DNA from: Nonomuraea sp. PA05
Lineage (GTDB): Bacteria; Actinomycetota; Actinomycetes; Streptosporangiales; Streptosporangiaceae
Direction of reading: 5' to 3'
NCBI RefSeq assembly: GCF_008086045.1
Contig: NZ_VSEY01000042.1
Location: 1-64,000 of the forward strand
Length of the DNA: 64,000 nucleotides
Shown here: positions 1 to 64,000 of the stretch, one piece after another
Layout: each line of letters opens with the position of its first letter
Position numbering within the stretch: the stretch's first letter is position 1
Program-made: the position numbers and the translations under genes
Notes under the pieces: generated by a model
Seen by the model: the letters and a program-made list of their open reading frames with translations, nothing else
Told to the model about the DNA's origin: nothing
Databases searched by the model: none

Positions 1-56
1 TCGGCGAGTATGAGGAAGATCTCCAAGTCCCGCCGCTCCACTTCGTGAACCTCCAT
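1..56 (-). CDS. LysR-family regulator, N-terminus only (runs off window)
   Basis: Reading the minus strand from an ATG at 56 gives MEVHEVERRDLEIFLILA and then leaves the window. 'VERRDLEIFLILAE' is the typical opening of an actinobacterial LysR regulator; the LysR gene at 15440 opens MERHEIETFLALSE. The true start could be the ATG or the in-frame GTG five codons later. It is divergent from the NmrA-like reductase at 118, the usual arrangement for a LysR protein controlling its neighbour. Only 18 residues are visible, so the family call rests on the motif alone. Confidence 0.6.
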   Translation of the reverse strand, partial: MEVHEVERRDLEIFLILA

Positions 57-117
57 GTTAACGATCGTTGCCGACACTCTCATTGTTGCCGATCCGGGCG
101 AACAGCATCGTTGAGGC

Positions 118-918
118 ATGACAAACATGACTCTTGTCCTTGGCGGAACCGGCAAGACCGGGCGGCGCGTGGTCGAGCGGTTGACCGCGATGAACGTGCC
201 GGTCCGGATCGGCACCCGCTCGGGCGGTGTCCCCTTCGACTGGGCGGACCGCTCGACCTGGGCGCCCGCGCTCGACGGAACCCGCACCGCGTACGTCTCC
301 TACTACCCCGACCTGGCCGTGCCCGGCGCGACCGACGACATCGCGGCCTTCACCGAGCTGGCCGGCTCACGGCGGCTGGTGCTGCTGTCGGGCCGCGGCG
401 AGGAGGAGGCGCAGCAGTGCGAGAAGATCCTGGCCGCCTCCGCGGCCGAGTGGACCGTGGTGCGCTGCAGCTGGTTCAACCAGAACTTCAGCGAGGGCTA
501 CATGCTCGAACCCCTCCAGGAGGGACACGTCCACCTCCCGGCGGGTGAGGTGCCCGAGCCGTTCGTGGACGCCGACGACATCGCCGACGTGGCGGTCGCC
601 GCGCTCACCCGGGACGGGCACGCGGGCGAGGTCTACGAGCTGACCGGGCCAAGGCTGCTGACGTTCGCCCAGGCCACCGCCGAGATCGCCGCGGCCGCCG
701 GGCGCGAGATCGGCTACACGCGGATCCCGGTCGAGGCGTACGTGGAGCACGTGCCCGAGGACCTCGCCGGCTTCCTGACCTACTTGTTCACGACCGTGCT
801 CGACGGTCGCAACGCCTCGCTCGGCGACGGGGTCCAGCGCGCTCTGGGCCGGGAACCGCGCGACTTCGCCGACTACGCCCGGGAGACCGCGGCGACCGGG
901 ATCTGGCGCGCGCGATGA
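118..918 (+). CDS. NmrA-like NAD(P)-binding reductase / SDR
   Basis: 266 residues. The N-terminus has the Rossmann motif VLGGTGKTGRRV, the glycine-rich dinucleotide-binding loop of NmrA/atypical SDR proteins. The mid part (YVSYYPDLAVPG, RLVLLSGRG, WTVVRCSWFNQNF) and the later EPFVDADDIADVA match the NmrA/ergot-alkaloid-type NAD(P)H-binding family. There is no YxxxK catalytic pair, so it may be a redox sensor or quinone/azo-type reductase rather than a classical dehydrogenase. Its stop overlaps the next start (ATGA at 915), so the two genes are translationally coupled. The divergent LysR start at 56 is a plausible regulator. Substrate unknown. Confidence 0.8.
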   Translation: MTNMTLVLGGTGKTGRRVVERLTAMNVPVRIGTRSGGVPFDWADRSTWAPALDGTRTAYVSYYPDLAVPGATDDIAAFTELAGSRRLVLLSGRGEEEAQQCEKILAASAAEWTVVRCSWFNQNFSEGYMLEPLQEGHVHLPAGEVPEPFVDADDIADVAVAALTRDGHAGEVYELTGPRLLTFAQATAEIAAAAGREIGYTRIPVEAYVEHVPEDLAGFLTYLFTTVLDGRNASLGDGVQRALGREPRDFADYARETAATGIWRAR

Positions 919-1364
919 GATCAGCACCACTGCTCGGGGCCACCCTGGCCGCCGCCCTGATGGCCGGGCTGTTCGCCGGGTTCGCCTACGCGGTGATGCC
1001 GGGGCTGGCCGGCGCGGGTGACGCGACGTTCGTCGAGGCGATGAACCAGATCAACGTCGCCATCGTGAATCCGCTGTTCTTGCTGGTGTTCCTGGGCGGG
1101 CCGGTGCTCGGCCTGGTGGCGCTCGTCCTGGAGCGCCGCCGGGCGGTCGCGGTCGGGTTCGCGCTGTCGGTGGTGATGCTGCTGGTCACCATGGCGGCGA
1201 ACGTGCCGCTCAACGACGCGCTCGCGGCGGGCACGGTGACGCGGGCCGGGTTCGAGGGGCCGTGGGACACCTGGAACGTGGTGCGGGCGGTGGCCGGCAC
1301 CGGCTCGCTGGTGGCCTTCAGCTGGGCGCTGCTGACCAGAGGAAAGCCTCAGTTGAAAGGGTGA
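915..1364 (+). CDS. DUF1772 (anthrone-oxygenase-like) membrane protein
   Basis: 149 residues with four predicted membrane helices, at about residues 8-30, 50-70, 80-97 and 125-142. The pattern of GLFAGFAYAVMPGL near the start, NVPLNDAL in the loop and WDTWNVVRAVAG before the last helix is characteristic of the DUF1772 family. That family is linked to anthrone oxygenases in polyketide clusters but is also common beside NmrA-type reductases, as here. The ATG overlaps the upstream stop. Enzymatic activity is not shown by the sequence. Confidence 0.75.
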   Translation: MRSAPLLGATLAAALMAGLFAGFAYAVMPGLAGAGDATFVEAMNQINVAIVNPLFLLVFLGGPVLGLVALVLERRRAVAVGFALSVVMLLVTMAANVPLNDALAAGTVTRAGFEGPWDTWNVVRAVAGTGSLVAFSWALLTRGKPQLKG

Positions 1365-1546
1365 CCGCGAGCGCCCACTCGCACGACCGGCCTCGCACCG
1401 CCATCAGCACACCGAAACATTTCGAAATTAAAATTCCATGAGAATGGCGGATTGATAAATCTTCAACCCTTGAATTCGAAACGAAGGGGATGACAATGTT
1501 TCCTGGAAGATGTCAAGTTCCTTCGCCTTGAATTCCTGGAGGTTCT
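1365..1546. promoter_or_regulatory. AT-rich intergenic stretch ahead of the small secreted protein
   Basis: About 180 bases without a gene. 1418-1500 is markedly AT-rich against the flanks (for example ttcgaaattaaaattccatg), as expected for a promoter region. A clear GGAGG at 1537-1541 precedes the GTG at 1547. No specific operator could be identified. Confidence 0.35.
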
Positions 1547-1993
1547 GTGAGATCAATCCGACGTGCGGTCAGGCTGCTGCTGGGCGTCACCGCCGGCGTG
1601 GCACTGACGCTGACCTGCACCTTACCGGCCTCGGCCGCCACGACCGGGGCCACGTGGGAACTGCGCGACCTCGGGCAGCGCATGTGCGCGCCCGGCGGCC
1701 ATCCCAATACGTACTTCGTCGCGTACGTCTACGGAAAGTGGAAAGACAAGATCACCCTAGGCATCCGGAACCTGCCGCCCGGATCATACAGCAACGGCGG
1801 CGCCGTCTGGCCAGGAGAGAATTACGGCAACACCATCCTCGGATTCGTCCACGTATCCATCGCACCGGCCACGCCCGCCGTCTACGTCGCCGAACTGTGG
1901 GCCTCGGACGGAACCGTGGAGCAGACCAACCCCATCCGCATCAACATGCGGGAGGATTGCTGGTCACACGGGAACCCGGATATCTGGCCCTGA
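1547..1993 (+). CDS. Small secreted protein, unknown function
   Basis: 148 residues from GTG 1547, chosen for the ctggaggttct ribosome site. Residues 1-30 form a Sec signal peptide (RRAVRLLLGVTAGVALTL then ASA|A). The mature part of about 118 residues contains two cysteines (in QRMCAPGG and REDCWSHG) that could form one disulfide, and several aromatic residues, suggesting a compact beta-rich domain. No family is recognised. It stands alone, with an AT-rich promoter region upstream and a GC hairpin (2037-2054) downstream. Confidence 0.65.
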   Translation: MRSIRRAVRLLLGVTAGVALTLTCTLPASAATTGATWELRDLGQRMCAPGGHPNTYFVAYVYGKWKDKITLGIRNLPPGSYSNGGAVWPGENYGNTILGFVHVSIAPATPAVYVAELWASDGTVEQTNPIRINMREDCWSHGNPDIWP

Positions 1994-2036
1994 CAGTCAC
2001 GCCTTTCCACGCGAGGCAGGCAGCCGACCGGCCACC

Positions 2037-2054
2037 CGGACGGTGGACCGTCCG
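2037..2054 (+). terminator. Perfect GC hairpin downstream of the secreted protein gene
   Basis: cggacggt-gg-accgtccg is an 8-bp perfect inverted repeat 43 bases after the stop at 1993. There is no U-tract, so it would be a factor-assisted or stalling hairpin if it works as a terminator. It could equally be a protein-binding palindrome. Confidence 0.35.
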
Positions 2055-2222
2055 TCGACGGCTGAGCGTCGGTGGTACCTCTTCCTGATCGCGTCCTTGG
2101 CCGGGGTCAGGAAGAGGCTCGTGTTCGAGGTCCACGCTCACCGTCTCTCGACTCTGTGTTGCCTCTTCGGCGTAACCGCTGGCTGAGCTTTCACTCTGGC
2201 CGATGGGCAGCATCCGTCCGCG

Positions 2223-2345
2223 TCACAAGGCTCTCGTCGGGTGAGTGATGCCGTTGGCGGCATGCCAGGCTTTCCAGGTCTCGGGGCGGAGTCTGCCGCG
2301 GTCGGCGACCGGGAGTCCTTGTTCACGTCGCCGAAAGCCCGATTC
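2223..2345 (-). pseudogene. Fragment resembling an Lsr2 C-terminal DNA-binding domain
   Basis: On the minus strand one frame reads FRRREQGLPVADRGRLRPET, then WKAWHAANG, and ends at TGA 2223. This resembles the AT-hook-like Lsr2 C-terminal domain, where (V/D)SDRGRIP follows a W/R-rich helix. The frame is closed upstream by a stop, with no start or dimerisation domain, so at most it is a remnant. It lies in the gene-free stretch 1994-2570, where nothing else convincing was found. The similarity is judged by eye. Confidence 0.35.
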
Positions 2346-2570
2346 AGCGCTTCACCGCGACTTGACGGATGGCGGCCTCGGCGGCCGGAGCGCCCACCTA
2401 AGGTGACTGTCATCCTCATGCGGACCGAGCCCTCGACGCCCCCGAATCCACAGCACTCGCGAAGGAACAACTTACTGTCGTAGGTCACAGACCATGACCA
2501 CCGTCTGTCGTCGGTGAGTTCCTTCGGCGTCGGCCCGCCCCGCAGAAGAAGATCTCACCTGCCGGTCAGG

Positions 2571-3104
2571 TCATCCGGTGCCACCAGCACGGGGGTCGGC
2601 CAGCGTGGCCATCGTCTCGAGCAGCGTCGTGTAGACAGGTCCGGGCTCAGCGGATTCCTCCCAGCCCGGCTCCTCCCCGGCCACCGGCTCGGTTTCCGCC
2701 GCAGGAAAGAACAGCCACCACAGGTTGTGCCAGGGGTCGAGGAACCGGGCGATGCCGTACCCGCCGTAGAAGGCAGACACCGGAGTGACGACGGTCGCAC
2801 CGCGTTCGACCGCTCTGCGCATCGTCTCCTCGGGGTCGGCGACGTACACCTGGGTCAGGGCCGGGGTGAACGGCCAGCCGCCCTTGCGGTCAGCGACCAT
2901 GAGCAGCGAGTTGCCGATCTCGACTTCGGCGTGGATCAGCGTTCCGTCTCCGGCGTAGAAGTCAGGGGTGTGGGCTTCCCTCCGCTCGGTCGCATCGAAG
3001 ACAGCGATGAGGAAGTCGATGAAGGGCGCGGCTCCGTCAACGACAACGAATCCGTTGACGGTGTTCTCGCCCTGGGGTTCGGGATCTTGCTGGGTCATCT
3101 CCAT
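2571..3104 (-). CDS. VOC-family (glyoxalase/PhnB-like) protein
   Basis: 177 residues. VNGFVVVDGAAPFIDFLIAV at the start, HAEVEIGNSLLMVAD in the middle and YGIARFLDPWHNLWWL near residue 130 follow the beta-alpha-beta-beta-beta layout of the vicinal-oxygen-chelate fold (PhnB-like branch). The last 35 residues form an acidic, low-complexity tail outside the domain. A start at 3098 (second Met) is equally possible. Upstream of the ATG, TAGCCT lies 7 bases before the start, consistent with leaderless transcription. Substrate unknown; such proteins may be dioxygenases, isomerases or resistance proteins. Confidence 0.75.
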   Translation of the reverse strand: MEMTQQDPEPQGENTVNGFVVVDGAAPFIDFLIAVFDATERREAHTPDFYAGDGTLIHAEVEIGNSLLMVADRKGGWPFTPALTQVYVADPEETMRRAVERGATVVTPVSAFYGGYGIARFLDPWHNLWWLFFPAAETEPVAGEEPGWEESAEPGPVYTTLLETMATLADPRAGGTG

Positions 3105-3312
3105 GCCGTGAGGCTAGGGATGATTGCGGTCGGTTTGCTGCCGCAATAGCGGCCCGGGGGGCGCCCTGCCGGGTCCGGCTCGTTGGCCTGAACCGCCGCC
3201 ATGGTGGCCGCCACACTGGAGGAGGCGGCCGGGGGCAGCGCGGAAGGTGCCCGAGCCGGTGCTGCCAGCCGGGCATGTGGTCACGTGTCAGAGCGGCGAC
3301 AGGGTGTTTCTG

Positions 3313-3558
3313 TCAGGGGGTGAGGGCGCTGGTGAGATGGGCGGTGATGGCGTCGACGGTCTCCAGGTCCCAGGCTAGTTCGGCGTCGACGAGCAGGCCG
3401 AAGTGGTCTTCGATGTCGACGCTGAGGGTGAGGGCGAGAATCGAGTTAAGGCCGTAGGTCTGCAGGGGGGTGGCCGGGTCGATGAGGTCGGCGGGGAGGC
3501 TGAGGTAGTCGGCGATCTGGCGGATGAGCCAGGCGCGGATTTCGGTGTCGCTGGTCAC
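3313..3558 (-). CDS. Acyl carrier protein
   Basis: 81 residues from GTG 3558, which overlaps the stop of the preceding gene (GTGA). The motif LQTYGLNSILALTL contains the serine that receives 4'-phosphopantetheine. The surroundings (LPADLIDPATP before, FGLLVDAELAWDLETVDAITAHL after) are a standard ACP/PCP four-helix pattern. Asn replaces the usual Asp of the DSL motif, as in many stand-alone carriers next to fatty acyl-AMP ligases. It is the last gene of the coupled operon running down from 8285 and is the likely acceptor for acyl groups activated by the ligase at 5647-7239. Confidence 0.9.
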   Translation of the reverse strand: MTSDTEIRAWLIRQIADYLSLPADLIDPATPLQTYGLNSILALTLSVDIEDHFGLLVDAELAWDLETVDAITAHLTSALTP

Positions 3559-4100
3559 AGGATGGTCTCCCTCAGGGCGTCGTTCAGGGCGTCGTTCAGG
3601 GCGTCGGTCAGGGCGTCGGTCAGGGCGTCGGTCAGCGGTTCGGGCAGGGGGGCGCCGCGGCCGGTGCGGCGTTCGCCGAGGCGGTGCAGGCAGGCGGGAA
3701 GCCGGACGGGGTCGGCGGCCCAGTGGTCGGCGCACGCGCGCGAGGCCAGGGCCAGGAGGTGGTCCTGGGGGGCGTCCTCGCGGTCGAGGAGGTCGGGCAG
3801 CGCGCGCAGCCAGGCGCTGTAGGGCGCGTACTCGCCGTCGCGGAGGTAGCCGCGGGCTCCGAGCAGGACGCTGAGGTCGCGCATCGCCTCCCGGACGCAG
3901 CGGGCGGTCACCTGGCGGCGGGCGGCGTCCTCGATCGTGCGGGCGGTGACGGCGTCGACGATGAGCAGGTCGGTGTAGGCCCCGGCCAGCAGGGCGCGGG
4001 CGTGGGGAAGCTCGGCGACGGTCGTGCCGTACATCCGGCGGGTGCGGGCGAACCGGGCGGCGAGTGCCAGCGACTCGGCCAGGGCGGTGCGGGCCGTCAC
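3555..4100 (-). CDS. Acyl-CoA dehydrogenase C-terminal-domain-only protein
   Basis: 181 residues from GTG 4100, which overlaps the stop of the full-length dehydrogenase (GTGA). ALAESLALAARFARTRRMYG and LPHARALLAGAYTDLLI match the helical C-terminal domain of acyl-CoA dehydrogenases, including the Arg-rich FAD/dimer contact. The N-terminal and beta domains are absent, so it cannot be a complete flavoenzyme alone. It probably pairs with the product of 4097-5650 as a heteromer. The C-terminus is a DALTDALTDALNDALNDAL repeat encoded by a 12-bp minisatellite. Alternatively it is a relic of a duplicated dehydrogenase, but the tight coupling argues for a working subunit. Confidence 0.75.
   Translation of the reverse strand: MTARTALAESLALAARFARTRRMYGTTVAELPHARALLAGAYTDLLIVDAVTARTIEDAARRQVTARCVREAMRDLSVLLGARGYLRDGEYAPYSAWLRALPDLLDREDAPQDHLLALASRACADHWAADPVRLPACLHRLGERRTGRGAPLPEPLTDALTDALTDALNDALNDALRETIL
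3572..3631. repeat. 12-bp minisatellite, five units, inside the 3' end of a CDS
   Basis: Five back-to-back copies of tcagggcgtcg(t/g), at 3572, 3584, 3596, 3608 and 3620. The unit length keeps frame and encodes a repeated D-A-L-(T/N) peptide at the C-terminus of the dehydrogenase-domain protein. Such tracts change copy number by slippage without frameshift. Confidence 0.9.
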
Positions 4101-5650
4101 GGCAGCACCGTCAGGGGCCGGTCGGCGCGGGCCTTGGAGAGGAGGTCGTCCAGGAGGGCGCCGTCCAGTGCGGGGTCGGCGGGTGGCCGCAGGCCGAGCC
4201 TGGCCAGCGCCCGTCGCACCACCGCCAGTGGCCACTGTCCGCCGTCCCAGAGCGGCTCGGTGGGCGCCGCCGCCGTGGCCTGCCAGATCTCCAGGGCGGA
4301 CGCGGCGAGGGCGCAGTGCGCCAGGCGGGCGGCGCTGTGGAAGTGCGCGGCGGCCGGATGCCGCCGCACGCCGGGCAGCCGGGCCAGTTCGTCGGACGCC
4401 TGCTCGTGGAGCAGTTGTGCGGCCTGCGCGAGCGGGCCGGGTGGCAGCCGCCGGACGGTCTCGGGCAGGCGGGCCAGCAGTGACAGTCCGTTGCGTGACA
4501 GCGGCGTCAGATCGGCGAGGCGCGGGGCGGGTGGTGGCCGGTGCAGGTCGAGGGGGGCGCGGTCGGGGCAGGGCCGGGTGAGGGTGGGGAAGTGGTTGAT
4601 GATGGCCTGCAGATTGGTCACGGTGTTCCCGTCGAAGATGCCGACGATGGCGCTGTCGCGGGCGGCCTTGCGGAAATGCGGGTCTGCGGCGGCGCCGAGC
4701 GCGGCGGTCAGGGCGGAGACGGCGTCGTCGATCCAGGTCGGCACGGTGTACTTGGCGATGGCGCTGATCAGGGCGGCCTCGTCCGGCTGGGTCTGGAGCA
4801 TGCGGGCGGCGGCGAGGGTGAGCGCTTGGGCGCCGAGCAGGTCGGCGTAGGCGTCGCTGAGGATCTGGCGGGCGGCGGGTCGCTGCCGGGCGGCCAGGCG
4901 CAGTGCCTGTTCGCCGGTTCCGGTGGCGAATCCGCAGCACATGGTCCGGGTGATGGTGAGAGTCTTCAGCAGGGTGGGCATCCCGCTGCCGGACGGTCCG
5001 ATCCTGGCGGATTCGGGAACTTCGGCGCCGCGGAAGACGATGCCGGACAGGTCGAGCCCGCGGATTCCGTGGGTGGGCGTCCTGGGCAGATGGTCGTAGG
5101 TGGCCGGGTCGAGGGCGTGCTTGTCGACGATGATCAGGTCGAAGGCGTAGATGCCGGGCCTGGCCGAGGTGCGGGCCAGCATGATTACCATGTCGGATCG
5201 GGTGGCGTTGTTGATCGGCCATTTCTCGCCGTCCAGACGGTAGCGGCCCTGCCGGAGCGTCGCGGTCGCCTCGCCGGACAGCAGGTCGCCGCCGTGTGCG
5301 CGCTCGGAGATCCCCCAGGCGAGGGTGGTGCCCGCCAGGATGCGGTCGGCGAGCCGGGCCGCCTGCTGCTGCTCGCCGGCCAGCCAGACCGCGGCGGCGG
5401 CGCCGAAGGTGATGAAGTGGGCGGCCGCGACGGTCATGTCGGCCCGGGACACCTCGGTGTTGAAGCGGATGAGCTCCTCGTAGGAGGTGAACCGACCGCC
5501 GTGCGCCTGCGGGACGTACCACTGTGGCAGCCCCCAGCCGTCGAGGACGCGGCAGGCGGCGGCGGGGTACTCGGCGCGGTCGTCGCGGCCGAGCACCGCG
5601 GCGGGCGTGAACTCGCCGGACGCGGCCAGGTGCCGGGCCAGGCCGGTCAC
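4097..5650 (-). CDS. Acyl-CoA (acyl-ACP) dehydrogenase
   Basis: 517 residues from GTG 5650, overlapping the ligase stop (GTGA). The fold runs as expected: N-terminal helical domain, a middle beta domain (LAWGISERAHGGDLLSG in place of the usual T-E-x-x-GSD flavin motif, then YRLDGEKWPINNATRSD) and the C-terminal helical domain (ITRTMCCGFATGTGEQALRL, ILSDAYADLLGAQALTLAAA, GIFDGNTVTNLQAIINH). About 130 extra C-terminal residues are helical and of unknown role. With the ligase and carrier protein alongside, the likely job is alpha,beta-desaturation of a fatty acyl chain held on the ACP. The catalytic base cannot be assigned with confidence. Confidence 0.85.
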   Translation of the reverse strand: MTGLARHLAASGEFTPAAVLGRDDRAEYPAAACRVLDGWGLPQWYVPQAHGGRFTSYEELIRFNTEVSRADMTVAAAHFITFGAAAAVWLAGEQQQAARLADRILAGTTLAWGISERAHGGDLLSGEATATLRQGRYRLDGEKWPINNATRSDMVIMLARTSARPGIYAFDLIIVDKHALDPATYDHLPRTPTHGIRGLDLSGIVFRGAEVPESARIGPSGSGMPTLLKTLTITRTMCCGFATGTGEQALRLAARQRPAARQILSDAYADLLGAQALTLAAARMLQTQPDEAALISAIAKYTVPTWIDDAVSALTAALGAAADPHFRKAARDSAIVGIFDGNTVTNLQAIINHFPTLTRPCPDRAPLDLHRPPPAPRLADLTPLSRNGLSLLARLPETVRRLPPGPLAQAAQLLHEQASDELARLPGVRRHPAAAHFHSAARLAHCALAASALEIWQATAAAPTEPLWDGGQWPLAVVRRALARLGLRPPADPALDGALLDDLLSKARADRPLTVLP

Positions 5651-7239
5651 GCGCCCACCAGCTCACTGACCCCGGGCTGAAGTGCCTGGTGCAGGGGCCG
5701 GAGCTCCCCGCGAAGGAAGAGTTCGCGCATGTGGCGTCGCCTGACCTTTCCACTGGTGGTGCGCCGGATTGCGCCGCGGGTGAGCAGGACCAGGCTCACC
5801 GGCACCCCGAACTCCCTGCTCACCCGCCGCAGCACGCTCGCGGCGACGGCGTCGGGCGGCCCGTGGTGCAGCTCCTGTATCAGGACGACGTGCTCGGTGT
5901 CGGCCCGGCTCAGCCCGAACGCGGCGGCGGCCCCGGCGCCGGTGTGGGCCTCGTGGGCGGCGTGCTCCAGGTCCTGCGGGTAGAGGTTGCGGCCGTTGAC
6001 GATGATGAGGTCGCCGTGGCGTCCCGTGACGTACAGTTCGCCGTCCAGGCGGAAGCCCAGGTCGCCGGTGCGCAGGTAGGGGCCGTCGCCGTCGGAGGTG
6101 TGGGCGTGGAAGACCTCCTCGGTGGCCGCAGGGTTGCCGTGGTAGCCGCCGGCGACGCTGCTGCCGCTGAGCCAGATCTCACCGACCCGCCCGTCCGGGA
6201 GCGGGGCGTGGCTGCGCGGGTCGACGATCCGCATCTCCAGGTCGACCGGGCTGCCGCACGACACCAGCGGTGTTCCGGTGGCCGAGGGGACGGCCCGGTG
6301 CGATTCGAGGTGTTCGGTGGCGAAGCCGCGGACGGCCGCTCCACGGCTGCAGGAGGCCAGCAGGGTCGCTTCGGCCAGCCCGTAGCAGGGGTGCCAGGCG
6401 CCCGGATCGAACCCGGTGGCGGCGAAGCGCTGGGTGAAGGCGTCCAGCGTGGCCGGGCGTATCGGCTCGGCACCGGTGATCGCCACCGACAGGCCGGACA
6501 GATCGAGGCCGGCCAGTTGCTCGTCGGTGACGCGCCGCGCGGCCCACGCGTACCCGAAGTCGGGCGCGACGGTGAGCCCGGCCCGGGAGGAGGTCAGCAG
6601 CCGCAGCCAGCGCGCGGGGCGGGTGATGAAGGCGGCAGGCGAGCAGAACGTGAGGTCCGCCCCGAGGTAGAGGGCGGACAGGTGCAGCCCGACCAGCCCC
6701 ATGTCGTGGTGGTGCGGCAGCCACCCGACCATGCCTCGCCGGGCGGCGGGGCCGAAGAGCCGATCCAGCGTCGCCAGGTTGTGGTGCAGGGCGTCGTGGG
6801 TGACGGCGACGCCGCGCGGCTCGCTGGTGGAGCCGGAGGTGTACTGCAGGTAGGCGGTCTCGCCGGGGGCAGGAGGCGTCCAGCGGCCGAGGCCCGGGTC
6901 GGGCCCGCTGGGGACGGAGCCCGGCCCGAGAACCGCGGCGGCGCTCGCGTCGCGGCGGATCCGGTCCAGCCGGGCCTCGGCGAGGCGGGCCCCGGCGGGG
7001 TCGGGGACCGGGATGGCGAGGACTCCGGCGTACAGGCAGCCGAGGAAGGCGGCGGTGAACTCCGTGCCGGGCGGGTAGGCGAGCAGCACCGCACGGCCGG
7101 GCAGCCCCTGCTCGGTGAACCATCTTGCGGCTGCTCTGGCCTGGGCGGCGAGTTCGGCGTGGGTGATCCGGGCCGCGGGCCCGGTGTCGGGCTGGAAGGT
7201 GAAGGTCGCGGTCGCGCTGATCCGCTCGTGGAGGATCAT
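5647..7239 (-). CDS. Fatty acyl-AMP ligase (FAAL)
   Basis: 530 residues from ATG 7239, overlapping the stop of the SDR (ATGA). ANL-superfamily motifs in order: YLQYTSGSTSEPRGV (A3, ATP loop), GWLPHHHDMGLVG (FAAL-typical), HPCYGLAEATLLAS (A5), YLRTGDLGF (A7) and GDLIIVNGRNLYPQDLE (FAAL-type A8 hinge). These distinguish FAALs from CoA ligases: the acyl-adenylate is passed to a carrier protein instead of CoA. RRTTSGKVRRR near the end carries the catalytic lysine. The natural acceptor is the ACP four genes downstream. Longer upstream reading frames are unsupported; this start is fixed by the overlap. Confidence 0.92.
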   Translation of the reverse strand: MILHERISATATFTFQPDTGPAARITHAELAAQARAAARWFTEQGLPGRAVLLAYPPGTEFTAAFLGCLYAGVLAIPVPDPAGARLAEARLDRIRRDASAAAVLGPGSVPSGPDPGLGRWTPPAPGETAYLQYTSGSTSEPRGVAVTHDALHHNLATLDRLFGPAARRGMVGWLPHHHDMGLVGLHLSALYLGADLTFCSPAAFITRPARWLRLLTSSRAGLTVAPDFGYAWAARRVTDEQLAGLDLSGLSVAITGAEPIRPATLDAFTQRFAATGFDPGAWHPCYGLAEATLLASCSRGAAVRGFATEHLESHRAVPSATGTPLVSCGSPVDLEMRIVDPRSHAPLPDGRVGEIWLSGSSVAGGYHGNPAATEEVFHAHTSDGDGPYLRTGDLGFRLDGELYVTGRHGDLIIVNGRNLYPQDLEHAAHEAHTGAGAAAAFGLSRADTEHVVLIQELHHGPPDAVAASVLRRVSREFGVPVSLVLLTRGAIRRTTSGKVRRRHMRELFLRGELRPLHQALQPGVSELVGA

Positions 7240-8285
7240 GGCCGGGGCAGCCCGTGCCGGACGTACCAGGACACGAGCCGGTCCAGGACGGCGGCGTCCA
7301 CGTCGGGCGGTTCCGGGCCGATCAGGCGGTCCAGGTTGCCGCGCGGGAACTCGTAGTGGTGGGCCATGTAGGACGTGAGGTATTTGCCACGCATGTTCAA
7401 CACCGCCTCGAAACGGGTGTACGGACGGTCGGCGATCTCCTCGGGATCGACGGCGACCAGTTCGATGGGCAGATGCTTGTTGATCGTCTCCAGCAGCGCG
7501 CCGATGCTGACCGGGGCGGCGTCCACGACGTGGAAGACAGCCGGATCGGGATGGTCGGCGATGCGCATCAGTCGCGGCACGCACCGGTCGATCGGGCTGA
7601 GGTGCAGGTTGGCCTTCGGGTGGCAGGGGATGCGGGCGCGCCGGCCGGGGTCGCGGCGGGCGAAGAACCCGACGGTGCGCAGGAAGTCGTACAGGCCGAG
7701 GTCCGTGAGCGTCCGGCCGGTACCCGAATGGCCGCACATGGAGGCGAGCCGGGCCACGATCGCGGAGCGGCCGAGCGCGTGCTCGGCGGCTCGCTTGGAG
7801 TACTCGTAGTCGTTGCGGTAGGCGGCCGGCTCGCGGGTCGCCGGCCAGTCTTCGGGGACGTCCCGGGTGTCGGAGCCGCACTGGTAGGCGGTGCTGAGGT
7901 AGACGAAGCGGGAGCCCGGCCTGGCGTGCCGCTGGAAGGCTGCCATGGCGTGCGCGGCGCCGGTGGTGTTGACGCGGAACAGCTCCGCGCGGCGCCGTGG
8001 GAAGTAGCTGATGAGCGCGGCGGTGTGCCAGAACACGCACGGCTCGGCGAAGACCGCGGCCGGGTCGGCCAGGCCGAGGCCGGAGTCGGCGAGGGAGAAG
8101 GGCAGGAGCGACGGTTCGGGCCCGGCGGCCAGGCCCAGGCAGTCGCGGGCGTCGGCGAGCCTGCGACGGGTCGTCTCCGGCGCGGCCCTGGCCAGGCCTA
8201 TCACGCGTTCCCCCCGGTCGATCAGGGCCGCGATCAGGTGCGCGGCGATGAAACCGTTGGCGCCGGTCACTACGTGAGTGCTCAT
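7236..8285 (-). CDS. Extended SDR, thioester-reductase-like
   Basis: 349 residues from ATG 8285, chosen for the aagggag ribosome site; the TTG 21 bases upstream is less likely. HVVTGANGFIAAHLIAAL is the extended-SDR NADP loop. FVYLSTAYQ and the YEYSKRAAE motif supply Ser and Tyr-x3-Lys. FWHTAALISYFPRRRAELF followed by VNTTGA is the signature seen in thioester-reductase domains and male-sterility-type acyl reductases. It is first in the operon and would fit reductive release of an ACP-bound acyl chain as aldehyde or alcohol. A different reduction or epimerisation step is possible. It ends in an overlap with the ligase start. Confidence 0.8.
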   Translation of the reverse strand: MSTHVVTGANGFIAAHLIAALIDRGERVIGLARAAPETTRRRLADARDCLGLAAGPEPSLLPFSLADSGLGLADPAAVFAEPCVFWHTAALISYFPRRRAELFRVNTTGAAHAMAAFQRHARPGSRFVYLSTAYQCGSDTRDVPEDWPATREPAAYRNDYEYSKRAAEHALGRSAIVARLASMCGHSGTGRTLTDLGLYDFLRTVGFFARRDPGRRARIPCHPKANLHLSPIDRCVPRLMRIADHPDPAVFHVVDAAPVSIGALLETINKHLPIELVAVDPEEIADRPYTRFEAVLNMRGKYLTSYMAHHYEFPRGNLDRLIGPEPPDVDAAVLDRLVSWYVRHGLPRP

Positions 8286-8323
8286 CGTTACTCCCTTCAC
8301 GAACAAGCTAACAGAGAGTAACG
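8286..8323. promoter_or_regulatory. Spaced inverted repeat CGTTACTC...GAGTAACG
   Basis: CGTTACTC (8286-8293) and GAGTAACG (8316-8323) are exact inverted copies separated by 22 bases, directly upstream of the SDR start on the minus strand. The left arm overlaps the leader next to its ribosome site. It could be an operator half-site pair or a 5'-leader hairpin controlling the lipid operon. Confidence 0.45.
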
Positions 8324-8347
8324 TTTAACTACAGTGAGTAGTCAAAC
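8323..8347. promoter_or_regulatory. 25-bp near-perfect palindromic operator in divergent promoter region
   Basis: GTTTAACTAC-AGTGA-GTAGTCAAAC: the two 10-bp arms match at 9 of 10 positions. It sits in the 77-bp gap between the lipid operon (start 8285, minus) and the EF-hand gene (start 8363, plus). On the minus strand its edge contains TTGACT, a good -35 element for the operon. The size and symmetry suit a TetR-type dimer. No regulator gene is adjacent, so the binding protein is unknown. Confidence 0.6.
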
Positions 8348-8362
8348 AGCAAAGGGAGGGTC

Positions 8363-8914
8363 ATGCTCAACGCCTTGCAGGAGCGCAAACTGGGGCACCT
8401 GTTCACCCTGCTCGACACCGACGACGACGGCGTGCTCGACAGCACCGACTTCACCGCCATCGCCGACCGGCTGGCCACCAGCTTCGGGTTCGCGCCCGAC
8501 TCCGCGCAGGCCGCCCGCCTGCGCGCCTGCTACGGCCACCTGTGGCAGGGGGTCATGAAGCCCGTCGACTCGGACGGCGACGACCGGGTGAGCCCGGCCG
8601 AGTACGCCAGCGGGTTCGGCGCCCACGTCGCCCTGCCGGAGGACGGCTACCTGCGGCACCTCAGCGCCGTCGCCGACGCCTTCTTCGACATCCTCGACGG
8701 CGACTCCGACGGCCGGATCGGCGAGACCGAGTACGTCCGGGCGGCCACCAACGCCTTCCGGATGGACGAGGCCGCCGCCCAGGCCGCGTTCCGGCGGCTC
8801 GACGCGAACGGCAACGGCTGGCTGAGCCGCGAGGAACTGCACACCGCGACCGAGCAGTACTTCCGCAGCCCCGACCAGACGGCACCGGGCAACTGGATGT
8901 TCGGCCCGCTGTGA
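8363..8914 (+). CDS. Four-EF-hand calcium-binding protein (calerythrin-like)
   Basis: 183 residues, start preceded by aaagggaggg. Four canonical loops are visible: DTDDDGVLDSTD (about 13-24), DSDGDDRVSPAE (about 65-76), DGDSDGRIGETE (about 111-122) and DANGNGWLSREE (about 145-156). Loops 2-4 have Asp/Asn at 1, 3 and 5 and Glu at 12; loop 1 ends in Asp. Spacing and length match actinobacterial calerythrin-type sarcoplasmic-calcium-binding-like proteins. No signal peptide, so it is cytoplasmic: a calcium buffer or sensor. It is divergent from the FAAL operon across a shared palindromic operator, suggesting co-regulation. Confidence 0.92.
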   Translation: MLNALQERKLGHLFTLLDTDDDGVLDSTDFTAIADRLATSFGFAPDSAQAARLRACYGHLWQGVMKPVDSDGDDRVSPAEYASGFGAHVALPEDGYLRHLSAVADAFFDILDGDSDGRIGETEYVRAATNAFRMDEAAAQAAFRRLDANGNGWLSREELHTATEQYFRSPDQTAPGNWMFGPL

Positions 8915-9169
8915 GACCAGGCGCCGGGCCGGGTCCCGCGCTCGTCGTGGAACCCGGTCCGGCGGCCTCCGCTGAGCGCGACGAAGCGGTGGGCGCACGC
9001 AGCCCGACCCGACCGCGGTATCGGACAGTCAAGCCCTTCTCTAAGCTGAAGCCGGACCGCCATTTCGAGTCGACCTGGCCAGCCATCGGGTCCACCGCAG
9101 GACCATCCTCGGTGGAAGGCTCGGGCGTTTCCCGGGGGCATTCCTCCCGCACCTGCGGCTGATATCCAG

Positions 9170-9198
9170 TTGGCAGCAGCCAACGTCGTCGTAATACT
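9170..9198 (+). promoter_or_regulatory. Promoter of leaderless methyltransferase gene
   Basis: TTGGCA at 9170-9175, 17-base spacer, AATACT at 9193-9198, then six bases to the ATG at 9205. The spacing places transcription start at or next to the ATG, and no ribosome site is visible, so a leaderless mRNA is likely. The preceding stretch 8915-9169 holds nothing recognisable. Confidence 0.6.
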
Positions 9199-9204
9199 GC
9201 CGGG

Positions 9205-9936
9205 ATGTTCACCGATGCTGACGCTGCTGCCCTGTATGACCTGCTCAACCCGTGGGACCCCACTCGCCATCCCAGCGACGCGTTCTTCAACGAACTGGTG
9301 ATGGCTGCGGACGCGGTGCTGGATGTGGGATGCGGCACTGGCAGCATGCTGCACCAGGCGCGAGAACTCGGTCATCGCGGGCGACTTGTCGGGCTCGATC
9401 CGGATCTGGCTGCGCTCGATCGGGCTCGGCGACGTACTGACATCGAGTGGGTTGCCGGTGTTGCGGCGGACGCGGCCTGGGATCGCGAGTTCGACTTGGC
9501 GACCATGGCCAGCAACGCTTTCCAGTGCTTGGTCAGCGATGAGGAACTGTCCACCTCGCTGGCTGCGATTCGCAGGGCGCTTCGTGACGGTGGCCGGTTC
9601 GTGTTCGACACGCGTAACCCCAGGGTGCACGCGTGGGAAGAGTGGAATCCGTCGAACGCCACCGAGGTCGTGGACGGAGCCGGCCGTACGCTTCGCGTGG
9701 CTCACCATGTCGAGTCGTTGGTCGGCGGTGTGGTGACGTTCACCGAGACGACCAGCGCCGATGATGGCGCCGTCTTGCGAGTCGATCGTGCGAGTCTGCG
9801 ATTCCTGGACGTGCCCACGCTGGGGATGTTCCTGAACGAGGCCGGCTTCGAAGTCGAGGCGCACTATGGTGGCTGGCGCCACGAGCCGGTCTCTGATGCC
9901 AGTCGCTCGATTGTCACGATCGCACGGCGAGTCTAG
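9205..9936 (+). CDS. Class I SAM-dependent methyltransferase
   Basis: 243 residues. AVLDVGCGTGSMLHQA is motif I of Rossmann methyltransferases, LVGLDPDLAALDRA the acidic loop that holds the ribose, and FDLATMASNAFQCL and LRDGGRFVFDTRNP are motifs II/III. After residue 150 come beta strands (HHVESLVGGVVTFTETT) typical of small-molecule methyltransferases. The codon usage is less GC-extreme than its neighbours. It is followed immediately by a decayed membrane-protein gene, so it is probably monocistronic. Substrate unknown. Confidence 0.85.
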   Translation: MFTDADAAALYDLLNPWDPTRHPSDAFFNELVMAADAVLDVGCGTGSMLHQARELGHRGRLVGLDPDLAALDRARRRTDIEWVAGVAADAAWDREFDLATMASNAFQCLVSDEELSTSLAAIRRALRDGGRFVFDTRNPRVHAWEEWNPSNATEVVDGAGRTLRVAHHVESLVGGVVTFTETTSADDGAVLRVDRASLRFLDVPTLGMFLNEAGFEVEAHYGGWRHEPVSDASRSIVTIARRV

Positions 9937-10150
9937 CCGCGTCCCGCACGTCATCGGCCTGCACTCGATCCAGGTGTTCGCGCTCACGGTGCTGCGCCCT
10001 CGCAGCCCGGATCGGGCTCTTGCGCCATGAACGCGTACGCGCCCAGCTCACCGGGGTCACCATCACCGCCTGGCAGGCCCTGCGCGGCCAGTCGCTGATC
10101 CACCCCGACACGGCCACCTGGACCGCGCTCGCGGCGCCGATGGCCCGGCC
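9937..10150 (+). pseudogene. Decayed membrane-protein gene, copy 1
   Basis: Directly after the methyltransferase stop, a frame reads VPHVIGLHSIQVFALTVL; another continues LAARIGLLRHERVRAQLTGV and then TITAWQALRGQSLIHPD. The same protein sequence, with different damage, lies at 32765-33078 on the other strand. Relative to that copy this one lacks about 30 bases (the stretch encoding VILGYSAVF) and has a frame break near 9995. The PHVIGLHSIQV/WQALRGQ pattern belongs to a small actinobacterial multi-helix membrane protein family of unknown function. The N-terminal half is missing. Confidence 0.7.
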
Positions 10151-10190
10151 CATCGCAAGAAGCTCGCGTACGGCGATATGGTGCGTCTCC

Positions 10191-11603
10191 GTGAGCGTTT
10201 CCCGGACCGATCCCGCGCAGGAGAGTGGCAGTGATCTGCATCTGGAGCTCACCGGGAGCGGCGGAGCACGCGTACGCCTGATGCGGGCACTGCGCGAGGC
10301 CATCCACTCGGGGCGGCTGGCGCCCGGTACCCGGTTGCCGCCGTACCGCGCTCTCGCGCTCGACCTGGGCATCGCCCGCAACACCGTCGCCGCCGCGTAC
10401 GCCGAGCTGGTCGAGGAGGGCTGGCTCACCGCGCGTCAGGGTTCCGGCACCCAGGTCGCGCACCGTGCCACGCCGGTGGGGCCGGATCTGCGCCGCGCGC
10501 CCGTACGCCCGTCCCGCCCGCGGATCGTGCACGATCTGGCGCCCAGCTCTCCTGACGCGGCCGCCTTCCCGCGCTCGTCCTGGGCCGCCTCGGCCCGGCG
10601 GGCGCTGGCCGCCGCGCCCAGCGACGCCTTCGGCGTCGGCGATCCCCGAGGCCGTCCGGAGCTGCGCCAGGCGCTGGCGGACTACCTGGCGCGCACCAGA
10701 GGCGTGCGCACCAGGGCGGACCGCATCGTGATCTGCTCGGGGTACGCGCACGGGCTGCGGCTGATGTGCGAGGTGTTGCGCGGGCCGGTCGCCGTCGAGG
10801 CGTACGGGCTCGGCTTCCACCGCTCACTCCTGACCGAGGCCGGCCTGACGACCGTGCCGCTCACCGTGGACGCCCACGGCGCGCGCGTGGAGGAGCTCCC
10901 GGCCACCGGCGCGCGGGCCGTCCTGCTCACGCCCGCCCACCAGTACCCCACCGGGGGAGCCCTGCACCCCCGGCGTCGCGCGGCGGTCATCGACTGGGCC
11001 CGCGCCACCGGCGGCCTGGTGCTGGAGGACGACTACGACGGCGAGTTCCGCTACGACCGCGAACCGGTCGGCGCCGTGCAGGGCCTCGACCCGGACCACG
11101 TCGTCTACTTCGGCTCCACCAGCAAGAGCCTGTCACCGGCGCTGCGGCTCGGCTGGATGGCGCTGCCCGGCCGGCTGGTGGACGACGTCCTCGCGGCCAA
11201 GGGCCCGCGCGAGTTCTGGTCGGGCGTCACCGACCAGCTGACCCTGGCCGACTTCATCGTCTGCGGCGCCTACGACCGCCAGCTCCGCCACATGCGCAAG
11301 ATCTACCGGCACCGCCGCGACCTGCTCACGGCCACCCTCGCCCGGCAGGCCCCGCACATCACCGTCAGCGGCATCGCCGCCGGCCTGCACGCCGTGCTCG
11401 ACCTGCCCCCGGGCACCGAGCAGGCCACCCTCCGCGCCGCCCGCCGCCTCGGCCTCGCCCTGGACGGCCTGGGCCCCTACCGGCATCCCGGCAGCACGAT
11501 GCCGCCCCGTGACGGCCTGGTCATCGGGTACGGCACACCGCCCGAGCACGCCGTCCCGGCCGCGCTGGAAGCCCTCTGCCTCGCCCTGCCCGACGGAAAT
11601 TGA
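10191..11603 (+). CDS. MocR/PdxR-type regulator (GntR HTH fused to aminotransferase fold)
   Basis: 470 residues from GTG 10191; TATGGT at 10177-10182 suggests leaderless transcription. The N-terminal winged helix (ALREAIHSGRLAPGTRLPPY, LGIARNTVAAAYAELVEEGW, RQGSGTQV) is followed by a fold-type-I aminotransferase domain: PTGGALHPRRR, LEDDYDGEFRYD and GSTSKSLSPALRLGW, where the lysine would bind pyridoxal phosphate. Such proteins sense PLP or amino-acid-derived ligands and regulate an adjacent gene. The next genes (AhpD-like, MFS) in the same direction are the probable targets. A longer reading frame upstream is part of the decayed membrane gene and is excluded. Confidence 0.9.
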   Translation: MSVSRTDPAQESGSDLHLELTGSGGARVRLMRALREAIHSGRLAPGTRLPPYRALALDLGIARNTVAAAYAELVEEGWLTARQGSGTQVAHRATPVGPDLRRAPVRPSRPRIVHDLAPSSPDAAAFPRSSWAASARRALAAAPSDAFGVGDPRGRPELRQALADYLARTRGVRTRADRIVICSGYAHGLRLMCEVLRGPVAVEAYGLGFHRSLLTEAGLTTVPLTVDAHGARVEELPATGARAVLLTPAHQYPTGGALHPRRRAAVIDWARATGGLVLEDDYDGEFRYDREPVGAVQGLDPDHVVYFGSTSKSLSPALRLGWMALPGRLVDDVLAAKGPREFWSGVTDQLTLADFIVCGAYDRQLRHMRKIYRHRRDLLTATLARQAPHITVSGIAAGLHAVLDLPPGTEQATLRAARRLGLALDGLGPYRHPGSTMPPRDGLVIGYGTPPEHAVPAALEALCLALPDGN

Positions 11604-11653
11604 CCCAAGAAATGCTCGCTCTAATGCACCACACCATGGGCCGATCGCGTCCC

Positions 11654-11666
11654 TAGCGTGGTGGTC
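11654..11666 (+). promoter_or_regulatory. Probable -10 element of the AhpD-like gene
   Basis: TAGCGT at 11654-11659 followed by seven bases and ATG 11667, with no ribosome site: a leaderless arrangement. The 63-bp gap after the MocR gene is the likely place for MocR control. No clear -35 is seen. Confidence 0.4.
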
Positions 11667-12119
11667 ATGACGAACATCGCCATTGCCGAACGAATGAACC
11701 TCTCGCGTGTCGCCCCCAGGGTCTTCAAGGCCGTGCTGGCCCTGGACGCCGTGGCCCGCGAAGGGCTGGACCCGGTGCTGGTCGAGCTGGTGCAGATCCG
11801 CGCCTCGCAGATCAACCGGTGCGCGTACTGCATCGACTACCACACCGGCGACGCCCGCCGGGCGGGCGAGAGCGAGGCGCGCATCTACCAGCTCAGCGCC
11901 TGGCAGGAGTCCAGCCTCTACACCGCGGAGGAGCGCGCGGCCCTGGCGCTGACCGAGGCGGTGACGCTGCTGCCGCAAGGGGTGGAGGACGAGGTGTACG
12001 AAGAGGCCGCCCGGCACTTCGACGACAAGCAACTGGCCCAGCTGATCGCGCTGATCTTCACGGTCAACGCCTGGAACCGGATGAACGTGACCACGCGCAA
12101 GACCCCCGGCACCGAGTAG
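11667..12119 (+). CDS. AhpD / carboxymuconolactone-decarboxylase-like peroxidase
   Basis: 150 residues from ATG 11667 (GTG 11658 is an in-frame alternative). VELVQIRASQINRCAYCIDY then H is the AhpD-like signature: Cys-Ala-Tyr-Cys redox pair followed by a histidine three residues on. EERAALALTEAVTLL and QLIALIFTVNAWNRMNV complete the all-helical CMD fold. Proteins of this type reduce alkyl hydroperoxides or act in thiol redox. It is downstream of the MocR regulator and 87 bases ahead of the MFS pump, so the three may form one stress or efflux unit. Confidence 0.88.
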   Translation: MTNIAIAERMNLSRVAPRVFKAVLALDAVAREGLDPVLVELVQIRASQINRCAYCIDYHTGDARRAGESEARIYQLSAWQESSLYTAEERAALALTEAVTLLPQGVEDEVYEEAARHFDDKQLAQLIALIFTVNAWNRMNVTTRKTPGTE

Positions 12120-12206
12120 CCGCGCCCTTTCCCCTTCCGGCGGGTGGCGGCCGTCCCTTCGCGGCTGCCGTCCGCGCCTTGACCACGCCCGGAAAGGCCG
12201 ACACTT

Positions 12207-13385
12207 GTGACCTCCATCGACGTGCGACCTGCGCCTCGCGACACGGTGCGCGGCTGGCTCGCCATCCTCGCCGTGACGCTGGGCATCTTCGCCCTGATGA
12301 CCTCCGAGCTGCTGCCCGTCGGGCTGCTCACCCCCATCGGCGCCGCCCTCGACCTGTCCGAGGGCACCACGGCGCTCATGGTCACCGTGCCCGGACTGGT
12401 CGCCGCCGTCGCGGCGCCGCTGGTCACCGTGGCCACCGCCAGGATCGATCGCCGCCTGGTGCTGGCCCTGCTGATCGGCATCGTGGGCGCGGCCAACCTC
12501 GCCTCCGCCTTCGCCACCAGCTTCGCCGTCGTCCTGCTCGCCCGCTTCCTGATCGGCGTCAGCGTCGGCGGCTTCTGGTCCCTGGCCGGCGGCATCGCCC
12601 TGCGCCTGGTGCCGGAACGCTACGTCACCCGCGCCACCGCGGTCGTCTTCGGCGGCGTCGAGACCGCCTCCGTGCTCGGCGTGCCCGCCGGCACCCTGGT
12701 CGGCGACCTGGCCGGCTGGCGCACCGCGTTCGGCGCCGTCGGCGTGCTCGGCCTGATCTCGCTGGCCTGCATGGTCGTCGTCATGCCGAAGGTGCCCCCG
12801 GAGCGCACGATGACCTTCGCGGACCTGCCGCGGGTGCTGCGCGCCCACCAAGCGGTACGCGTCGGCATCGCCATGACCTTCCTGGCCATCACCGGGCACT
12901 TCACCGCCTACACCTTCGTCCGGCCCGTGCTCCAGGACGACGGCGTCGCCGACGGCCTGATCAGTGTGCTGCTGCTGGTCTTCGGCGTGGCCGGCATCTG
13001 CGGCAACTTCCTCGCCGGCGCCCTGATCACCAACCGCCTGTGGCAGACCGTGTGCGGCATCGGCCTCCTGCTCGCCGCCGCCATGGCCGCCCTCGCGATC
13101 GGCGAGCACGACGTCCTCTCGGCGGCCGTGGTCCTCGTCGTCTGGGGCCTCGGTTACGGCGCCGTCCCGGTCACCTTCCAGACCTGGATCCTCAACGCCG
13201 CGCCTGCCGCGACCGAGGCCGCGTCCTCCCTGTACGTGTCGATGTTCAACCTGTCCATCGCGCTCGGCGCCCTGGCCGGCGGCCTGGCGGTCGACCTCGC
13301 CGGGACGGCGAGCGTGCTGTGGATCGGCGCCGCCCTGGCCGTCCTGGTGCTGCCCCTCGTCGGCGCCACCCGCCGCAGGACCTGA
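12207..13385 (+). CDS. MFS efflux transporter (DHA1/arabinose-efflux-like)
   Basis: 392 residues, 12 predicted helices. LAILAVTLGIFALMTSELLPVG is the typical helix 1 of the AraJ/Cmx branch. VATARIDRRLVLALL is a motif-A-like loop after helix 2, and LARFLIGVSVGGFW is helix 4. The GTG start is preceded by ggaaaggcc. It is likely a proton-driven exporter of drugs or small metabolites. It follows the AhpD-like gene by 87 bases in the same direction and ends 10 bases from the convergent gene at 13395. Confidence 0.87.
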   Translation: MTSIDVRPAPRDTVRGWLAILAVTLGIFALMTSELLPVGLLTPIGAALDLSEGTTALMVTVPGLVAAVAAPLVTVATARIDRRLVLALLIGIVGAANLASAFATSFAVVLLARFLIGVSVGGFWSLAGGIALRLVPERYVTRATAVVFGGVETASVLGVPAGTLVGDLAGWRTAFGAVGVLGLISLACMVVVMPKVPPERTMTFADLPRVLRAHQAVRVGIAMTFLAITGHFTAYTFVRPVLQDDGVADGLISVLLLVFGVAGICGNFLAGALITNRLWQTVCGIGLLLAAAMAALAIGEHDVLSAAVVLVVWGLGYGAVPVTFQTWILNAAPAATEAASSLYVSMFNLSIALGALAGGLAVDLAGTASVLWIGAALAVLVLPLVGATRRRT

Positions 13386-13394
13386 CGCCCCCGC

Positions 13395-13913
13395 TCAGCG
13401 TTCGCCGCGCAGAGCGGGGATGATCCGGTGTCCGCTCTGATAGACGAGATTGTGCAGGTCGGCGGTGGCGATGGCGCGCAGCGTGGGCAGCTCGGCGGCG
13501 GCCTGCTCAGGGGTGAAGACGTTCAGCGGCCATTGGCCGACGGTGCCGCCCTGCAGGTGCGGGTGGTGGAAACCGGCTCCGTAGAAGGCACGCAGCCGTA
13601 CGGGGGAGAGGCCGGTGTCACGTTGCGCGGGCCAGGACAACTCCCAGAGCGCGTCCAGGCCGCGTTCCAGGGTGCGGCGCACGCCGGTGGCGCTGGTCAG
13701 GCCGGCGTCGAGCAGCAGATGGGTGTTGATCTCGGCCAGGGCCTGCCGGGCGTAGGGGTCGAGGAGCGGCACCGTACGCAGGAACAGCAGCTCCTTGTCC
13801 TCGCGGGTGTGCGCGGAGACCGCCGGCGGGTGGCCGTGGGTGCCGTCGCGCAGGTCGGCGAAGTGCCGCAGCAGCGCGGCCAGATGCGGCGGGGGCGTAC
13901 TGGAAGGGGTCAT
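13395..13913 (-). CDS. Hypothetical protein
   Basis: 172 residues, soluble, no signal peptide. Pro/His-rich start then mostly helical (ARQALAEINTHLLLDAGL, LERGLDALWELSWPAQ), with a conserved-looking aromatic stretch RLRAFYGAGFHHPHLQGG. No family recognised. It lies 73 bases beyond the SGNH hydrolase on the same strand, so it could be cotranscribed with it, and converges with the MFS gene. ctgcccgtcgg upstream gives no strong ribosome site on the minus strand. Confidence 0.6.
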   Translation of the reverse strand: MTPSSTPPPHLAALLRHFADLRDGTHGHPPAVSAHTREDKELLFLRTVPLLDPYARQALAEINTHLLLDAGLTSATGVRRTLERGLDALWELSWPAQRDTGLSPVRLRAFYGAGFHHPHLQGGTVGQWPLNVFTPEQAAAELPTLRAIATADLHNLVYQSGHRIIPALRGER

Positions 13914-13985
13914 GGGACTCCTGCCCGTCGGGCCGTCCCGTCCGGGACGAACGTGCCCGGACGGGACGGCTGGGTCGTGGCTTGC

Positions 13986-15254
13986 TCAGCTCAGGTCGTC
14001 GAGTTCGAACGCGTCGGCCATGGCGCGGTAGCCGGCCGCGTTGGGGTGCTTGTGGTCCCCGCTGTCGAACGCGGAGCGCAGCCGTTCGGGGTTCTGCGGG
14101 TCGGCGACGGCCTTGTTGAAGTCGACGACCGCGTCGTACTCGCCGGACGTGCGGATCCACTGGTTCAGCCGGTGGATCTTGTCGGCCGACTCGGCGGTGT
14201 GGTACTCGGCGCCCTCCATCGGCAGCAGCGTCCCGCCGATCACCTCGATGCCCTGGGCGTGCGCGCGCTTGATGATGGCGCGGTGCCCCGCGATCAGCTC
14301 GGCGACACTGCGGTCGGGGTTGGGCTTGAACGTCGGGAGGTCCACCTCGCTGAAGCCGATGTCATTCAGCCCCGCCAGCACGATCAGCGTGCCCACCCGC
14401 GGGTTGTCCAGGACGTCCCGGTCCAGGCGGGTGCCGACCTTCTCGCCGTACCAGGCCGAGTCCGACAGGACCATCCCGCCGCCGATCCCGGCGTTGAGCA
14501 CCGGCCGGGACAGGCCCGCGGCGCTCAGCCGGGCGGCGAGCTGGTCGGGGTAACGGGTGTTGGCGTCGTTGCCGGACCCGAACCCGTCGGTGATCGAGTC
14601 GCCGATGGCCACCACCGTGTCACGGCGTACCGGGGCGCCGCTCACCTCGACGCCGGACAGGTAGTACCAGGAATGCGTGCTCTCGCCCTGCTCGAACGCG
14701 GCTCCACCGGTGTCGGCCCGCCGGTCGCCGGAGGCGCGGTAGGAGGTGGCGTACCCCTGCAGGTGGGTGGTCGCCGGTCCGGTCGTCTCAGGCAGGTAGA
14801 GGGTGACGGTCAGCGACTCCAGCGGCTTGACCCGCAGGCCGGCCAGGTCGCTCACCACCTCGCCGCCCGCCGGGACGACCACTGACCGCGCGCCGCCGCC
14901 GAACGTCAGGTGGCGCAGCGTGCCGGGGCTCACCGCGGCTCCCTGGCCGGCTCGCGCGATCGTCGCACCGGCCACCTTCAGCGGTGAGCCGCCGTACTGG
15001 TTGGACAGCCGGATCCGCACCTGCGACCCGGCGGCCGTGACGCGCACCACCTGGCGGACGCTCTGGTCGGAGAACCCGGTCTCCGACCAGTTGGGCTCGA
15101 AACCGGCGCTCGGTCGCTGCATCGCCGCCGACCAGGCCTCCGTCACCGCGGGCTGCCCGCGGTCCTGCGTGGTCGCGACGGCCGCTCCCGAGGTCGCGAG
15201 GACCAGCGCCACGGCCGGCACGAGCATGGTCAGCGGACGTCTCATCGATGACAT
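13986..15254 (-). CDS. Secreted SGNH/GDSL-family esterase or hydrolase
   Basis: 422 residues from ATG 15254, chosen for the gaagga ribosome site; the frame upstream is unsupported. A signal peptide (RRPLTMLVPAVALVLATSGA) is followed by a beta-rich N-terminal domain (residues about 40-185) and a C-terminal SGNH domain. The SGNH blocks are VVAIGDSITDGFGS (Ser), NAGIGGGM (Gly), LAGLNDIG (Asn) and DHKHPNAAGYRAMAD (Asp/His). The layout matches extracellular GDSL esterases such as rhamnogalacturonan- or xylan-acetylesterase-like enzymes. It would act outside the cell on acylated polymers. The divergent LysR gene is a candidate regulator. Confidence 0.9.
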   Translation of the reverse strand: MSSMRRPLTMLVPAVALVLATSGAAVATTQDRGQPAVTEAWSAAMQRPSAGFEPNWSETGFSDQSVRQVVRVTAAGSQVRIRLSNQYGGSPLKVAGATIARAGQGAAVSPGTLRHLTFGGGARSVVVPAGGEVVSDLAGLRVKPLESLTVTLYLPETTGPATTHLQGYATSYRASGDRRADTGGAAFEQGESTHSWYYLSGVEVSGAPVRRDTVVAIGDSITDGFGSGNDANTRYPDQLAARLSAAGLSRPVLNAGIGGGMVLSDSAWYGEKVGTRLDRDVLDNPRVGTLIVLAGLNDIGFSEVDLPTFKPNPDRSVAELIAGHRAIIKRAHAQGIEVIGGTLLPMEGAEYHTAESADKIHRLNQWIRTSGEYDAVVDFNKAVADPQNPERLRSAFDSGDHKHPNAAGYRAMADAFELDDLS

Positions 15255-15439
15255 GGGGATTCCTTCACTCGCTGCTGGATCAACAGCCCGATCCGCCGTC
15301 GCCGGGCACGGCGGCGCCGTACGACCGGGACACCACATGGCGTTTCGGGCATGTCCACAATCCGGGGCCGCGCACGTCCGGAACAAGACCGATCTGTAGC
15401 GGAATCGGTGAGCGAAACTCATCGATACAGGGTGGCGGG

Positions 15440-16372
15440 ATGGAGCGGCACGAGATCGAGACCTTCTTGGCACTGTCCGAGGAGCTGCACTTCCGTCGTA
15501 CGGCCGAACGGCTGGGCCTGGCGCAGGGCCGCGTCAGCCAGATCGTCAAGAAACTGGAGCGCGGCATCGGCGCGCCGTTGTTCGAGCGCACCAGCCGTCG
15601 CGTGGTGCTGACCCCCGTCGGGCAGCGACTGCGTGACGGACTGCTGCCCGGCTACCAGCAGATCCAGCGCGCCATCGCGGAGGCCAGGGCCGCCGCGCGC
15701 GGCGTCGCCGGCACCTTACGCGTCGGGTTCTCCGCTCCGTGGTGCGCCGAGACCCTCATCGCGGCCGCCGACCTGTTCCTCGGCCGCAACCCCGGTCACG
15801 AGGTGAACATCACCGAGATCCAGCTCCACGATCCGCTCGGCCCCATGCGTGCCGGGCAGCTCGACCTGCAGCTCACGGAGCTCCCGATCGACGAGCCCGA
15901 CATCACCGTCGGGCCGGTGGTGTTCCGGGAGCCGCGCGTGCTCATCGTCCCGGCCGCCCACCCCTTCACCGGGCGCGCCTCGGTCTCGCTGGAGGACTAC
16001 GCCGCCGAGCCAGTGATCTCCATCGGCGGTGCGGTGCCGGACTACTGGCTGGAGTATCACTACCCGTCCAGGACCCCGGCCGGACGCCCGATACCCCCTG
16101 GACCGGTTGCCACCTATTGGTCCGAGATCCTGCCCCTGATCAGCTCGGGCAGAGGCGTCTCGCCCTCCAACCTGCGAGCCGCCCGCTACCACGCCTATCC
16201 CGGCACCGCCTTCGTCCCGGTGCACGACGCCCCGGCGATCGAGTACGGGCTGCTGTGGCCGGCCGCTCGCGAGAGCGCCACCGTCCGCGAGTTCAGCGAA
16301 CTCGTCCGCCAGGTGGCCGGCCGCCCACCCGGCGGCGTGGACGGTGAGCCGGGTTCACCGGTCGTTCCCTGA
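15440..16372 (+). CDS. LysR-family transcriptional regulator
   Basis: 310 residues from ATG 15440. The N-terminal winged HTH reads EIETFLALSEELHFRRTAER, then GLAQGRVSQIVKKLERGIGA and PLFERTSRRVVLT. The C-terminal effector-binding domain starts at GTLRVGFSAPW. It is divergent from the SGNH hydrolase with a 185-bp gap and is followed by a decayed MFS gene (16564). Either could be its target; a LysR beside an EmrB-type pump is common, so loss of the pump may have left the regulator without its original target. Confidence 0.9.
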   Translation: MERHEIETFLALSEELHFRRTAERLGLAQGRVSQIVKKLERGIGAPLFERTSRRVVLTPVGQRLRDGLLPGYQQIQRAIAEARAAARGVAGTLRVGFSAPWCAETLIAAADLFLGRNPGHEVNITEIQLHDPLGPMRAGQLDLQLTELPIDEPDITVGPVVFREPRVLIVPAAHPFTGRASVSLEDYAAEPVISIGGAVPDYWLEYHYPSRTPAGRPIPPGPVATYWSEILPLISSGRGVSPSNLRAARYHAYPGTAFVPVHDAPAIEYGLLWPAARESATVREFSELVRQVAGRPPGGVDGEPGSPVVP

Positions 16373-16563
16373 TCCGTGACTGTTCGCGACCTTCGGCCGT
16401 CGGCAGACTTCTGAGGCGACCACCGCAGGAGGCCGAGGCCACGAGCGGGCGAGCCGGAGCGGTGGTCAGGCGCAGCCCTCCACATGACCCCTGATGGGTG
16501 TGTGGCGTCCTGCGAGTCATCGCTGAGCACAGCGGCGGCCACCTCGAAGGGAACCACGCCGTC

Positions 16564-17050
16564 ATGTCCACCACCGCATCGCTGTCATCCCTGGCGCACG
16601 AGGCGCCGCCGCGACGTCTGACCGGCCGGCTCAAGGTCGTCCTGGCCGTGCTGCTGGTCGCCCAGTTCATGCTGGCCGTCGACTTCTCGATCCTCAACGT
16701 GGCTCTGCCCGTCATCGGCGACGGCCTCGGCTTCTCCCTGGCGAACCTGCAGTGGATCGCCACCGCCTTCGCCCTGTCCGCCGCCGGCTTCACCCTCATC
16801 ATCGCCCGCGTCGCCCAGGGACTCGCCACCGCCGCCGCCACACCCGCCGGGCTCGCCCTGCTCACCACCTCCTTCCCCGAAGGGCCGCTGCGGCAGAAGG
16901 CCCTCGGTTTCAACGGCGCCCTCATGTCCGCCGGGTTCATCGCCGGAGCCGTGCTCGGCGGTGTACTCACCGACCTGCTCTTCTGGCGCTGAGCCTTCTT
17001 CATCAACGTGCCCGTCGCCCTTGCCGTGCTCGCCGTCGCGCCCGCCGCAT
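16564..17050 (+). pseudogene. Broken EmrB/QacA-type MFS transporter
   Basis: Opens intact (LTGRLKVVLAVLLVAQFMLA, then VDFSILNVALPVIGDGL) but jumps from FALSAAGFTLI straight to IARVAQGLATAAATPAGLAL. This removes about two helices including motif A. The frame then meets TGA at 16990-16992 in place of the Trp codon of the conserved W-R-W-(A/I)-F-F-I-N-V-P motif; FFINVPVALAVLAVAP continues in frame after it. Nothing of the other helices follows, and 17051-17188 holds no recognisable gene. A deletion plus a nonsense codon plus loss of the C-terminus make this a clear pseudogene. Confidence 0.88.
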
Positions 17051-17188
17051 ATCGTCTGTCGCGTGAACTGCTCGGCCGGGGCGGCGACGCAGCGGCCGGC
17101 CATGCTGTCCCGTGCGGCGGGAAGACGGCATGGCCGGTGCGACGATCACGACCAGTGGGCTGAACTCCTGCGTCCAGCCCACCACACG

Positions 17189-19771
17189 TCAGCCGACGGC
17201 GGTGACGACCCATTCAGGGACGATGACCCCACCGGAGCGCGGCTGGTACCGGGTGCCGAAACGACCGTTACCCAGTCCGGGATAGACCCACAGATCGCGG
17301 TCCCCGCTGACGGCGACCAGGTCGGTCTTGCCGTCACCGCTCAGATCCATGGCCGCGACCTTGTAGTTGGTCCAGCCGCTGCCGGCGTGGGTGCGGGCGC
17401 CGAGGGTGATGCCGCTCTGGCTCGTGTTGGGATAGAACCAGAGGTCACCGTTGCGGTCGATGGCCATGATGTCGGTGCGGTTGTCGCCGTTGAAATCGAA
17501 GGGGAAGGTGCGGTAGCCGGTCCAGCCGCTGTTGCCGATCTGGATCCTGGTGGCACCCGCTGCCCCGTCCGGGTAGTGGAACAGCGTGCCGTTGGCGTTG
17601 TGGATGGCGAACAGGTCGGCGTGCGGGTTGCTGTTGGCGTTGCCCGCGGTGAAGGTGTATTTCTCCCAGCCGGAGCCGACATCATCTCTGCTACTGGTGG
17701 TCAGATATCCGCCCTTGTTGGGATACATCCACAGAACGCCGTCGGAGCCAGACCTGAGGAGGTCGGCCAGGCCGTCCCCGTCCCAGTCGGTGACGACCCA
17801 TCCCATGCCCCAACCGCTGCCGATCTTGACCCGGTTGCTGACGCTGACCGTGTTCTCTCCCGAACTGCTCTGGTTCGGATACATCCACAGGTCACCGGCG
17901 CTGTCGGTGAGAATGAGATCGTTGCGGCCGTCTCCGTCGAAGTCGTGGTTGTTCTTGGCGGGCGTCAGCGAGACCCTGTTCCAGGTCCGGACCGTGGACA
18001 GCACACCGCTGAAGTAGCCGCCGAGGCTCGCGGCGCCGGTCTTGTGCGCGCCTACGCGCAGCGCGCCGGTGGCCTTCCACTTCGTTGTGTGCCGGACACT
18101 GGCGACGTTCTGGCCGTTGACCCAGAGGATCACCAGGCCGGAGGCGGCTTTGTAGGTCACGGTGACCTGCGACCAGACACCCAGCGCAGCGCTGCCCGCG
18201 GGCGCGACGACGGTGTCCCAGACGGGACTGGCCACGTCCGACTGGCTCATGGCGAAGTGCCAGGCCCCGTTCTGGATCCAGAGCTTGAAGCCGGCGGTGT
18301 TGACGCCGTCCTGGGAAAGTACGGTGCCACCGGCGGTGGAGGGGGCGGAGTTAGTGCCCTGGATGGTGGGTTTGGCCCAGGCGCTGAGGCTGAAGTCGGC
18401 GTCGGTGGCGACGGCGGGGCCGCCGGCCGCGAGCGTTCCGGTGGTGCGGTCGAACGTGATGGCCGGGCTGTAGGTGTCGCCGGTCTTCCAGGTCGCGCCG
18501 GCGGTGGCGGTCAGCGGGAGGCCTGTTCCGGTGAAGGCGCTGTCGGCGACGGTGCCGACCGCGGTGCCCGACGTGGCCGTGGCGGGCAGGTCGGCCAGGG
18601 TCCAGGTGTGGTCCGCCGCGGCGGTGGTGATGGAGTTGACCCAGGTCGTCAGATCGTCAGCGCGGGCGGCGGTGAGGGAGCTGTCGCTCCCGGCGGGGTC
18701 GGGGCATCCGGCCTGGCCGGCCTGGCTGAGCACGGCGGCGAGCTTGCCGCCGTTGAGTACGGGTGCACCGGCCATCCCGCTGCACACGAGCGGGCCGGTC
18801 GCGGTGGTCAGCGTCGTGGCGGTCGCGGCCGTGAACGTGACCTGCGCGGTGCGCTGCTGGTCGTTGGTCCAATCGGCGGCGGTCACCCCGGCGCGGCTGT
18901 AGCCGACCGTGGACAGTTCGACACCGGTGGGGGCGGTGGTGGCCAGCGGGATCGGGGTGATCCCTTCGACCGGGGTGGCCAGCCGGGCCAGGACCACGTC
19001 GCGGCCGGGGCGCGGGCTCAGCCAGTCGGCCTTGATGCCGGCCTTTCCGGGGAACGTGACATAGGTCGCGCCGGCCGGCGCGCCTTCGGCGAGCTGCGGT
19101 TGGTTCGGGTCGGGGGCCAGGCAGCTCGCGGCGCCCAGCACCCAGCTCGGCGCGACCAGCGTCGCGGTGCACTCGCGGCCGTCGCCGGCGAGTTTGCCGA
19201 CTGCCGCCTGTGCTCCGGTGCCGGGCGCGGGGCCGGTGCCGGCGCGCAGCTGCAGCAGCATGGTGGGGGAGGCGGTCGGGTCGGTGCCCTCGCCGACTTG
19301 GGTGTAGCCGTCAGGGTCTACGTTGACGGTGAGGCTTTCGCCGTCGTCGTTGCGTAGTTTGGCGGTCACTTGGTGGCCGGTGCCCTCGCGTAGGCCGTCC
19401 CCGCGGATCTCGTACACGCCGGGAACTTCGAGGTTCAGTACGCCGGAGTTGGCGGCTACCCGGAAGCAGACACGGCCGATGCCGTCGGCGCCGATGGCCT
19501 CGTCGGTGGTTCGGATCTTCAGCAGGCCGATGTCACCCTGCACCGGCGTGGCGCAGTCGGCCAGCAGGATGTGGCCGTCGCCGGAGATCAGTCTGACGTT
19601 CTGCGCCTCCAGGATCTCCGCCGCACCAGGGTAGGGATAGACGCCGTTGTCCACCAGTGACGGAAGCGAGATCGCAGACGCGCCGGCCGCCGCCGGCCAG
19701 GCAGCCACCGATAAGGACGCTGCCATCGCTGTGGCGACGCCCAGCGTCACCCAGCGTGGGAATGACTTCAT
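17189..19771 (-). CDS. Secreted trypsin-fold pseudo-protease with LamG and FG-GAP repeats
   Basis: 860 residues from ATG 19771, spaced correctly from GGAGG. Order: signal peptide; a beta domain of about 130 residues; a trypsin-like domain (about 180-375); a LamG/concanavalin-like domain (DFSLSAWAKPTIQG ... VWSQVTVTYKAASG); and FG-GAP/VCBS repeats, with DFDGDGRNDL, DWDGDGLADL, DFNGDNRTDI and DLSGDGKTDL as calcium-type loops, ending in a propeller. In the protease domain the usual AAHC is GAASC (His to Ser) and GDSGGP is GMAGAP (Ser to Ala), so catalysis is probably lost. It is divergent from the ALF toxin gene. Confidence 0.88.
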   Translation of the reverse strand: MKSFPRWVTLGVATAMAASLSVAAWPAAAGASAISLPSLVDNGVYPYPGAAEILEAQNVRLISGDGHILLADCATPVQGDIGLLKIRTTDEAIGADGIGRVCFRVAANSGVLNLEVPGVYEIRGDGLREGTGHQVTAKLRNDDGESLTVNVDPDGYTQVGEGTDPTASPTMLLQLRAGTGPAPGTGAQAAVGKLAGDGRECTATLVAPSWVLGAASCLAPDPNQPQLAEGAPAGATYVTFPGKAGIKADWLSPRPGRDVVLARLATPVEGITPIPLATTAPTGVELSTVGYSRAGVTAADWTNDQQRTAQVTFTAATATTLTTATGPLVCSGMAGAPVLNGGKLAAVLSQAGQAGCPDPAGSDSSLTAARADDLTTWVNSITTAAADHTWTLADLPATATSGTAVGTVADSAFTGTGLPLTATAGATWKTGDTYSPAITFDRTTGTLAAGGPAVATDADFSLSAWAKPTIQGTNSAPSTAGGTVLSQDGVNTAGFKLWIQNGAWHFAMSQSDVASPVWDTVVAPAGSAALGVWSQVTVTYKAASGLVILWVNGQNVASVRHTTKWKATGALRVGAHKTGAASLGGYFSGVLSTVRTWNRVSLTPAKNNHDFDGDGRNDLILTDSAGDLWMYPNQSSSGENTVSVSNRVKIGSGWGMGWVVTDWDGDGLADLLRSGSDGVLWMYPNKGGYLTTSSRDDVGSGWEKYTFTAGNANSNPHADLFAIHNANGTLFHYPDGAAGATRIQIGNSGWTGYRTFPFDFNGDNRTDIMAIDRNGDLWFYPNTSQSGITLGARTHAGSGWTNYKVAAMDLSGDGKTDLVAVSGDRDLWVYPGLGNGRFGTRYQPRSGGVIVPEWVVTAVG

Positions 19772-20042
19772 GACCACAAACCTCCGATGTTGCCTGTGCG
19801 GAAGTTCCGATAGGCCTGCTGACGCTTGAAGGGTTCACGACCCGTGCACGTTGCTCGCGCCTCTGCGGATATGGAACGAGGCTAGAGAAGCCCGGTATGC
19901 CGGTGGTATGTCCGATCATGTCTGGGATTGCCCGGCATTCGAGCATCGTGTGACACTCCGCTGTGCTGAATGGCGGGTGAACCGGATTCGCCTCGTCAGC
20001 GCTTCCCGTATGCGAAACCCTTGAGTGGTGATGGAGGCTGCG
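19772..20042. promoter_or_regulatory. Divergent promoter region between two large secreted proteins
   Basis: 271 bases between the FG-GAP protein (minus) and the ALF-repeat toxin (plus). It contains CGGAGGTTT ahead of the first gene and TGGAGG ahead of the second. No clear operator palindrome was found. Shared location makes co-regulation plausible. Confidence 0.4.
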
Positions 20043-23000
20043 GTGCAGCTGAATGTGTGTGCGCGGATACCCATACGGTGGCAGGCGGTGATCGCGACAT
20101 GCACCGTCCTGGCTGTGCTCGCCAGCCTGCTGTACGCGCCGCCGGCGTATGCCCAGGGGACGGTTCCCGCTGATCGCCCCCTCGTGGTGTCGGCCTGGCA
20201 GGAGGGCGGTCCGCAGGTCCGATTAGCTGCCGAGGCCGCGTTGCTGGGTTCGGACGCTCAGGTCAGCGCGTTCCTGGATGGCGGATGGGCCCAGGCCCAG
20301 CGTCTCGATCAGCGGGAGAATCTTGCGCGGGTCATCAGTAACGGTGGTCCCGCCCTGCGCGCGAAGGCGCAGGCCGCCCTGGACGCGGACGTCGCAGGTG
20401 ACCAGAACGCGATCCCCACGTTCCTGAAGAGCGGTTGGCAGGGCCCGTCGGACATCGACACCCGGGTGTCGGTGAACCAGCTGATGGCCTCCGGCGGCGA
20501 TCAGGTCAAGCAGGCGGCGCAGGCCGTACTGGACTCCGGGACCGCCGAGGAGATGCGGAACTTCCTGGAGTCCGGCTGGCAGGCGCAGTGGAACACCGAC
20601 CAGCGGCTGCGGATCAACCAAGCCATAGCCACAGGTGGCCCGCAAGTCCGCGCCGCGGGCCAGAAGGCACTGGACGCAGGCGCGCCGGAGGCACTGGAGG
20701 CGTTCCTCTCCTACGGCTGGGCCGTGGCCTCGGCGCGGGACGAGGAGACCGCGACCCTAGAAGACCTGCTGGGCCAGGCGAAGGAGGCCAAGGCGCTGGC
20801 GGAGCAGGAGACCGCCAACGCCACGAGCGAGGCCGATCGCGCCAGGGACTCCGCAGCCGCGGCGCGCCGGTCGGCGGCGGAGGCCGCTGCCGCGACCGCG
20901 GACGCACGCGACAACATGGCTGAGGCGAAGGCGCAGGCCAAGCGGGCGGCCAGGGCGGCGGAGCAGGCGGCTGAGGCGGCGCAGGTGGCCGTTCAGGCTG
21001 CGGCTGCGGCGAACCGGGCGGCGCGTGCCGCAGCCACCGCGGCGGCACGCGCCGCGCAGATGGCGTCGAAGGCCAACCAGAAGGCTTCCGAGGCTTATCA
21101 GCATGCCGCAGCCGCGGCCGTCGATGCCACTTTTGCGGAGAACGCACGGCAAGCGGCGCAGGCAGCCCAAAGGATCGCCCGGGAGACGGACGAGTTCGCC
21201 GAGCTGGTCAACTTGGCGCTCACGGCGGTCAGGGCCAACTCCCACGCGGTCACAGCGGCTACGGCTGCGGCTGAGAATGCTCTGGCGGCAGCGGCTGCCA
21301 ATGACGAGGCTGTACGGTACGCCAACGCGGCCGGCGCGAACGCCCAGGAGGCGGTCGCCGCGGCGGCAAGGGCACGGGCCAACGCCGAGCGGGCCGCGCG
21401 GGCGGCACGGGCGGCACAGACGTACCTCCAGACGGCCATCGATGCCGCGATCAAGGCGCGAGACGCCGCCATCAGGGCGGCAGCCAACGCCCGGGCCGCG
21501 GCCGCCGCGGCCCTCGAAGCCGCCGAGCACGCGGGCGACGCCGCCAAGGCGGCGGAACGGGCCACCGAATACGCCAACCTGGCCACCACGGCCGCGCAGC
21601 AGGCGCTGGACACCGCGACCCAGGCAGCCGCGGTCTACGAAGCGGCGCGTGTCGCCGACGCCGAACGCCTGGCGGTGGCCCGGGACGAGGGGTTGGAGAC
21701 CGCCCGGACAGCCAACGTCGCGTATGAGAGGCAGCAGCGGGCCGCCGACTGGGATGTCGACCAGGCCGCCAAACGCGACGCCGAGACCAACAGGCTCATC
21801 GCGGTGGTCCTCGACCCGGCCACCGAGCGAGCGGCCGCGGTCGCGGCCGCTCGCAAGGTCGCGCTCAATCTGGCCGGCGGCCAGAGCGCCTGGACCAAGC
21901 AGGCGGCGCTGGGCGCACTGGGCGGCGCCGACGATCTCGTGCTGGAGTTCGTGCGCGCCGGCCTCGCCCGCGCTGAGGCGCAGGACAACCGCATCGCAGT
22001 GACCAAGCTGTCGGTGACCGACAACGCCGCCCTGGAGACGGCGGCCATGAACGCCCTGGCCGGCAGCGACCAGACGGTTGCGACCTTCCTGCGTACGCAG
22101 AGCTATCCCGGCCGGTACACGGCGGACCGGCTGAAGGTCAACCAGATCCTGGCCGCGGCCAAGACGGCCGGCGATGCCGTGCTGGCGCAGCGAGCCGAGC
22201 AAGCCCTTGATGCCGACACGCCGCAGGCGTTGCGAGACTTCCTCGACACCGGCCAGTACACCGCGGCGGTCATCGGTGAGCGGGTGCGGGTCAACCAGAT
22301 CCTGGCCAGCCCGGACAGCGGGCCGGAGGTGAAGGCGGCAGCGCAGATAGCCTTGGAGGGACCCGCTCCGGGTCTGCGGCAGTTCCTCAGCACCGGACGG
22401 TTCACCGCGGCCGAGCGGGACCACGAAACCGCGGTTCACCTCGCTGTGGTCGCCGGCCTGCTGACAAAGATCAGCCAGGCCGCCGAGTCGGCCGTGGAGA
22501 GCGCTCTGGAAGCGCAGGCCGTAGCCGCCCGCGCCCGCGACGACGCCGCGTTGGCCGCATCCTACGCTGAGCAGGCGATCGACTCGGCGCAGCGGGCCGC
22601 CGGCCACGCCCAGCAGGCCAGGGTGCACGCCGACCAAGCCGCTGCCTCGGTGGAGAAGGCCGCGGCTGCGGTCAAGACCGCCGTCGGGGCGGCCACGAAG
22701 GCCAGAACCTCCGCCCACAGCGCCCTCCGGTCGGCCACCTGGGCGATCGCCTCCCACGCGATGGCCGTCGACGCCGCCAACAGCGCCACCCGAGCAGCAC
22801 GCCTTGCCTACGATTCGGCCATCAACGCCGGTCAGAGTGCCGACGCTGCCGCCAGGGCGGCCGATGCGGTTTCCAAGGATTACGAGTACGCCGCCGGCGC
22901 AGAAATCGCCAAATGCGACTTCGAGTACAACCGGGATGACTATGCTCGGCTGGAGGATGCATACGGCTTAGAAGAGGGCCAGTTCTATCGCGACTGCATC

Positions 23001-23960
23001 TACAATGTCCTCGGGGACCCGGAGGAGCTGGCCACAAGGGTATACCTCAACTCCGCCTTCTGTGACATCTATCCGCAGGACAGCCAGTCCTACGAGAACT
23101 GCATTGCCTCCACATCGGCTCCCGGCTTCGAAGCGATACAGGAATACAACCTCACCTTCGAGGCGCTCAGGTACGCGCTCACGATGTTCGAAGTGGGGTG
23201 GATGCCGGCCATTGTCGGCTGTCAGGTCACACTGGTCTGCGGAGCAGCACTTACCATCGCCACGGTAGGTGTTGAAGTATATCGTTTCGTCCAGGGCGAC
23301 CAATCGCTGGCCAAGACGCTGCTCAACGTCGGCACGATCGCTCTTGAATCGCTGGCCGGATATGGGATCGGAAAACTGCTCAGCAGTGGGTTCCGGGCAC
23401 TCAAGAGGGCCTTCGCGGCTTCCAAGACGGGCACGAGCGCGATATCGGAGATCCGTAGAGGCCTGCTCCAGACCGAGCAAAAGCTGGTACTCGCGCACGT
23501 CCGGGCGATGCTTGCCAGCGACTACCCCACGGTCAGGGACACCGCCTTCTTCTGGTCCGGCCGCACGCAGATAGCACCCGACAAGTATGTGAATGCCGGA
23601 CCCGATCTCGTCGCTGAGATTGCGAAGGCGAAGGGCGGCACCTCGCTCGAAATGCTCATGGACAGCCGTGGGATTCCACAGGCGCAAATTCCGAAAAAGA
23701 CGGAGTGGGACCCTTGGGAGGTGCCATGGGACGCCATCGAGGACCAGGTCAATGATGCGTGGACCCAGGTCTCCCTGAATTACGCGCGAAACGCCTCCGG
23801 CGTGGTCAGGGTGGTGCACGGGACAAGCCTGCGCCCGGGCAACGTCTGGGAGACGACGGAGTTCCCCGCGCTCAAGGCCAATCCCAACGTCACCAAAATA
23901 ATCAGAATAACCATCGTCGACGCGACTACGCGGACGGAGGAAGTGATCTTCGAGCGATAG
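20043..23960 (+). CDS. ALF-repeat polymorphic toxin with CD38-like C-terminal domain
   Basis: 1305 residues from GTG 20043 (TGGAGG five bases upstream; GTG 20025 is an alternative). A signal peptide ends about residue 37 (PPAYA|QG). Two blocks of ALF repeats (about 40-220 and 615-795; units like RVRVNQILA...ALRDFL) alternate with Ala-rich coiled-coil stalks (about 235-600, 800-950). Then comes a Cys-rich segment and a hydrophobic stretch (1040-1110). The last 180 residues form the toxin: FFWSGR (W1171), TSLEML (E1203), AWTQVSLNYA (W1240) and WETTEFPALK (E1273). Order and spacing resemble the W-E-W-E active site of CD38-type ADP-ribosyl cyclases, so NAD+ is the inferred substrate. A candidate immunity gene follows 32 bases later. 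Confidence 0.85.
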   Translation: MQLNVCARIPIRWQAVIATCTVLAVLASLLYAPPAYAQGTVPADRPLVVSAWQEGGPQVRLAAEAALLGSDAQVSAFLDGGWAQAQRLDQRENLARVISNGGPALRAKAQAALDADVAGDQNAIPTFLKSGWQGPSDIDTRVSVNQLMASGGDQVKQAAQAVLDSGTAEEMRNFLESGWQAQWNTDQRLRINQAIATGGPQVRAAGQKALDAGAPEALEAFLSYGWAVASARDEETATLEDLLGQAKEAKALAEQETANATSEADRARDSAAAARRSAAEAAAATADARDNMAEAKAQAKRAARAAEQAAEAAQVAVQAAAAANRAARAAATAAARAAQMASKANQKASEAYQHAAAAAVDATFAENARQAAQAAQRIARETDEFAELVNLALTAVRANSHAVTAATAAAENALAAAAANDEAVRYANAAGANAQEAVAAAARARANAERAARAARAAQTYLQTAIDAAIKARDAAIRAAANARAAAAAALEAAEHAGDAAKAAERATEYANLATTAAQQALDTATQAAAVYEAARVADAERLAVARDEGLETARTANVAYERQQRAADWDVDQAAKRDAETNRLIAVVLDPATERAAAVAAARKVALNLAGGQSAWTKQAALGALGGADDLVLEFVRAGLARAEAQDNRIAVTKLSVTDNAALETAAMNALAGSDQTVATFLRTQSYPGRYTADRLKVNQILAAAKTAGDAVLAQRAEQALDADTPQALRDFLDTGQYTAAVIGERVRVNQILASPDSGPEVKAAAQIALEGPAPGLRQFLSTGRFTAAERDHETAVHLAVVAGLLTKISQAAESAVESALEAQAVAARARDDAALAASYAEQAIDSAQRAAGHAQQARVHADQAAASVEKAAAAVKTAVGAATKARTSAHSALRSATWAIASHAMAVDAANSATRAARLAYDSAINAGQSADAAARAADAVSKDYEYAAGAEIAKCDFEYNRDDYARLEDAYGLEEGQFYRDCIYNVLGDPEELATRVYLNSAFCDIYPQDSQSYENCIASTSAPGFEAIQEYNLTFEALRYALTMFEVGWMPAIVGCQVTLVCGAALTIATVGVEVYRFVQGDQSLAKTLLNVGTIALESLAGYGIGKLLSSGFRALKRAFAASKTGTSAISEIRRGLLQTEQKLVLAHVRAMLASDYPTVRDTAFFWSGRTQIAPDKYVNAGPDLVAEIAKAKGGTSLEMLMDSRGIPQAQIPKKTEWDPWEVPWDAIEDQVNDAWTQVSLNYARNASGVVRVVHGTSLRPGNVWETTEFPALKANPNVTKIIRITIVDATTRTEEVIFER

Positions 23961-23992
23961 TCGACAGAAGACCGTGCTGGTACCCTGTTTCG

Positions 23993-24478
23993 GTGGAATT
24001 TGCGATCAGCGAAGAATGGAAAGAGCGGGTCGTCTACCGCGAACAGGGTGCCAGCTTCACTTTCGACTGCGCCTGGGGCGTCAAGCCTCACACCGTCTTC
24101 GTGCCATCCGCCGCATACTGGCCGCAGGCGACTCCGGCCTGGATGCACGATCGGCGGGACGAGATCATCGGTCGCCTCCGCGCTCATTTGGGTGCGCGCT
24201 ACGTCATCGAGGAGTTCGAGAAGAGCGACACGGGTCCCCGGCCATGGGTGACGGTTCTGGGGGCCCGCCATTCGGATGGGTCAGTTCCCGGCGAGTGGAT
24301 CGCCGTGCTCATGGATCCCGAAGAAACAGCCACCCCCCACGCCTCCTGGACGCCCGAACAGCGCAGTCGGTTCTTCGCTGATCACGCGGGGCGGGTCGGC
24401 GGTGGGTCCACACCGGACGAGGCGGTGGAAGATCTCCGGCAACGGGTCGGCCAGCCCGAATTGCGCTGGGGAACCTGA
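23993..24478 (+). CDS. Candidate immunity protein of the ALF-repeat toxin
   Basis: 161 residues from GTG 23993. It starts 32 bases after the toxin stop, on the same strand, which is where immunity genes of polymorphic toxins sit. Soluble with no signal peptide; FTFDCAWGVKPHTVFVPSAA and WIAVLMDPE suggest an alpha/beta fold, and the C-terminus (EQRSRFFADHAGRVGG) is helical. No known immunity family is recognised. Base composition is like the 3' end of the toxin gene (lower GC than the stalk region), as expected for a toxin tip and immunity pair acquired together. The functional call is from context only. Confidence 0.6.
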   Translation: MEFAISEEWKERVVYREQGASFTFDCAWGVKPHTVFVPSAAYWPQATPAWMHDRRDEIIGRLRAHLGARYVIEEFEKSDTGPRPWVTVLGARHSDGSVPGEWIAVLMDPEETATPHASWTPEQRSRFFADHAGRVGGGSTPDEAVEDLRQRVGQPELRWGT

Positions 24479-24642
24479 ACGAGACATCCGCGTGCCGCAC
24501 AGCCACAAGGGCTGCGGCCGGGAACGGTCAGATCCAGTCGGCGACCCTGCGGGGCTCAGGAACACGATTCGTCGCCAGCGCCGGGGTTCGTCGTCTGGTC
24601 GGGCCGGGCGTTTCTGGGACAGCGGGCGACTGGTGTTCGGGT

Positions 24643-24702
24643 GGTGTTGTGCCGTATCAGGTGCCGACGAGCAACCACGCGGCGGATGGGCATCCCTTGA
24701 CC
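24643..24702. repeat. 60-bp dispersed repeat, copy A
   Basis: ggtgttgtgccgtatcagg, then tgccgacgagcaacc and gggcatcccttgacc, recur with substitutions and an 8-base-longer middle at 33279-33347 inside the integrative element. It lies in the 315-bp gene-free stretch 24479-24793, which otherwise shows nothing recognisable. It may mark the edge of an old insertion or the 3' tail of a lost mobile gene. Confidence 0.6.
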
Positions 24703-24793
24703 CTACGCATCCATGCGTTGGCCGACCGGAACACGTGATCCATCCGTGGTCTCGGTGGCTCGGATCGCTGACTCGCAGACCTGGAATCGCCGG

Positions 24794-25958
24794 TTACTCG
24801 GCTGTGAGGCCCGCGTCGTTGAGCCGCTTGATGAAACTGGGCTTGCCCTGGTGCCGTTCGCGCAGACGGGTGAGGCGCTGGGTGAAGGTGGGGGTGTGAT
24901 CGTCGCGGATGGCCAGGGCGCGCAGGTCGCGGAGGAGTTCGACGGCCTGGTCGTATTCGCGGGGCTTCTTGGTGTCGATGGAGGCTTCCACCACGTCCCA
25001 CGCGGCGTCGAGGTTCTGGGCGAGCCGGTTCAGGCGCAGTTCCCTGGCCTGCCGCTTCTCTTGCTCCCTGCGGGCCTGCTCTTCGGCGCGCCGGGCCGCC
25101 TCCTGCTGCTCGCGGCTGTGACGGCGGGCGGCGGCGGCGTCCAGCAGCTCGGCGACCGTCCGCCCTGTCTCCACCTCCTGGCCGGTGATGCCACCGCCGA
25201 ACTCGCGCAGCAGTTCCCACCGAACCTTCGCGCCGTCTTCCTCGATCACCCGCAAAGGCAGCGCGTCCTTGCGCTTGGCGGACAGAGCGCCGATCCAGGC
25301 GGCCAGGGCCTTTTGATCGTGCTGTACGGGTTGCACCGGAGCGCTGGCCTCGGCGGCTGCCGCGAGCAGGTCGTCGTCCAGGCGCAGAAAGTCGGCCAGG
25401 GCCCGTTGTGGTGCGCTGAGCGAGCCTAATCCGGGTGGGATGGGCGGCTCGAGTTCGTCCTCCTCCTCGTAGTCGAAGGCGTCCTCGTCACGCTCCCAGC
25501 TCCCGTACGCCGACAGCCAGGCAAGATAGAGCGGCCGCAGGTCACCGGCGGCCAGTTCGGCGCGGATGCCGACGATCGCCGACAGGGAGCGTTCGACGTC
25601 GTCTTCCCAGGACTCCTCCTCCGCCTCGCTGGTGAAGTCGAGGATGAGGTGGCCGCCGCTGGTCCAGGTGCTGACCTGCTCGCCGACGCGGTAGCGTTCG
25701 GCTTGCTTGGGGTCGAGCACGGCCTTGGGCAGGCGCAGCATGATGCGGTGGGTGCCCCAGTTGGCCAGATACAGGTGGGCGTCGTAGTAACGCTCCATCA
25801 GGCGGGACGGGTCTCCGTGGAAGTCGCCCCAGTGGTACTCGTTGGTGAAGCTGCTTGCGGTGATGTGGGCCCGGGTGGACAGGGCGCACCTCGGCCTGCT
25901 GCTGGTCGGTGAGCGGCCGGTCGATGGCCAGGAACTCGTAGTACTGGTACTCGCTCAC
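24794..25958 (-). pseudogene. Frameshifted EYQYYEF-type conserved protein
   Basis: The gene starts at GTG 25958 (SEYQYYEFLAIDRPLTDQQQ then AEVR) and then loses frame near 25882. After one base is removed it continues LSTRAHITASSFTNEYHWGD, FHGDPSRLMERYYDAHLYLA and on to a stop at 24794 (about 388 residues in all). The 334-residue downstream frame from 25798 is otherwise intact, with an acidic middle and a long charged coiled coil (SREQQEAARRAEEQARREQE). This is a widespread actinobacterial family of unknown function, usually next to a helicase- or SWIM-type gene. A single extra C in GCGCCC is enough to break it, so sequencing error is possible. Confidence 0.8.
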
Positions 25959-25962
25959 GCTC

Positions 25963-26067
25963 TCACTCGATCCAGCGTCCGAACGCGCCGGTCCCCTCGG
26001 CTCCGGCCGATGACGGGTCGGGCAGCAGCACGTCGAGGATGCCGATCGCCGGCTGGATCGTCAGGGG
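25963..26067 (-). pseudogene. C-terminal remnant of the upstream partner gene
   Basis: A frame ending at TGA 25963 reads LTIQPAIGILDVLLPDPSSA and GTGAFGRWIE, stopping five bases before the GTG of the EYQYYEF gene. This spacing and the tail look like the end of a coupled upstream partner gene. Everything before it is gone, replaced by the VapC remnant region. Identity of the lost gene is uncertain. Confidence 0.4.
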
Positions 26068-26138
26068 GCCGAGTCACAGGAGCACACGATACTCCTGCGG
26101 GAATCCCTGTGATCACCTTGGCGAGGGCTGCTGGACCG

Positions 26139-26350
26139 TCAAGGCTGCGCGGGGGTGATGTCAGTGTGCGGGAAGTCCTCGTCTTTGAAAGAGCAGGGGC
26201 TGGTCGAGGGCGTAGGCGATGCAGTTGCCCATGTTGAGCTTGCCCTTGGAGTTGTTGCCCTTGCCGTAGGTCTGGTACGCCCGGCGCGCGATCCTGGCCT
26301 GATGGGGCGTTCGGCTCGACCATGAGGCCCACCATCTCATTGATGAGCGG
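26139..26350 (-). pseudogene. vapC: VapC-type PIN-domain toxin remnant
   Basis: In pieces on the minus strand: INEMVGLMVEPN, then ARIARRAYQTYGKGNNSKG, LNMGNCIAYALDQPLLF and, after a frame shift, KDEDFPHTDITPAQP to TGA 26139. ARxAYxxYGKG, LNxGNC(I/F)AYAL and LLFKxxDFxxTDI are C-terminal motifs of VapC RNases; the Asn/Asp-Cys-Ala-Tyr-Ala block holds the third metal-binding acid, here Asn. Two frame breaks and no N-terminus or VapB antitoxin are present, so it is inactive. Confidence 0.75.
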
Positions 26351-26473
26351 TCGACAACTCCCCAGCTATGCCGCCGAACTCGCCAGCATTTCGATTCTTA
26401 TCGGATGCCACCGGCGACGCTATTCCCTGGAGGGAATCGCGGCACCGCAGGCCGGGGCTGCATGCTGCAGCGC

Positions 26474-26863
26474 ATGAACAACCAACTCGATGTGAAGCTA
26501 TGGGCTGACCGTTATGTCGCCCAGTGGAACGAGTCCGATCCGGACAGGCGGAGCGCGCTCATCCGTACGCTGTGGGCCGCCGACGGAACCCAGGTACTGG
26601 TCAACCCGCCCCAGGAAATCCACGACGCCGCGGTTGCCCTCGCGTTCCCGGTGCCGCCGCTGGAGGCCCGCGGGCACGACGCCTTGAACGCCAGGGTAGC
26701 CCGTGCCTATGAGACGTTCGTGTTGCTGCCCAACGTGCTCGGCGTCCGCTGGTCAATGGTATCGACCAGCACGGGGCAGGCCGTCGGCGGCGGCCTGGAC
26801 ATCCTCGCTCTGGACGGCGATGGTCGGCTCCGCACTGACCACCAGTTCATCGGGGTGAGCTGA
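26474..26863 (+). CDS. NTF2-like / SnoaL-type protein
   Basis: 129 residues from ATG 26474. VKLWADRYVAQWNESDPDRR, LIRTLWAADGTQVL and VLGVRWSMV follow the alpha+beta barrel pattern of NTF2-like (SnoaL) proteins that bind or isomerise small hydrophobic molecules. No catalytic residue can be assigned. The stop overlaps the next start (TGATG at 26861-26865), so it is coupled to the cupin gene. CATGCT seven bases upstream of the ATG may be a leaderless -10. Confidence 0.8.
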   Translation: MNNQLDVKLWADRYVAQWNESDPDRRSALIRTLWAADGTQVLVNPPQEIHDAAVALAFPVPPLEARGHDALNARVARAYETFVLLPNVLGVRWSMVSTSTGQAVGGGLDILALDGDGRLRTDHQFIGVS

Positions 26864-27222
26864 TGCGCTACACCAGAATTGCCCGCACTGAGGACGGCGG
26901 ATCGGCGTTCGAGGACGGCCAGATCGCGCTCGAACACCGGCATGTCGCCGATGGGGTGCCCGCCATGGCAGTCGGCATGATGCAGTCCGGCGGCGGCGCG
27001 CAGTTCTTGCGCAGCGCCGCGTTCGACAGCACCTCACATCCGGCGCCACGCGAGCAGTGGGTGGTGATGCTGCGCGGGATGATCGAGGTAACGGTCAGCG
27101 ACGGCAGCCGGCGCCGCTTCGGCCCTGGCGACCTGGTGCTTGCCGCAGACACCACGGGAATGGGGCACGTCACGACCGGCGTCGGCGACCCACCGTACGA
27201 GGCACTGTTCATCCCAGTCTGA
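26863..27222 (+). CDS. Cupin-domain protein
   Basis: 119 residues, start overlapping the upstream stop. EQWVVMLRGMIEVTVSDG and RRRFGPGDLVLAADTTGMGH are the two cupin motifs. The first lacks the usual HxH (HPAPREQW), while a histidine remains in the second, so metal binding is uncertain. Paired with the NTF2-like protein it may act on the same small molecule. It is followed by a broken TetR gene that may once have controlled the pair. Confidence 0.82.
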   Translation: MRYTRIARTEDGGSAFEDGQIALEHRHVADGVPAMAVGMMQSGGGAQFLRSAAFDSTSHPAPREQWVVMLRGMIEVTVSDGSRRRFGPGDLVLAADTTGMGHVTTGVGDPPYEALFIPV

Positions 27223-27317
27223 CCGGCACATACGGCCCAAGCCGAAAGGCGATGGGTACGGCTTCTCCTGAGTGGTGCGACACGAAGTCTCGGTGCGCTG
27301 GACTTCCGGTCCGGCTT

Positions 27318-27710
27318 GTCGCGTCTGAACGTGACCGCCCGCGCAGGAAGCGCAGCGAGGAGAGCCGGCTCGCGATCCTGACCGCAGCCTGACGATCGAG
27401 GGCATCGCGGCCCGCTCCGGCACCGGCAAACAGACCATCTACCGCTGGTGGCCGTCCAAGGCCGACGTGCTGATGGACGCGATGGCCATCAAGGCCGGCC
27501 TGTTCATCCCGATCCCCGACACGGGTCGCTACGCCGCCGACCTGCGGGCCTTCCTGGGCGCCGGTCTCGCGCCGGCCCGCCGGCCTGCGCGCTCTCATAG
27601 CCGAGGCGCAGATCGACCCCGCGTTCGGCGAACGCGTCCACGCGTCGTTCCTACTGCCGCGCCGCGAGGCGCTCGGCGTTGTCCTGAGCCGCGCCGTGTC
27701 CCGAGGATGA
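27318..27710 (+). pseudogene. Broken TetR-family regulator
   Basis: Pieces in different frames: ERDRPRRKRSEESRLAILTA runs into TGA at 27390; then LTIEGIAARSGTGKQTIYRW, WPSKADVLMDAMAIKAG and YAADLRAFL; then, after another shift, LRALIAEAQIDPAFGERVHA to TGA 27708. The HTH region lacks about 12 residues between helix 1 and helix 2. A deletion plus a second frame break make a functional regulator unlikely. Confidence 0.85.
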
Positions 27711-27812
27711 GGCCCGCTGTTGGCGGTGTCGAGGAGAACCCGTCGCCCATGACGGGAGAAGTGCGGGGGGCCGCTGTTGCGGGTTCGCGCGCGGGGAGGT
27801 GGGAAGCCGTCA

Positions 27813-28574
27813 TCAGTGGATGTGGGAGCCGCCGTTGACGTCGTAGGTGGCTCCGGTGATGTAGCCGGACTCCTCCCTGCACAGGTAGGCGATGAGATCG
27901 GCGACGTCCTCCACCCGGCCGGTGCGTCCCGCCGGGATCGCCTCCAGGAGCCGCGCCCTGTGCTCCTCGTCCAGGGCGCCGCCGGTGATGTCGGTGTCGA
28001 TCAGCCCGGGCGCGACGGCGTTGACCGTGACGCCGGCCGGCCCCAGCTCGCGGGCCAGCGCCCGGGCGAAGCCGAGCTGGGCTGCCTTGGCGGCGGAGTA
28101 GGCCACGCCGCCGAAGACGCCGCCGCCGCGCTCGGCCGACACCGACGACAGGAAGACGATCCGCCCGAAGCCGCGCCCGGCCATGCCGGCGGCGACGCGG
28201 CGGGTGATGTTGTAGGCGCCGCGCACGTTGACGGCGAAGATGCGGTCCCATTCCGCCCCCGTGACCTGGAGGAATGGGACGGGTGAGGTGATGCCGGCGT
28301 TGTTGACAAGGGCCCCGGCGGGCGGCGCGGCGCTGTCGAGGTAGGCCAGCGCGGCCTTGACGGAGCTCTCGTCGGTGACGTCGCAGCCCAGGCCGAACGC
28401 CTGGACGCCGTGGCGGTGCGCGACCTGGTCAGCGCTCTCCTTGGCGCCGGCTTCGTCCAGGTCGAGGACGGCGAGGTGCCAGCCGGCGGCGGCCAGGGCG
28501 TGGGCGGTGGCGCGGCCGATGCCGCGCGTGGAGCCCGCGCCGGTGACGATGGCGGTCCGATCGGTGATGGGCAT
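27813..28574 (-). CDS. Classical SDR oxidoreductase (FabG-like)
   Basis: 253 residues. AIVTGAGSTRGIGRA is the TGxxxGxG cofactor loop, LVNNAGIT the NAG motif and FLSSVSAERG ... YSAAKAAQ the Ser-Tyr-Lys catalytic set. APGLIDTDIT and the C-terminal GATYDVNGGSHIH complete the fold. It is last of a four-gene run (transporter, two transketolase halves, SDR) on the same strand, 17 bases after the transketolase C-subunit, so it likely oxidises or reduces the sugar or polyol handled by that operon. Confidence 0.9.
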   Translation of the reverse strand: MPITDRTAIVTGAGSTRGIGRATAHALAAAGWHLAVLDLDEAGAKESADQVAHRHGVQAFGLGCDVTDESSVKAALAYLDSAAPPAGALVNNAGITSPVPFLQVTGAEWDRIFAVNVRGAYNITRRVAAGMAGRGFGRIVFLSSVSAERGGGVFGGVAYSAAKAAQLGFARALARELGPAGVTVNAVAPGLIDTDITGGALDEEHRARLLEAIPAGRTGRVEDVADLIAYLCREESGYITGATYDVNGGSHIH

Positions 28575-28591
28575 GAAGGTTCCCCCGAGGG

Positions 28592-29584
28592 TCAGGAGCG
28601 GGCCAGTTCGGCCCGGATGGTGGTGATGACGGCGCCGGTCGAGAGCCCGTACCTGTCATGCAGGGTGGGCAAGGCGCCGGCGGCCAGAAACTCGTCGGGC
28701 AGGCCGATGGGGACGATGCGGGTGCCCGCACCCGCGTAGGCCAAGGTGGCGGCGACGGATTCGGCGAGCCCGCCGATCACGCTGTGGTTCTCCAGCGTGA
28801 CGACGAGCCGGTCGGGACGCGCCGCGCGCAGGATGGCCTCGGTGTCGAGGGGCTTGATGGTCGGCACGTGCAGGACGGCCGCGTCGATGCGGTCGGCCTC
28901 CAGCCGGGCGGCGGCCTGCAGCGCGCGCATGGTCATCAGCCCGGTCGAGATGAGGACGACGTCCCGCCCGGTACGCAACTCGGCGGCCTTGCCCAGCTCG
29001 AAGCGGTAGTCGTACTCGTCCAGGATCCTGGGCACGGCGCCGCGCAGGAGCCGTAGGTAGGTGGGGCCGGAGGTGGCGGCGAGGGCGGGGACGGCCTGTT
29101 CGATGTCCACGGCATCGCACGGGTCGACGATCGTCAGGTTGGGGCAGCCACGCAGGATGGCCAGGTCTTCGGTGGCCTGATGGCTGGGCCCGTAGCCGGT
29201 GGTGAGGCCGGGCAGGGCGCCGACGACGTTGACGTTGAGGCGGGGTTCGGCGATGTCCAGGCAGAGAAAGTCGTAGGCGCGGCGGGTGGCGAACACCGAG
29301 TAGGTCGAGGCGAACGGCACCAGCCCGGCCTCGGCCAGCCCGGCGGCGGCGCCGAGCATCGCCTGCTCGGCCATGCCCATCTGGAAGAACCGTCCCGGGT
29401 GGGCGTCCCGGAAGACATGCATGTCCGTATATTTCGCGAGATCGGCGGACAGGCCGACGATCTCCGGCCGCTGCTCGGCCAGGCGGGCCAGCGCGTGCCC
29501 GAAGGGGGCCGGCGTGGTGCGCTGACCGGGGTCGGCGATCGATGCGATCATCGCCGACGTGGTGAGCCGCTTGGTCGTGGTCAT
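28592..29584 (-). CDS. Transketolase-like, C-terminal subunit
   Basis: 330 residues from ATG 29584, overlapping the stop of the N-subunit (ATGA). LSADLAKYTDMHVFRDAHPG and FFQMGMAEQAMLGAAAGLAE contain the catalytic glutamate of the pyrimidine-binding domain. GLTTGYGPSHQATEDLAILR and the C-terminal domain (LITTG-like VVLISTGLM, LENHSVIGGLAESVA) complete the half-enzyme. Split transketolases act as heterotetramers with thiamine diphosphate; the substrate is not evident. The context (transporter, SDR, GntR) suggests catabolism of an imported sugar or acid. Confidence 0.92.
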   Translation of the reverse strand: MTTTKRLTTSAMIASIADPGQRTTPAPFGHALARLAEQRPEIVGLSADLAKYTDMHVFRDAHPGRFFQMGMAEQAMLGAAAGLAEAGLVPFASTYSVFATRRAYDFLCLDIAEPRLNVNVVGALPGLTTGYGPSHQATEDLAILRGCPNLTIVDPCDAVDIEQAVPALAATSGPTYLRLLRGAVPRILDEYDYRFELGKAAELRTGRDVVLISTGLMTMRALQAAARLEADRIDAAVLHVPTIKPLDTEAILRAARPDRLVVTLENHSVIGGLAESVAATLAYAGAGTRIVPIGLPDEFLAAGALPTLHDRYGLSTGAVITTIRAELARS

Positions 29585-30429
29585 CGGCGCGAGCCCTCCT
29601 CCAACTGATCGCGGGCGATCTGCCATTCGTGCTCTTCCACCCGCATGAAGTGCGCCTTGTCGCGGTTCTCCAGCAGCGGCACCCCACGTCCGATACGGGT
29701 GTCGCAGATCAGCACGGACGGCGCGTCGCGATGCTCCCGCAGCCGCTCGAACGCGGACAGCAGCGCGGCTATGTCGTTGCCGTCGACCCGCAGCGCGTGC
29801 CAGCCGAAGGCGCGCCACTTGTCGGCCACCGGCTCGGTACGCAGGACGCCCGCGGTGGCCCCGTCCGCCTGCAGCCCGTTGACGTCGACGATCGCCGTCA
29901 CGTTGCCCAGCCCGTGATGCGCGCAGGCCAGGGCGGCCTCCCAGGTGGAGCCCTCATCCAGCTCGCCGTCCGACAGCAGGTTGTACACGCGAGCCGGGTT
30001 GCCGGTGTGCCGCAGCCCGAGCGCCAGGCCGCAGGCCACCGCCAGCCCGTGCCCGAGCGAGCCGCCGGAGATCTCCACGCCGGGCGTGTAGGAGGCCATG
30101 GCCGACATGGGCAGCCGAGAGTCGTCGCTGCCGTACGTCCGCAGCTCCTCCACGGGAATGACCCCGGCTTCGGCCAGTGCGGCGTACAGGGCGATGGCGT
30201 AGTGGCCGATCGACAGCAGGAACCGGTCCCGTTCCGGCCGGCGAGGGTCGTCCGGGCGGTGCCGCAGCTGGCTGCCGTAGACGACGGCGAGGACGTCCGC
30301 GACGCCCAGGGCCTGGCCGATGTAGCCCTGCCCTTGCACCTCGGCCATCTGAAGCGCGTACCGGCGGATCCGGTGAGCGGCTGCACGCAGCCGCTGCTCC
30401 TCTGTAGTGACGGTGGACGATGAGGTCAC
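29581..30429 (-). CDS. Transketolase-like, N-terminal subunit
   Basis: 282 residues from GTG 30429, overlapping the transporter stop (GTGA). The thiamine-diphosphate-binding domain is recognised by FLLSIGHYAIALYAAL, ISGGSLGHGLAVACGLALGL and the GDGxxN-like motif LLSDGELDEGSTWEAAL ... AIVDVNGLQADG. Together with the next gene it rebuilds one transketolase, each half carrying part of the active site. Gene order and double overlaps indicate fixed stoichiometry. Confidence 0.92.
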   Translation of the reverse strand: MTSSSTVTTEEQRLRAAAHRIRRYALQMAEVQGQGYIGQALGVADVLAVVYGSQLRHRPDDPRRPERDRFLLSIGHYAIALYAALAEAGVIPVEELRTYGSDDSRLPMSAMASYTPGVEISGGSLGHGLAVACGLALGLRHTGNPARVYNLLSDGELDEGSTWEAALACAHHGLGNVTAIVDVNGLQADGATAGVLRTEPVADKWRAFGWHALRVDGNDIAALLSAFERLREHRDAPSVLICDTRIGRGVPLLENRDKAHFMRVEEHEWQIARDQLEEGSRR

Positions 30430-31805
30430 CGCGCCGTCCTCCCTTCTTCGGTGTTCGTCGCGAGCTCCAGCGCCGCCACCCTCGCGCGCTCGTCCGGGCC
30501 CCAGGTCTCCCGAGTCACCAGCGTGGCGAACAAACCCAGCAGCCCGTACGCGCTGACCAGCGCGGCGGGGCCGATCCAGCCGAACGACGCGTACAGGGCC
30601 GTGGCCAGCAACGGCGTGAACCCGGAGACGACCGCGGAGAGCTGGTAGGCCAGCGACGCCCCGCTCGTGCGGGTCCTGGCCGCGAACAGCTCCGAGAACC
30701 ACGCTCCCTGCACCCCGGCCAGCGAGTTCTGGCAGACCGCGTAGCTGATGACGAACGCCACCACGATCCACGCCGCCGCGCCCGTGTTGACCATCAGGAA
30801 CATCGGAACGCCCCAGACCAGCGTGATCGCGGTGCCCAGCAGGTACACCGGCCGGCGCCCGATCTTGTCGGTCAGCGCGCCCCAGAGCGTGGTGGCGGCG
30901 ATGCCGATCCCGGCCGCCAGCATCAGCCCGGCCAGGGTGACGGACCTGTCGGCCAGCTTCTCGCTCGTCAGGTAGGACAGCATGAAGGTCACCGTGACGG
31001 CGTAGCCGGCGGTCTCGGTGATGCGCAGGCAGAAGGCGCGCAGCACGTTGCGCCAGTCGTCCCGCAGCACCTGCAGCAGCGGGTTCTTGACGATCTCGCC
31101 GCCTTCCTTCAGCTCCTCGAACTCCGGCGACTCCTCGATCTTGAGCCGGATGACGATGCCGACCACGATCAGCACCACGCTGAGCAGGAACGGCACTCGC
31201 CAGGCCCACTGCTCGCCGAGCGGGACGCTGATCAGGAAGGCCAGGTTGGCCAGCAGCAGACCGACCGGGAAGCCAGCCTGGGTGATGCCGGTGTACAGGC
31301 CGCGTCGCCGCCAGGGCGCGTGCTCGAAGCACATCAGGATCGCGCCGCCCCACTCGGCGCCGAAGGCCAGCCCCTGCACCACCCGCACGGCGACCAGGAG
31401 GACCCCCGCCCAGATCCCCACCTGCTGGTACGTCGGCAGCACCCCGATGAGCACCGTCGCGACGCCCATCAGCAGCAACGAGCCGACCAGCACGGGTTTG
31501 CGCCCGATCTTGTCACCGAGGTAGCCACCGATGATCCCGCCGAGCGGCCGCACTGCGAACCCGATGCCCAGAGTCGCGAACGAGAGCAGCGTTCCCGACA
31601 GTGGATCGCTCGCCGGGAAGAAGACGTCGTTGAAGTACAGGGCGGCGGCGGTGCCGAAGCCGATGAAGTCGTAGGTCTCGATCGTGGCGCCGATCGAGGT
31701 GCCGACGGCGACCTTCTTCTTCTCCGGCGTGCCGTCGATCGGATGCCGTGGATGGAGATGCGTGTCAGCCATGGAGTGCTCCAGGGGGTGGGTGGGGAGG
31801 GTCAT
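30426..31805 (-). CDS. Metabolite:H+ symporter, MHS family of MFS
   Basis: 459 residues from ATG 31805 (gaggac upstream); ATG 31772, with GGAG seven bases before it, is an equally good start. Twelve helices. VGTSIGATIETYDFIGFGTA, YLGDKIGRKPVLVGSLLLMG (motif A) and RVVQGLAFGAEWGGAILM are hallmark MHS/ShiA-ProP motifs. Import of an organic acid, polyol or similar is expected. It is the first gene of the operon and its promoter carries two identical 12-bp palindromes, making it the direct target of the divergent GntR regulator. Confidence 0.92.
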   Translation of the reverse strand: MTLPTHPLEHSMADTHLHPRHPIDGTPEKKKVAVGTSIGATIETYDFIGFGTAAALYFNDVFFPASDPLSGTLLSFATLGIGFAVRPLGGIIGGYLGDKIGRKPVLVGSLLLMGVATVLIGVLPTYQQVGIWAGVLLVAVRVVQGLAFGAEWGGAILMCFEHAPWRRRGLYTGITQAGFPVGLLLANLAFLISVPLGEQWAWRVPFLLSVVLIVVGIVIRLKIEESPEFEELKEGGEIVKNPLLQVLRDDWRNVLRAFCLRITETAGYAVTVTFMLSYLTSEKLADRSVTLAGLMLAAGIGIAATTLWGALTDKIGRRPVYLLGTAITLVWGVPMFLMVNTGAAAWIVVAFVISYAVCQNSLAGVQGAWFSELFAARTRTSGASLAYQLSAVVSGFTPLLATALYASFGWIGPAALVSAYGLLGLFATLVTRETWGPDERARVAALELATNTEEGRTAR

Positions 31806-31833
31806 GGCCCGTCCTCACGTCGGCTAACTGCCA

Positions 31834-31845
31834 ACTGTTAACAGT
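31834..31845. promoter_or_regulatory. GntR operator, site 1 (ACTGTTAACAGT)
   Basis: Perfect 12-bp palindrome in the divergent region between the transporter operon and the FCD-GntR gene. An identical copy with the same CG flank lies at 31901-31912 (67 bp centre to centre). The core TGTTAACA resembles the TnGTnnnACnA-type half-sites of FCD-family regulators. Confidence 0.8.
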
Positions 31846-31900
31846 CGGTTGTATGACTGTGGACACCAGCATGGCCTCCTGTCAAGGGAGGATCGATTGA

Positions 31901-31912
31901 ACTGTTAACAGT
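31901..31912. promoter_or_regulatory. GntR operator, site 2 (ACTGTTAACAGT)
   Basis: Identical to site 1 and nearer the GntR gene, so it could mediate autoregulation while site 1 covers the transporter promoter. On the minus strand TTGACA at 31880-31885 lies between the two sites and may be the -35 of the operon. Confidence 0.8.
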
Positions 31913-31968
31913 CGCCACTCGCGCGGCCCCGCATTACGATGGGCACGTCAGCGACCGAAGGAGCGTGC

Positions 31969-32625
31969 GTGACCAGCGTCGAACCTCTCCCCAGTCTCGA
32001 CCGCAGCACCCTGCGCGAACGCGCGCTCCAGGCCCTGCGGTCGGCGATCACCTCCGGCCAGTACCGGCCCGGTGACCACCTCGGAGAGGTCGAACTCGCC
32101 GCCCGTCTGGGCATCAGCCGGGGCACCGTCCGCGAGGCCCTGCGCCACCTGCAACAGGAAGGCCTCGTCACCCCAGGCCATCGCGGCATGCTCCGGGTCA
32201 ACACCCTGACTGCCAAGGAGATCCGGGGCCTCTACCAGGTGCGGGCCGCCCTTGAAGGGCTCGCGGTGGCGACCGTCATCAACTCTCCGAACCGCGACGC
32301 CGCCGTCCGGACGCTCCGCTCGGCCCTGTCCCGGCTCTCCGCCGACCACGCCGGCCTTCCCGAGCGCGTCGCTGCCGACCTGGGTTTCCATCTGCTGCTG
32401 TGTGAACTCGCCGACAATCCCATGCTGGTGGAGTCGTGGAAACACCTGGAAGGGCGCATCCGGGTCGCGATCATGAGCCACGACGCCGCTCAGCTACCGG
32501 AGATCATGTCTCATGACCGGCACGCGCCCATCCTGGAGGCGATCGAGCGGGGTGACGTGGCCGCCGCGGTCCAGGTGGTCGAAGACCACATGGCCGCCGC
32601 CGCCAAACTCTACGCCGGCGTGTGA
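31969..32625 (+). CDS. GntR-family regulator, FCD (FadR-like) subfamily
   Basis: 218 residues from GTG 31969, chosen for gaaggag five bases upstream; a longer frame from 31939 is less likely. The winged HTH (ALRSAITSGQYRPGDHLGEV, LAARLGISRGTVREALRHLQ) is followed by the all-helical FCD domain (IRGLYQVRAALEGLAVATV, DLGFHLLLCELADNPML, HAPILEAIERGDVAAAVQVV then H). The D-x3-H and late His positions match the metal/ligand site of FCD proteins. It is divergent from the MHS-transketolase-SDR operon and probably represses it in the absence of a carboxylate or sugar-acid ligand. Confidence 0.93.
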   Translation: MTSVEPLPSLDRSTLRERALQALRSAITSGQYRPGDHLGEVELAARLGISRGTVREALRHLQQEGLVTPGHRGMLRVNTLTAKEIRGLYQVRAALEGLAVATVINSPNRDAAVRTLRSALSRLSADHAGLPERVAADLGFHLLLCELADNPMLVESWKHLEGRIRVAIMSHDAAQLPEIMSHDRHAPILEAIERGDVAAAVQVVEDHMAAAAKLYAGV

Positions 32626-32764
32626 TCCAGCAAGAGATCATCAGCGGACGGAGGGTGTGCTGGACCTGGCTGATCCTCGCCGTCTGCACCCAACTCCGGC
32701 CGGCCCGTCCTTGGAAGGAGCCGGAAATCCGTTACCCCACGTCCTCGACGCACAGGTCTGCAGA

Positions 32765-33078
32765 TCAAGCTCGCTCCTTGCGATGAGTCGTCGCGACGGC
32801 CAGGGCCATCGGCGGCGCGGTCATGACGGCCGTCGCCGCGAGCGCGACCCAGGTGGCCGCGTCGGGCTGGATCAGCGACTGGCCGCGCAGTGCCTGCCAG
32901 GCGGTGATGGTGAACACCGCGCTGTAGCCCAGGATGACGACTCCGGTGAGCTGGGCGCGTACGCGTTCATGGCGCAAGAACCCGATCCGGCCGCGAGGGC
33001 GGTGAGAAGCAGCACCGTGAGCACGAACACCTGGATCGAGTGCAGGCCGATGACGTGCGGACGAGCATGAAATTGGCC
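32765..33078 (-). pseudogene. Decayed membrane-protein gene, copy 2
   Basis: One frame reads GQFHARPHVIGLHSIQVFVL then TVLLLTALAA. After a missing base near 33003 the next frame gives RHERVRAQLTGVVILGYSAV, FTITAWQALRGQSLIQPD and ends ATTHRKERA at 32765. This is the same small membrane protein as at 9937-10150 but with different damage: here the central helix is intact and a single-base deletion breaks the frame. The N-terminal half is absent. It ends about 60 bases before the left end of the integrative element. Confidence 0.72.
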
Positions 33079-33135
33079 ATCTTCGCCTCGCGGAAGACGG
33101 CCGAGCGCCGAGAAAATGCAGGTCAAATGGGGTCT

Positions 33136-33186
33136 GGAGTGGTAGGGCGCCCGGGGCTCGAACCCGGAACCTACGGATTAAAAGTC
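33136..33186. repeat. attL: Left attachment site (tRNA-Lys 3' duplicate)
   Basis: 51 bases identical to 38530-38580, which is the 3' part of the intact tRNA-Lys gene plus six bases beyond its CCA end. After position 33186 the similarity collapses (gcagttctcaat against cgcagctctgcc), so this is not a tRNA gene but the duplicate left by site-specific integration. Confidence 0.93.
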
Positions 33187-33278
33187 GCAGTTCTCAATGT
33201 CGCCCACTATCGGATCGTGTCTTATTGTGTCACGGTGTCATCGGTTGTCCTTGCTCGAAATGCTCAGAAATGCCGATC

Positions 33279-33347
33279 GGTGTTATGTCGTTTCAGGTGC
33301 CGATGAGCAACCAGCGAGCAACCACAGCGTGGATAGCATCCCTTGAC
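33279..33347. repeat. Dispersed repeat, copy B, inside the element
   Basis: ggtgttatgtcgtttcagg, then tgccgatgagcaacc and agcatcccttgacc, match 24643-24702 with about five substitutions and an extra agcgagcaacc insertion. It lies in the 271-bp stretch between attL and the nuclease gene, which holds no gene. Repeated presence at 24.6 kb suggests a common mobile origin. Confidence 0.6.
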
Positions 33348-33457
33348 CATTGAATCTGTCAGTCTGATTACTGGTCTCGCCTATGACCTGTGCCCTTGAG
33401 GAGCCATCAACGATCAGCATCGAGCTACAGGGCGCTCCAAAAAATGCTGGTTTAGCC

Positions 33458-35125
33458 CTATGCGGCCGGTTTCGATACGGCACAGTTCGTCGAGATGCGG
33501 TACGGGCGAAGCTGGAAGTTCCAACCTTGTTGAAGGACGATGGCCGCGATCTCGATGCTCGTCAGCGGCTTTTCATTCCTCAAGTGCAAAATGTCTGACC
33601 AGTACAGGTCTCGTTTCTTCAGGGCGCTGAGCAGCAGTTCCACCGTCGTCGGATCGACCGTCAGATCGGCCAATTGTCGCATATGGCGAGCACCGTCTGT
33701 CACGATGTGGCCCCATCCGCGCTCGGCGCAGTACGCAAACATGGCTGCAGCCTTGACACGGTTGATGGACGTGGCCATTTCAACATGTGGTTTGACCTCA
33801 ACGAGAAAGCACCGTTGGTCCTTTGTCACGGCCAGGAGATCGGGATAGTAGGTGTGTTTCTCGCTGCCGAACTGGTAAGGGATGGCCACAGGTTGTTCGC
33901 AATACCAGGCGATTTGATCGGCTAGATCAAAGGTTTGAATCACTCGCAGTTCAGCAATTGACTCGTAGGCGACCTTGCGGCCCAGCTTAAGGGAGTCCCA
34001 TAGGCCGCTGTGTTCCCGTTCACGGATTGAGCGACGTGCCCGTACCTGTCGTGCGTCCGGAAGGCTGCCTCTGGTGGAAGGCCACACAACCGCGGCGAGC
34101 AGCCTGGTACAGCGTTCGGTGGCACGCCTTGCCGCACCCGTCTGCCGAAGGTGCTGCCGCTCCCTCTCACGCCGCCGGGCGAGGATGCTGGTGGTCTGCG
34201 CAGCGAATTGCTTGCCTTCCTGCAAGCTGTACTTGGCGACTGCGGCCATGAACCGGACGGCCAGGCGCGGATCGGCGTTCGGTAGTGCAATCTCGGAGAT
34301 GGTGAGCAGAGCTTCAGCGGAATCAACCGAGGACTCGCCGGCCTGTTCCAACGACCGGTGGACGAGGCTTCGGACATGATCGATCGCCCATGGCATCCGG
34401 TGCTCGGCCCGCAGCCGCTGCAGGGCCTTCTCCTGAAGCTGACGTGCTCGCTCTTTGCTCACCTCATGTGCTGCACCGACGGTCTCCAGAGACTGCGGCT
34501 GATAGTCGTACAAGCCGAGTCTACGGGCGAGGACGTCTCGACGACGGGAGTTGCTGACGCCGCTGATCGCTGCTGCCGGCAACTCTCGAGCGTGGATATG
34601 GGTATCTTCATCGGCCGAGCGGAGCGCCTGCCAGCTCAAGTCAACCAGTCCCAGCCCAGGCCAGGAGCATTCCACCACCCACGGCGTCAACAGTAGGCGG
34701 CCAGTGTGTTCCAGTAATGCGCGGCCTGCCCGATCGAGATCGCCCTTCGAGTACCTAAGCAGGTCGGCGATCTCCGGTCGGGTATGAAACTCTGCCTGCC
34801 GCTCGGCGTCCAGGCTGGTGCCCGTGATGGTCTGCCAGATGTTCAGGACGCGATCGATATGTGCTCGATGCCAGGTGTATGCGTCGAGGGGATCCACACC
34901 TTCGCTGGGAGGAATCATTTCGGCCAGGCGTACCTGAAGGGTACTGATGGTGCGTCCGTGCAAGTTCGCAATGTCTGCAAGGGGGATCCCTGCTCGTAGC
35001 TCGGCGAGGAGCGTGTTGATTTCCTGCCGTTCCCATCGGGCTCCGTGCCGTGGGGGCAGTACAGCTGTGGCGGGTGGTCGTGTTATTGAGCTGTGGTCTG
35101 CCGCTTCAGGCAAAGCGTGCTCCAT
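33458..35125 (-). CDS. Sigma-4-like HTH fused to a TnsA-like PD-(D/E)xK nuclease
   Basis: 555 residues. An N-terminal HTH (residues about 30-70, WERQEINTLLAELRAGIPLA) precedes a helical region and a sigma-region-4-like HTH at about 205-240 (LETVGAAHEVSKERARQLQ then EKALQRLR). After a basic helical linker comes a nuclease fold at about 385-480: AYESIAELRVIQTF (E392), YYPDLLAV (D429) and CFLVEVKPH (E443, K445). The E...D...ExK order is that of TnsA-type endonucleases. No TnsB, C or D partner is present. The start at 35125 lacks a strong ribosome site. A role in cutting invading DNA at promoter-like or specific sites is inference. Confidence 0.8.
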   Translation of the reverse strand: MEHALPEAADHSSITRPPATAVLPPRHGARWERQEINTLLAELRAGIPLADIANLHGRTISTLQVRLAEMIPPSEGVDPLDAYTWHRAHIDRVLNIWQTITGTSLDAERQAEFHTRPEIADLLRYSKGDLDRAGRALLEHTGRLLLTPWVVECSWPGLGLVDLSWQALRSADEDTHIHARELPAAAISGVSNSRRRDVLARRLGLYDYQPQSLETVGAAHEVSKERARQLQEKALQRLRAEHRMPWAIDHVRSLVHRSLEQAGESSVDSAEALLTISEIALPNADPRLAVRFMAAVAKYSLQEGKQFAAQTTSILARRRERERQHLRQTGAARRATERCTRLLAAVVWPSTRGSLPDARQVRARRSIREREHSGLWDSLKLGRKVAYESIAELRVIQTFDLADQIAWYCEQPVAIPYQFGSEKHTYYPDLLAVTKDQRCFLVEVKPHVEMATSINRVKAAAMFAYCAERGWGHIVTDGARHMRQLADLTVDPTTVELLLSALKKRDLYWSDILHLRNEKPLTSIEIAAIVLQQGWNFQLRPYRISTNCAVSKPAA

Positions 35126-35280
35126 ACCATCGTGAACTATGAGATTGGCTGATCTCGCGGTTTGGAATCAAGTGCTTGGAAGGTTGGTGACGAGCTGTCG
35201 TCTTGATAGTGGACCGTCCGGCACATGAGGCTGTGGCTCGCCGGCCTGAGCGCCATCGGGCCGGCACAAGAGCGACGGGT

Positions 35281-36915
35281 TCATCGGCGGTGTGGCGGGC
35301 GCTTCGGCAAGCTGATGAGAACGTCGAGCCCCAGATGCTCCTTGCACAGGTAGACGAGTTCCTCGCACTCGATGAGCTGGATGCGTCCGTGGCGGGAGGC
35401 GAAGTCACGGCTGTCCTTGCCGACCCAGGAGGTGGTTACGAGGATGCCTTTGGTGGCGTGCTTGTCCTCCATGACGCCGGCCAGGGCGCGGACTGGTTCG
35501 ATGCCGACGGTGCTCTTGGTTCGCTTGGCTTGGATAATGCATACACCGCCGAATACTGGGTCTTCGTTGACGGCGACGGCGTCCACGCCGTCGTCGCGGG
35601 AGGGCTGGGTGACCCAGCTCTTCATTCCCATGGCTTCGAAGAGTTGGCGGGTCAGGTGCTCGAACTCCGTGGGGGTCATGGCCAGCAGGTCGGGGCGGCT
35701 GTCGAGTCCGGCGACGGCGTCGATGCCTTCGACGAACTTGTACTGGGCCAGGAGAGCTTCAAAGTCGACGACTGGACGTACCGCTTCCAGTTCGTACGGG
35801 TGCGGTGATACCAGGGCGTTGAGTTTTTGCTTGAGGCAGTGGACGGGGTCGAGGTCGGTCAGCACGAACGTGGAGAACACGTCCCTGGTCGCGGTGACGC
35901 TGATGAGGCAGGGCCGGATAGGTTGGCCCGTCGCCCGGTCCTTCGTCGACGCGTGGCCGTTGAAGGTGGCAGTGTCGACGAGGCTGGCGAGGACGGAGCT
36001 GAAGACGTCGTGCAGCGTGCGCAGGGAGACCTGGGCGATGAGGTTGCCGTACCGGTCTTTGATCTCCTTGGGAGGGCGGGGCAGGGCGTCGAGCTCATCG
36101 CGTGACTGGACGTAGCGGTATCCCCGGGTAGTGGGAATCACGTCCTGGGAGGGGAGTTCATACTCGACAACAAGTTCTTTGGCTTCTGGGCGGTAGATCA
36201 CTCGTGTCTGGTGCGGAAACGTCTCCGGGTACGGTGAGGCGTCGAGGACCAGGGTGAAGAATTGCGCCACAGCGTCGGAGTCGCCGGCTCGTGCCCTTCG
36301 CTCGAAGTCGTCGACCTGGGCGTTATAGTCCTCTGCTTCCTTGCGCTGGCTAACCACCCACTGCTGGTAGGAGCGCCGCCGCTTCTCCAGCTGTTTCTGG
36401 CGCTCGGCGACAGCTGCCTCGTAACGCGTCACTTCGCCCTGGTATCTCTGCCGGGCTTCGGCTTCCGCGCGCTCGTATCGTGCGGCGTTGAAGAGCCGGC
36501 CGAACACGCCGGGTGGGCGGGGAGCGAACGAAGCCCAGTGCGGCTTGCCAGGCGGAGGGGCATCCAGACCCGCAGGGTCGAAGGTGGTCGGCTGAACGGT
36601 GCGTTTGAGGGAGGCAAAGGTGAGCTCTGGCCGCCGTCTGACGCCTGTGACGAGCACGGAGTCTAGTTCCTCGACGACGGACTGAAGGTCGGCCGTCGAT
36701 TCGGCGGCCTCGGACTTGCGGGACTCGACATATAGACGTTTGCGCTCACGCTCGTTCACAGCGGCACGCTGCGCGGCGGCACGCTGAGCACGCACCTGTT
36801 CACGTTCTGCTCTGGCCGCTGCCTGAGCTGCTGTTCGGCGGGCCTGCTGCTCCAATCGCTGCTGACGTGCTCGCTCACGCTGCAGTTCGGCCCATATGCC
36901 GCGCTTCTTGGCCAT
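35281..36915 (-). CDS. Coiled-coil Mrr-type restriction endonuclease
   Basis: 544 residues from ATG 36915 (ggagggg four bases upstream). The first 60 residues and about 160-230 are highly charged coiled coil (LQRERARQQRLEQQARR; YEAAVAERQKQLEKRRR). A middle region of unknown fold spans about 250-400. The C-terminus is an Mrr_cat domain: TPTEFEHLTRQLFEAMGM, SRDDGVDAVAV (D441/D442-G-V-D445) and CIIQAKRTKS (Q462-A-K464), the D...QxK signature. KGILVTTSWVGKDSRDFA is the typical following strand-helix. Such enzymes cleave modified or foreign DNA. It is divergent from the integrase and 155 bases upstream of the TnsA-like gene. Confidence 0.9.
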   Translation of the reverse strand: MAKKRGIWAELQRERARQQRLEQQARRTAAQAAARAEREQVRAQRAAAQRAAVNERERKRLYVESRKSEAAESTADLQSVVEELDSVLVTGVRRRPELTFASLKRTVQPTTFDPAGLDAPPPGKPHWASFAPRPPGVFGRLFNAARYERAEAEARQRYQGEVTRYEAAVAERQKQLEKRRRSYQQWVVSQRKEAEDYNAQVDDFERRARAGDSDAVAQFFTLVLDASPYPETFPHQTRVIYRPEAKELVVEYELPSQDVIPTTRGYRYVQSRDELDALPRPPKEIKDRYGNLIAQVSLRTLHDVFSSVLASLVDTATFNGHASTKDRATGQPIRPCLISVTATRDVFSTFVLTDLDPVHCLKQKLNALVSPHPYELEAVRPVVDFEALLAQYKFVEGIDAVAGLDSRPDLLAMTPTEFEHLTRQLFEAMGMKSWVTQPSRDDGVDAVAVNEDPVFGGVCIIQAKRTKSTVGIEPVRALAGVMEDKHATKGILVTTSWVGKDSRDFASRHGRIQLIECEELVYLCKEHLGLDVLISLPKRPPHRR

Positions 36916-36985
36916 GTCCCCTCCGAGCTTGCTGATCTTGTTCAGCACCTCCGTAAGTAACGTAGCGAAGCCCTACGACAGTTTG

Positions 36986-37008
36986 AAGTGGATAAACTTA
37001 ATTCACTT
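36986..37008. promoter_or_regulatory. Imperfect palindrome between nuclease and integrase genes
   Basis: AAGTGGAT-7 bases-ATTCACTT (arms match at 7 of 8) in the 267-bp AT-richer divergent region. It may be an operator controlling the nuclease or the integrase; no regulator gene exists in the element other than the HTH-nuclease fusion, which could bind here. Confidence 0.35.
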
Positions 37009-37182
37009 TTCGGGCATGCCGATAAAGCGGTCTCGTCATAGCGGGGAGACTGGTGTTTGAGGAGAATCTTTGAGGCAGGGCCAGCCGCTAATAGAACGAG
37101 GCGTCGGCGCTGGCTGTATCCATCACTGACGTCGACGTCAAAGAAGCACTTCGCCCCGTTTCCTTAAAGAAGGTGATGCACG

Positions 37183-38472
37183 ATGGGTGGGAACGCGCTG
37201 ATCGTCTACCGCCGCTGCGGGTGCCAGGGAGCGGAACGGTCTTGTCTGCGATTGGCCGAGCCCCGGCATGGGTCGTGGTACTTCGCGGTCCAGGTGGTCG
37301 GCGCAAGCGGACGGCGTGAGCGGGTGCGCAAGGGCGGTTTCGCCAGCGCAGAGGAAGCCGAGCAGGCAGGCGAACAGCTGATTGCGGCTGATCGAGAAGG
37401 AGCGGTTGGCGCCACCTGCACCGTGGCGCAGTGGCTTCGGGCCTGGCTCGGCAGCGATCAATCGATCCGCCCGCGGACACGGCAGGGGTATGCCGACCAC
37501 GTCCGGCTCCATCTCGTCCCCGGCCTGGGGCGCGTGCGGCTGGCGGAGCTGTCGAGCCGGAATGTGCGCCAGCTGTTCAGTGCGCTGGCCCGGCGCCGTA
37601 ACCGGTATGGGCGGCCGTTGTCGCCGTCGACGTTGCAACGAATTCACGCGACGCTGCGGGCGGCCCTGAACGCGGCGGTCCGTGAAGGGCTGCTGACCAG
37701 CAACCCTGCCCGCCACCTGCGGTTGCCGCGACCACGACGTCCTCATGCCGTGGTGTGGTCACAACGTCGGGTAGCGGCCTGGCAGGCCGACGGACAACGG
37801 CCGGCAGTGGCCGTGTGGACCACGCAGCAACTGAGAGCGTTCCTCGCGTTCGTTCACGGTGATGCCTTGTTCGCACTGTGGTGGTTGGCGGCGTTGCGCG
37901 GGCTGCGTCGCGGGGAACTGGCTGGACTGCGCTGGGTGGAGGTCAATCTGGAGGCCGCCGAGTTGACCGTGGCCCAGCAGTTGATCCAGCACGGCGGTCA
38001 GATTCGGGTCGTGCCGCCCAAGAGCGCGGCCAGCCAGCGCACCGTAGCCCTGGACGGTGAGACGGTTCGGCTACTGCTCGAACACGAACGACGTCAGGCC
38101 GAACAGCAACAGCGCTGCGGCTCGGAGTGGAACGCCGACGGGTATGTGTTCGTCCGGGGTGACGGCCGACCCATAGCACCGGACTACTTGACGCAAAGGT
38201 TCAGGCAGCTTGTGCTGGCCAGCAGACTCCCACCGGTGCGGCTCCACGACCTCCGTCATGGAGCCGCCTCAACCGCGCTGGCTGCGCAAGTGGATCTGCG
38301 TACCGTTCAGGGGCAACTCGGGCACGCCAGCATCGTGCTGACCGCGGACACCTACACGTCCGTGCTGCCGGAGCTGTACCACGAGGCGGCGGAGGCAACG
38401 GCCCGGCTGGTGCTGACGACGGCGCGCACGACCGCCAGAAAAGTCCGAAGAATCCGGTTGCCCCAGACGTGA
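37183..38472 (+). CDS. int: Tyrosine recombinase (integrase)
   Basis: 429 residues, start preceded by gaaggtg. An N-terminal AP2-like beta region (SWYFAVQVVGASGRRERVRK), a SAM-like core-binding domain (TVAQWLRAWLGSDQSIRPRT) and a catalytic domain with R242 (RGLRRGEL), H355-D-L-R358-H (HxxR), H381 (GHAS) and nucleophile Y391 (DTYTSV). All catalytic positions are present, so it should be active. It lies next to the tRNA-Lys 3' end, the normal position for an integrase that targets the tRNA gene. No excisionase gene is visible. Confidence 0.95.
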   Translation: MGGNALIVYRRCGCQGAERSCLRLAEPRHGSWYFAVQVVGASGRRERVRKGGFASAEEAEQAGEQLIAADREGAVGATCTVAQWLRAWLGSDQSIRPRTRQGYADHVRLHLVPGLGRVRLAELSSRNVRQLFSALARRRNRYGRPLSPSTLQRIHATLRAALNAAVREGLLTSNPARHLRLPRPRRPHAVVWSQRRVAAWQADGQRPAVAVWTTQQLRAFLAFVHGDALFALWWLAALRGLRRGELAGLRWVEVNLEAAELTVAQQLIQHGGQIRVVPPKSAASQRTVALDGETVRLLLEHERRQAEQQQRCGSEWNADGYVFVRGDGRPIAPDYLTQRFRQLVLASRLPPVRLHDLRHGAASTALAAQVDLRTVQGQLGHASIVLTADTYTSVLPELYHEAAEATARLVLTTARTTARKVRRIRLPQT

Positions 38473-38529
38473 CCCAAGCATGACCCAGATCAAGAACCAG
38501 GATCTTGCACAGACCAGAAACCCAAGGTC

Positions 38530-38580
38530 GGAGTGGTAGGGCGCCCGGGGCTCGAACCCGGAACCTACGGATTAAAAGTC
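38530..38580. repeat. attR: Right attachment site overlapping tRNA-Lys 3' part
   Basis: 51 bases identical to 33136-33186. They cover the tRNA from its CCA end to the 5' edge of the anticodon loop, so integration restored a complete tRNA on this side. Confidence 0.93.
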
Positions 38581-38609
38581 CGCAGCTCTGCCAATTGAGC
38601 TAACGCCCC
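38534..38609 (-). tRNA. tRNA-Lys (anticodon UUU)
   Basis: On the minus strand: GGGGCGT acceptor, TAGCTCAATTGGCAGAGC D-arm region, GCGGACTTTTAATCCGT anticodon arm with TTT at 38576-38574, GGTTCGAGCC-type T-loop inside CCGGG/CCCGG, and encoded CCA. The first acceptor pair is G-U. It is the integration target of the neighbouring element and stays intact. Confidence 0.95.
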
Positions 38610-38658
38610 TCGCACGAGCAAGGGTACAGAGATTACCGCCCTGCCCGCGACGCCTCCA

Positions 38659-39813
38659 TCACCGGTAAGCCGCCATCCCCGTCAGCGCCTCCCCCAGCAC
38701 CAGCGTATGAATTTCTTGCGTCCCCTCGTACGTCAGGACGCTCTCCAGGTTGTTCATGTGCCTGATCACAGGGTACTCCAGCGTGATCCCGTTCCCGCCC
38801 AGGATGCTGCGGGCCTGCCGGGCGATGTCGAGGGCGGCCCGTACGTTGGCGAGCTTGCCGAAGCTGATCTGCCGAGGCTCCAGTTGCCCCGCGTCCTTCA
38901 GGGAGCCGAGGTGCAGGGCGGTGAGGCCGGCCTGGGCGGTCCCGACGTACATCCAGGCGAGTTTCTCCTGGGTGAGCTGGAACGACCCGATCGGCTTGGA
39001 GAACTGGACGCGGGTCTTGGCGTATTCGACGGCCGACTCCAGGCAGGCGCGGGCGGCGCCGGTGACGCCCCAGACGATGCCGTAGCGGGCTTCCGAGAGG
39101 CAGGAGAGGGGGCCGCGCAGGCCGGTGACGCCGGGGAGGGCGGCGGAGGCGGGCAGGCGGACGTCGTCGAAGTACAGGGAGGACGTCACGGAGGCCCTCA
39201 GGGACATCTTCTTGTGGATCTCAGGGGCGGAGAAGCCGGGGGTGGAGGTGGGGACGACGAAGCCGCGGATGCCGTCGTCGGTCTGCGCCCACACGACGGC
39301 GACGTCGGCGACGGAGCCGTTCGTGATCCACATCTTGGAGCCGTTGAGCACCCAGTCGGTGCCGTCCTTCTTGGCGTACGTCCGCATGCCGGCGGGGTCG
39401 GACCCGTGGTCTGGCTCGGTGAGGCCGAAGCAGCCGATGGCCTCGCCGGCGGCCATCCGGGGCAGCCACTCCTCTTTCTGCTCGTCGGAGCCGTACTTCC
39501 AGATGGGATACATGGCCAGCGAGCCCTGCACGGACACGAAGGAGCGCAGGCCGGAGTCGCCGGCCTCCAGCTCGCGGCAGGCCACCCCGTACGACACCGC
39601 GTCCGTGCCGGCGCAGCCGTACCCCTGGAGGTGCATTCCGAGCAGGCCGAGCGCGCCGAGCTCGGGCGCGAGCTCGCGGGCGGGGAAGACGGCCTGGTCG
39701 AACCAGTCCCCTACGTGGGGGAGGACGCGGTCGGCGACGAAGGATCTGACGGTGTCGCGGATGAGCCGCTGGTCAGGGTTGAGCTTGTCGTCCAGGCGCA
39801 GCAGGTCGTCCAT
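38659..39813 (-). CDS. Acyl-CoA dehydrogenase, glutaryl-CoA dehydrogenase-like
   Basis: 384 residues, gagagga upstream. IGCFGLTEPDHGSDPAGM is the flavin-binding beta-domain motif, WVLNGSKMWITNGSVADV the next strand, and RVQFSKPIGSFQLTQEKLA and ARSILGGNGITLEYPVIRHM mark the C-terminal domain. LESVLTYEGTQEIHTLVLG contains the catalytic glutamate in YEGT. The D-x-F-R-like start and GDSGLRSFVSVQGSLAM are typical of glutaryl-CoA dehydrogenases in lysine/tryptophan breakdown. Substrate is inferred by family likeness. Confidence 0.9.
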   Translation of the reverse strand: MDDLLRLDDKLNPDQRLIRDTVRSFVADRVLPHVGDWFDQAVFPARELAPELGALGLLGMHLQGYGCAGTDAVSYGVACRELEAGDSGLRSFVSVQGSLAMYPIWKYGSDEQKEEWLPRMAAGEAIGCFGLTEPDHGSDPAGMRTYAKKDGTDWVLNGSKMWITNGSVADVAVVWAQTDDGIRGFVVPTSTPGFSAPEIHKKMSLRASVTSSLYFDDVRLPASAALPGVTGLRGPLSCLSEARYGIVWGVTGAARACLESAVEYAKTRVQFSKPIGSFQLTQEKLAWMYVGTAQAGLTALHLGSLKDAGQLEPRQISFGKLANVRAALDIARQARSILGGNGITLEYPVIRHMNNLESVLTYEGTQEIHTLVLGEALTGMAAYR

Positions 39814-39903
39814 GGCGGGTCCTCTCGTGCAAGGGGGACTACCAGGGTTCTACCAGGGGCAATCCTGATGTGCGAACACCGGGCCGCCGGGCAGTCTTGA
39901 GGC

Positions 39904-40191
39904 ATGAGCGAATACAACGTCAAGAAGCTGCGTCGCACTCACAAGGGTCGGATCATCGCGGGTGTCTGCTCGGGCGTCGGCGAGTTCGTGGGGATCGACG
40001 CCAACCTGGTGCGGATCGCGCTGGCGATCGCGACCCTGTTCGGCGGTGCCGGTGTCGCGCTGTACGCGATCGGCTGGCTCCTGATGCCGGACGAGGAGCA
40101 CGACACCTCGATCGTCCAGGACCTCATCAACAAGCAGCAGAACAAGGCCACCTCGACCGACTGGAGCGGCGAGCAGAAGCCGCAGCAGTGA
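39904..40191 (+). CDS. PspC-domain membrane protein
   Basis: 95 residues. KKLRRTHKGRIIAGVCSGVG followed by EFVGIDANLVRIALAIATLF is the PspC domain, with two hydrophobic segments (about 18-35 and 42-62, GGAGVALYAIGWLLMPDEE). The tail is polar. PspC proteins sense or signal envelope stress or bind the regulatory partner of PspA/LiaS systems. CAGTCT six bases before the ATG and no ribosome site suggest leaderless expression. It ends next to the convergent MFS gene at 40192. Confidence 0.92.
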   Translation: MSEYNVKKLRRTHKGRIIAGVCSGVGEFVGIDANLVRIALAIATLFGGAGVALYAIGWLLMPDEEHDTSIVQDLINKQQNKATSTDWSGEQKPQQ

Positions 40192-41472
40192 TCAGGCGGC
40201 GGCCTCGGCGGGCACCCGGGCGGTCTTGTCGCGGGACTCGGTCCAGATCATGGCCAGCACGGCCGCGCTGATCACCCCGGCGATCCCCGCCAGCGCGACC
40301 ACCGGCTCAGGGCCGAGTCTCTCCGCCGCGAACCCGCCCACCAGGATGCCGATGCCCTGCACGGCCATCAGCCCCGACTGCACGAGGCCGAACGCCTGCG
40401 CGCGACGTTCGGCCGGTACGTACTGGACGAAGGCGGCGTTCGCCGCGAGCTGGTAGGCCCCGCCGATCCCTGACAGCACCCACGCGGCCAGCACCACGGC
40501 CAGCGGCGGGCGGATCGCGGTCACGATCAGGGGCGCGCAGCTCAGCATGGCCATCCAGCCCATGAGCCGCAGCCGCCGCTGCGGCGTGACGAACCTGCTG
40601 AACAGGAACGCGCCCACGACCGTCCCGGCGGGCATGGCCGCCATCAGCAACCCGGTGATCACGGGTACGGGCAGGTCTCCGGTGGCGAGCCTGGCCGCGT
40701 ACGGGGCCGCGATGCCCTCGGGCAGGATGTAGAACCCGCACAGCCAGGCGAACAGCACCAGCGTGCGCAGCTTGCGCGAGCCGAACACGAGCCGGGCGCC
40801 GCTCGCGGTCATCGACCACATGGACGGCTTCGCCGCTCCCACGCTGGCAGGGCGGCGGCGTACGCCGGAGACCAGGATCAGCGCCGATCCGAGGAACGTG
40901 GCGGCGTCGAGGGCGAGCGCGCGGTACGGCCCCATGGTCGCGATGAGCGCTCCGCCGGTGGCGAAGCCGATCATCTGCACGGCCTGGTTGGTCATGTTCT
41001 GGAGGGCCGAGCCGATGACGTACGCGTCGCCGTCCAGCACCTCGGGCAGCAGCGCGGCCCGCGCGGCCGAGAACGGCGCGCTGAGCAGCACGACCAGGAA
41101 CACCAGCGCGCACAGCGCCCAGAACGGCACGCCCGGCACCGCCATCACGCCCACCAGCGCGGCGCGCAGCAGGTCGCAGGCCAGCATGACGCCCCTGCGC
41201 GCGAACCGGTCGGCCAGCCCGGCCAGCAGCGGCCCGCCGACGATGGAGGGCAGGTACGTCAGCGCGTACACCGCGGCGGTGGCCAGCGGCGAGCCGGTGC
41301 GGTCGTAGACGAGGACGGCGAGCGCCACCTGGGCGAGTTGGTCGCCGAGGAGCGACAGGCCCTGGCCGTACCAGAGAGCCCGGAACTCCTTGACGGCGAT
41401 GACTTCCCGATATGTGACTTGTCGTGCTTCTCCGGCACGGCGATGCCGTCCCGGCGGCCGTCGCGCCCGCAT
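40192..41472 (-). CDS. MFS transporter (EntS/DHA3-like exporter)
   Basis: 426 residues from ATG 41472, though a later start at the first helix is possible. VIAVKEFRALWYGQGLSLLG and then DQLAQVALAVLVYDRTG is the classic first helix of the enterobactin-exporter-like DHA3 branch. PLLAGLADRFARRGVMLACD is motif A, FSAARAALLPEVL and LQNMTNQAVQMIGFATGG follow. Twelve helices. Export of a siderophore or antibiotic is typical of the family, but no biosynthetic genes adjoin. It is convergent with the PspC gene (stops abut). Confidence 0.87.
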   Translation of the reverse strand: MRARRPPGRHRRAGEARQVTYREVIAVKEFRALWYGQGLSLLGDQLAQVALAVLVYDRTGSPLATAAVYALTYLPSIVGGPLLAGLADRFARRGVMLACDLLRAALVGVMAVPGVPFWALCALVFLVVLLSAPFSAARAALLPEVLDGDAYVIGSALQNMTNQAVQMIGFATGGALIATMGPYRALALDAATFLGSALILVSGVRRRPASVGAAKPSMWSMTASGARLVFGSRKLRTLVLFAWLCGFYILPEGIAAPYAARLATGDLPVPVITGLLMAAMPAGTVVGAFLFSRFVTPQRRLRLMGWMAMLSCAPLIVTAIRPPLAVVLAAWVLSGIGGAYQLAANAAFVQYVPAERRAQAFGLVQSGLMAVQGIGILVGGFAAERLGPEPVVALAGIAGVISAAVLAMIWTESRDKTARVPAEAAA

Positions 41473-41582
41473 GGCCCCCACTGGACTCCGCTGTGCCTGA
41501 CTCAGGGTGCTCGCTATGTGACCTAAGGTGCCCGACGTCAAGGGGTGACCGCAACCGAAAGCAGCCAACCAAAAGCAAAGGG

Positions 41583-41933
41583 TTACCAGCCCAATTCGTG
41601 AAGGCGGGCGTCGTCGATGCCGAAGTGATGCCCCACTTCATGGACGACCGTGATGCGGACCTCGTCGATCACGTCTTCCTCGGTATCGCAAATTTCGCAT
41701 ATGGGATTGCGGTAGATCTCGATCCGGTCGGGCAGAACTGCTGAGTACCAGTCGCCGCGTTCGGTGAGGGGGACACCGGTGTACAGGCCGAGCAGGTGGG
41801 GCTCCGGCGGGTCATCGACGACCGTGACGACGACATTACTCATGGCACGCGTGAGATCCGGCGGAATCGTGTCCAACGCCTCGGCCACGAGCTCCTCGAA
41901 CTTCTCCCGCGAAACCTCAATCACCCTTGCCAT
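41583..41933 (-). CDS. Minimal zinc metallopeptidase (Zincin_1/PF06262-type)
   Basis: 116 residues from ATG 41933. VSREKFEELVAEALDTIPPD at the start, LLGLYTGVPLTERGDW in the middle and the zinc motif ITVVHEVGHHFGIDDARLHE (HExxH with a downstream acidic ligand) match the small actinobacterial metallopeptidase family. YRNPICEICDTEEDVIDEVR carries a Cys pair. No signal peptide. It is divergent from the metallophosphoesterase gene with only 33 bases between starts, so the two promoters overlap. Confidence 0.92.
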   Translation of the reverse strand: MARVIEVSREKFEELVAEALDTIPPDLTRAMSNVVVTVVDDPPEPHLLGLYTGVPLTERGDWYSAVLPDRIEIYRNPICEICDTEEDVIDEVRITVVHEVGHHFGIDDARLHELGW

Positions 41934-41966
41934 TCTGCCCCGCCCGACAGGTAAGCAAGAAACCGT

Positions 41967-43529
41967 ATGAAGTTCGTGCACAGGTCAAAGGCAGTCCTTC
42001 GATCGCGCGGCGCGAGGATCGCCGCGGTGCTCCTCGTGGCCGCCGTGGGTGCCTGGCTCGGCATCTTCCTCAGCGGCACCGTACGCGCCCAGGTGGGCCC
42101 GGTGGAGACCGGAATGTCCCTCCGCCCGGCTTGGGACGGCGAAACGGTCGTGGACGCCAGCCCGCTCGGCACCCTCACCTTCCAGACCCACAGCGCGCCG
42201 CTCCGGCTGCGCATCACCCTCGAGAACATCGACCAGGAACGCGCCAAGGCCTTCCTGGAGGACCCGCGCATCGCCGACCGCCTGCCGGACGTGATCGAGC
42301 AGGACCTCCTGGACGGCGTGCGCGCCCTCGTGATCCGCTCACTGCTCTGTGCGGGCGCGGGAGCCCTGATCGCGGTCCTGATGGTCTTCCGGCGTCCGAG
42401 AACGGCTCTGGTGGGCCTTCTGGCGGCTTCTGTCGCCCTCGCCGCCACCGGAGCCCTCGCAGCCTTCACGTTCCGGCCCAGCTCGCTCGTCGAGCCGCGC
42501 TACTCGGGCCTCGTCGCCGCCGCGCCGTCACTCGTCGGCAGCGCCGAGTCGATCGTCACGCGCTTCGAGTCGTACCGCTCCCAGCTCACCAAACTCGTCA
42601 CGAACGTCTCGAAGCTGTACGACACGGTCTCCACCCTGCCCCTGTACGACGCCGACCCCAAGACCATCCGTGTCCTGCACATCTCCGACATCCACCTCAA
42701 CCCGATCGCCTGGAACGTCATCCGCTCCCTCAAGGACCAGTTCGCCGTGGACGCCATCGTCGACACCGGCGACATCTCCGACCACGGCACCAAGGCGGAG
42801 AACAAGTTCGTCGACGAGATCGCCGGCCTGGAGGTCCCGTACGTGTTCGTCCGCGGCAACCACGACTCGATGACCACGCAGAAGGCCGTCGAGAAGCAGA
42901 AGAACGCCGTCGTCCTGGACGACACGTCCAAGCAGGTCGCCGGCCTGACCATCTACGGCCTCGGCGACCCCCGCTTCACCCCGGACAAGTCCGTGACCGT
43001 TGACTCCGACCCGGCCGCGCTCGCCGAGTTCGGCCGCGCCCACCAGTCCAAGGTCGGCAAGGCCGACCTGATCGCCGTGCACGACGGCGAGGTCGGCCGC
43101 GGCTTCTCCGGCGCGGCCCCCATGATCCTCGCCGGCCACACCCACGAACGCCGCACCACCATGCTCCCCTCCGGCACCCGCATGCTCGTCCAGGGCTCCA
43201 CCGGCGGCGCCGGCCTGCGCGCACTCGAACACGCCCAGCCCACGCCCGTCCAGGCCTCGGTCCTGTACTTCGACAAGGAGACCAGACGCCTCCAGGCATG
43301 GGACGACATCACCCTCGGTGGCCTGGGGGAGCAGTCGGTGTACATCCAGCGTCACGTGGAGCCCGACCCACAACGTATGATTTCCCCGGAGCCAACGAAC
43401 GCCCCGTCGCCAACGGGATCGGTCACTGGCACCCCCGCTTCGCCGGTCGCCGGTCCGCCACTTTGGCATCAAGGGCAATCGTCCCCTATGCTTCAGAGGT
43501 CCCCGACGGAAGGCGACAGGGAAACCTAA
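41967..43529 (+). CDS. Membrane-anchored metallophosphoesterase
   Basis: 520 residues. An N-terminal anchor (about 17-37), an extracellular region, two more helices (about 113-135, 140-160) and then a calcineurin-like phosphoesterase domain facing the side set by helix count. Its metal motifs are HISDIHLN, VDTGDISDH, FVRGNHDS, VHDGEV and LAGHTHERR, all intact. The last 60 residues are Pro/Ser/Thr-rich low complexity. The TAA stop at 43527-43529 directly abuts the first base of tRNA-Glu. Substrate unknown. Confidence 0.93.
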   Translation: MKFVHRSKAVLRSRGARIAAVLLVAAVGAWLGIFLSGTVRAQVGPVETGMSLRPAWDGETVVDASPLGTLTFQTHSAPLRLRITLENIDQERAKAFLEDPRIADRLPDVIEQDLLDGVRALVIRSLLCAGAGALIAVLMVFRRPRTALVGLLAASVALAATGALAAFTFRPSSLVEPRYSGLVAAAPSLVGSAESIVTRFESYRSQLTKLVTNVSKLYDTVSTLPLYDADPKTIRVLHISDIHLNPIAWNVIRSLKDQFAVDAIVDTGDISDHGTKAENKFVDEIAGLEVPYVFVRGNHDSMTTQKAVEKQKNAVVLDDTSKQVAGLTIYGLGDPRFTPDKSVTVDSDPAALAEFGRAHQSKVGKADLIAVHDGEVGRGFSGAAPMILAGHTHERRTTMLPSGTRMLVQGSTGGAGLRALEHAQPTPVQASVLYFDKETRRLQAWDDITLGGLGEQSVYIQRHVEPDPQRMISPEPTNAPSPTGSVTGTPASPVAGPPLWHQGQSSPMLQRSPTEGDRET

Positions 43530-43602
43530 GCCCCCATCGTCTAGCGGCCTAGGACACCGCCCTTTCAAGGCGGCGGCACGGGTTCGAATCCCGTTGGGGG
43601 CA
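43530..43602 (+). tRNA. tRNA-Glu (anticodon UUC)
   Basis: Acceptor GCCCCCA/TGGGGGC with discriminator A, D-arm ATCGTCTAGCGGCCTAGGAC, anticodon arm CCGCCCTTTCAAGGCGG with TTC, and T-loop GGTTCGAATCC. CCA is not encoded. It begins at the base after the phosphoesterase stop codon. Confidence 0.96.
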
Positions 43603-43699
43603 CCGCGAGCGCCTAGCGCACCCGCAAAACGGCCGGTCGAAGACCACCGAAGAGCTGGTAAGCTAAGCGAGCGCAAACAGAACGAAACGCAAGACGCAA

Positions 43700-43774
43700 G
43701 GTCCTGTAGAGCAGTTTGGAGTGCTCGCCACCCTGTCAAGGTGGAGGTCGCGGGTTCAAGTCCCGTCAGGACCG
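43700..43774 (+). tRNA. tRNA-Asp (anticodon GUC)
   Basis: Acceptor GGTCCTG/CAGGACC, anticodon arm CCACCCTGTCAAGGTGG with GTC, T-loop GGTTCAAGTCC, discriminator G. CCA is not encoded. Confidence 0.96.
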
Positions 43775-43779
43775 CTCTG

Positions 43780-43856
43780 GGTCAGGTAGCTCAGTTGGTA
43801 CGAGCGTCCGCCTGAAAAGCGGAAGGTCGGCAGTTCGACCCTGCCCCTGACCACCA
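43780..43856 (+). tRNA. tRNA-Phe (anticodon GAA)
   Basis: Acceptor GGTCAGG/CCTGACC, D-arm TAGCTCAGTTGGTACGAGC, anticodon arm TCCGCCTGAAAAGCGGA with GAA, T-arm GGCAG-TTCGACC-CTGCC and encoded CCA. It follows tRNA-Asp by five bases, so the two are cotranscribed. Confidence 0.95.
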
Positions 43857-43871
43857 GCATTGAGCAGTAAA

Positions 43872-43905
43872 AACGCCCCATCCACGATCATGTGGACGGG
43901 GCGTT
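43872..43905 (+). terminator. Terminator of the tRNA cluster
   Basis: AACGCCCC-A-TCCAC, loop gatcat, GTGGA-C-GGGGCGTT: a 13-bp stem with one mismatch, preceded by aaa and followed by cgtgtttct. It lies 15 bases after tRNA-Phe. Confidence 0.88.
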
Positions 43906-44114
43906 CGTGTTTCTGCGTGTCTAGCCGAGTGACTACGGTGCCGGGGCGAGGGACTGGCCTTGACATCGCCGGGAACGAGAGCCTGCCGGGCCGCCGGGGT
44001 CTTCGCCTGCATGCTCGGCGACGACGACAGATGGACCCTTGATGGCCATCTGGTCCGGCATGAAGGGACCCTGGGCGGACCGGCACTTACCGCGAGCAGG
44101 CTAGCTGTGATCCC

Positions 44115-44670
44115 TTAGCCCTTCTTGACCGCCTCGCTCACCGAAGCCGGTGAGTGCGCCAGGGGACGCCGTGGCCGGGAAGCACCCAGGATGCCAACAG
44201 CCCGGTGAGCCGGTCCAGGGAGGACAGTACTGTGGCGGGGTCGTCGGTGAAGGGTGCGGGCTGCGGGCCTGTGCGCCCGGTGAGGACGTGCCGCGTGGTC
44301 AGGGCGTCGCCGATGAAACCGCGTCGGCGAGTGGGATGTGCACCGCCACGCTGCCCGGCGAGTGCCCGGGCATGCCCACGATCACCGGCTTGCCTGGCAG
44401 GTCCAGGACGTCGCCGTCCCCCACTCGGTGACTTCGCTGACGTAGCGGGTGCGCAGGCGTTCCAGCGGAGGGAGTAGGCGAAGAAGCCGAGCGTCGGGCC
44501 GAGACGCATTGGGACCCATCGGGGTCTTGGGCTTTTCTCCGTGCGGGTGCGGACCGCGTCGGCGGCGTGCACGAACACCGGAACTCCGTGTTCGCTGTCG
44601 GTGTCGACGAGGTAGCAGGGCACGGTGTCGTTGCCGAAGCGGTGCAGATGGGGCGAGAGTTTCCTAGGTT
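44115..44670 (-). pseudogene. Frameshifted metallo-beta-lactamase-fold hydrolase
   Basis: Opens LSPHLHRFGNDTVPCYLVDT with no start codon, runs to GFFAYSLRWNACAP and then loses frame. A second frame gives RYVSEVTEWG, a third VLDLPGKPVIVGMPGHSPGS and VAVHIPLADAV, then the first resumes FIGDALTTRHVLTGRTGPQP and VLPGHGVPW. A last shift gives SPASVSEAVKKG to TAA 44115. GHSPGS, GDAL and LPGHG are MBL-fold motifs; HxHxDH is missing. Three or more frame breaks and a lost start indicate a pseudogene. It is divergent from the broken TetR gene. Confidence 0.85.
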
Positions 44671-44757
44671 CCCTTACGAGGCTGGGCGAAGGCGTGCGAT
44701 AGCTAAAGATGTTTGCGCTGACGACGAACGTCAATAGCCTTCATCGGGAGGACAACG

Positions 44758-45310
44758 ATGCCCACTCCTGAGAAGAACCTCGCGGGAGAAGATCTTCGCT
44801 GCGGGACGTGATCTGCTCGGGACAGGCGGCCCACAGGACCCGACGATGCAGAGAGTCGCCGAAAAAGTGGGCGTGCGCGCTCCGTCCTTGTACAAGCACG
44901 TCGGCAACCGCGCGGCCCTGATGACCGCCGTCGCCGAGGCCACCGTCCACGACCTGGTGGTCCGGCTGGAGTCGACCGACGGGTCGCTCGAGGCGTTGGT
45001 GCGCGGCTTCCGGCAGTTCGCCGGGACCTGGCCGGAGGAATTCCGGCTGATGCACTCCGCGCAAGCACCTCCCGAGGTTCTCGCCCGCGTGGCCGCTCCG
45101 GTGCTGCGCGCATCGAGGGAACCCGTGGGCGAACAGGAGGCGCTTGACGCCGCCCGCCTGGTGACGGCCTGGGCCAGTGGCTTCCTCGGGATGGAACTCA
45201 TCGGCGCCTTCCGGTTCGGGGGCGATATCGACCGCGCCTTCGAGTACGGCCTGGCCGGCATACGCCGCGCACTGACAACCGGTCACCAGAGCAGTGGAAC
45301 GGCCCCTTGA
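44758..45310 (+). pseudogene. TetR-family regulator with N-terminal frameshift
   Basis: ATG 44758 (gggagga upstream) gives MPTPEKNLAGEDLRCGT and a stop. In the next frame the normal TetR N-terminus continues: REKIFAAGRDLLGTGGPQ, TMQRVAEKVGVRAPSLYKHV (recognition helix) and a WHG-type C-terminal domain (LVTAWASGFLGMELIGAFRF). One extra G near 44782 (ctcGcggg) explains the break. Translation from ATG 44846 would lack helix 1 of the HTH. A single-base event leaves open a sequencing error or recent inactivation. The presumed target is the adjacent MBL gene, itself broken. Confidence 0.75.
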
Positions 45311-45364
45311 CCTGCCGCTGGGCACGGCCACAACGCCGGCGCAAGGTGGCAGCCCACGGCAGCT

Positions 45365-46612
45365 TCAGCCGGGCTTGATGAGGGCCATGAGGGCGTCGAT
45401 CACTTCCGGGGAGTCCCGCAGGACGTCCATGCCCGCGTACTCCTGACTCGTCTGTTCGTGTGACTGCGGAGGCGCCACCCACACGACGCGCGCCATCTCC
45501 GCGAGCTCGCCGTGCGACCGCAGCGCGGCGGGATCGGGGACGGGCGCCGCCGCCGAGTAGAGGACGACCGTGGCCGGGGGAGTGAATTCACCCGACTGCA
45601 GGTCGCGGTGTACGGCGGTGCTGAGCTCGGCGAAGAGCGCGCTGAATCTCGGCCGGAGGTCCGGCCGTCGCAAGCGCCTGGTGGTCAGCCGGCCCGCCGG
45701 TTCCGGGGGGCTGATCGAGAGCCGGGCGGGGTCCGAGAGGATCCGCACCTGGAACGCGGCGTCCATGCGGGCGGCGAGCGCCTGGTCGAGGGCCACCATC
45801 AGCGCGCAGCCCCGCTTCCACAGGGCTTTGTCGTCGAGAACGGGGCGGTAGGCGACGGCCAGGTGGACGAGCATCCGCGGACACGGTCCGGCAGGCAGGT
45901 GAGCCGGTGGCCGGTGACGGGCGCCGCGCGACCAGGGGAGCCATCGCCGGGGTGACGGAGCGGCCTGCTGCGGCCCAAGGAACAGTGGCGGGATCTCCGC
46001 CGGAGAGCGGTTCTTCGCCTCCTGGAGCAGGATGACGGGGTCGTCGGGGGTGCCTAGGCTGAAGCCCGCACTCTTGCGCAACCTGAGCAGGTCGGCTGTG
46101 TCGAGGCCGGGTTCGTTCCCGCTGGAGAACTCCAGGAGCAGCGCGTCTGCCCAGTCGCGCAGTGAGGCGACCATCGTCTGCTGGGTCCAGACACCGGAGC
46201 GCGGAACGGCGATCTCGAAGCCTGTCTCGCCGGTGAGATCCCGGTGGGCGGCCAGGCCGCGGAGCCGGAGGGGCAGCGCCGCGATCGTGGGGTCCGCCTG
46301 GCAGGCGGTCAGGAGCCGGGCGGCGTCGCTCTCGTCGGCGTCGATGACGACGAGGCCGAAGTAGGTGCGGCTCACCCCGCTGATCTGCCGGGTGAGCTCG
46401 TCGGCTATTCGTGTCACCGCGTCGGGGCGGACGGTGTCCTCCTTCGGCCTGCGGCCGAGGTCGGCCGCGCGCAGCTCGATGAAGTCGCTGAGGGTGGGGG
46501 ACATCGAGATCCGGTCGACAGTGTCGTCGATCGGCGCCCCGATGGCTCGGAAGATGTCGGAGTAGCTAGCGACGACGAGCACGCAACCCTGCGACCCGGA
46601 TTCTTCGGACAT
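45365..46612 (-). CDS. Unrecognised protein, last gene of TerY-P-like operon
   Basis: 415 residues from ATG 46612 (GGAG upstream). No signal peptide or membrane segment. An alternating strand-helix pattern (GCVLVVASYSDIFRAI, YFGLVVIDADESDAARLL; later MLVHLAVAYRPVLDD, ATVVLYSAAAPVPD, ARVVWVAPPQSHEQ) suggests two Rossmann-like lobes, possibly a degenerate vWA fold without a DxSxS MIDAS. A Pro/Arg-rich linker separates them at about 235-265. It lies seven bases after the DUF4407 gene on the same strand and is the terminal gene of the operon, so it may be the output or adaptor component. Function unknown. Confidence 0.75.
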   Translation of the reverse strand: MSEESGSQGCVLVVASYSDIFRAIGAPIDDTVDRISMSPTLSDFIELRAADLGRRPKEDTVRPDAVTRIADELTRQISGVSRTYFGLVVIDADESDAARLLTACQADPTIAALPLRLRGLAAHRDLTGETGFEIAVPRSGVWTQQTMVASLRDWADALLLEFSSGNEPGLDTADLLRLRKSAGFSLGTPDDPVILLQEAKNRSPAEIPPLFLGPQQAAPSPRRWLPWSRGARHRPPAHLPAGPCPRMLVHLAVAYRPVLDDKALWKRGCALMVALDQALAARMDAAFQVRILSDPARLSISPPEPAGRLTTRRLRRPDLRPRFSALFAELSTAVHRDLQSGEFTPPATVVLYSAAAPVPDPAALRSHGELAEMARVVWVAPPQSHEQTSQEYAGMDVLRDSPEVIDALMALIKPG

Positions 46613-46619
46613 GTCGCTC

Positions 46620-48059
46620 CTACAGGTCGTTCTCATCGGGCAGGGGGGTGACCGGGCGCAACTGGATGGTCGGCGGGGCGTTGTTGCCGTTGGCCTGCGC
46701 CGTGGAGGCGTTCGAAGGCAGGGCCGTCTGCAGTCGCGTGCTCCAATCGTGCAGCGAGCGGCCGATCACTGTCTGCATCTCCTTGGCCACGTACTTGTTC
46801 ACGTCCAGACCGAGCTGCTTCTCCCGCTGCCTCATGTCCTTCTCGATCTCCGTGCGGACCTGCGCGCGGTCCTGCGCGATGATCCGGTCCACGTCGTGGT
46901 AGGCCTCGCTCTGGATGATCCGCGAGTTGTCGCGGAGCTGGACCTCGGTCTCGTAGGGGGTGATCGGGCCGAGGTTCATGAGGACCTTCACGGTCACGGG
47001 AAGCATCTCGAAGAGCACGAACAGCAGGAACAGCACGAGATGCATGGTGCCCAGCGCGCCGTCCTCCTCGCTGAGCTGGAAGAGCGCCTGGATCTGGGCG
47101 GAGATGTTGTTGTTCGCCGTGTTGATCCGGGTGCCCTCGTCCGCTCTGCTCTTGAGCACGGTGTTGATCTCCGCGAGCTGCTTCTCCCAGGTGACCAGGT
47201 CGGTGCGCGCCTGCTGCTGCGCTTTGACCAGGAGTTCGTTCCGGTTGTTCGTGATCTCGTTCTGGGCGGTGCGCACACTCGCGTTGGCGGTGGCCAGTTT
47301 GCCGGTCACCTTGGCGTAGGCCCGCTGGGCCGCGTCGTACTGGCGCTTCTTGGCCTCGGCCAGCGGGCCGGGGCCCGGCAGGTCGGTGGCCCGGTGACAG
47401 CGCGGGCCCTGGCCGTACAGCTCGCACTGCCATTCCTCGTACTTGCGGTCGCGTGCGGCGCGCTTCTTGTCCTGGTCCTTCGTCAGGTCGTCCACGCGTT
47501 CCCTGGCGGCCTGCAGTCGCGGGGTGGTCACGGTCTGGGGCAGCTTGCCGCCCAGGGTGTCCTTCGCCGTGGCGATCTTCGCTTCCAGGTCCGTCTTGCG
47601 CTGCTTCTCGAACGAGTTTCCCTCCCGCTCCTTCTGCCACGCGGACTCCGCGAGCTGGTTCTTGTGGATCTTCAGCTCGACCTCGGTGTCGAAGATGCGC
47701 AGGACCAGCGGGGTGGAGACCACCATGGAGATGATGAGCGCGATGAACAGGCGGGGGAGGGCCAGCGCCAGCAACCGGCCGCGGGTCCTGCTGGAGCCGA
47801 TGCCGAGCACGAGCATCCGGTCCAGATTGATGATCATGAAGCCCCAGACGATGCCGATGAGCACCGCGACGGCCATGGGCACGTCCAGCCCGTCGTGCAT
47901 GGCGAACGTCATCGAGACCACGGCGATCAACGCGGTCGTCAGCAGCACCAGGGCCATCTGGATGAACCTGGGTCGTTCGGACGGGATCTGCCGGAGCACG
48001 CTCTCGTCGGCTCCGGCGAGTCTTGACAGCAACCTGCTCACGCCGCGGGGTTGGGTCAC
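46620..48059 (-). CDS. DUF4407 multi-helix membrane protein with coiled coil
   Basis: 479 residues from GTG 48059, overlapping the kinase stop (GTGA). Helices at about 33-55, 58-80 and 95-118 (MALVLLTTALIAVVSMTFAM; MAVAVLIGIVWGFMIINLDR; ALPRLFIALIISMVVSTPLV), then a long charged coiled coil (about 125-290), a further helix near 310-330 (LVLFLLFVLFEMLPVTVKVL) and a helical cytoplasmic tail. FMIINLDRMLV is the DUF4407 signature. CELYGQGPRCH gives a Cys pair in the coiled-coil region. The domain is linked to conflict and signalling operons; here it is coupled to a kinase and likely provides the membrane platform or pore. Confidence 0.88.
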   Translation of the reverse strand: MTQPRGVSRLLSRLAGADESVLRQIPSERPRFIQMALVLLTTALIAVVSMTFAMHDGLDVPMAVAVLIGIVWGFMIINLDRMLVLGIGSSRTRGRLLALALPRLFIALIISMVVSTPLVLRIFDTEVELKIHKNQLAESAWQKEREGNSFEKQRKTDLEAKIATAKDTLGGKLPQTVTTPRLQAARERVDDLTKDQDKKRAARDRKYEEWQCELYGQGPRCHRATDLPGPGPLAEAKKRQYDAAQRAYAKVTGKLATANASVRTAQNEITNNRNELLVKAQQQARTDLVTWEKQLAEINTVLKSRADEGTRINTANNNISAQIQALFQLSEEDGALGTMHLVLFLLFVLFEMLPVTVKVLMNLGPITPYETEVQLRDNSRIIQSEAYHDVDRIIAQDRAQVRTEIEKDMRQREKQLGLDVNKYVAKEMQTVIGRSLHDWSTRLQTALPSNASTAQANGNNAPPTIQLRPVTPLPDENDL

Positions 48060-49549
48060 GGCCGGCCCCCTTCACGCTCGATCTCCTTGAGCCTTTTCCT
48101 GATCACCGGTCTGAGTACGGCTGCCATCCCGGTTCCCGCCCGCGCAATGAGATCCGTGACGTCCGCCGAGGCCGTGGCCGCCGAGGCGCCGAAGTCCTGC
48201 GGGAAGACCGCCACGGGGTCGGCAGGGACGAGGCTGCGGACGAAGTCGAAGGGCCGGACGTCCGGTATCTCCACCGTGGAGAGCCCCACCGCGATCCTCG
48301 GCCGGCCTTCCAGCGTGGCCGCCAGGTTCGGCGGCTGGTACGCGTCGAGCTGCGCCATCTCCGGCCGGGGCAGGTTGATGTCGATCCTGACCTCAGGGAC
48401 CTCGTACAGCATCAGCCACCCGAGGTCGGCCAGGACGCCGCCGTACTTGTTGTTCGCCTCGACGAGCACGCGTCCGGAGGCGTTCGGCCTGAAGCTGTAA
48501 CCGCCGGGGTGCGCGGCCGGGTCGACGACGAGCTGCTCGGCGTTCCCGTAGGTGATCACCACCTCCGAGGCGCCGTCGATGTCCCACTCGACCGTCGCGT
48601 CCTGGCCTCGGACCACGTAGGGGACGAGTACCCGCAGGTGGCGTACGTCCGGCACCTTGATCCGGGCCATGACGGCCTGCTTCAGGTAGACGTAGAGCTC
48701 CTTGGCCGTGGGCCGGGCGGCGGGGTCGTCCGAGATCGCCCGTTCGATCAGGGCCCTGCCCGTGTCGTCGATGCTTCCCGCGGGCAGGCGCCCGATCTTG
48801 TCGCTGGTGCTGGCGCCCTTCCCAGGGGTTAGGCAGCGGAGGGTGGCGAGGCCGAGCTTGTAGACGTCGGTCCTGGTGTCCTGGAGCCGCTGCGTGAAGG
48901 GTGGCCTGCACTCCGGCGGCTCCCAGTACGGTGTGTGCGCCTGCCGCCGGTTCGCGTCCGACAGGGGTGCGGCGCCGTCGCAGTCGACAAGCAGGATCTT
49001 GGGCGGGTCGAGGGCGAACGTCGCGTTGCGGAGGCTGATGTCACCGAAGACCCAGCCATGCCGGTGCAGGCGGCCGATGATGTAGACGAGCTGGGCGAGC
49101 ATCATCAGGCGCTCAGTGCGCTCGACCGGAGCGAGTTCGAGCCCGGCCGCCTTGCGCGTCGCGGCGCTGGAGATGAGCCAGACCAGCTCCCGCGGCTTGG
49201 ACGTCGGCAGGCCCGTCTTCTCGTCGTTGATCACGCAGAAGAACTCATCGGGGATCAATCGCATCAGCAGACCCGTGACGGACGAGGTGGAGTCGGCGAT
49301 CACAACGGCCCGCGGCCACACGGAGTAGACGCCGAGGTTGACGCGGTCGGCTTCGGGGAGGGACTCCAGGAAGGCCACCGCCTGCTTCGCCGTCTGCTCC
49401 TGGAGCTGGAACTCCTTGGTGAACTTCTTGTAGGCCAGCGGAGTCGGATCTCCCGGCAGCGTGTAGTCGTTGACCTTGAACACATCGGCGAAGCCGCCGG
49501 ACGAGAGCAGGGTCAACGACCCCAGCTCCGACTCTTTGACAGTCATCAT
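48056..49549 (-). CDS. Ser/Thr protein kinase-like protein with C-terminal beta domain
   Basis: 497 residues from ATG 49549, overlapping the phosphatase stop. Kinase lobe: LLSSGGFADVF (Gly loop), PLAYKKF (Lys), LHRHGWVFGDISLRNATF (catalytic Asp and Asn of an HRD-like loop) and ILLVDCDGA (DFG-like Asp), then YWEPPE (APE-like). All key residues remain, so activity is plausible despite divergence from Hanks kinases. After about residue 300 comes a beta-rich domain (VLVPYVVRGQDATVEWDIDG). No membrane helix. It belongs to the vWA-PP2C-kinase triad typical of TerY-P systems. Confidence 0.9.
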   Translation of the reverse strand: MMTVKESELGSLTLLSSGGFADVFKVNDYTLPGDPTPLAYKKFTKEFQLQEQTAKQAVAFLESLPEADRVNLGVYSVWPRAVVIADSTSSVTGLLMRLIPDEFFCVINDEKTGLPTSKPRELVWLISSAATRKAAGLELAPVERTERLMMLAQLVYIIGRLHRHGWVFGDISLRNATFALDPPKILLVDCDGAAPLSDANRRQAHTPYWEPPECRPPFTQRLQDTRTDVYKLGLATLRCLTPGKGASTSDKIGRLPAGSIDDTGRALIERAISDDPAARPTAKELYVYLKQAVMARIKVPDVRHLRVLVPYVVRGQDATVEWDIDGASEVVITYGNAEQLVVDPAAHPGGYSFRPNASGRVLVEANNKYGGVLADLGWLMLYEVPEVRIDINLPRPEMAQLDAYQPPNLAATLEGRPRIAVGLSTVEIPDVRPFDFVRSLVPADPVAVFPQDFGASAATASADVTDLIARAGTGMAAVLRPVIRKRLKEIEREGGRP

Positions 49550-50442
49550 GGCGAGGCCTCTCCGTCCGGTAAGCCGGGATCCGGCCAGAACGCCACGACG
49601 GTGCGGTCGTCCAGGTGCGACTTGCGGCTGAAGGCGGCCTGGGCCGCGAAGGTGAACGGGTCGGGCGGGGCCGTCCACCAGTCCGCCAGGGCTTCCTGGA
49701 CCTCGCGGGCCCACCGCAGCGGGTTGGCGATTCCGTCGGTCATGAGGAACAGCGCGCCGCCGTTCAGGCGGACCGGCCTTGTCCGGCAGGATCCGTCCCG
49801 GTTGGGCAGCGGGCGCACCTTCGTGGTGTGGAACCCGTCCGGGTCCTCTTCCTCCTGGTCGGTGAGGCACAGCCACCGGCGCTCGGGGGTGAGCCAGAGC
49901 AGGGCGGAGTCGCCGACCCAGGCCAGCTCGCCGATCCACTCGCCGCCGGTCCATCCGATCGACAGGGCCACCATCGTGGTGGCCATGCCGTCCGCCGCCG
50001 GGTCCGCATCTGGGCGTGTGAGGACGAGTTCCGCGTGTGCGCGCAGTTCCTGGTTGGCCTTGTCGACGCAGACCGGCCAGTCGCCGCCGGTCTGGCTCAG
50101 CTCGACGAGCCGCCTGCTGACCATCTCCGCCGCCTCATGGGAGCGCCCCAAGGAGCCGATGCCGTCGCAGACCACGGCGATGGCCCGGGTCGTCTCGCAG
50201 GGTCGCTCGAACTGGCCCAGGGCGTAGGCGTCCTGACGGGCCTCGGCGCGGGAGCGGTGCCGCAGCCCCCGGATCGTGGCCGCCCGGATCAGGACGCCGG
50301 GCAGGGACACGGCGCTCAGCCCGACGTCCGGCAACCCGGGATGCGGCCCGGGAGGGCCGGCGGGCAGTTCCCGCCCCGCCCGCCCGGGATTGCCGATGTC
50401 GAAAGGGGACGCCGCGACGCGCGGATCTCCTCTTGTGTCCAT
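49546..50442 (-). CDS. PP2C-family protein phosphatase
   Basis: 298 residues. RAEARQDAYALG, AIAVVCDGIGSLGRSHEAAE, MATTMVALSIGWTGGEWI, LAWVGDSALLW, LFLMTDGIANP and SHLDDRTVVAFW supply the PP2C metal-binding aspartates in order. The first 55 residues are a Pro/Gly-rich tail. It sits between the vWA gene (4-base gap) and the kinase gene (overlap), the expected position for the phosphatase that opposes the kinase. Cytoplasmic. Confidence 0.92.
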   Translation of the reverse strand: MDTRGDPRVAASPFDIGNPGRAGRELPAGPPGPHPGLPDVGLSAVSLPGVLIRAATIRGLRHRSRAEARQDAYALGQFERPCETTRAIAVVCDGIGSLGRSHEAAEMVSRRLVELSQTGGDWPVCVDKANQELRAHAELVLTRPDADPAADGMATTMVALSIGWTGGEWIGELAWVGDSALLWLTPERRWLCLTDQEEEDPDGFHTTKVRPLPNRDGSCRTRPVRLNGGALFLMTDGIANPLRWAREVQEALADWWTAPPDPFTFAAQAAFSRKSHLDDRTVVAFWPDPGLPDGEASP

Positions 50443-50446
50443 GGAG

Positions 50447-51475
50447 TCAAATCCAGCTGTCGGTGTACTCGGAGTCGCCCTGGGAGATGCCGGAGCCGGG
50501 AGCCGGCGCCGCCTGCACCAGGGCCGGGCGGCCTCCGCTCACGCTCATTCCCGAGGAGATGACCGTGTGCATGATCACGCCGATGATGCCCTGCAACGCG
50601 GCCTCGACGCCCGTGTTGCGGGCGAGGTACCACTTGGCCTTCTCCGGGGGATAGGCGAGCTTCTTCAGCACGCTCTCAGGCGCGGATCGGTAGCCGAACG
50701 GCACGAAGATCGGGTGGGCCTTGTTCCCCTGGCCGGTCCGCTTGTCGTAGGTGAGGGTCTGGTGGAAGGTCTGCTCCCAGTCCGGGTCCGTCGGCGCGCC
50801 GTCACTCAGGAAGAAGGCGCACGGCCGGAAGATCCGGTGTCCCTGGCGCTTCAGCTCCTCCCGGTCGGTGGCGATCGCCTGGGCGAGCGTCTGGAAGGCC
50901 GCGCTGTAGTTGGTGGCTCCCTCGGGTTGCAGGCGCGGAAGCGCGCTCTCACTCAACTGGCCGAGGGGCATCAGCACTCTCGCCGTACTCGAGAACGAGA
51001 TGATCGAGAGCTGTACGACGTCGTCGACGGTCGGTTGGTTGACGATGGCCCGGTGGAGCTGACCGAGGTTGGTGTTGAGCGTTTCCATGTCACCGCTCAT
51101 CGAACCGGAGACATCACAAATGATGTAGAAGGGCATGACTATCTGCCCCTCCTCCACCCGGGTCGATTCCAAGACGCGCTCGTCATCCATTTCGGACGTC
51201 CCTTCTTCGAATGGCGCAGGGGTGTCGAACCACAGGAGCCACTTCTCGCGTATCCATTGATGAACGTCTTCTTGGCCGGCGAAGACATAACCGGTAAGCC
51301 TCTCCATGGCCTCGGCCGTCATGTCTCCGTTCCGGACGGCTGCCTCCAGATCGCGGGGTAGCCAGGAGAGGTAATAGGGGCGTGCCTTGCCATGCAGCAT
51401 GCGGGTTGTTTCGTCCGGGTCCTGATCCATGCCACACCACGCCGTGATGAATTCAGCCAGATCTCGGGTGATCAT
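50447..51475 (-). CDS. TerY-like vWA-domain protein
   Basis: 342 residues from ATG 51475, spaced correctly from agggggaa; ATG 51481 is too close to it. An N-terminal helical domain of about 110 residues (DLAEFITAWCGMDQD ... DMTAEAMERLTGYVFAG) precedes a vWA domain: IVMPFYIICDVSGSMSGDME (MIDAS DxSxS), PEGATNYSAAFQTLAQAI (Thr) and CAFFLSDGAPTDPDWEQT (Asp). TerY-type vWA proteins partner with PP2C and kinase in tellurite/stress-linked or conflict systems. The ion-binding site is complete. The C-terminal 40 residues are flexible. Confidence 0.92.
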   Translation of the reverse strand: MITRDLAEFITAWCGMDQDPDETTRMLHGKARPYYLSWLPRDLEAAVRNGDMTAEAMERLTGYVFAGQEDVHQWIREKWLLWFDTPAPFEEGTSEMDDERVLESTRVEEGQIVMPFYIICDVSGSMSGDMETLNTNLGQLHRAIVNQPTVDDVVQLSIISFSSTARVLMPLGQLSESALPRLQPEGATNYSAAFQTLAQAIATDREELKRQGHRIFRPCAFFLSDGAPTDPDWEQTFHQTLTYDKRTGQGNKAHPIFVPFGYRSAPESVLKKLAYPPEKAKWYLARNTGVEAALQGIIGVIMHTVISSGMSVSGGRPALVQAAPAPGSGISQGDSEYTDSWI

Positions 51476-51487
51476 GTGCATTTCCCC

Positions 51488-52021
51488 CTATCTCTGGGAT
51501 CCGGTCTTGGGAAAGCAGGTGACGAGTCGCCAGTGGCCGTCGTCCCCCAGTCCCCAGCGAGCGAAGCACGTCGCGTCGTCACCGAAGCTCGTGGTACGCG
51601 TCCGCCCGTCGGCGGCCAGGCTTCTGCCGTCTACCCGGCTCCGCCAGTCGGGGCCGAGCGCGTCCCGTAAGGCCGCCTCGCCGAAGATCTTCGGGCGATC
51701 CGTACGGCCGGCGTGGTACAGAGCCTCCTGGCGTTGCTTCATCTCCCTGAGCTCGGCCGAGTTCCAGACCGCGTCGGCGCAGCGCAGCAGGTCCCCGTCG
51801 GAGCGGCAGAACCGCGTCGCGTCGCGTACCTGGCGTTCCTCCTTGATGCCGCGGGCGTTGACCTGCGTGAGCACCCTGCGGTCGAGTTGCTCCAAGCTCA
51901 CGTCCCGGTGTTCGGTGAAGGCGTGACCGTCGCCGCGGCGCTCGTCTTCCCGGATCTGGTCGGCGCGTCGCTGATCCCGCCCGTCGTCGCGGTCCCGCCG
52001 CGTGTCGTTTCTGTCTCGCAT
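51488..52021 (-). CDS. Small charged protein of unknown function
   Basis: 177 residues from ATG 52021; no strong ribosome site, and the start is uncertain. The first 60 residues are almost all Asp/Arg/Glu (RNDTRRDRDDGRDQRRADQ), then a helical middle (SAELREMKQRQEALYHAG) and a compact tail with FGDDATCFARWGLGDDGHW. No family recognised. It lies between the ATPase (10-base gap) and the vWA gene (12-base gap), so it is a fixed part of the operon, perhaps an adaptor for the ATPase. Confidence 0.65.
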   Translation of the reverse strand: MRDRNDTRRDRDDGRDQRRADQIREDERRGDGHAFTEHRDVSLEQLDRRVLTQVNARGIKEERQVRDATRFCRSDGDLLRCADAVWNSAELREMKQRQEALYHAGRTDRPKIFGEAALRDALGPDWRSRVDGRSLAADGRTRTTSFGDDATCFARWGLGDDGHWRLVTCFPKTGSQR

Positions 52022-52031
52022 GGCGAGCGCA

Positions 52032-53534
52032 TCACTGCTGGAGGTCGATGAGGAAGGGGCGGTCGGAGATGTCGCGCGCGTGAACGGTCCCCGCGTAGGG
52101 GCCGAACGGCGGGGCCATGATCTCGCGCACCCCCAGGATGGGCGCCATCTGCGTGTTGACCGTGTGGCTCGTCGAACGCCCGGCGCTCGCGGTCGAGGAG
52201 CCCATCGAGACCGAGGCCGTCTGCACGGGGTGCTCGCCGACCCGCTCCGACATGGCCTCCGCGCTCTTGCGCGAGACGCCGCTGAGGCAGATGAGGGTTC
52301 CGCAGTTGGCGAAGACCACCGAGCGCTGGTTCTCGTCCTTGAACTGGCGGGCGTCCTGGACCGCGATGACCATGGCCACGCCCGCGGCGCGGGCCACGCT
52401 GAGCACGTTCTCGTAGTCGATCCGGTCGGCGATCTGCGCCGCCTCGTCGAGGACCAGGAGCAGCGGAGCGCCGCCAGGACGGGTGAACCTGTCGTAGGCG
52501 CGGTGCAGCAACTGGTTGACGAATAGGCTGGACAACATTTGCGCCATCTGGCCGTCCTGGAGCGGCGCGACGATGGACACGAAGTGCTGGCTGTCGAGGA
52601 TGTCGGCGAGGCGCAGGTCGAGACGGTTTGTGACGGCGACGACGCTGGGTTTGGCCAGGGCGTCCAGTTTGACGGCGACGCCGGTGACACGCTTGGCGTA
52701 GTCGGCGGGGCCGAGGCCCGGCAGGTCGGAGAGCCGGGTGTTGGCCGGGCTCGCCGGATAGCGCTTGAGGGTCTGCTCCAGGCGGTTCTGATCCTTGACG
52801 ATCTTGAGTAGCTGGGCTGCCGTGATGCTGCCACGCCGTGGGGAGACGCTGACGAGTTCGAGCAGCCCGCGCAGGAGCTGGGAGTCCAGGTGGTAGAAGA
52901 ACGGGTCGGTGCCCTGCGGCGCGGCACGTCCGAGGATCGAGGTCACCGCCTGGTCGATGGCCCGGTCGTCGTCGAGCTCGGCCAGCCAGCTCCAGCGGAA
53001 CGAGGTGGCGGGCCGGGTGTAGTCGAGCGTCATGGCGCGCAGGCCGACGCGGGGGGCACCGCTGAGGGCCGCCTTGACGCGTCCGAGGAGGTCGCCCTTC
53101 ACGTCGATGGTGACGACGCTGTACCCGGCGCGGAGGCCCGCGATGATCCACGGGACGATGAGCCCGGTCGTCTTGCCCGAGCCGGCCGGTCCGATCAGCG
53201 CGACATTGTGGTTGATCACCTCGGGCGGCAGGCCGATTGGCTGCCGGGGCCCGCGGGCGGGGTGCACGTAACGGCCGAGCGGGAACGCCGCCCGCTCCAG
53301 CGCGGCGGGTACTGTGCGCAAGGCCAGCACGCCGCGGTAGTCGTGGTACGAGCCGCCGGCGCTAGGTGGGGGCGCGGGGTCGCCGGGCGACAGGACACCG
53401 CGCCGGGCGCCGCGACCGCGATGGTAGGTGCCCATGGCGTTCGCCACTTGAGTGGCGATGGCCTGGGACACTTTGAACGTCACCTTGATGATCCAGGTGG
53501 TGAGCTGCAACCACGCTCTGAACAACTCGGTCAT
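52032..53534 (-). CDS. VirD4/TraG-like (FtsK-HerA superfamily) ATPase
   Basis: 500 residues. NVALIGPAGSGKTTGLIVPW is Walker A (about 115-122), VVTIDVKGDLL a following strand, and PLLLVLDEAAQIADRIDYEN Walker B. VAMVIAVQDARQFKDE and NCGTLICLSGVSRKSAEAMS (arginine-finger region) match the TraG/VirD4 coupling-protein family. The N-terminal 30 residues are hydrophobic-amphipathic, with no clear pair of helices. No relaxase or other type IV secretion gene is nearby. It is first in the operon, so a DNA-pumping or remodelling ATPase serving the kinase/phosphatase system is the inference. Confidence 0.9.
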   Translation of the reverse strand: MTELFRAWLQLTTWIIKVTFKVSQAIATQVANAMGTYHRGRGARRGVLSPGDPAPPPSAGGSYHDYRGVLALRTVPAALERAAFPLGRYVHPARGPRQPIGLPPEVINHNVALIGPAGSGKTTGLIVPWIIAGLRAGYSVVTIDVKGDLLGRVKAALSGAPRVGLRAMTLDYTRPATSFRWSWLAELDDDRAIDQAVTSILGRAAPQGTDPFFYHLDSQLLRGLLELVSVSPRRGSITAAQLLKIVKDQNRLEQTLKRYPASPANTRLSDLPGLGPADYAKRVTGVAVKLDALAKPSVVAVTNRLDLRLADILDSQHFVSIVAPLQDGQMAQMLSSLFVNQLLHRAYDRFTRPGGAPLLLVLDEAAQIADRIDYENVLSVARAAGVAMVIAVQDARQFKDENQRSVVFANCGTLICLSGVSRKSAEAMSERVGEHPVQTASVSMGSSTASAGRSTSHTVNTQMAPILGVREIMAPPFGPYAGTVHARDISDRPFLIDLQQ

Positions 53535-53773
53535 GCGTCACGCTCGTGTTTCCCGTGGGCGGGGATTGCTCCACGCCGCCTTGCCCGCAAGAAATTCGCC
53601 CGACCCCGTGGGCTATTGTCCCAATTTTGCCGGGATATCCAGATCTGCTTGATCGAAATGTCCTGGATCGGTGTGTGCTCCAGGTGAAGGGACTTTCTAT
53701 CAGCCCAATGGCTTGCTTATGGTGCTTAGTGTGACCTTTGTTCGGGGGATATCGATGGGGGGAGGTGTCCGAT
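53535..53773. promoter_or_regulatory. Divergent promoter region of the TerY-P-like operon
   Basis: 239 bases, less GC-rich than the genes beside it, between the ATPase (minus) and the regulator-like gene (plus). A strong ggggggaggtg precedes the plus-strand start. No palindromic operator stands out. Confidence 0.4.
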
Positions 53774-54694
53774 ATGCCCGAGATAGAGGGTACGTGTCGC
53801 TTACTCGTAAAAATGCTCTTGGAAGTGCACGAGTATCGGAAACTGTGGCATCGGGAAGTCGCACGCGTACGCAACTCCACCTTGAGTCAGGCGGGTGTCT
53901 CCCGAGTGATCGGACGCTACTTGGTCGACTCGGGCATCGTCGCGGAACGGGACGAGGCGGGGCTCGACCGGAGACTCCGCCACCGGGTACGGCGGGCCAT
54001 GGCCGGCGACGGGCTGACAGTGGAGACCCTGGAATGGTTCATCGCCGCCTTCGGCATCGTCGAGTCGGACGTCGAGCGGTTGTGGGCGACCTACTTCGGT
54101 GGCAGGAACGAGCCCGAGGTGGGCGTCGCGCACACCGTCATCAGGGAACGTTCCGTCGCCCAGCGGCAGCGGCATCGGACCATGGCGCTGTTCGAGCGTT
54201 ACGAGGCCGATGCCAGCGGGGCGATCTTCCGCCGCTTCACCACCCAGATGATTCTGGCGCTGGAGAACGACGTTCGCAGCTACCTGTTCGATCACGAGGC
54301 GCACGTGGAACGCATCGTCGTCCACGCCGGCGGCTCGCTGGGGCCCCGGCACGTCTACGGGGAAGGCCTGCACGGCCATGAGATTCTGTTGGACCGTTCC
54401 CTCCAGCGCATGCAGCGCACCACGCTGGAGTACCGCACGTACTACCGGACGGTCGCCGGCCCGCCGCTGACGGAGGTACGGCGCTCGGCCCGTGGCCGGA
54501 CCGAGAACGTGTCCTTCTCGGTCCGCTTCGCGTCGGAGCGGCTGCCCGCCCGCGCCTGGTGGTCCATCTGGCCGGACCAGCTCGAAGGGACCCCGCTCGT
54601 GGAGATCCCCGTCCAGGTGAACGCCTCGGCGTGCATCACGCGGGCGTTGCCCTACATCGAGCAGACCGTGGTCGGGTTCCACTGGGAGTGGTGA
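53774..54694 (+). CDS. Regulator-like protein with C-terminal beta domain
   Basis: 306 residues from ATG 53774 (ggaggtgtccgat upstream). The N-terminal 100 residues are helical (LSQAGVSRVIGRYLVDSG; RRAMAGDGLTVETLEWFIAA) and resemble divergent XRE-like helix bundles. The C-terminal part (DVRSYLFDHEAHVERIVVHA, GEGLHGHEILLDRSLQRMQR, NVSFSVRFASERLPARAWWS ... VVGFHWEW) is a beta domain seen in many actinobacterial proteins of unknown function. It is divergent from the seven-gene operon with a shared 239-bp region, so control of that operon is the natural inference. DNA binding is not proven. Confidence 0.7.
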   Translation: MPEIEGTCRLLVKMLLEVHEYRKLWHREVARVRNSTLSQAGVSRVIGRYLVDSGIVAERDEAGLDRRLRHRVRRAMAGDGLTVETLEWFIAAFGIVESDVERLWATYFGGRNEPEVGVAHTVIRERSVAQRQRHRTMALFERYEADASGAIFRRFTTQMILALENDVRSYLFDHEAHVERIVVHAGGSLGPRHVYGEGLHGHEILLDRSLQRMQRTTLEYRTYYRTVAGPPLTEVRRSARGRTENVSFSVRFASERLPARAWWSIWPDQLEGTPLVEIPVQVNASACITRALPYIEQTVVGFHWEW

Positions 54695-54818
54695 GGAGGT
54701 CTGAGCGGGTGCCCGTTCATGAGTAGAGGCGTGGATCATGAGTGGGCTTGAGCGGGAGAGGTCGGTAGTGTCGCCTTCGACCGGTCGCGGGGGCTGACAG
54801 GAAACTGAGGAGGCCGAC

Positions 54819-55589
54819 ATGGCCGCTACCGTCGCCGTCGTCACCGGAGCCGCACGGGGTGTCGGGCGCGGGATCGCTCTCGTGCTCGGCGAAACCGGCG
54901 CGACCGTCTACGTCACCGACCGCGAGAGCCGCGACCGGCACCACCCCACCCTGCCCGGCACCGTGGAGGGCACCGCCGAGCAGGTGAGCGAGCGGGGCGG
55001 CACCGGGGTGCCGGTCCGGGTGGATCATGCCGATGACCGGGCGGTGGAGGCGCTGTTCGCCCGGGTGCGGGAGGAGCGGGGCGGGCTGGACCTGCTGGTG
55101 GCGAACGCCTTCGCGGGCAACGCCCTGCCGTTCCGCGGCGGCCCGTTCTGGACGCTTCCGCTCGACCACTGGCACAACATGATCGACGTCGGCCTGCGCA
55201 GCCACCTGGTGTCGGCCTGGTACGCCGCGCCGCTGCTGATCGAGCGGGGCGGCGGCCTGATCGTGCTCACCGGCTACACCGACCCGGACGCCGAGGTGAT
55301 CGCCGGGCACCTCTTCTACGACCTCGCCATGACGGGCGTCAGCCGCCTGGCCCGGTCGCTCGCCCACGACCTGCACCCGCACCGGGTCACGGCGCTGGCC
55401 GTCTCGCCGGGGTTCACCCGTACGGAGGCGATCCTGGCGGAGCTCGGCGAGGGCTTCACGGAGGGCGATCCGGTGGAGTTTCCCGGGCGGGCGGTGCGGG
55501 CGTTGCTGGAGGATCCGGACGTGGGGCGGTTCGCGGGCCGGACGCTGCCCGTCGCGGACCTGGCCGAGGAGTACGGCCTCCCGAGGTAG
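54819..55589 (+). CDS. SDR-family oxidoreductase
   Basis: 256 residues, gaggagg upstream. VAVVTGAARGVGRGIALVLG is the cofactor loop; LDLLVANAFAGN replaces the NAG motif; LIVLTGYTDPDAE and HLFYDLAMTG occupy the catalytic Ser/Tyr-x3-Lys region. There the lysine appears as Met (YDLAM), so the canonical YxxxK is not intact. It resembles DHRS1-like SDRs. Substrate unknown. Separate from the ABC operon that begins 103 bases later. Confidence 0.85.
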   Translation: MAATVAVVTGAARGVGRGIALVLGETGATVYVTDRESRDRHHPTLPGTVEGTAEQVSERGGTGVPVRVDHADDRAVEALFARVREERGGLDLLVANAFAGNALPFRGGPFWTLPLDHWHNMIDVGLRSHLVSAWYAAPLLIERGGGLIVLTGYTDPDAEVIAGHLFYDLAMTGVSRLARSLAHDLHPHRVTALAVSPGFTRTEAILAELGEGFTEGDPVEFPGRAVRALLEDPDVGRFAGRTLPVADLAEEYGLPR

Positions 55590-55692
55590 AAGTCCATCCA
55601 CCGTTCGGTGGGTTCGCGGGTCAGCATGATGCGCGCCCGATCATGGCCGCCAGGTCGATTCGCCTCGGACGCGGCCGCAGGAAGCTTGATCC

Positions 55693-56583
55693 ATGGCAGT
55701 CATCGAGGTCACGGACCTGCGCAAGGCGTACGCGGGCCAGACGGTCCTGGACGGGGTGTCGTTCTCCGTGGAGGAGGGCGAGATCTTCGGCATCCTCGGC
55801 CCGAACGGCACCGGCAAGACCACCATGGTGGAGTGCGTGGAGGGGCTGCGGCGGCCCGACAGCGGGACGATCAGGGTGCTCGGGCTCGACCCCGTCAAGG
55901 ACGCGCGTGACGTGCACGAGCGGATCGGGGTGCAGCTCCAGCAGACCCAGTTGCCGGAGAACCTGAAGGTGTGGGAGGCGCTCGACCTGTACGCCTCGTT
56001 CTACGCCCGGCCGCGTGACTGGCGGGAGCTGCTGGAGGAGTGGGGTCTGGCGGACAAGCGGAACGCCCGGTTCGGAAAGTTGTCCGGCGGCCAGAAGCAG
56101 CGGCTGTTCATCGCGCTGGCGCTGGTGGGCAACCCGGAGGTGGCGTTCCTGGACGAGCTGACCACCGGCCTGGACCCGCAGGCCCGCCGCACGACGTGGG
56201 AGCTGATCAAGCGAATCAGGGCGAGCGGGGTGACGGTGGTGCTGGTCAGTCACTTCATGGACGAGGTGGAGGAGCTGTGCGACCGCGTGGCGGTGCTCAG
56301 CGGCGGCAGGGTCGTGGCGGTGGACACGCCGTCGGGGCTGGCCGGCGGCGAGCAGCGGATGCGGTTCACGCTGAAGGGGGAGCACCTCCTCGACCTGGCG
56401 GACGTGCCGGGGGTGACCGGGGTGTCCAGGGAGGGGAACCGGGTGACCGTCACCGGCAGGGGTGACTTCGCGACGGCGGTCACGGCGCATCTGGCGCGAC
56501 AGCAGGTGCTGGTCAGTGACCTGCGCATCGACAAGCGGACGCTGGAGGACGCGTTCACCGCTCTGACCGGCCCGTCCTTCTGA
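55693..56583 (+). CDS. ABC transporter ATP-binding protein
   Basis: 296 residues. FGILGPNGTGKTTMVECVEG is Walker A, VQLQQTQLPENLKVWEALDL the Q-loop region, GKLSGGQKQRLFIALALVGN the signature, VAFLDELTTGLDPQARR Walker B/D-loop and VVLVSHFMDEVEELCDRVAV the H-loop. GTGKTT replaces GAGKTT. The C-terminal 75 residues match the accessory domain of DrrA/CcmA-like exporters. It works with the permease 15 bases downstream; the NarL-type kinase/regulator pair follows. Confidence 0.95.
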   Translation: MAVIEVTDLRKAYAGQTVLDGVSFSVEEGEIFGILGPNGTGKTTMVECVEGLRRPDSGTIRVLGLDPVKDARDVHERIGVQLQQTQLPENLKVWEALDLYASFYARPRDWRELLEEWGLADKRNARFGKLSGGQKQRLFIALALVGNPEVAFLDELTTGLDPQARRTTWELIKRIRASGVTVVLVSHFMDEVEELCDRVAVLSGGRVVAVDTPSGLAGGEQRMRFTLKGEHLLDLADVPGVTGVSREGNRVTVTGRGDFATAVTAHLARQQVLVSDLRIDKRTLEDAFTALTGPSF

Positions 56584-56597
56584 GAGAGAGAACGATC

Positions 56598-57293
56598 ATG
56601 ATGAAGCTCGCCGTCGTCGAGACCAAGCTGCTCACCCGCGACCCCGGGACGCTGTTCTCGTTGCTCATCCCGCTGTTCATCCTGGTGGTGTTCGGCAGCT
56701 CGATCGAGCCGGGCGACACCGTGCTGCTGCCGATGGCGCTGGCCATCGCCGTGGGGCTGGTGGGCCTGTACCTGCTCCCGACCACCCTGGCCGGCTATCG
56801 CGAGCGGGGGATCCTGCGCAGGCTGTCCATCACGCCGGTGCGTCCCGGCAGCCTGCTGGTGGTGCAGTTGCTGCTGCAACTCGTTCTGGTGGTGGTCGCC
56901 TGCGGGCTGCTGGTGACCGTCGCCGGCACGGTGCTGGGCGCGCGGCTGCCGGGCCTGGTGTTGTCCGGTGTGCTGGCGTTCCTGCTCGGTACGGCGAGCA
57001 TGTTCGCGATCGGCTCGCTGGTGGCGGCCCTGGCGCCGAACGGCAGGGCCGCCAACGGGATCGGCGTGCTGCTGTACTTCCCGATGGCCTATCTGGCCGG
57101 GCTCATGCAGCCGGTCGACCAGATGCCGGATATCGTGGCGACTGTCGGGAAATTTACCCCTCTGGGGGCTTTTAGGGAGAGCCTTCAGGACGTCTGGGCG
57201 GGGAGTGCTCCCAGCCTCGTGGCCCTGGGCGTGATGGCCGTGTACACCCTGGTCATCGGCCTCGCGGCAACCAAGCTCTTCCGCTGGGAGTGA
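56598..57293 (+). CDS. ABC-2 type permease
   Basis: 231 residues with six predicted helices. KLAVVETKLLTRDPGTLFSL is the N-terminal amphipathic segment, YRERGILRRLSITPVRPGSL the conserved ABC-2 coupling motif, and GVLLYFPMAYLAGLMQPVDQMPD (split over the helix end) the usual exit loop; LGAFRESLQDVW precedes the last helix. Partner of the upstream ATPase. The substrate may be an antimicrobial or lipid. It starts after tgagagagagaacg with a weak ribosome site and is likely coupled to the ATPase gene. Confidence 0.92.
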   Translation: MMKLAVVETKLLTRDPGTLFSLLIPLFILVVFGSSIEPGDTVLLPMALAIAVGLVGLYLLPTTLAGYRERGILRRLSITPVRPGSLLVVQLLLQLVLVVVACGLLVTVAGTVLGARLPGLVLSGVLAFLLGTASMFAIGSLVAALAPNGRAANGIGVLLYFPMAYLAGLMQPVDQMPDIVATVGKFTPLGAFRESLQDVWAGSAPSLVALGVMAVYTLVIGLAATKLFRWE

Positions 57294-57296
57294 AGA

Positions 57297-58445
57297 ATGG
57301 CCGGTCGCCTCGACCGCTGGGAACGGCTGCTGGAGCGTCAGCTCGCCGCCGCACCGTACGTCCTGCTGGCGATCTCCACGATCCTCAGCCTGCTCACCGG
57401 CGGCCGGCCGTGGATCACGGCCGGCCTGGCCGCGCTCGCCGCCGCGTGGCTGTGGCTGGCGCCCCGGGGCGCGGTCTACGTGGCGGGCCTGGTGGTGCTG
57501 ATCGGGGCACTCTGTACGCAGGGAGCGTGGTTCGCCAGCTTCTTCGGCTTCACCGGATACCTCCACTCCTGGCAGTACCTGAAGGGTAAGTGGCGGTTCG
57601 CCGGAGTGAGCGCCACGGCCGCGATCAGCGTCGTGGCCTACGGCGGCGGCCTGCCGGAGCCCACCCCGGTCGCGATCCTCACCTACCTGTTCTTCACCGC
57701 CGCCATCGTGGCCGGAGTCGGCCTGTTCAGCTTCGTCGGCGAGGTCACGGCCGAGCGGAGCGACGAGCGCAAACACATGGTGACGCGCCTGGAGCAGACC
57801 ATGCGGGAGAACGCGGGACTTCAGGCCCAGCTCCTGGTCCAGGCCCGCGAGGCAGGTGTGCTCGACGAACGGCAACGCATGGCCGCCGAGATCCACGACA
57901 CCCTCGCCCAGGGGCTGACCGGCATCATCACCCAGCTCCAGGCGGCCAAGCAGGGCCAGGACTGGCACCACGTGGACGTCGCGGTACGGCTGGCGCGCGA
58001 GAGCCTGGCCGAGGCCCGGCGTTCCGTGAACGCGGTCGGCCCCGGCCAGCTCGACACCGCGCCCCTGCCGGAGGCGCTCGAAGAGATCGTCGGCCAGTGG
58101 CGCGAGTTGCACGGGACGCGGGCCGAGTTCACCGTCACCGGTACGGTTCGGCCCATGCACCCAGAGGTCGAAGAGACGCTGCTGCGCACCGCGCAGGAAG
58201 CCCTGGCCAACGCCGCCAAGCACGCGAACGCCTCCAGGGTGGGGCTGACCCTGTCGTACATGGAGGATCTGGTGACTCTGGACGTACGCGACGACGGCAT
58301 CGGCTTCGACCCCAGGCTGACGGCGTTCGGCCTGACCGCGATGCGCAAGCGGGTGGACCGGCTGGCGGGCACCCTGGAGATCGAGTCCGAGGCCGGCGCG
58401 GGCACCGCGATCTCGGCCAGCCTCCCGGCGGTGACCCGTGGTTGA
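57297..58445 (+). CDS. NarL-type sensor histidine kinase
   Basis: 382 residues. Four to five helices in the first 150 residues form the sensor. RQRMAAEIHDTLAQGLTGII carries the phospho-accepting histidine of the HisKA_3 type, and TAQEALANAAKHANASRVGL plus VRDDGIGFDPRLTAFGLTAM are the N and G1 boxes of the ATPase domain. It starts three bases after the permease and overlaps the response regulator by eight, giving an ABC-HK-RR operon in which the kinase likely senses the transported compound or the transporter itself. Confidence 0.94.
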   Translation: MAGRLDRWERLLERQLAAAPYVLLAISTILSLLTGGRPWITAGLAALAAAWLWLAPRGAVYVAGLVVLIGALCTQGAWFASFFGFTGYLHSWQYLKGKWRFAGVSATAAISVVAYGGGLPEPTPVAILTYLFFTAAIVAGVGLFSFVGEVTAERSDERKHMVTRLEQTMRENAGLQAQLLVQAREAGVLDERQRMAAEIHDTLAQGLTGIITQLQAAKQGQDWHHVDVAVRLARESLAEARRSVNAVGPGQLDTAPLPEALEEIVGQWRELHGTRAEFTVTGTVRPMHPEVEETLLRTAQEALANAAKHANASRVGLTLSYMEDLVTLDVRDDGIGFDPRLTAFGLTAMRKRVDRLAGTLEIESEAGAGTAISASLPAVTRG

Positions 58446-59082
58446 TCAACAGCGGATCCGGTTGCTGATCGCCGACGACCACCCCATCGTCCGCGACGGC
58501 CTGCGCGGCATGTTCGCCGGCGACCCCGGCTTCGAGGTGCTCGGCGAGGCCGCCGACGGCGCCCAGGCAGTCGCCCTCGCCCAGGCGCTGCACCCGGACG
58601 TGATCCTCATGGACCTGCGCATGCCGGGGATGGACGGCGTCGCGGCCATCAAGGAGCTCGCCAGGCTGGGCAGCCCGGCCCGTGTGCTCGTCCTGACCAC
58701 CTACGACACCGACCGCGACGTCATGCCCGCCATCGAGGCGGGCGCCACCGGCTACCTGCTCAAGGACACCGGCCGCGACGAGCTCGTCCGCGCCGTCCGT
58801 ACGGCGGCGCGGGGCGAGGCCGTCCTGTCGCCGTCCGTGGCCACCCGCCTCCTCGGTCAGGTCCGCACCCCGGCCGACCCGCTGAGCGCCCGCGAGCTGG
58901 AGATCCTCCGGCTCATCGCGGACGGCGCGACCAACCGCGAGGCCGCCGCGCGCCTGTTCATCAGCGAGGCCACGGTGAAGAGCCACGTGCTGCACATCTA
59001 CAACAAGCTGGGGGTCAACGACAGGGCGGCCGCCGTCGCCACGGCCTTCCGGCGCGGCCTGCTCACCGTGGAGGACGGCTGA
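58438..59082 (+). CDS. LuxR/NarL-type response regulator
   Basis: 214 residues from GTG 58438. RLLIADDHPIVRDGLRGMF holds the acidic pocket, HPDVILMDLRMPGMDG the phospho-aspartate, VLTTYDTD the Thr and GYLLKDTG the Lys. The C-terminal HTH is PLSARELEILRLIADGATNR then EAAARLFISEATVKSHVLHI. All switch residues are present. It is cotranscribed with the kinase and ABC genes and probably drives this operon. Confidence 0.95.
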   Translation: MVDQQRIRLLIADDHPIVRDGLRGMFAGDPGFEVLGEAADGAQAVALAQALHPDVILMDLRMPGMDGVAAIKELARLGSPARVLVLTTYDTDRDVMPAIEAGATGYLLKDTGRDELVRAVRTAARGEAVLSPSVATRLLGQVRTPADPLSARELEILRLIADGATNREAAARLFISEATVKSHVLHIYNKLGVNDRAAAVATAFRRGLLTVEDG

Positions 59083-59105
59083 CGGTGAGCAGGCGGCCGT
59101 GAAGC

Positions 59106-61145
59106 TCACTGGGTCGTGCAGACCGTGCCGTTCAGGGTGAAGACGGACGGCAGCACGTTCGGCCCGCTGTAGTTGCCGACGTACCCGATCGTGGTGGTGG
59201 CGCCGGTGGCGAGCGACGGGTTGGCCGCCTCGTTCACGGCCTTGACGTCCGACCCGGTCTGCGTCCAGACGGCGCTCCACCCGCTGCCCAGGCTCTGCCA
59301 CGCGCGGGGCCAGGAGAACGACAGGGTCCAGCCGTTGATCGGGGCGCCGTTGTTGGTGATGTCGATGGAGCCGACGTACCCGCTGGCCCAGTCGGTCTGG
59401 TTGGTCAGGCGGACGGAGCAGGAGCTGGTGGCGGGGGTGCCGGTGGTGAAGGTGAGCGGGGGCGAGGGGTCGGAGGTGGCGCCGCCGGTGTCCCTGGCGA
59501 TCACGTTGACGGTGTAGCGGGTGCCGGGCTTGAGGTTGCGGACCGTGAACGTGGTGCCGCTGGTCTCGCCGAGCTGCTCGGTGATGGCGCCGTTCTGGCG
59601 GTGCAGCTCGTACTTGGCGATCGGGCGGGCGCCGGGCTCGGCGGCGGGCCAGGTGATGGTGGCGCTCTTGTCCGTGACGCCGGTGACGGCGGGCTGGCCC
59701 GGGGTGCCGGGGCGGCCGGGCTGCGCGGCGGACGGCTTGAGGATGACGGTGGTCAGGGAGAGCGGCGGCAGCGTCTGGGTGGTGGCGGTGCCGGAGGTGG
59801 AGGTGGTGATGCTCGTGGCGCCGTTCGTGTGGGTCAGGACGGTGGGCGCGCCGGCGGCCGGGCTGAAGCCGGAGTAGCCGAGCTCGACCGGGTACGACGT
59901 GCCGGACGAGGTGTTGATCAGCATGACGGCCAGGTCGCCGTTCGGGCGGCGGGCCGCGTGCGCGGTCACCTCGGGCTGGTCCGTCGCGGCGCGGATGAAC
60001 CGGTCACCCGGCCGGGCGAACCTGCTGGTTATCTGCAACGCGTAGTAGGGCGCGAAGGGCGTGTTCAGTGCGGGCTCGCAGACGCTGCCGTCGGCGGTGC
60101 AGGTGCCGCTCGACAGGAGGCCGAAGTCGCCGTAGTCGGTGTGCCCCTCGACCTCGCTGACGGTGCCGATGCCGTTGTGCACGTTCCACCAGTCCACGGT
60201 GAACACGTCGTTGGCCAGCAGCGTCGCATACGCGTCGGCGGCGGCCAGTGCGCCGGGCTGCGTGTTGGTGCCGTTGCTGTTGGATCCGGTGTTGAACTCG
60301 GTCATCGCGATGCCGATCCGCTCCGAGCCTGGCCCGGCGTACTCGGCGATCTGCTCGCGGGTGAGCTGGATCATGTCGGGGACGTGCCCGGTCTTGTCGA
60401 GGGCGCCGGGGTACCAGTGCAGGATGACGAAGTCGATCTTCGATCCGGCGGTGGACAGCACAGTCTTGTTCCAGGTGCCGCTGTCACCGGCGGCCACGAT
60501 GGCGTCGGGCCAGTTCGCGGGCGTGGTGAGAACCGCGCCGATCTTGATGGTGGGATCGACGGCCTTCATCGCGTCGGAGTAGGCGACGACGTGGCGGGCG
60601 TACTCGTTCGGGCTCTTGTCGGCGTGGTTGTCGGCCTCCCAGGCCGAGCCGTAGTGGCCGTTGCCGTAGTTCTCGTTGCCGATCTCCCAGTACTTGACGC
60701 CGTATCCCTTGGTGATGTTGGCGTGCCGCACCCAGGCGGCGGCCTCCTCGGCGGTGCCGGTGCCGTAGTTCGCGGTGACCATCGGCTGCGCCCCGGTACG
60801 GCGCACGCCCCGCATGAACGTGTCGAAGTCGGTGTCGGGCGCCACGTACCCGCCGGGGGCGGTGTGGTCGGCCCAGTGGTAGATGTCGGAGTAGGAGCCG
60901 CCGGGGTAGCGCAGCACCTTCATGCCCGCGTCCTTGAGCAGGTCCGCGGTCTCGTTCGTGCCCAGGTTGCTGTCCCAGATCGCGTGGTTGGTGCCCAGCC
61001 CCGTCTCCGGGACGGTGGCGAGCGCGGCGCGGGCGTTGACCGTCACCTGGACGGCGTCTGTGTCGGCCGCGTGGGCGGCGGGGGCGTTCAAGGCGGTCAG
61101 CATCAGCAGGGCTGCTGACGCGGCTCGCAGGGGGATCTTCGGCAT
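59106..61145 (-). CDS. Secreted glycoside hydrolase (arabinofuranosidase-like) with FN3 and CBM2
   Basis: 679 residues with a signal peptide (cut near residue 26). A (beta/alpha)8 catalytic region runs to about 390: VLRYPGGSYSDIYHW, KYWEIGNENYGNG (acid/base E158) and IGIAMTEFNTGS (nucleophile E283). This is the clan-A pattern of alpha-L-arabinofuranosidases and relatives. A beta-sandwich follows, then an FN3 domain (about 485-570, AVTGVTDKSATITWPAAEPG) and a C-terminal CBM2-type cellulose-binding domain (CSVRLTNQTDWASGYVGSID ... VCTTQ, with Cys at both ends). It acts outside the cell on plant cell-wall polysaccharide. gaggtg precedes the ATG. Confidence 0.9.
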   Translation of the reverse strand: MPKIPLRAASAALLMLTALNAPAAHAADTDAVQVTVNARAALATVPETGLGTNHAIWDSNLGTNETADLLKDAGMKVLRYPGGSYSDIYHWADHTAPGGYVAPDTDFDTFMRGVRRTGAQPMVTANYGTGTAEEAAAWVRHANITKGYGVKYWEIGNENYGNGHYGSAWEADNHADKSPNEYARHVVAYSDAMKAVDPTIKIGAVLTTPANWPDAIVAAGDSGTWNKTVLSTAGSKIDFVILHWYPGALDKTGHVPDMIQLTREQIAEYAGPGSERIGIAMTEFNTGSNSNGTNTQPGALAAADAYATLLANDVFTVDWWNVHNGIGTVSEVEGHTDYGDFGLLSSGTCTADGSVCEPALNTPFAPYYALQITSRFARPGDRFIRAATDQPEVTAHAARRPNGDLAVMLINTSSGTSYPVELGYSGFSPAAGAPTVLTHTNGATSITTSTSGTATTQTLPPLSLTTVILKPSAAQPGRPGTPGQPAVTGVTDKSATITWPAAEPGARPIAKYELHRQNGAITEQLGETSGTTFTVRNLKPGTRYTVNVIARDTGGATSDPSPPLTFTTGTPATSSCSVRLTNQTDWASGYVGSIDITNNGAPINGWTLSFSWPRAWQSLGSGWSAVWTQTGSDVKAVNEAANPSLATGATTTIGYVGNYSGPNVLPSVFTLNGTVCTTQ

Positions 61146-61274
61146 CGGCGCACCTCGTGCTGGATTTGCGGGTATTCAGCTCGACGCCTCCTCCTGACCA
61201 GGAAGCATCATGATCATGGGTGGTGGCCGCACGGCCGTCAATCGACGCTGAAACTTTCACGCGGAAGGCACGGG

Positions 61275-61850
61275 ATGACGTTCGATCACAATGATCATTA
61301 CCACGCCAGGCTCCTGCGTCTGGTGCCGGGCGGCGCCAGGACGGCGCTGGACGTCGGCTGCGGCACCGGCCGGTTCGCCCGGCGCCTGGCCGCGCGAGGA
61401 CTCCAGGTGGACGCCGTGGACCCGGCCGCCGAGGTGATCGAGGCCGCGCAGCTCGCGCCGGGCGTGCGCTACCACCGAGCCGACATCACCGGGATGGACC
61501 TGGAAGAGGGCCGCTACGACTACATCTCCTGCCTGGCGAGCATCCACCACGTGCCGTTCGGCACCGTCGCCAGGCTGCGCGACGCGCTGGCCCCCGGCGG
61601 CGTCCTGGCCATCCTGGGCTGCTACCCCGAGGTGAGCCGCGCCGACCACGCGTGGAGCCTGGCCGCCGTCCCGGTCAACGCGGTCGCCAGGCTCGCGACG
61701 GCGGGCCGGGGCACGCCGAGCCCCGCCCCCGTCAAGCGTCCGGAGCTGCCGCTGACGGAGATCCGGCGGGAGGCGGCCGAACTGCTGCCCGGCGCCACGA
61801 TCCGCAGGCTGCTCTTCTGGCGTTACCTGCTCGCCTACCGGAAGGGGTGA
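61275..61850 (+). CDS. Class I SAM-dependent methyltransferase
   Basis: 191 residues. TALDVGCGTGRFARRLAARG is motif I, VDAVDPAAEVIEAAQ the ribose-binding acid, YDYISCLASIHHVPF and LAPGGVLAILGCYPE follow. The C-terminal 60 residues are helical and would close the substrate site. Preceded by cacgcggaaggcacggg. The stop overlaps the next GTG, and both genes probably act in one small pathway. Substrate not evident. Confidence 0.9.
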   Translation: MTFDHNDHYHARLLRLVPGGARTALDVGCGTGRFARRLAARGLQVDAVDPAAEVIEAAQLAPGVRYHRADITGMDLEEGRYDYISCLASIHHVPFGTVARLRDALAPGGVLAILGCYPEVSRADHAWSLAAVPVNAVARLATAGRGTPSPAPVKRPELPLTEIRREAAELLPGATIRRLLFWRYLLAYRKG

Positions 61851-61852
61851 CG

Positions 61853-62746
61853 GTGGAGCTGCTGCTGTCCCGGCTGCGCGCGGCCGGGTTCGAGGCTCAG
61901 TCCGTACGGGCGGCGCCCGGCGGCGTGGTGGCGCTGGCGGGCCTGGCGACGCTGCGCGACGGGTCGCGGGTGTTCGCCAAGACGATGCGCGACGGGCCGC
62001 GGGTGCCCGCCGAGACGTCGCGTACGCCCGCCTCTGACCTGTTCGAGATCGAGGCGGCGGGGCTGCGCGCCCTGCGCGAGCTGGGCGGCGTCACCACCCC
62101 GCAGGTGCTGGCGGTGACGCAGGACCTGCTGGTGCTCGAACCGCTGCCGCCGCGCCGCGACGACGACGAGCGGTTCTGGGAGGAGCTGGGTCTCGCGGTC
62201 GCGGGCCTGCACGCCGCCACGGTGGGGGCGCGGTTCGGCTGGCACCGGGACGGCTGGCTGGGCCGCCTGCGCCAGGACAACACCTGGGACGCCGACGGGC
62301 ACGCCTGGTTCGCCGAGCGCCGGATCCTGCGCTGGCTGCCGGAGCCGCTGGTGGAGGCGGCGCTGAGCCGCGAGGAGCGCCGGGCGCTCGAACGCCTCTG
62401 CGCCGCCCTGCCCGACCTGCTGCCGCCCGCGCCACCGGTGCTCACGCACGGCGACCTGTGGCGCGAGAACATCATGGCCACGACGGCGGGCGGCCCCGCG
62501 CTCATCGACCCCGCCGTCTCCTATAGCTGGGCGGAGGCCGACCTCAGCATGTTGTGGTGCTCGCCGCGCCCGCCGGCCGCCCGGCGCTTCTTCGAGGTGT
62601 ACGCGGCCACCGCGCCCCTGCCGGACGGCTGGCAGGAGCGCATGCGGCTGTACCGCCTGCGCGAGCTGCTGAGCAGCATCGCCCACGACGACGACGCCAG
62701 AGCGTGCGCCGAGGCCGTACGGGAGACCGTTCAGTTGTACTTGTAG
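61853..62746 (+). CDS. Fructosamine-kinase-family protein
   Basis: 297 residues from GTG 61853 (gaagggg five bases before); GTG 61847, overlapping the methyltransferase stop, is an alternative. An aminoglycoside-phosphotransferase fold: VFAKTM (Lys), DLFEIEAAGLRALRELGG (helix-C Glu), LLVLEPLPPR (hinge), VLTHGDLWRENIMA (catalytic Asp and Asn) and ALIDPAVSYSWAEADLSMLW (metal Asp). These match fructosamine-3-kinase-like proteins that phosphorylate glycated amines for repair. Its 3' end overlaps the convergent secreted-protein gene by 16 bases. Confidence 0.92.
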   Translation: MELLLSRLRAAGFEAQSVRAAPGGVVALAGLATLRDGSRVFAKTMRDGPRVPAETSRTPASDLFEIEAAGLRALRELGGVTTPQVLAVTQDLLVLEPLPPRRDDDERFWEELGLAVAGLHAATVGARFGWHRDGWLGRLRQDNTWDADGHAWFAERRILRWLPEPLVEAALSREERRALERLCAALPDLLPPAPPVLTHGDLWRENIMATTAGGPALIDPAVSYSWAEADLSMLWCSPRPPAARRFFEVYAATAPLPDGWQERMRLYRLRELLSSIAHDDDARACAEAVRETVQLYL

Positions 62747-63552
62747 AGCCTCGTCGCCTTGCGCCGCCCGTGGTCGAACGCCGAGGCCCGGTACATGCTG
62801 ATGGACAGCTCGCCGTGCTCGGCCTTCCCGCAGGTGCCGACGCCGGCGAGCTGGTGGATCTCGTAGCGGGTGGTGGGGTCGCCGCCCACGAAGTACTCGG
62901 CGCGGGCCTGGTACTCGTCGGCGGCGGTGTCGCAGGCGTAGACGAACGTCTTGCGCTCGGCGAAGCAGATGGTGGCGGCGGCCTTCGTGGAGGAGCAGGT
63001 CCTGGACTTGGCACGGGCCTCGGCAGGGGTGGTGCGGGTGTCGCGCTTGACCGGATATTTCGCGACGTTCTGGACGGTCTTCCAGCGGCCGTACTTGATC
63101 CGGCGGTTGCCCTGGTACAGGGCGGCGCGGAACGTCACGACCTTGCCGATCTCCCGGCTGCCGCGTACCTCGCCCTTGCGGCCCATGTTGTGGATGACGT
63201 ACACGGTGCCGAGGTAGCCGTTCAGGTAGTACTCGACCGCGGGATGGCGGTGGTCGTCGGCCGTGTCCTCGATCGTGATGCCGGGCCGGTCGCTCCCGTC
63301 GGGGCCCACGCAGGCCTCGGCGCCCTTGACCCGCATGCAAACAGGTTCGGCGGTGGTGGCGGCGGTGGACGCGGCGGCCGGTTCGGCCGTCGGCACCGGC
63401 GCGGCGGCGGCTGGCGTCTGGACCTGCTGGATCGCCGGGCGAGGCGGCGCGGCCGTGGCCGCCGCCCCGTCGGCGCTGAACGCGGTGGCCATCATCGCGG
63501 CCGCCGCGATGACTGTGCGACGTAATGCCACTTGCAACCTCACCAGCCTCAC
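62731..63552 (-). CDS. Secreted protein of unknown function
   Basis: 273 residues from GTG 63552 (GTG 63543 also possible). A signal peptide (TVIAAAAMMATAFSADGAAA) is followed by an Ala/Pro-rich linker to about residue 68 and a mature domain with seven cysteines (VCMRVKGAEACVGPDG; RTCSSTKAAATICFAERKTF; YACDTAADEY; GTCGKAEHGE). It has many short strands (VEYYLNGYLGTVYVIHNMGR). It looks like a disulfide-stabilised extracellular beta protein. No family recognised. Tail-to-tail overlap with the fructosamine-kinase gene. Confidence 0.72.
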   Translation of the reverse strand: MRLVRLQVALRRTVIAAAAMMATAFSADGAAATAAPPRPAIQQVQTPAAAAPVPTAEPAAASTAATTAEPVCMRVKGAEACVGPDGSDRPGITIEDTADDHRHPAVEYYLNGYLGTVYVIHNMGRKGEVRGSREIGKVVTFRAALYQGNRRIKYGRWKTVQNVAKYPVKRDTRTTPAEARAKSRTCSSTKAAATICFAERKTFVYACDTAADEYQARAEYFVGGDPTTRYEIHQLAGVGTCGKAEHGELSISMYRASAFDHGRRKATRLYKYN

Positions 63553-63685
63553 CCTGTCACAGTGACTTTGCCTGGGTGAGACGCGAGGAATGCGGGAAAG
63601 GTTCAGATTCGTTCAGCGGTCGTTCAGAGAACGCCCGATGCCGGCGTGCCCCCGATCGAGGACGCCGGCACCGGGATGCCCAGGA

Positions 63686-64000
63686 TCAGGCCGCGCGCCT
63701 CTTCGGCGTCACGCTGGCCAGCAGCAGGAGCAGCGCGCTCTGGGCGAGCATGCCGGGGGCGAGCGGCGGCGCCATCCCGACCGACTTCGTCAGTGCGTAC
63801 CACCACTGGGTGAGCGGCGAGTACGAGTCCCACTGCGGGTCCATCGCCCCCATGCCGTAGTTGACCGACACGTGCGTGTAGACGCCGTACAGCGAGCACA
63901 GCAAAACGACCGCCGCGAGCACGCGGGCGACGGTGAGCACCGGTCCTGAGTCGCGCAGGAGCAGCAGCACCAGCGCGACCACCTGGACTGCCAGCGCCAC
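63686..64000 (-). CDS. Membrane protein, C-terminal part (start outside window)
   Basis: At least 104 residues ending at 63686. Hydrophobic segments (ALAVQVVALVLLLLR; VARVLAAVVLLCSLYGVYTH; GMLAQSALLLLLAS) flank an external-looking loop, MDPQWDSYSPLTQWWYALTK. Basic tail KRRAA on the cytoplasmic side. The real start lies beyond the right edge. No family recognised. Confidence 0.6.
   Translation of the reverse strand: MALAVQVVALVLLLLRDSGPVLTVARVLAAVVLLCSLYGVYTHVSVNYGMGAMDPQWDSYSPLTQWWYALTKSVGMAPPLAPGMLAQSALLLLLASVTPKRRAA

What the first reader, a model, noticed from the sequence alone, without database searches (positions are those of the whole stretch)
45365..53534. Seven-gene operon joining a TerY-type vWA-PP2C-kinase triad to a VirD4/TraG-like ATPase and a DUF4407 membrane protein
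Seen: one strand, seven genes, gaps of 12 bases or less or 4-nt overlaps, intact MIDAS, PP2C and kinase residues, intact Walker A/B. Known: vWA-PP2C-kinase (TerY-P) triads occur in stress and biological-conflict operons. Inference: a phospho-switch controls a membrane-associated DNA-translocating or remodelling ATPase. No relaxase, mating-pair or secretion genes accompany the ATPase, so this is not a conjugation locus. This is the best candidate for an undescribed defence or stress system in the window.
Basis: partly seen in the sequence, partly recalled or inferred. Interest (0 to 1): 0.86.

Follow-up and report, generated by a model that had tools for sequence, protein, structure and literature searches.

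The report
TerY-like switch with toxin-immunity cassette
A seven-gene bacterial operon, sitting on a variable stretch of chromosome, couples a protein-phosphorylation switch and a membrane protein to what looks like a toxin whose neutralising partner is fused onto the switch, probably as a defence or conflict system.

Summary
The seven genes are real, on one strand and tightly packed. They form two modules. g3-g7 (TerY-like vWA, PP2C, kinase, four-TM DUF4407 protein, orphan g7) is a core kept in the same order in two other genomes, both lacking g1 and g2; 3 of 250 family genomes, window included, have the kinase orthologue. g1 (VirD4-like ATPase), g2 and the first 97 residues of g3 are a 5' cassette. 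The two g2 relatives found (G513, G445) are each followed directly by a separate small gene matching g3's extra N-terminus. That order, an aligned H-x10-R plus [T/S]-x-[Y/F]-P as in the CdiA-CT RNase A active site and one weak RNAse_A_bac match (E 0.03) suggest an RNase-like toxin whose partner is fused to the vWA protein; g2 itself matches no family. The operon lies on a roughly 10.9-kb segment not found at this site in 7 of 7 genus relatives examined, beside a tRNA cluster. I read it as a new variant of TerY-P-type conflict systems. Function is inferred.

The parts
52032..53534 (-). g1: VirD4/TraG-like ATPase, 500 aa
   Evidence: Pfam T4SS-DNA_transf 78.2 bits, TraG-D_C 59.8; NCBIfam conju_CD1115 113.5 bits, below its 250-bit cut-off; PADLOC mad8 46.7 bits; Walker A 115, Walker B 359
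51488..52021 (-). g2: 177-aa putative RNase A-like (CdiA-CT-type) toxin
   Evidence: No family match itself; relatives in G513 and G445; one relative matches RNAse_A_bac at E 0.03, below cut-off; H38-x10-R49 and TCFP at 168
51191..51481 (-). g3 N-terminal domain, residues 1-97: putative immunity/antitoxin-like partner of g2, fused to the vWA
   Evidence: Homologous to separate small genes directly after the g2 relatives in L121 (E 4e-18) and L123 (E 5e-7); absent from the two core orthologues
50447..51190 (-). g3 vWA core (TerY-like), MIDAS intact; whole gene 50447-51481
   Evidence: VWA_2 39.5 bits; orthologues 52% and 60% identical
49546..50442 (-). g4: PP2C-family phosphatase, 298 aa
   Evidence: PP2C_2 59 bits; orthologues 49% and 59%
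48056..49549 (-). g5: Ser/Thr kinase with about 200-aa C-terminal extension lacking cysteines, 497 aa
46620..48059 (-). g6: DUF4407 protein, 4 hydrophobic segments, about 200-residue loop with the protein's only two cysteines
   Evidence: DUF4407 215.8 bits; segments 30-56, 58-88, 94-125, 332-364 by hydropathy; two cysteines nine apart in 3 of 3 orthologues
45365..46636 (-). g7: orphan protein, 423 aa
   Evidence: No family match; orthologues 30-43%; low-confidence model, mean pLDDT 45.4
43951..54806 (.). Segment without match at this site in 7 genus relatives; carries the operon, a TetR-type ORF (44846-45310) and an unassigned ORF (53765-54694). The left edge lies between about 43860 and 43950, depending on the relative
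43530..43856 (+). tRNA-Glu, tRNA-Asp, tRNA-Phe cluster at the left edge of the segment
   Evidence: same cluster in the relative L112

Best explanation
A membrane-linked TerY-P-type conflict system that has acquired a toxin cassette. Proposed working: the four-TM DUF4407 protein senses an envelope event (for example phage adsorption or DNA entry) through its cysteine-bearing loop; kinase and PP2C set the phosphorylation state of the vWA scaffold and/or g7; the extra N-terminal domain of the vWA protein holds the RNase-like g2 inactive; a change of state frees g2, which cleaves RNA and halts the cell or the phage. The VirD4-like ATPase would remodel or move g2 or incoming DNA. Shown: gene order, conservation of the five-gene core in two other genomes, co-occurrence of g2 with a g3N homologue, fusion of g3N to the vWA, variable site, intact motifs. 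Inferred: toxicity, RNase activity, inhibition by g3N, phospho-control, trigger, role of the ATPase, antiphage function.
For: Core g3-g7 in the same order in G093 and G241. TerY-P triads protect against phages in print (PMC10889362 passages; PMC7699616 passage), and ATPase genes have been inserted next to TerY-like vWA genes in other conflict operons (PMC11090510 section 10). g2 and g3N homologues occur together in 2 of 2 non-window g2 loci and in none of the other 48 of 50 held loci over 5 kb (a few of the 50 overlap). G513's pair follows an Hsp70 gene; G445's lies with a HerA-type ATPase, TNT-domain, vWA and Hsp70 genes, like the Hsp70-type conflict systems of PMC7159879 section 29. His and Arg 11 apart, as His175/Arg186 of CdiA-CT-Ykris, aligned in 3 of 3 homologues. 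PADLOC: kinase matches MkoA at 31.7 bits, g1 matches mad8 at 46.7 bits. A distant kinase-DUF4407 cluster on a Rhodococcus opacus plasmid sits beside DUF262, DUF3883 and nuclease genes. Variable site.
Against: No experiment. g2 itself returned no family at E<=10, nor did the G445 copy; PF18431 found nothing in the own genome, and it rings below cut-off in 5 of 14 control genomes, so weak matches to it are cheap. A 3-row g2 profile found no RNase A structure in PDB. In the window the last active-site-like residue is Phe and in G445 Thr is Ser; I widened the end pattern after seeing the sequences, and only G513 fits strict T-x-Y. The core orthologues lack the cassette, so the core must work without g2. 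PADLOC gives no match for vWA, PP2C, g2 or g7. The R. opacus cluster shows no g3 (vWA) or PP2C match. The flanks scanned beside the operon are mostly ordinary metabolic, transport and regulatory genes.
Confidence: 0.45

Rival explanations
1. A TerY-P-like, non-suicidal antiphage system in which the triad plus DUF4407 and g7 act directly (phospho-signalling at the membrane) and the VirD4-like ATPase works on incoming DNA; the g2/g3N pair is a passenger toxin-antitoxin unit that happened to fuse to the vWA gene.
For: The core without g1/g2 exists in two genomes; most TerY-P cells survive infection in print, with some cell death (PMC10889362 passages).
Against: The in-frame fusion and 6-10 nt spacing put g2 and g3N in the same operon as the triad; g1 has no match in the two core loci.
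Confidence: 0.25
2. An interbacterial competition device: the VirD4-like coupling-type ATPase exports g2 as a toxin, and g3N is its immunity domain.
For: VirD4-family ATPases couple substrates to secretion channels (established knowledge); g2 resembles CDI-type toxin domains.
Against: No secretion channel gene among the neighbouring ORFs scanned; g1 has no match at E<=1e-3 in either other g2 locus, although G445 has a HerA/DUF87 ATPase.
Confidence: 0.12
3. A cell-envelope or developmental phospho-signalling system of a complex actinomycete, not conflict-related.
For: vWA-PP2C-kinase loci are common here: 16 of 20 fetched vWA regions carry all three at E<=1e-3 (20 regions chosen from the 40 places); DUF4407 genes occur in 79 of 200 genomes of the order, usually without the triad (14 of 15 fetched loci).
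Against: Patchiness of this core (3 of 250), variable site, toxin-like cassette.
Confidence: 0.13
4. Remnant of a conjugative element that kept its coupling protein.
For: g1 is a VirD4/TraG relative.
Against: No relaxase, VirB4 or channel gene among scanned neighbours; intact ORFs; no integrase among the ORFs scanned in the segment (44138-44623 was not scanned) and no flanking repeat found.
Confidence: 0.05

Closest known systems
TerY-P triad (vWA, PP2C, Ser/Thr kinase), antiphage (Gao 2020 as reported in PMC7699616; PMC10889362)
   Same: Three components, adjacent, catalytic and MIDAS residues intact
   Different: Kinase tail has no cysteines, so no zinc ribbon; operon adds DUF4407, g7, VirD4-like ATPase, g2 and a vWA fusion
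Type III-A CoCoNuT operons with 5' ATPase extensions (PMC11090510)
   Same: TerY-P genes with an FtsK/HerA-superfamily (EssC-like or VirB4-like) ATPase inserted beside a TerY-like vWA gene
   Different: No McrB/McrC-like, HEPN or helicase match in the operon
GAP1-N2 GTPase conflict systems (PMC7159879)
   Same: Actinobacterial theme with kinase, PP2C, vWA near the membrane; the G445 g2 locus has Hsp70 and, by my reading of the sequence only, FnIII-like and Zn-ribbon GTPase-like genes
   Different: No GTPase match in the window operon
CDI toxin-immunity pair of the RNase A superfamily (CdiA-CT/CdiI of Yersinia kristensenii, PMC9086364)
   Same: Toxin-then-partner gene order (order of CDI genes recalled); His and Arg 11 apart; Thr-x-aromatic near the C-terminus
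   Different: No CdiA/CdiB delivery seen; no significant profile match for g2; partner domain matches no family and is fused to vWA
MADS (methylation-associated defence; recalled, not read here)
   Same: Kinase (mad6, 14.8 bits) and ATPase (mad8, 46.7 bits) resemble MADS components
   Different: No methyltransferase or other MADS component matched

Membership tests
TerY-P triad | Adjacent TerY-like vWA with MIDAS, PP2C and Ser/Thr kinase | tested here: met
   g3 also matches plasmid vWA proteins, two of the 30 listed rows annotated as having a TerY-C domain
TerY-P triad | Kinase C-terminus fused to a zinc ribbon | tested here: not met
   No Cys in residues 296-497
TerY-P triad | Kinase C-terminus fused to an OB-fold (stand-alone antiphage variant) | tested here: inconclusive
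   No Pfam match to the tail; structure job for the kinase never accepted
CoCoNuT | McrB-like GTPase and McrC/nuclease components | tested here: not met
   None among operon and the neighbours scanned; Mrr_cat at 35281-36948 is in a separate island
GAP1-N2 conflict system | GAP1-N2-type GTPase | tested here: not met
   No GTPase match in the operon
MADS | Methyltransferase and other MAD proteins | tested here: not met
   Only mad6 and mad8 matches among the operon proteins
Conjugation locus | Relaxase and mating-pair formation genes beside the coupling protein | tested here: not met
   None among 22 neighbouring ORFs scanned
RNase A-like CdiA-CT toxin (PF18431) | Profile match above cut-off | tested here: not met
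   g2 no match; one of three homologues 15.6 bits against a cut-off of 27
RNase A-like CdiA-CT toxin (PF18431) | Active site His, Arg (+11), Thr-x-Tyr | tested here: inconclusive
   H/R aligned in 3 of 3; Thr-x-Tyr strictly in 1 of 3
Toxin-immunity pair | Small partner gene directly downstream of the toxin gene | tested here: met
   2 of 2 relatives; fused to vWA in the window
Toxin-immunity pair | Toxicity and neutralisation | not testable with these tools
   needs experiment

The most novel reading that the evidence does not exclude
A phosphorylation-gated toxin release: the TerY-like vWA protein is itself the antitoxin carrier, so kinase and phosphatase decide, on a signal from a membrane DUF4407 sensor, when an RNase A-like toxin is let go, with a VirD4-type ATPase as the ejecting motor. 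This would give TerY-P-type switches a direct effector.
Probability: 0.25. Interest if true: 0.82.

Novelty: new variant of a known kind. Interest (0 to 1): 0.6.

Why it matters
How a TerY-P phospho-switch is connected to an effector is, to my knowledge (recalled, and not settled in the passages read here), open. A vWA protein fused to the partner of a toxin-like protein is a physical link between switch and possible effector that can be tested with two genes. The five-gene core also ties DUF4407, a membrane protein family of unknown function, to a conflict-type module.

Tried and rejected
g7 as a degenerate vWA: profile comparisons gave probabilities below 1% and the model was too poor to search (mean pLDDT 45.4), so I dropped it; no fold search was made. 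The R. opacus 198-aa protein as degenerate vWA: likewise unsupported. PF18431 in the whole own genome: nothing at E<=10. g2 profiles against PDB: none or dynein hits at E 0.22 or worse, taken as chance. Kinase, g7 and DUF4407 profiles against PDB: generic kinases, chance, none. Viral contigs for g1, kinase and g2: no relative. Phages for g1: 6 unannotated records at 21-25%. Plasmids for g2: one hit at E 0.6 for the window copy, no match for the G513 copy. DUF4407 as a general partner of the triad: rejected, 14 of 15 fetched DUF4407 loci have no vWA, PP2C or kinase match (one of the 14, L093, has a 42-residue g1 match at E 6e-4). tRNA attachment repeats: none found. Literature: no paper held 4 of the 5 terms; DUF4407 gave 3 papers (listing only). 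The library holds open-licence papers only, so this is no proof of absence. Searches returned irrelevant papers; MADS is cited from recall and from PADLOC/NCBIfam names.

Full report
Observation. The seven genes exist as described. From 53534 downwards: g1 VirD4/TraG-like ATPase; g2, 177 aa; g3 vWA; g4 PP2C; g5 kinase; g6 DUF4407; g7. Pfam supports g1, g3, g4 and g6 above cut-off, the kinase only weakly; alignment with orthologues restores confidence in the kinase. Catalytic, MIDAS and Walker residues are intact. The genome is an unnamed 13.1-Mb assembly of 131 contigs with 6.25% estimated contamination; the window's flanks match genus relatives at 76-95%, so the contig belongs to it.

Two modules. 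In 150 genomes of the family, 29 (window's own included) have a vWA match at E<=1e-10, at 40 places. I fetched 20 regions around such places, one in the window's own genome; 16 of 20 hold vWA, PP2C and kinase matches together at E<=1e-3, 2 vWA and PP2C, 1 vWA and kinase, 1 vWA only. The triad itself is therefore common. Besides the window only G093 matched strongly (E 3.5e-86 against 4.5e-36 for the next), and there vWA, PP2C, kinase, DUF4407 and g7 follow in the same order. A DUF4407 search in 200 genomes of the order hit 79, but only the window and G241 scored above 480 bits (next 231). G241 carries the same five genes in the same order; the other 14 of 15 DUF4407 loci fetched carry no triad match. 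A kinase profile found the orthologue in 3 of 250 family genomes, the same three. In 246 class genomes it found, besides the window, two matches limited to the kinase domain, whose loci hold other vWA genes but no DUF4407 match. Neither G093 nor G241 carries g1, g2 or the first 97 residues of g3.

The 5' cassette. g1 has no relative at E<=1e-15 in the 53 other genus genomes nor at E<=1e-20 in the 295 other phylum genomes sampled, where 5 candidates a genome were scored. On plasmids it matches 261 records; the 25 listed are coupling proteins of cyanobacteria, Firmicutes and alphaproteobacteria at 22.6-26.2% identity. g2 has, besides the window, one relative in a sample of 298 family genomes (G513) and one in 394 class genomes (G445). 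In G513 the relative is followed 10 nt later by a separate 89-aa gene matching g3 residues 2-88. In G445 a 100-aa gene matching g3 residues 4-85 overlaps the relative's stop by 4 nt. Across 50 held loci over 5 kb, g2 and g3N occur only in these two, both times together. So g3N is a partner of g2 that in the window is fused to the vWA.

What g2 is. I guessed an RNase A-like CDI toxin from the sequence before testing. Against: g2 has no Pfam match, the G445 copy has none, PF18431 finds nothing in the own genome and rings below cut-off in 5 of 14 control genomes, and no PDB relative was found. For: the G513 copy's only Pfam match is RNAse_A_bac, E 0.03, 15.6 bits against a cut-off of 27, covering residues 51-72, the His/Arg region. 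The review PMC9086364 (passages read) gives the CdiA-CT-Ykris active site as His175, Thr276, Tyr278 and Arg186. In the alignment of the three homologues His38 and Arg49 are invariant, 11 apart, and each ends with [T/S]-x-[Y/F]-P; shuffled copies reach this pattern in 23, 153 and 120 of 20,000. The end pattern was widened after seeing the data (strict T-x-Y holds in 1 of 3), and the three proteins are not independent. The G445 neighbourhood, with TNT-domain, HerA-type ATPase, vWA and Hsp70 genes, fits a toxin slot in the Hsp70-type conflict systems of PMC7159879 (section 29 read); the FnIII-like and Zn-ribbon GTPase-like genes there are my reading of the sequences, the former without Pfam match, the latter not scanned.

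The membrane part. g6 has four hydrophobic segments in each of three orthologues, with a loop of about 200 residues between the third and fourth holding the only two cysteines, nine apart. An outer, disulfide-bearing loop is inference from topology. A distant kinase (29% over 35-370) with a DUF4407 gene and a 198-aa gene lies on an R. opacus plasmid beside DUF262, GIY-YIG nuclease, DUF3883 and restriction endonuclease genes, a defence-type setting; no PP2C or g3 match is present there.

The variable site. All 54 genus genomes have the left-flank gene; I fetched stretches of about 20 kb from 7. None of the 7 matches window 43951-54806 over 100 nt or more. In L112 and L111 the two edges lie 0.4 and 1.8 kb apart (422 bp replace 10.9 kb in L112). 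In L110, L113, L114 and L115 the left flank ends at 43865-43950 and homology resumes further on, at 55592-59118; in L116 the right flank was not in the stretch. The left edge is next to a tRNA-Glu-Asp-Phe cluster. No integrase was seen among the ORFs scanned and no flanking repeat.

Literature. TerY-P as antiphage: PMC7699616 (passage) and PMC10889362 (passages: active against Autographiviridae, most cells survive). ATPase insertions next to TerY-like vWA genes: PMC11090510 (passages and section 10). PMC4978471 (passages): TerY-P island in Helicobacter with FtsK and WXG genes. PMC7159879: passages and section 29.

Verdict. A new variant of TerY-P-type conflict systems: a conserved five-gene membrane-linked core, and here a cassette that adds a VirD4-like ATPase and a toxin-like protein whose partner is fused to the vWA. 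Function, toxicity and mechanism are inferred.

Noticed in passing
33458-38609: Small island at tRNA-Lys (38534-38609): phage integrase 37183-38472, Mrr_cat restriction endonuclease 35281-36948, and a protein with TnsA-like and sigma70 region 4 domains 33458-35125; GC drops to 0.63-0.65 between 32001 and 38000.
   Followed up: partly
L121:229-13791: G513 contig combines a vWA-PP2C pair, a second vWA-like gene (Pfam below cut-off), a 923-aa protein, Hsp70 and the g2/g3N pair.
   Followed up: partly
L123:4443-17977: G445 locus with HerA/DUF87 ATPase, TNT-domain protein on the other strand, g2/g3N pair, vWA, Hsp70 and two further genes that read as FnIII-like and Zn-ribbon GTPase-like.
   Followed up: partly
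L102:7926-11206: R. opacus plasmid DUF4407 - 198 aa - kinase cluster between DUF262 and nuclease genes; the annotated DUF4407 start may be internal, as the match to g6 begins only at residue 108.
   Followed up: no
L051 (G000:C83:48500-68400): The window's own genome holds a second, divergent vWA-PP2C-kinase locus.
   Followed up: no
20025-23960: 1311-aa protein with ALF short repeats (7 stretches).
   Followed up: no
53765-54694: Unassigned 309-aa ORF on the plus strand inside the variable segment, divergent from the operon.
   Followed up: no
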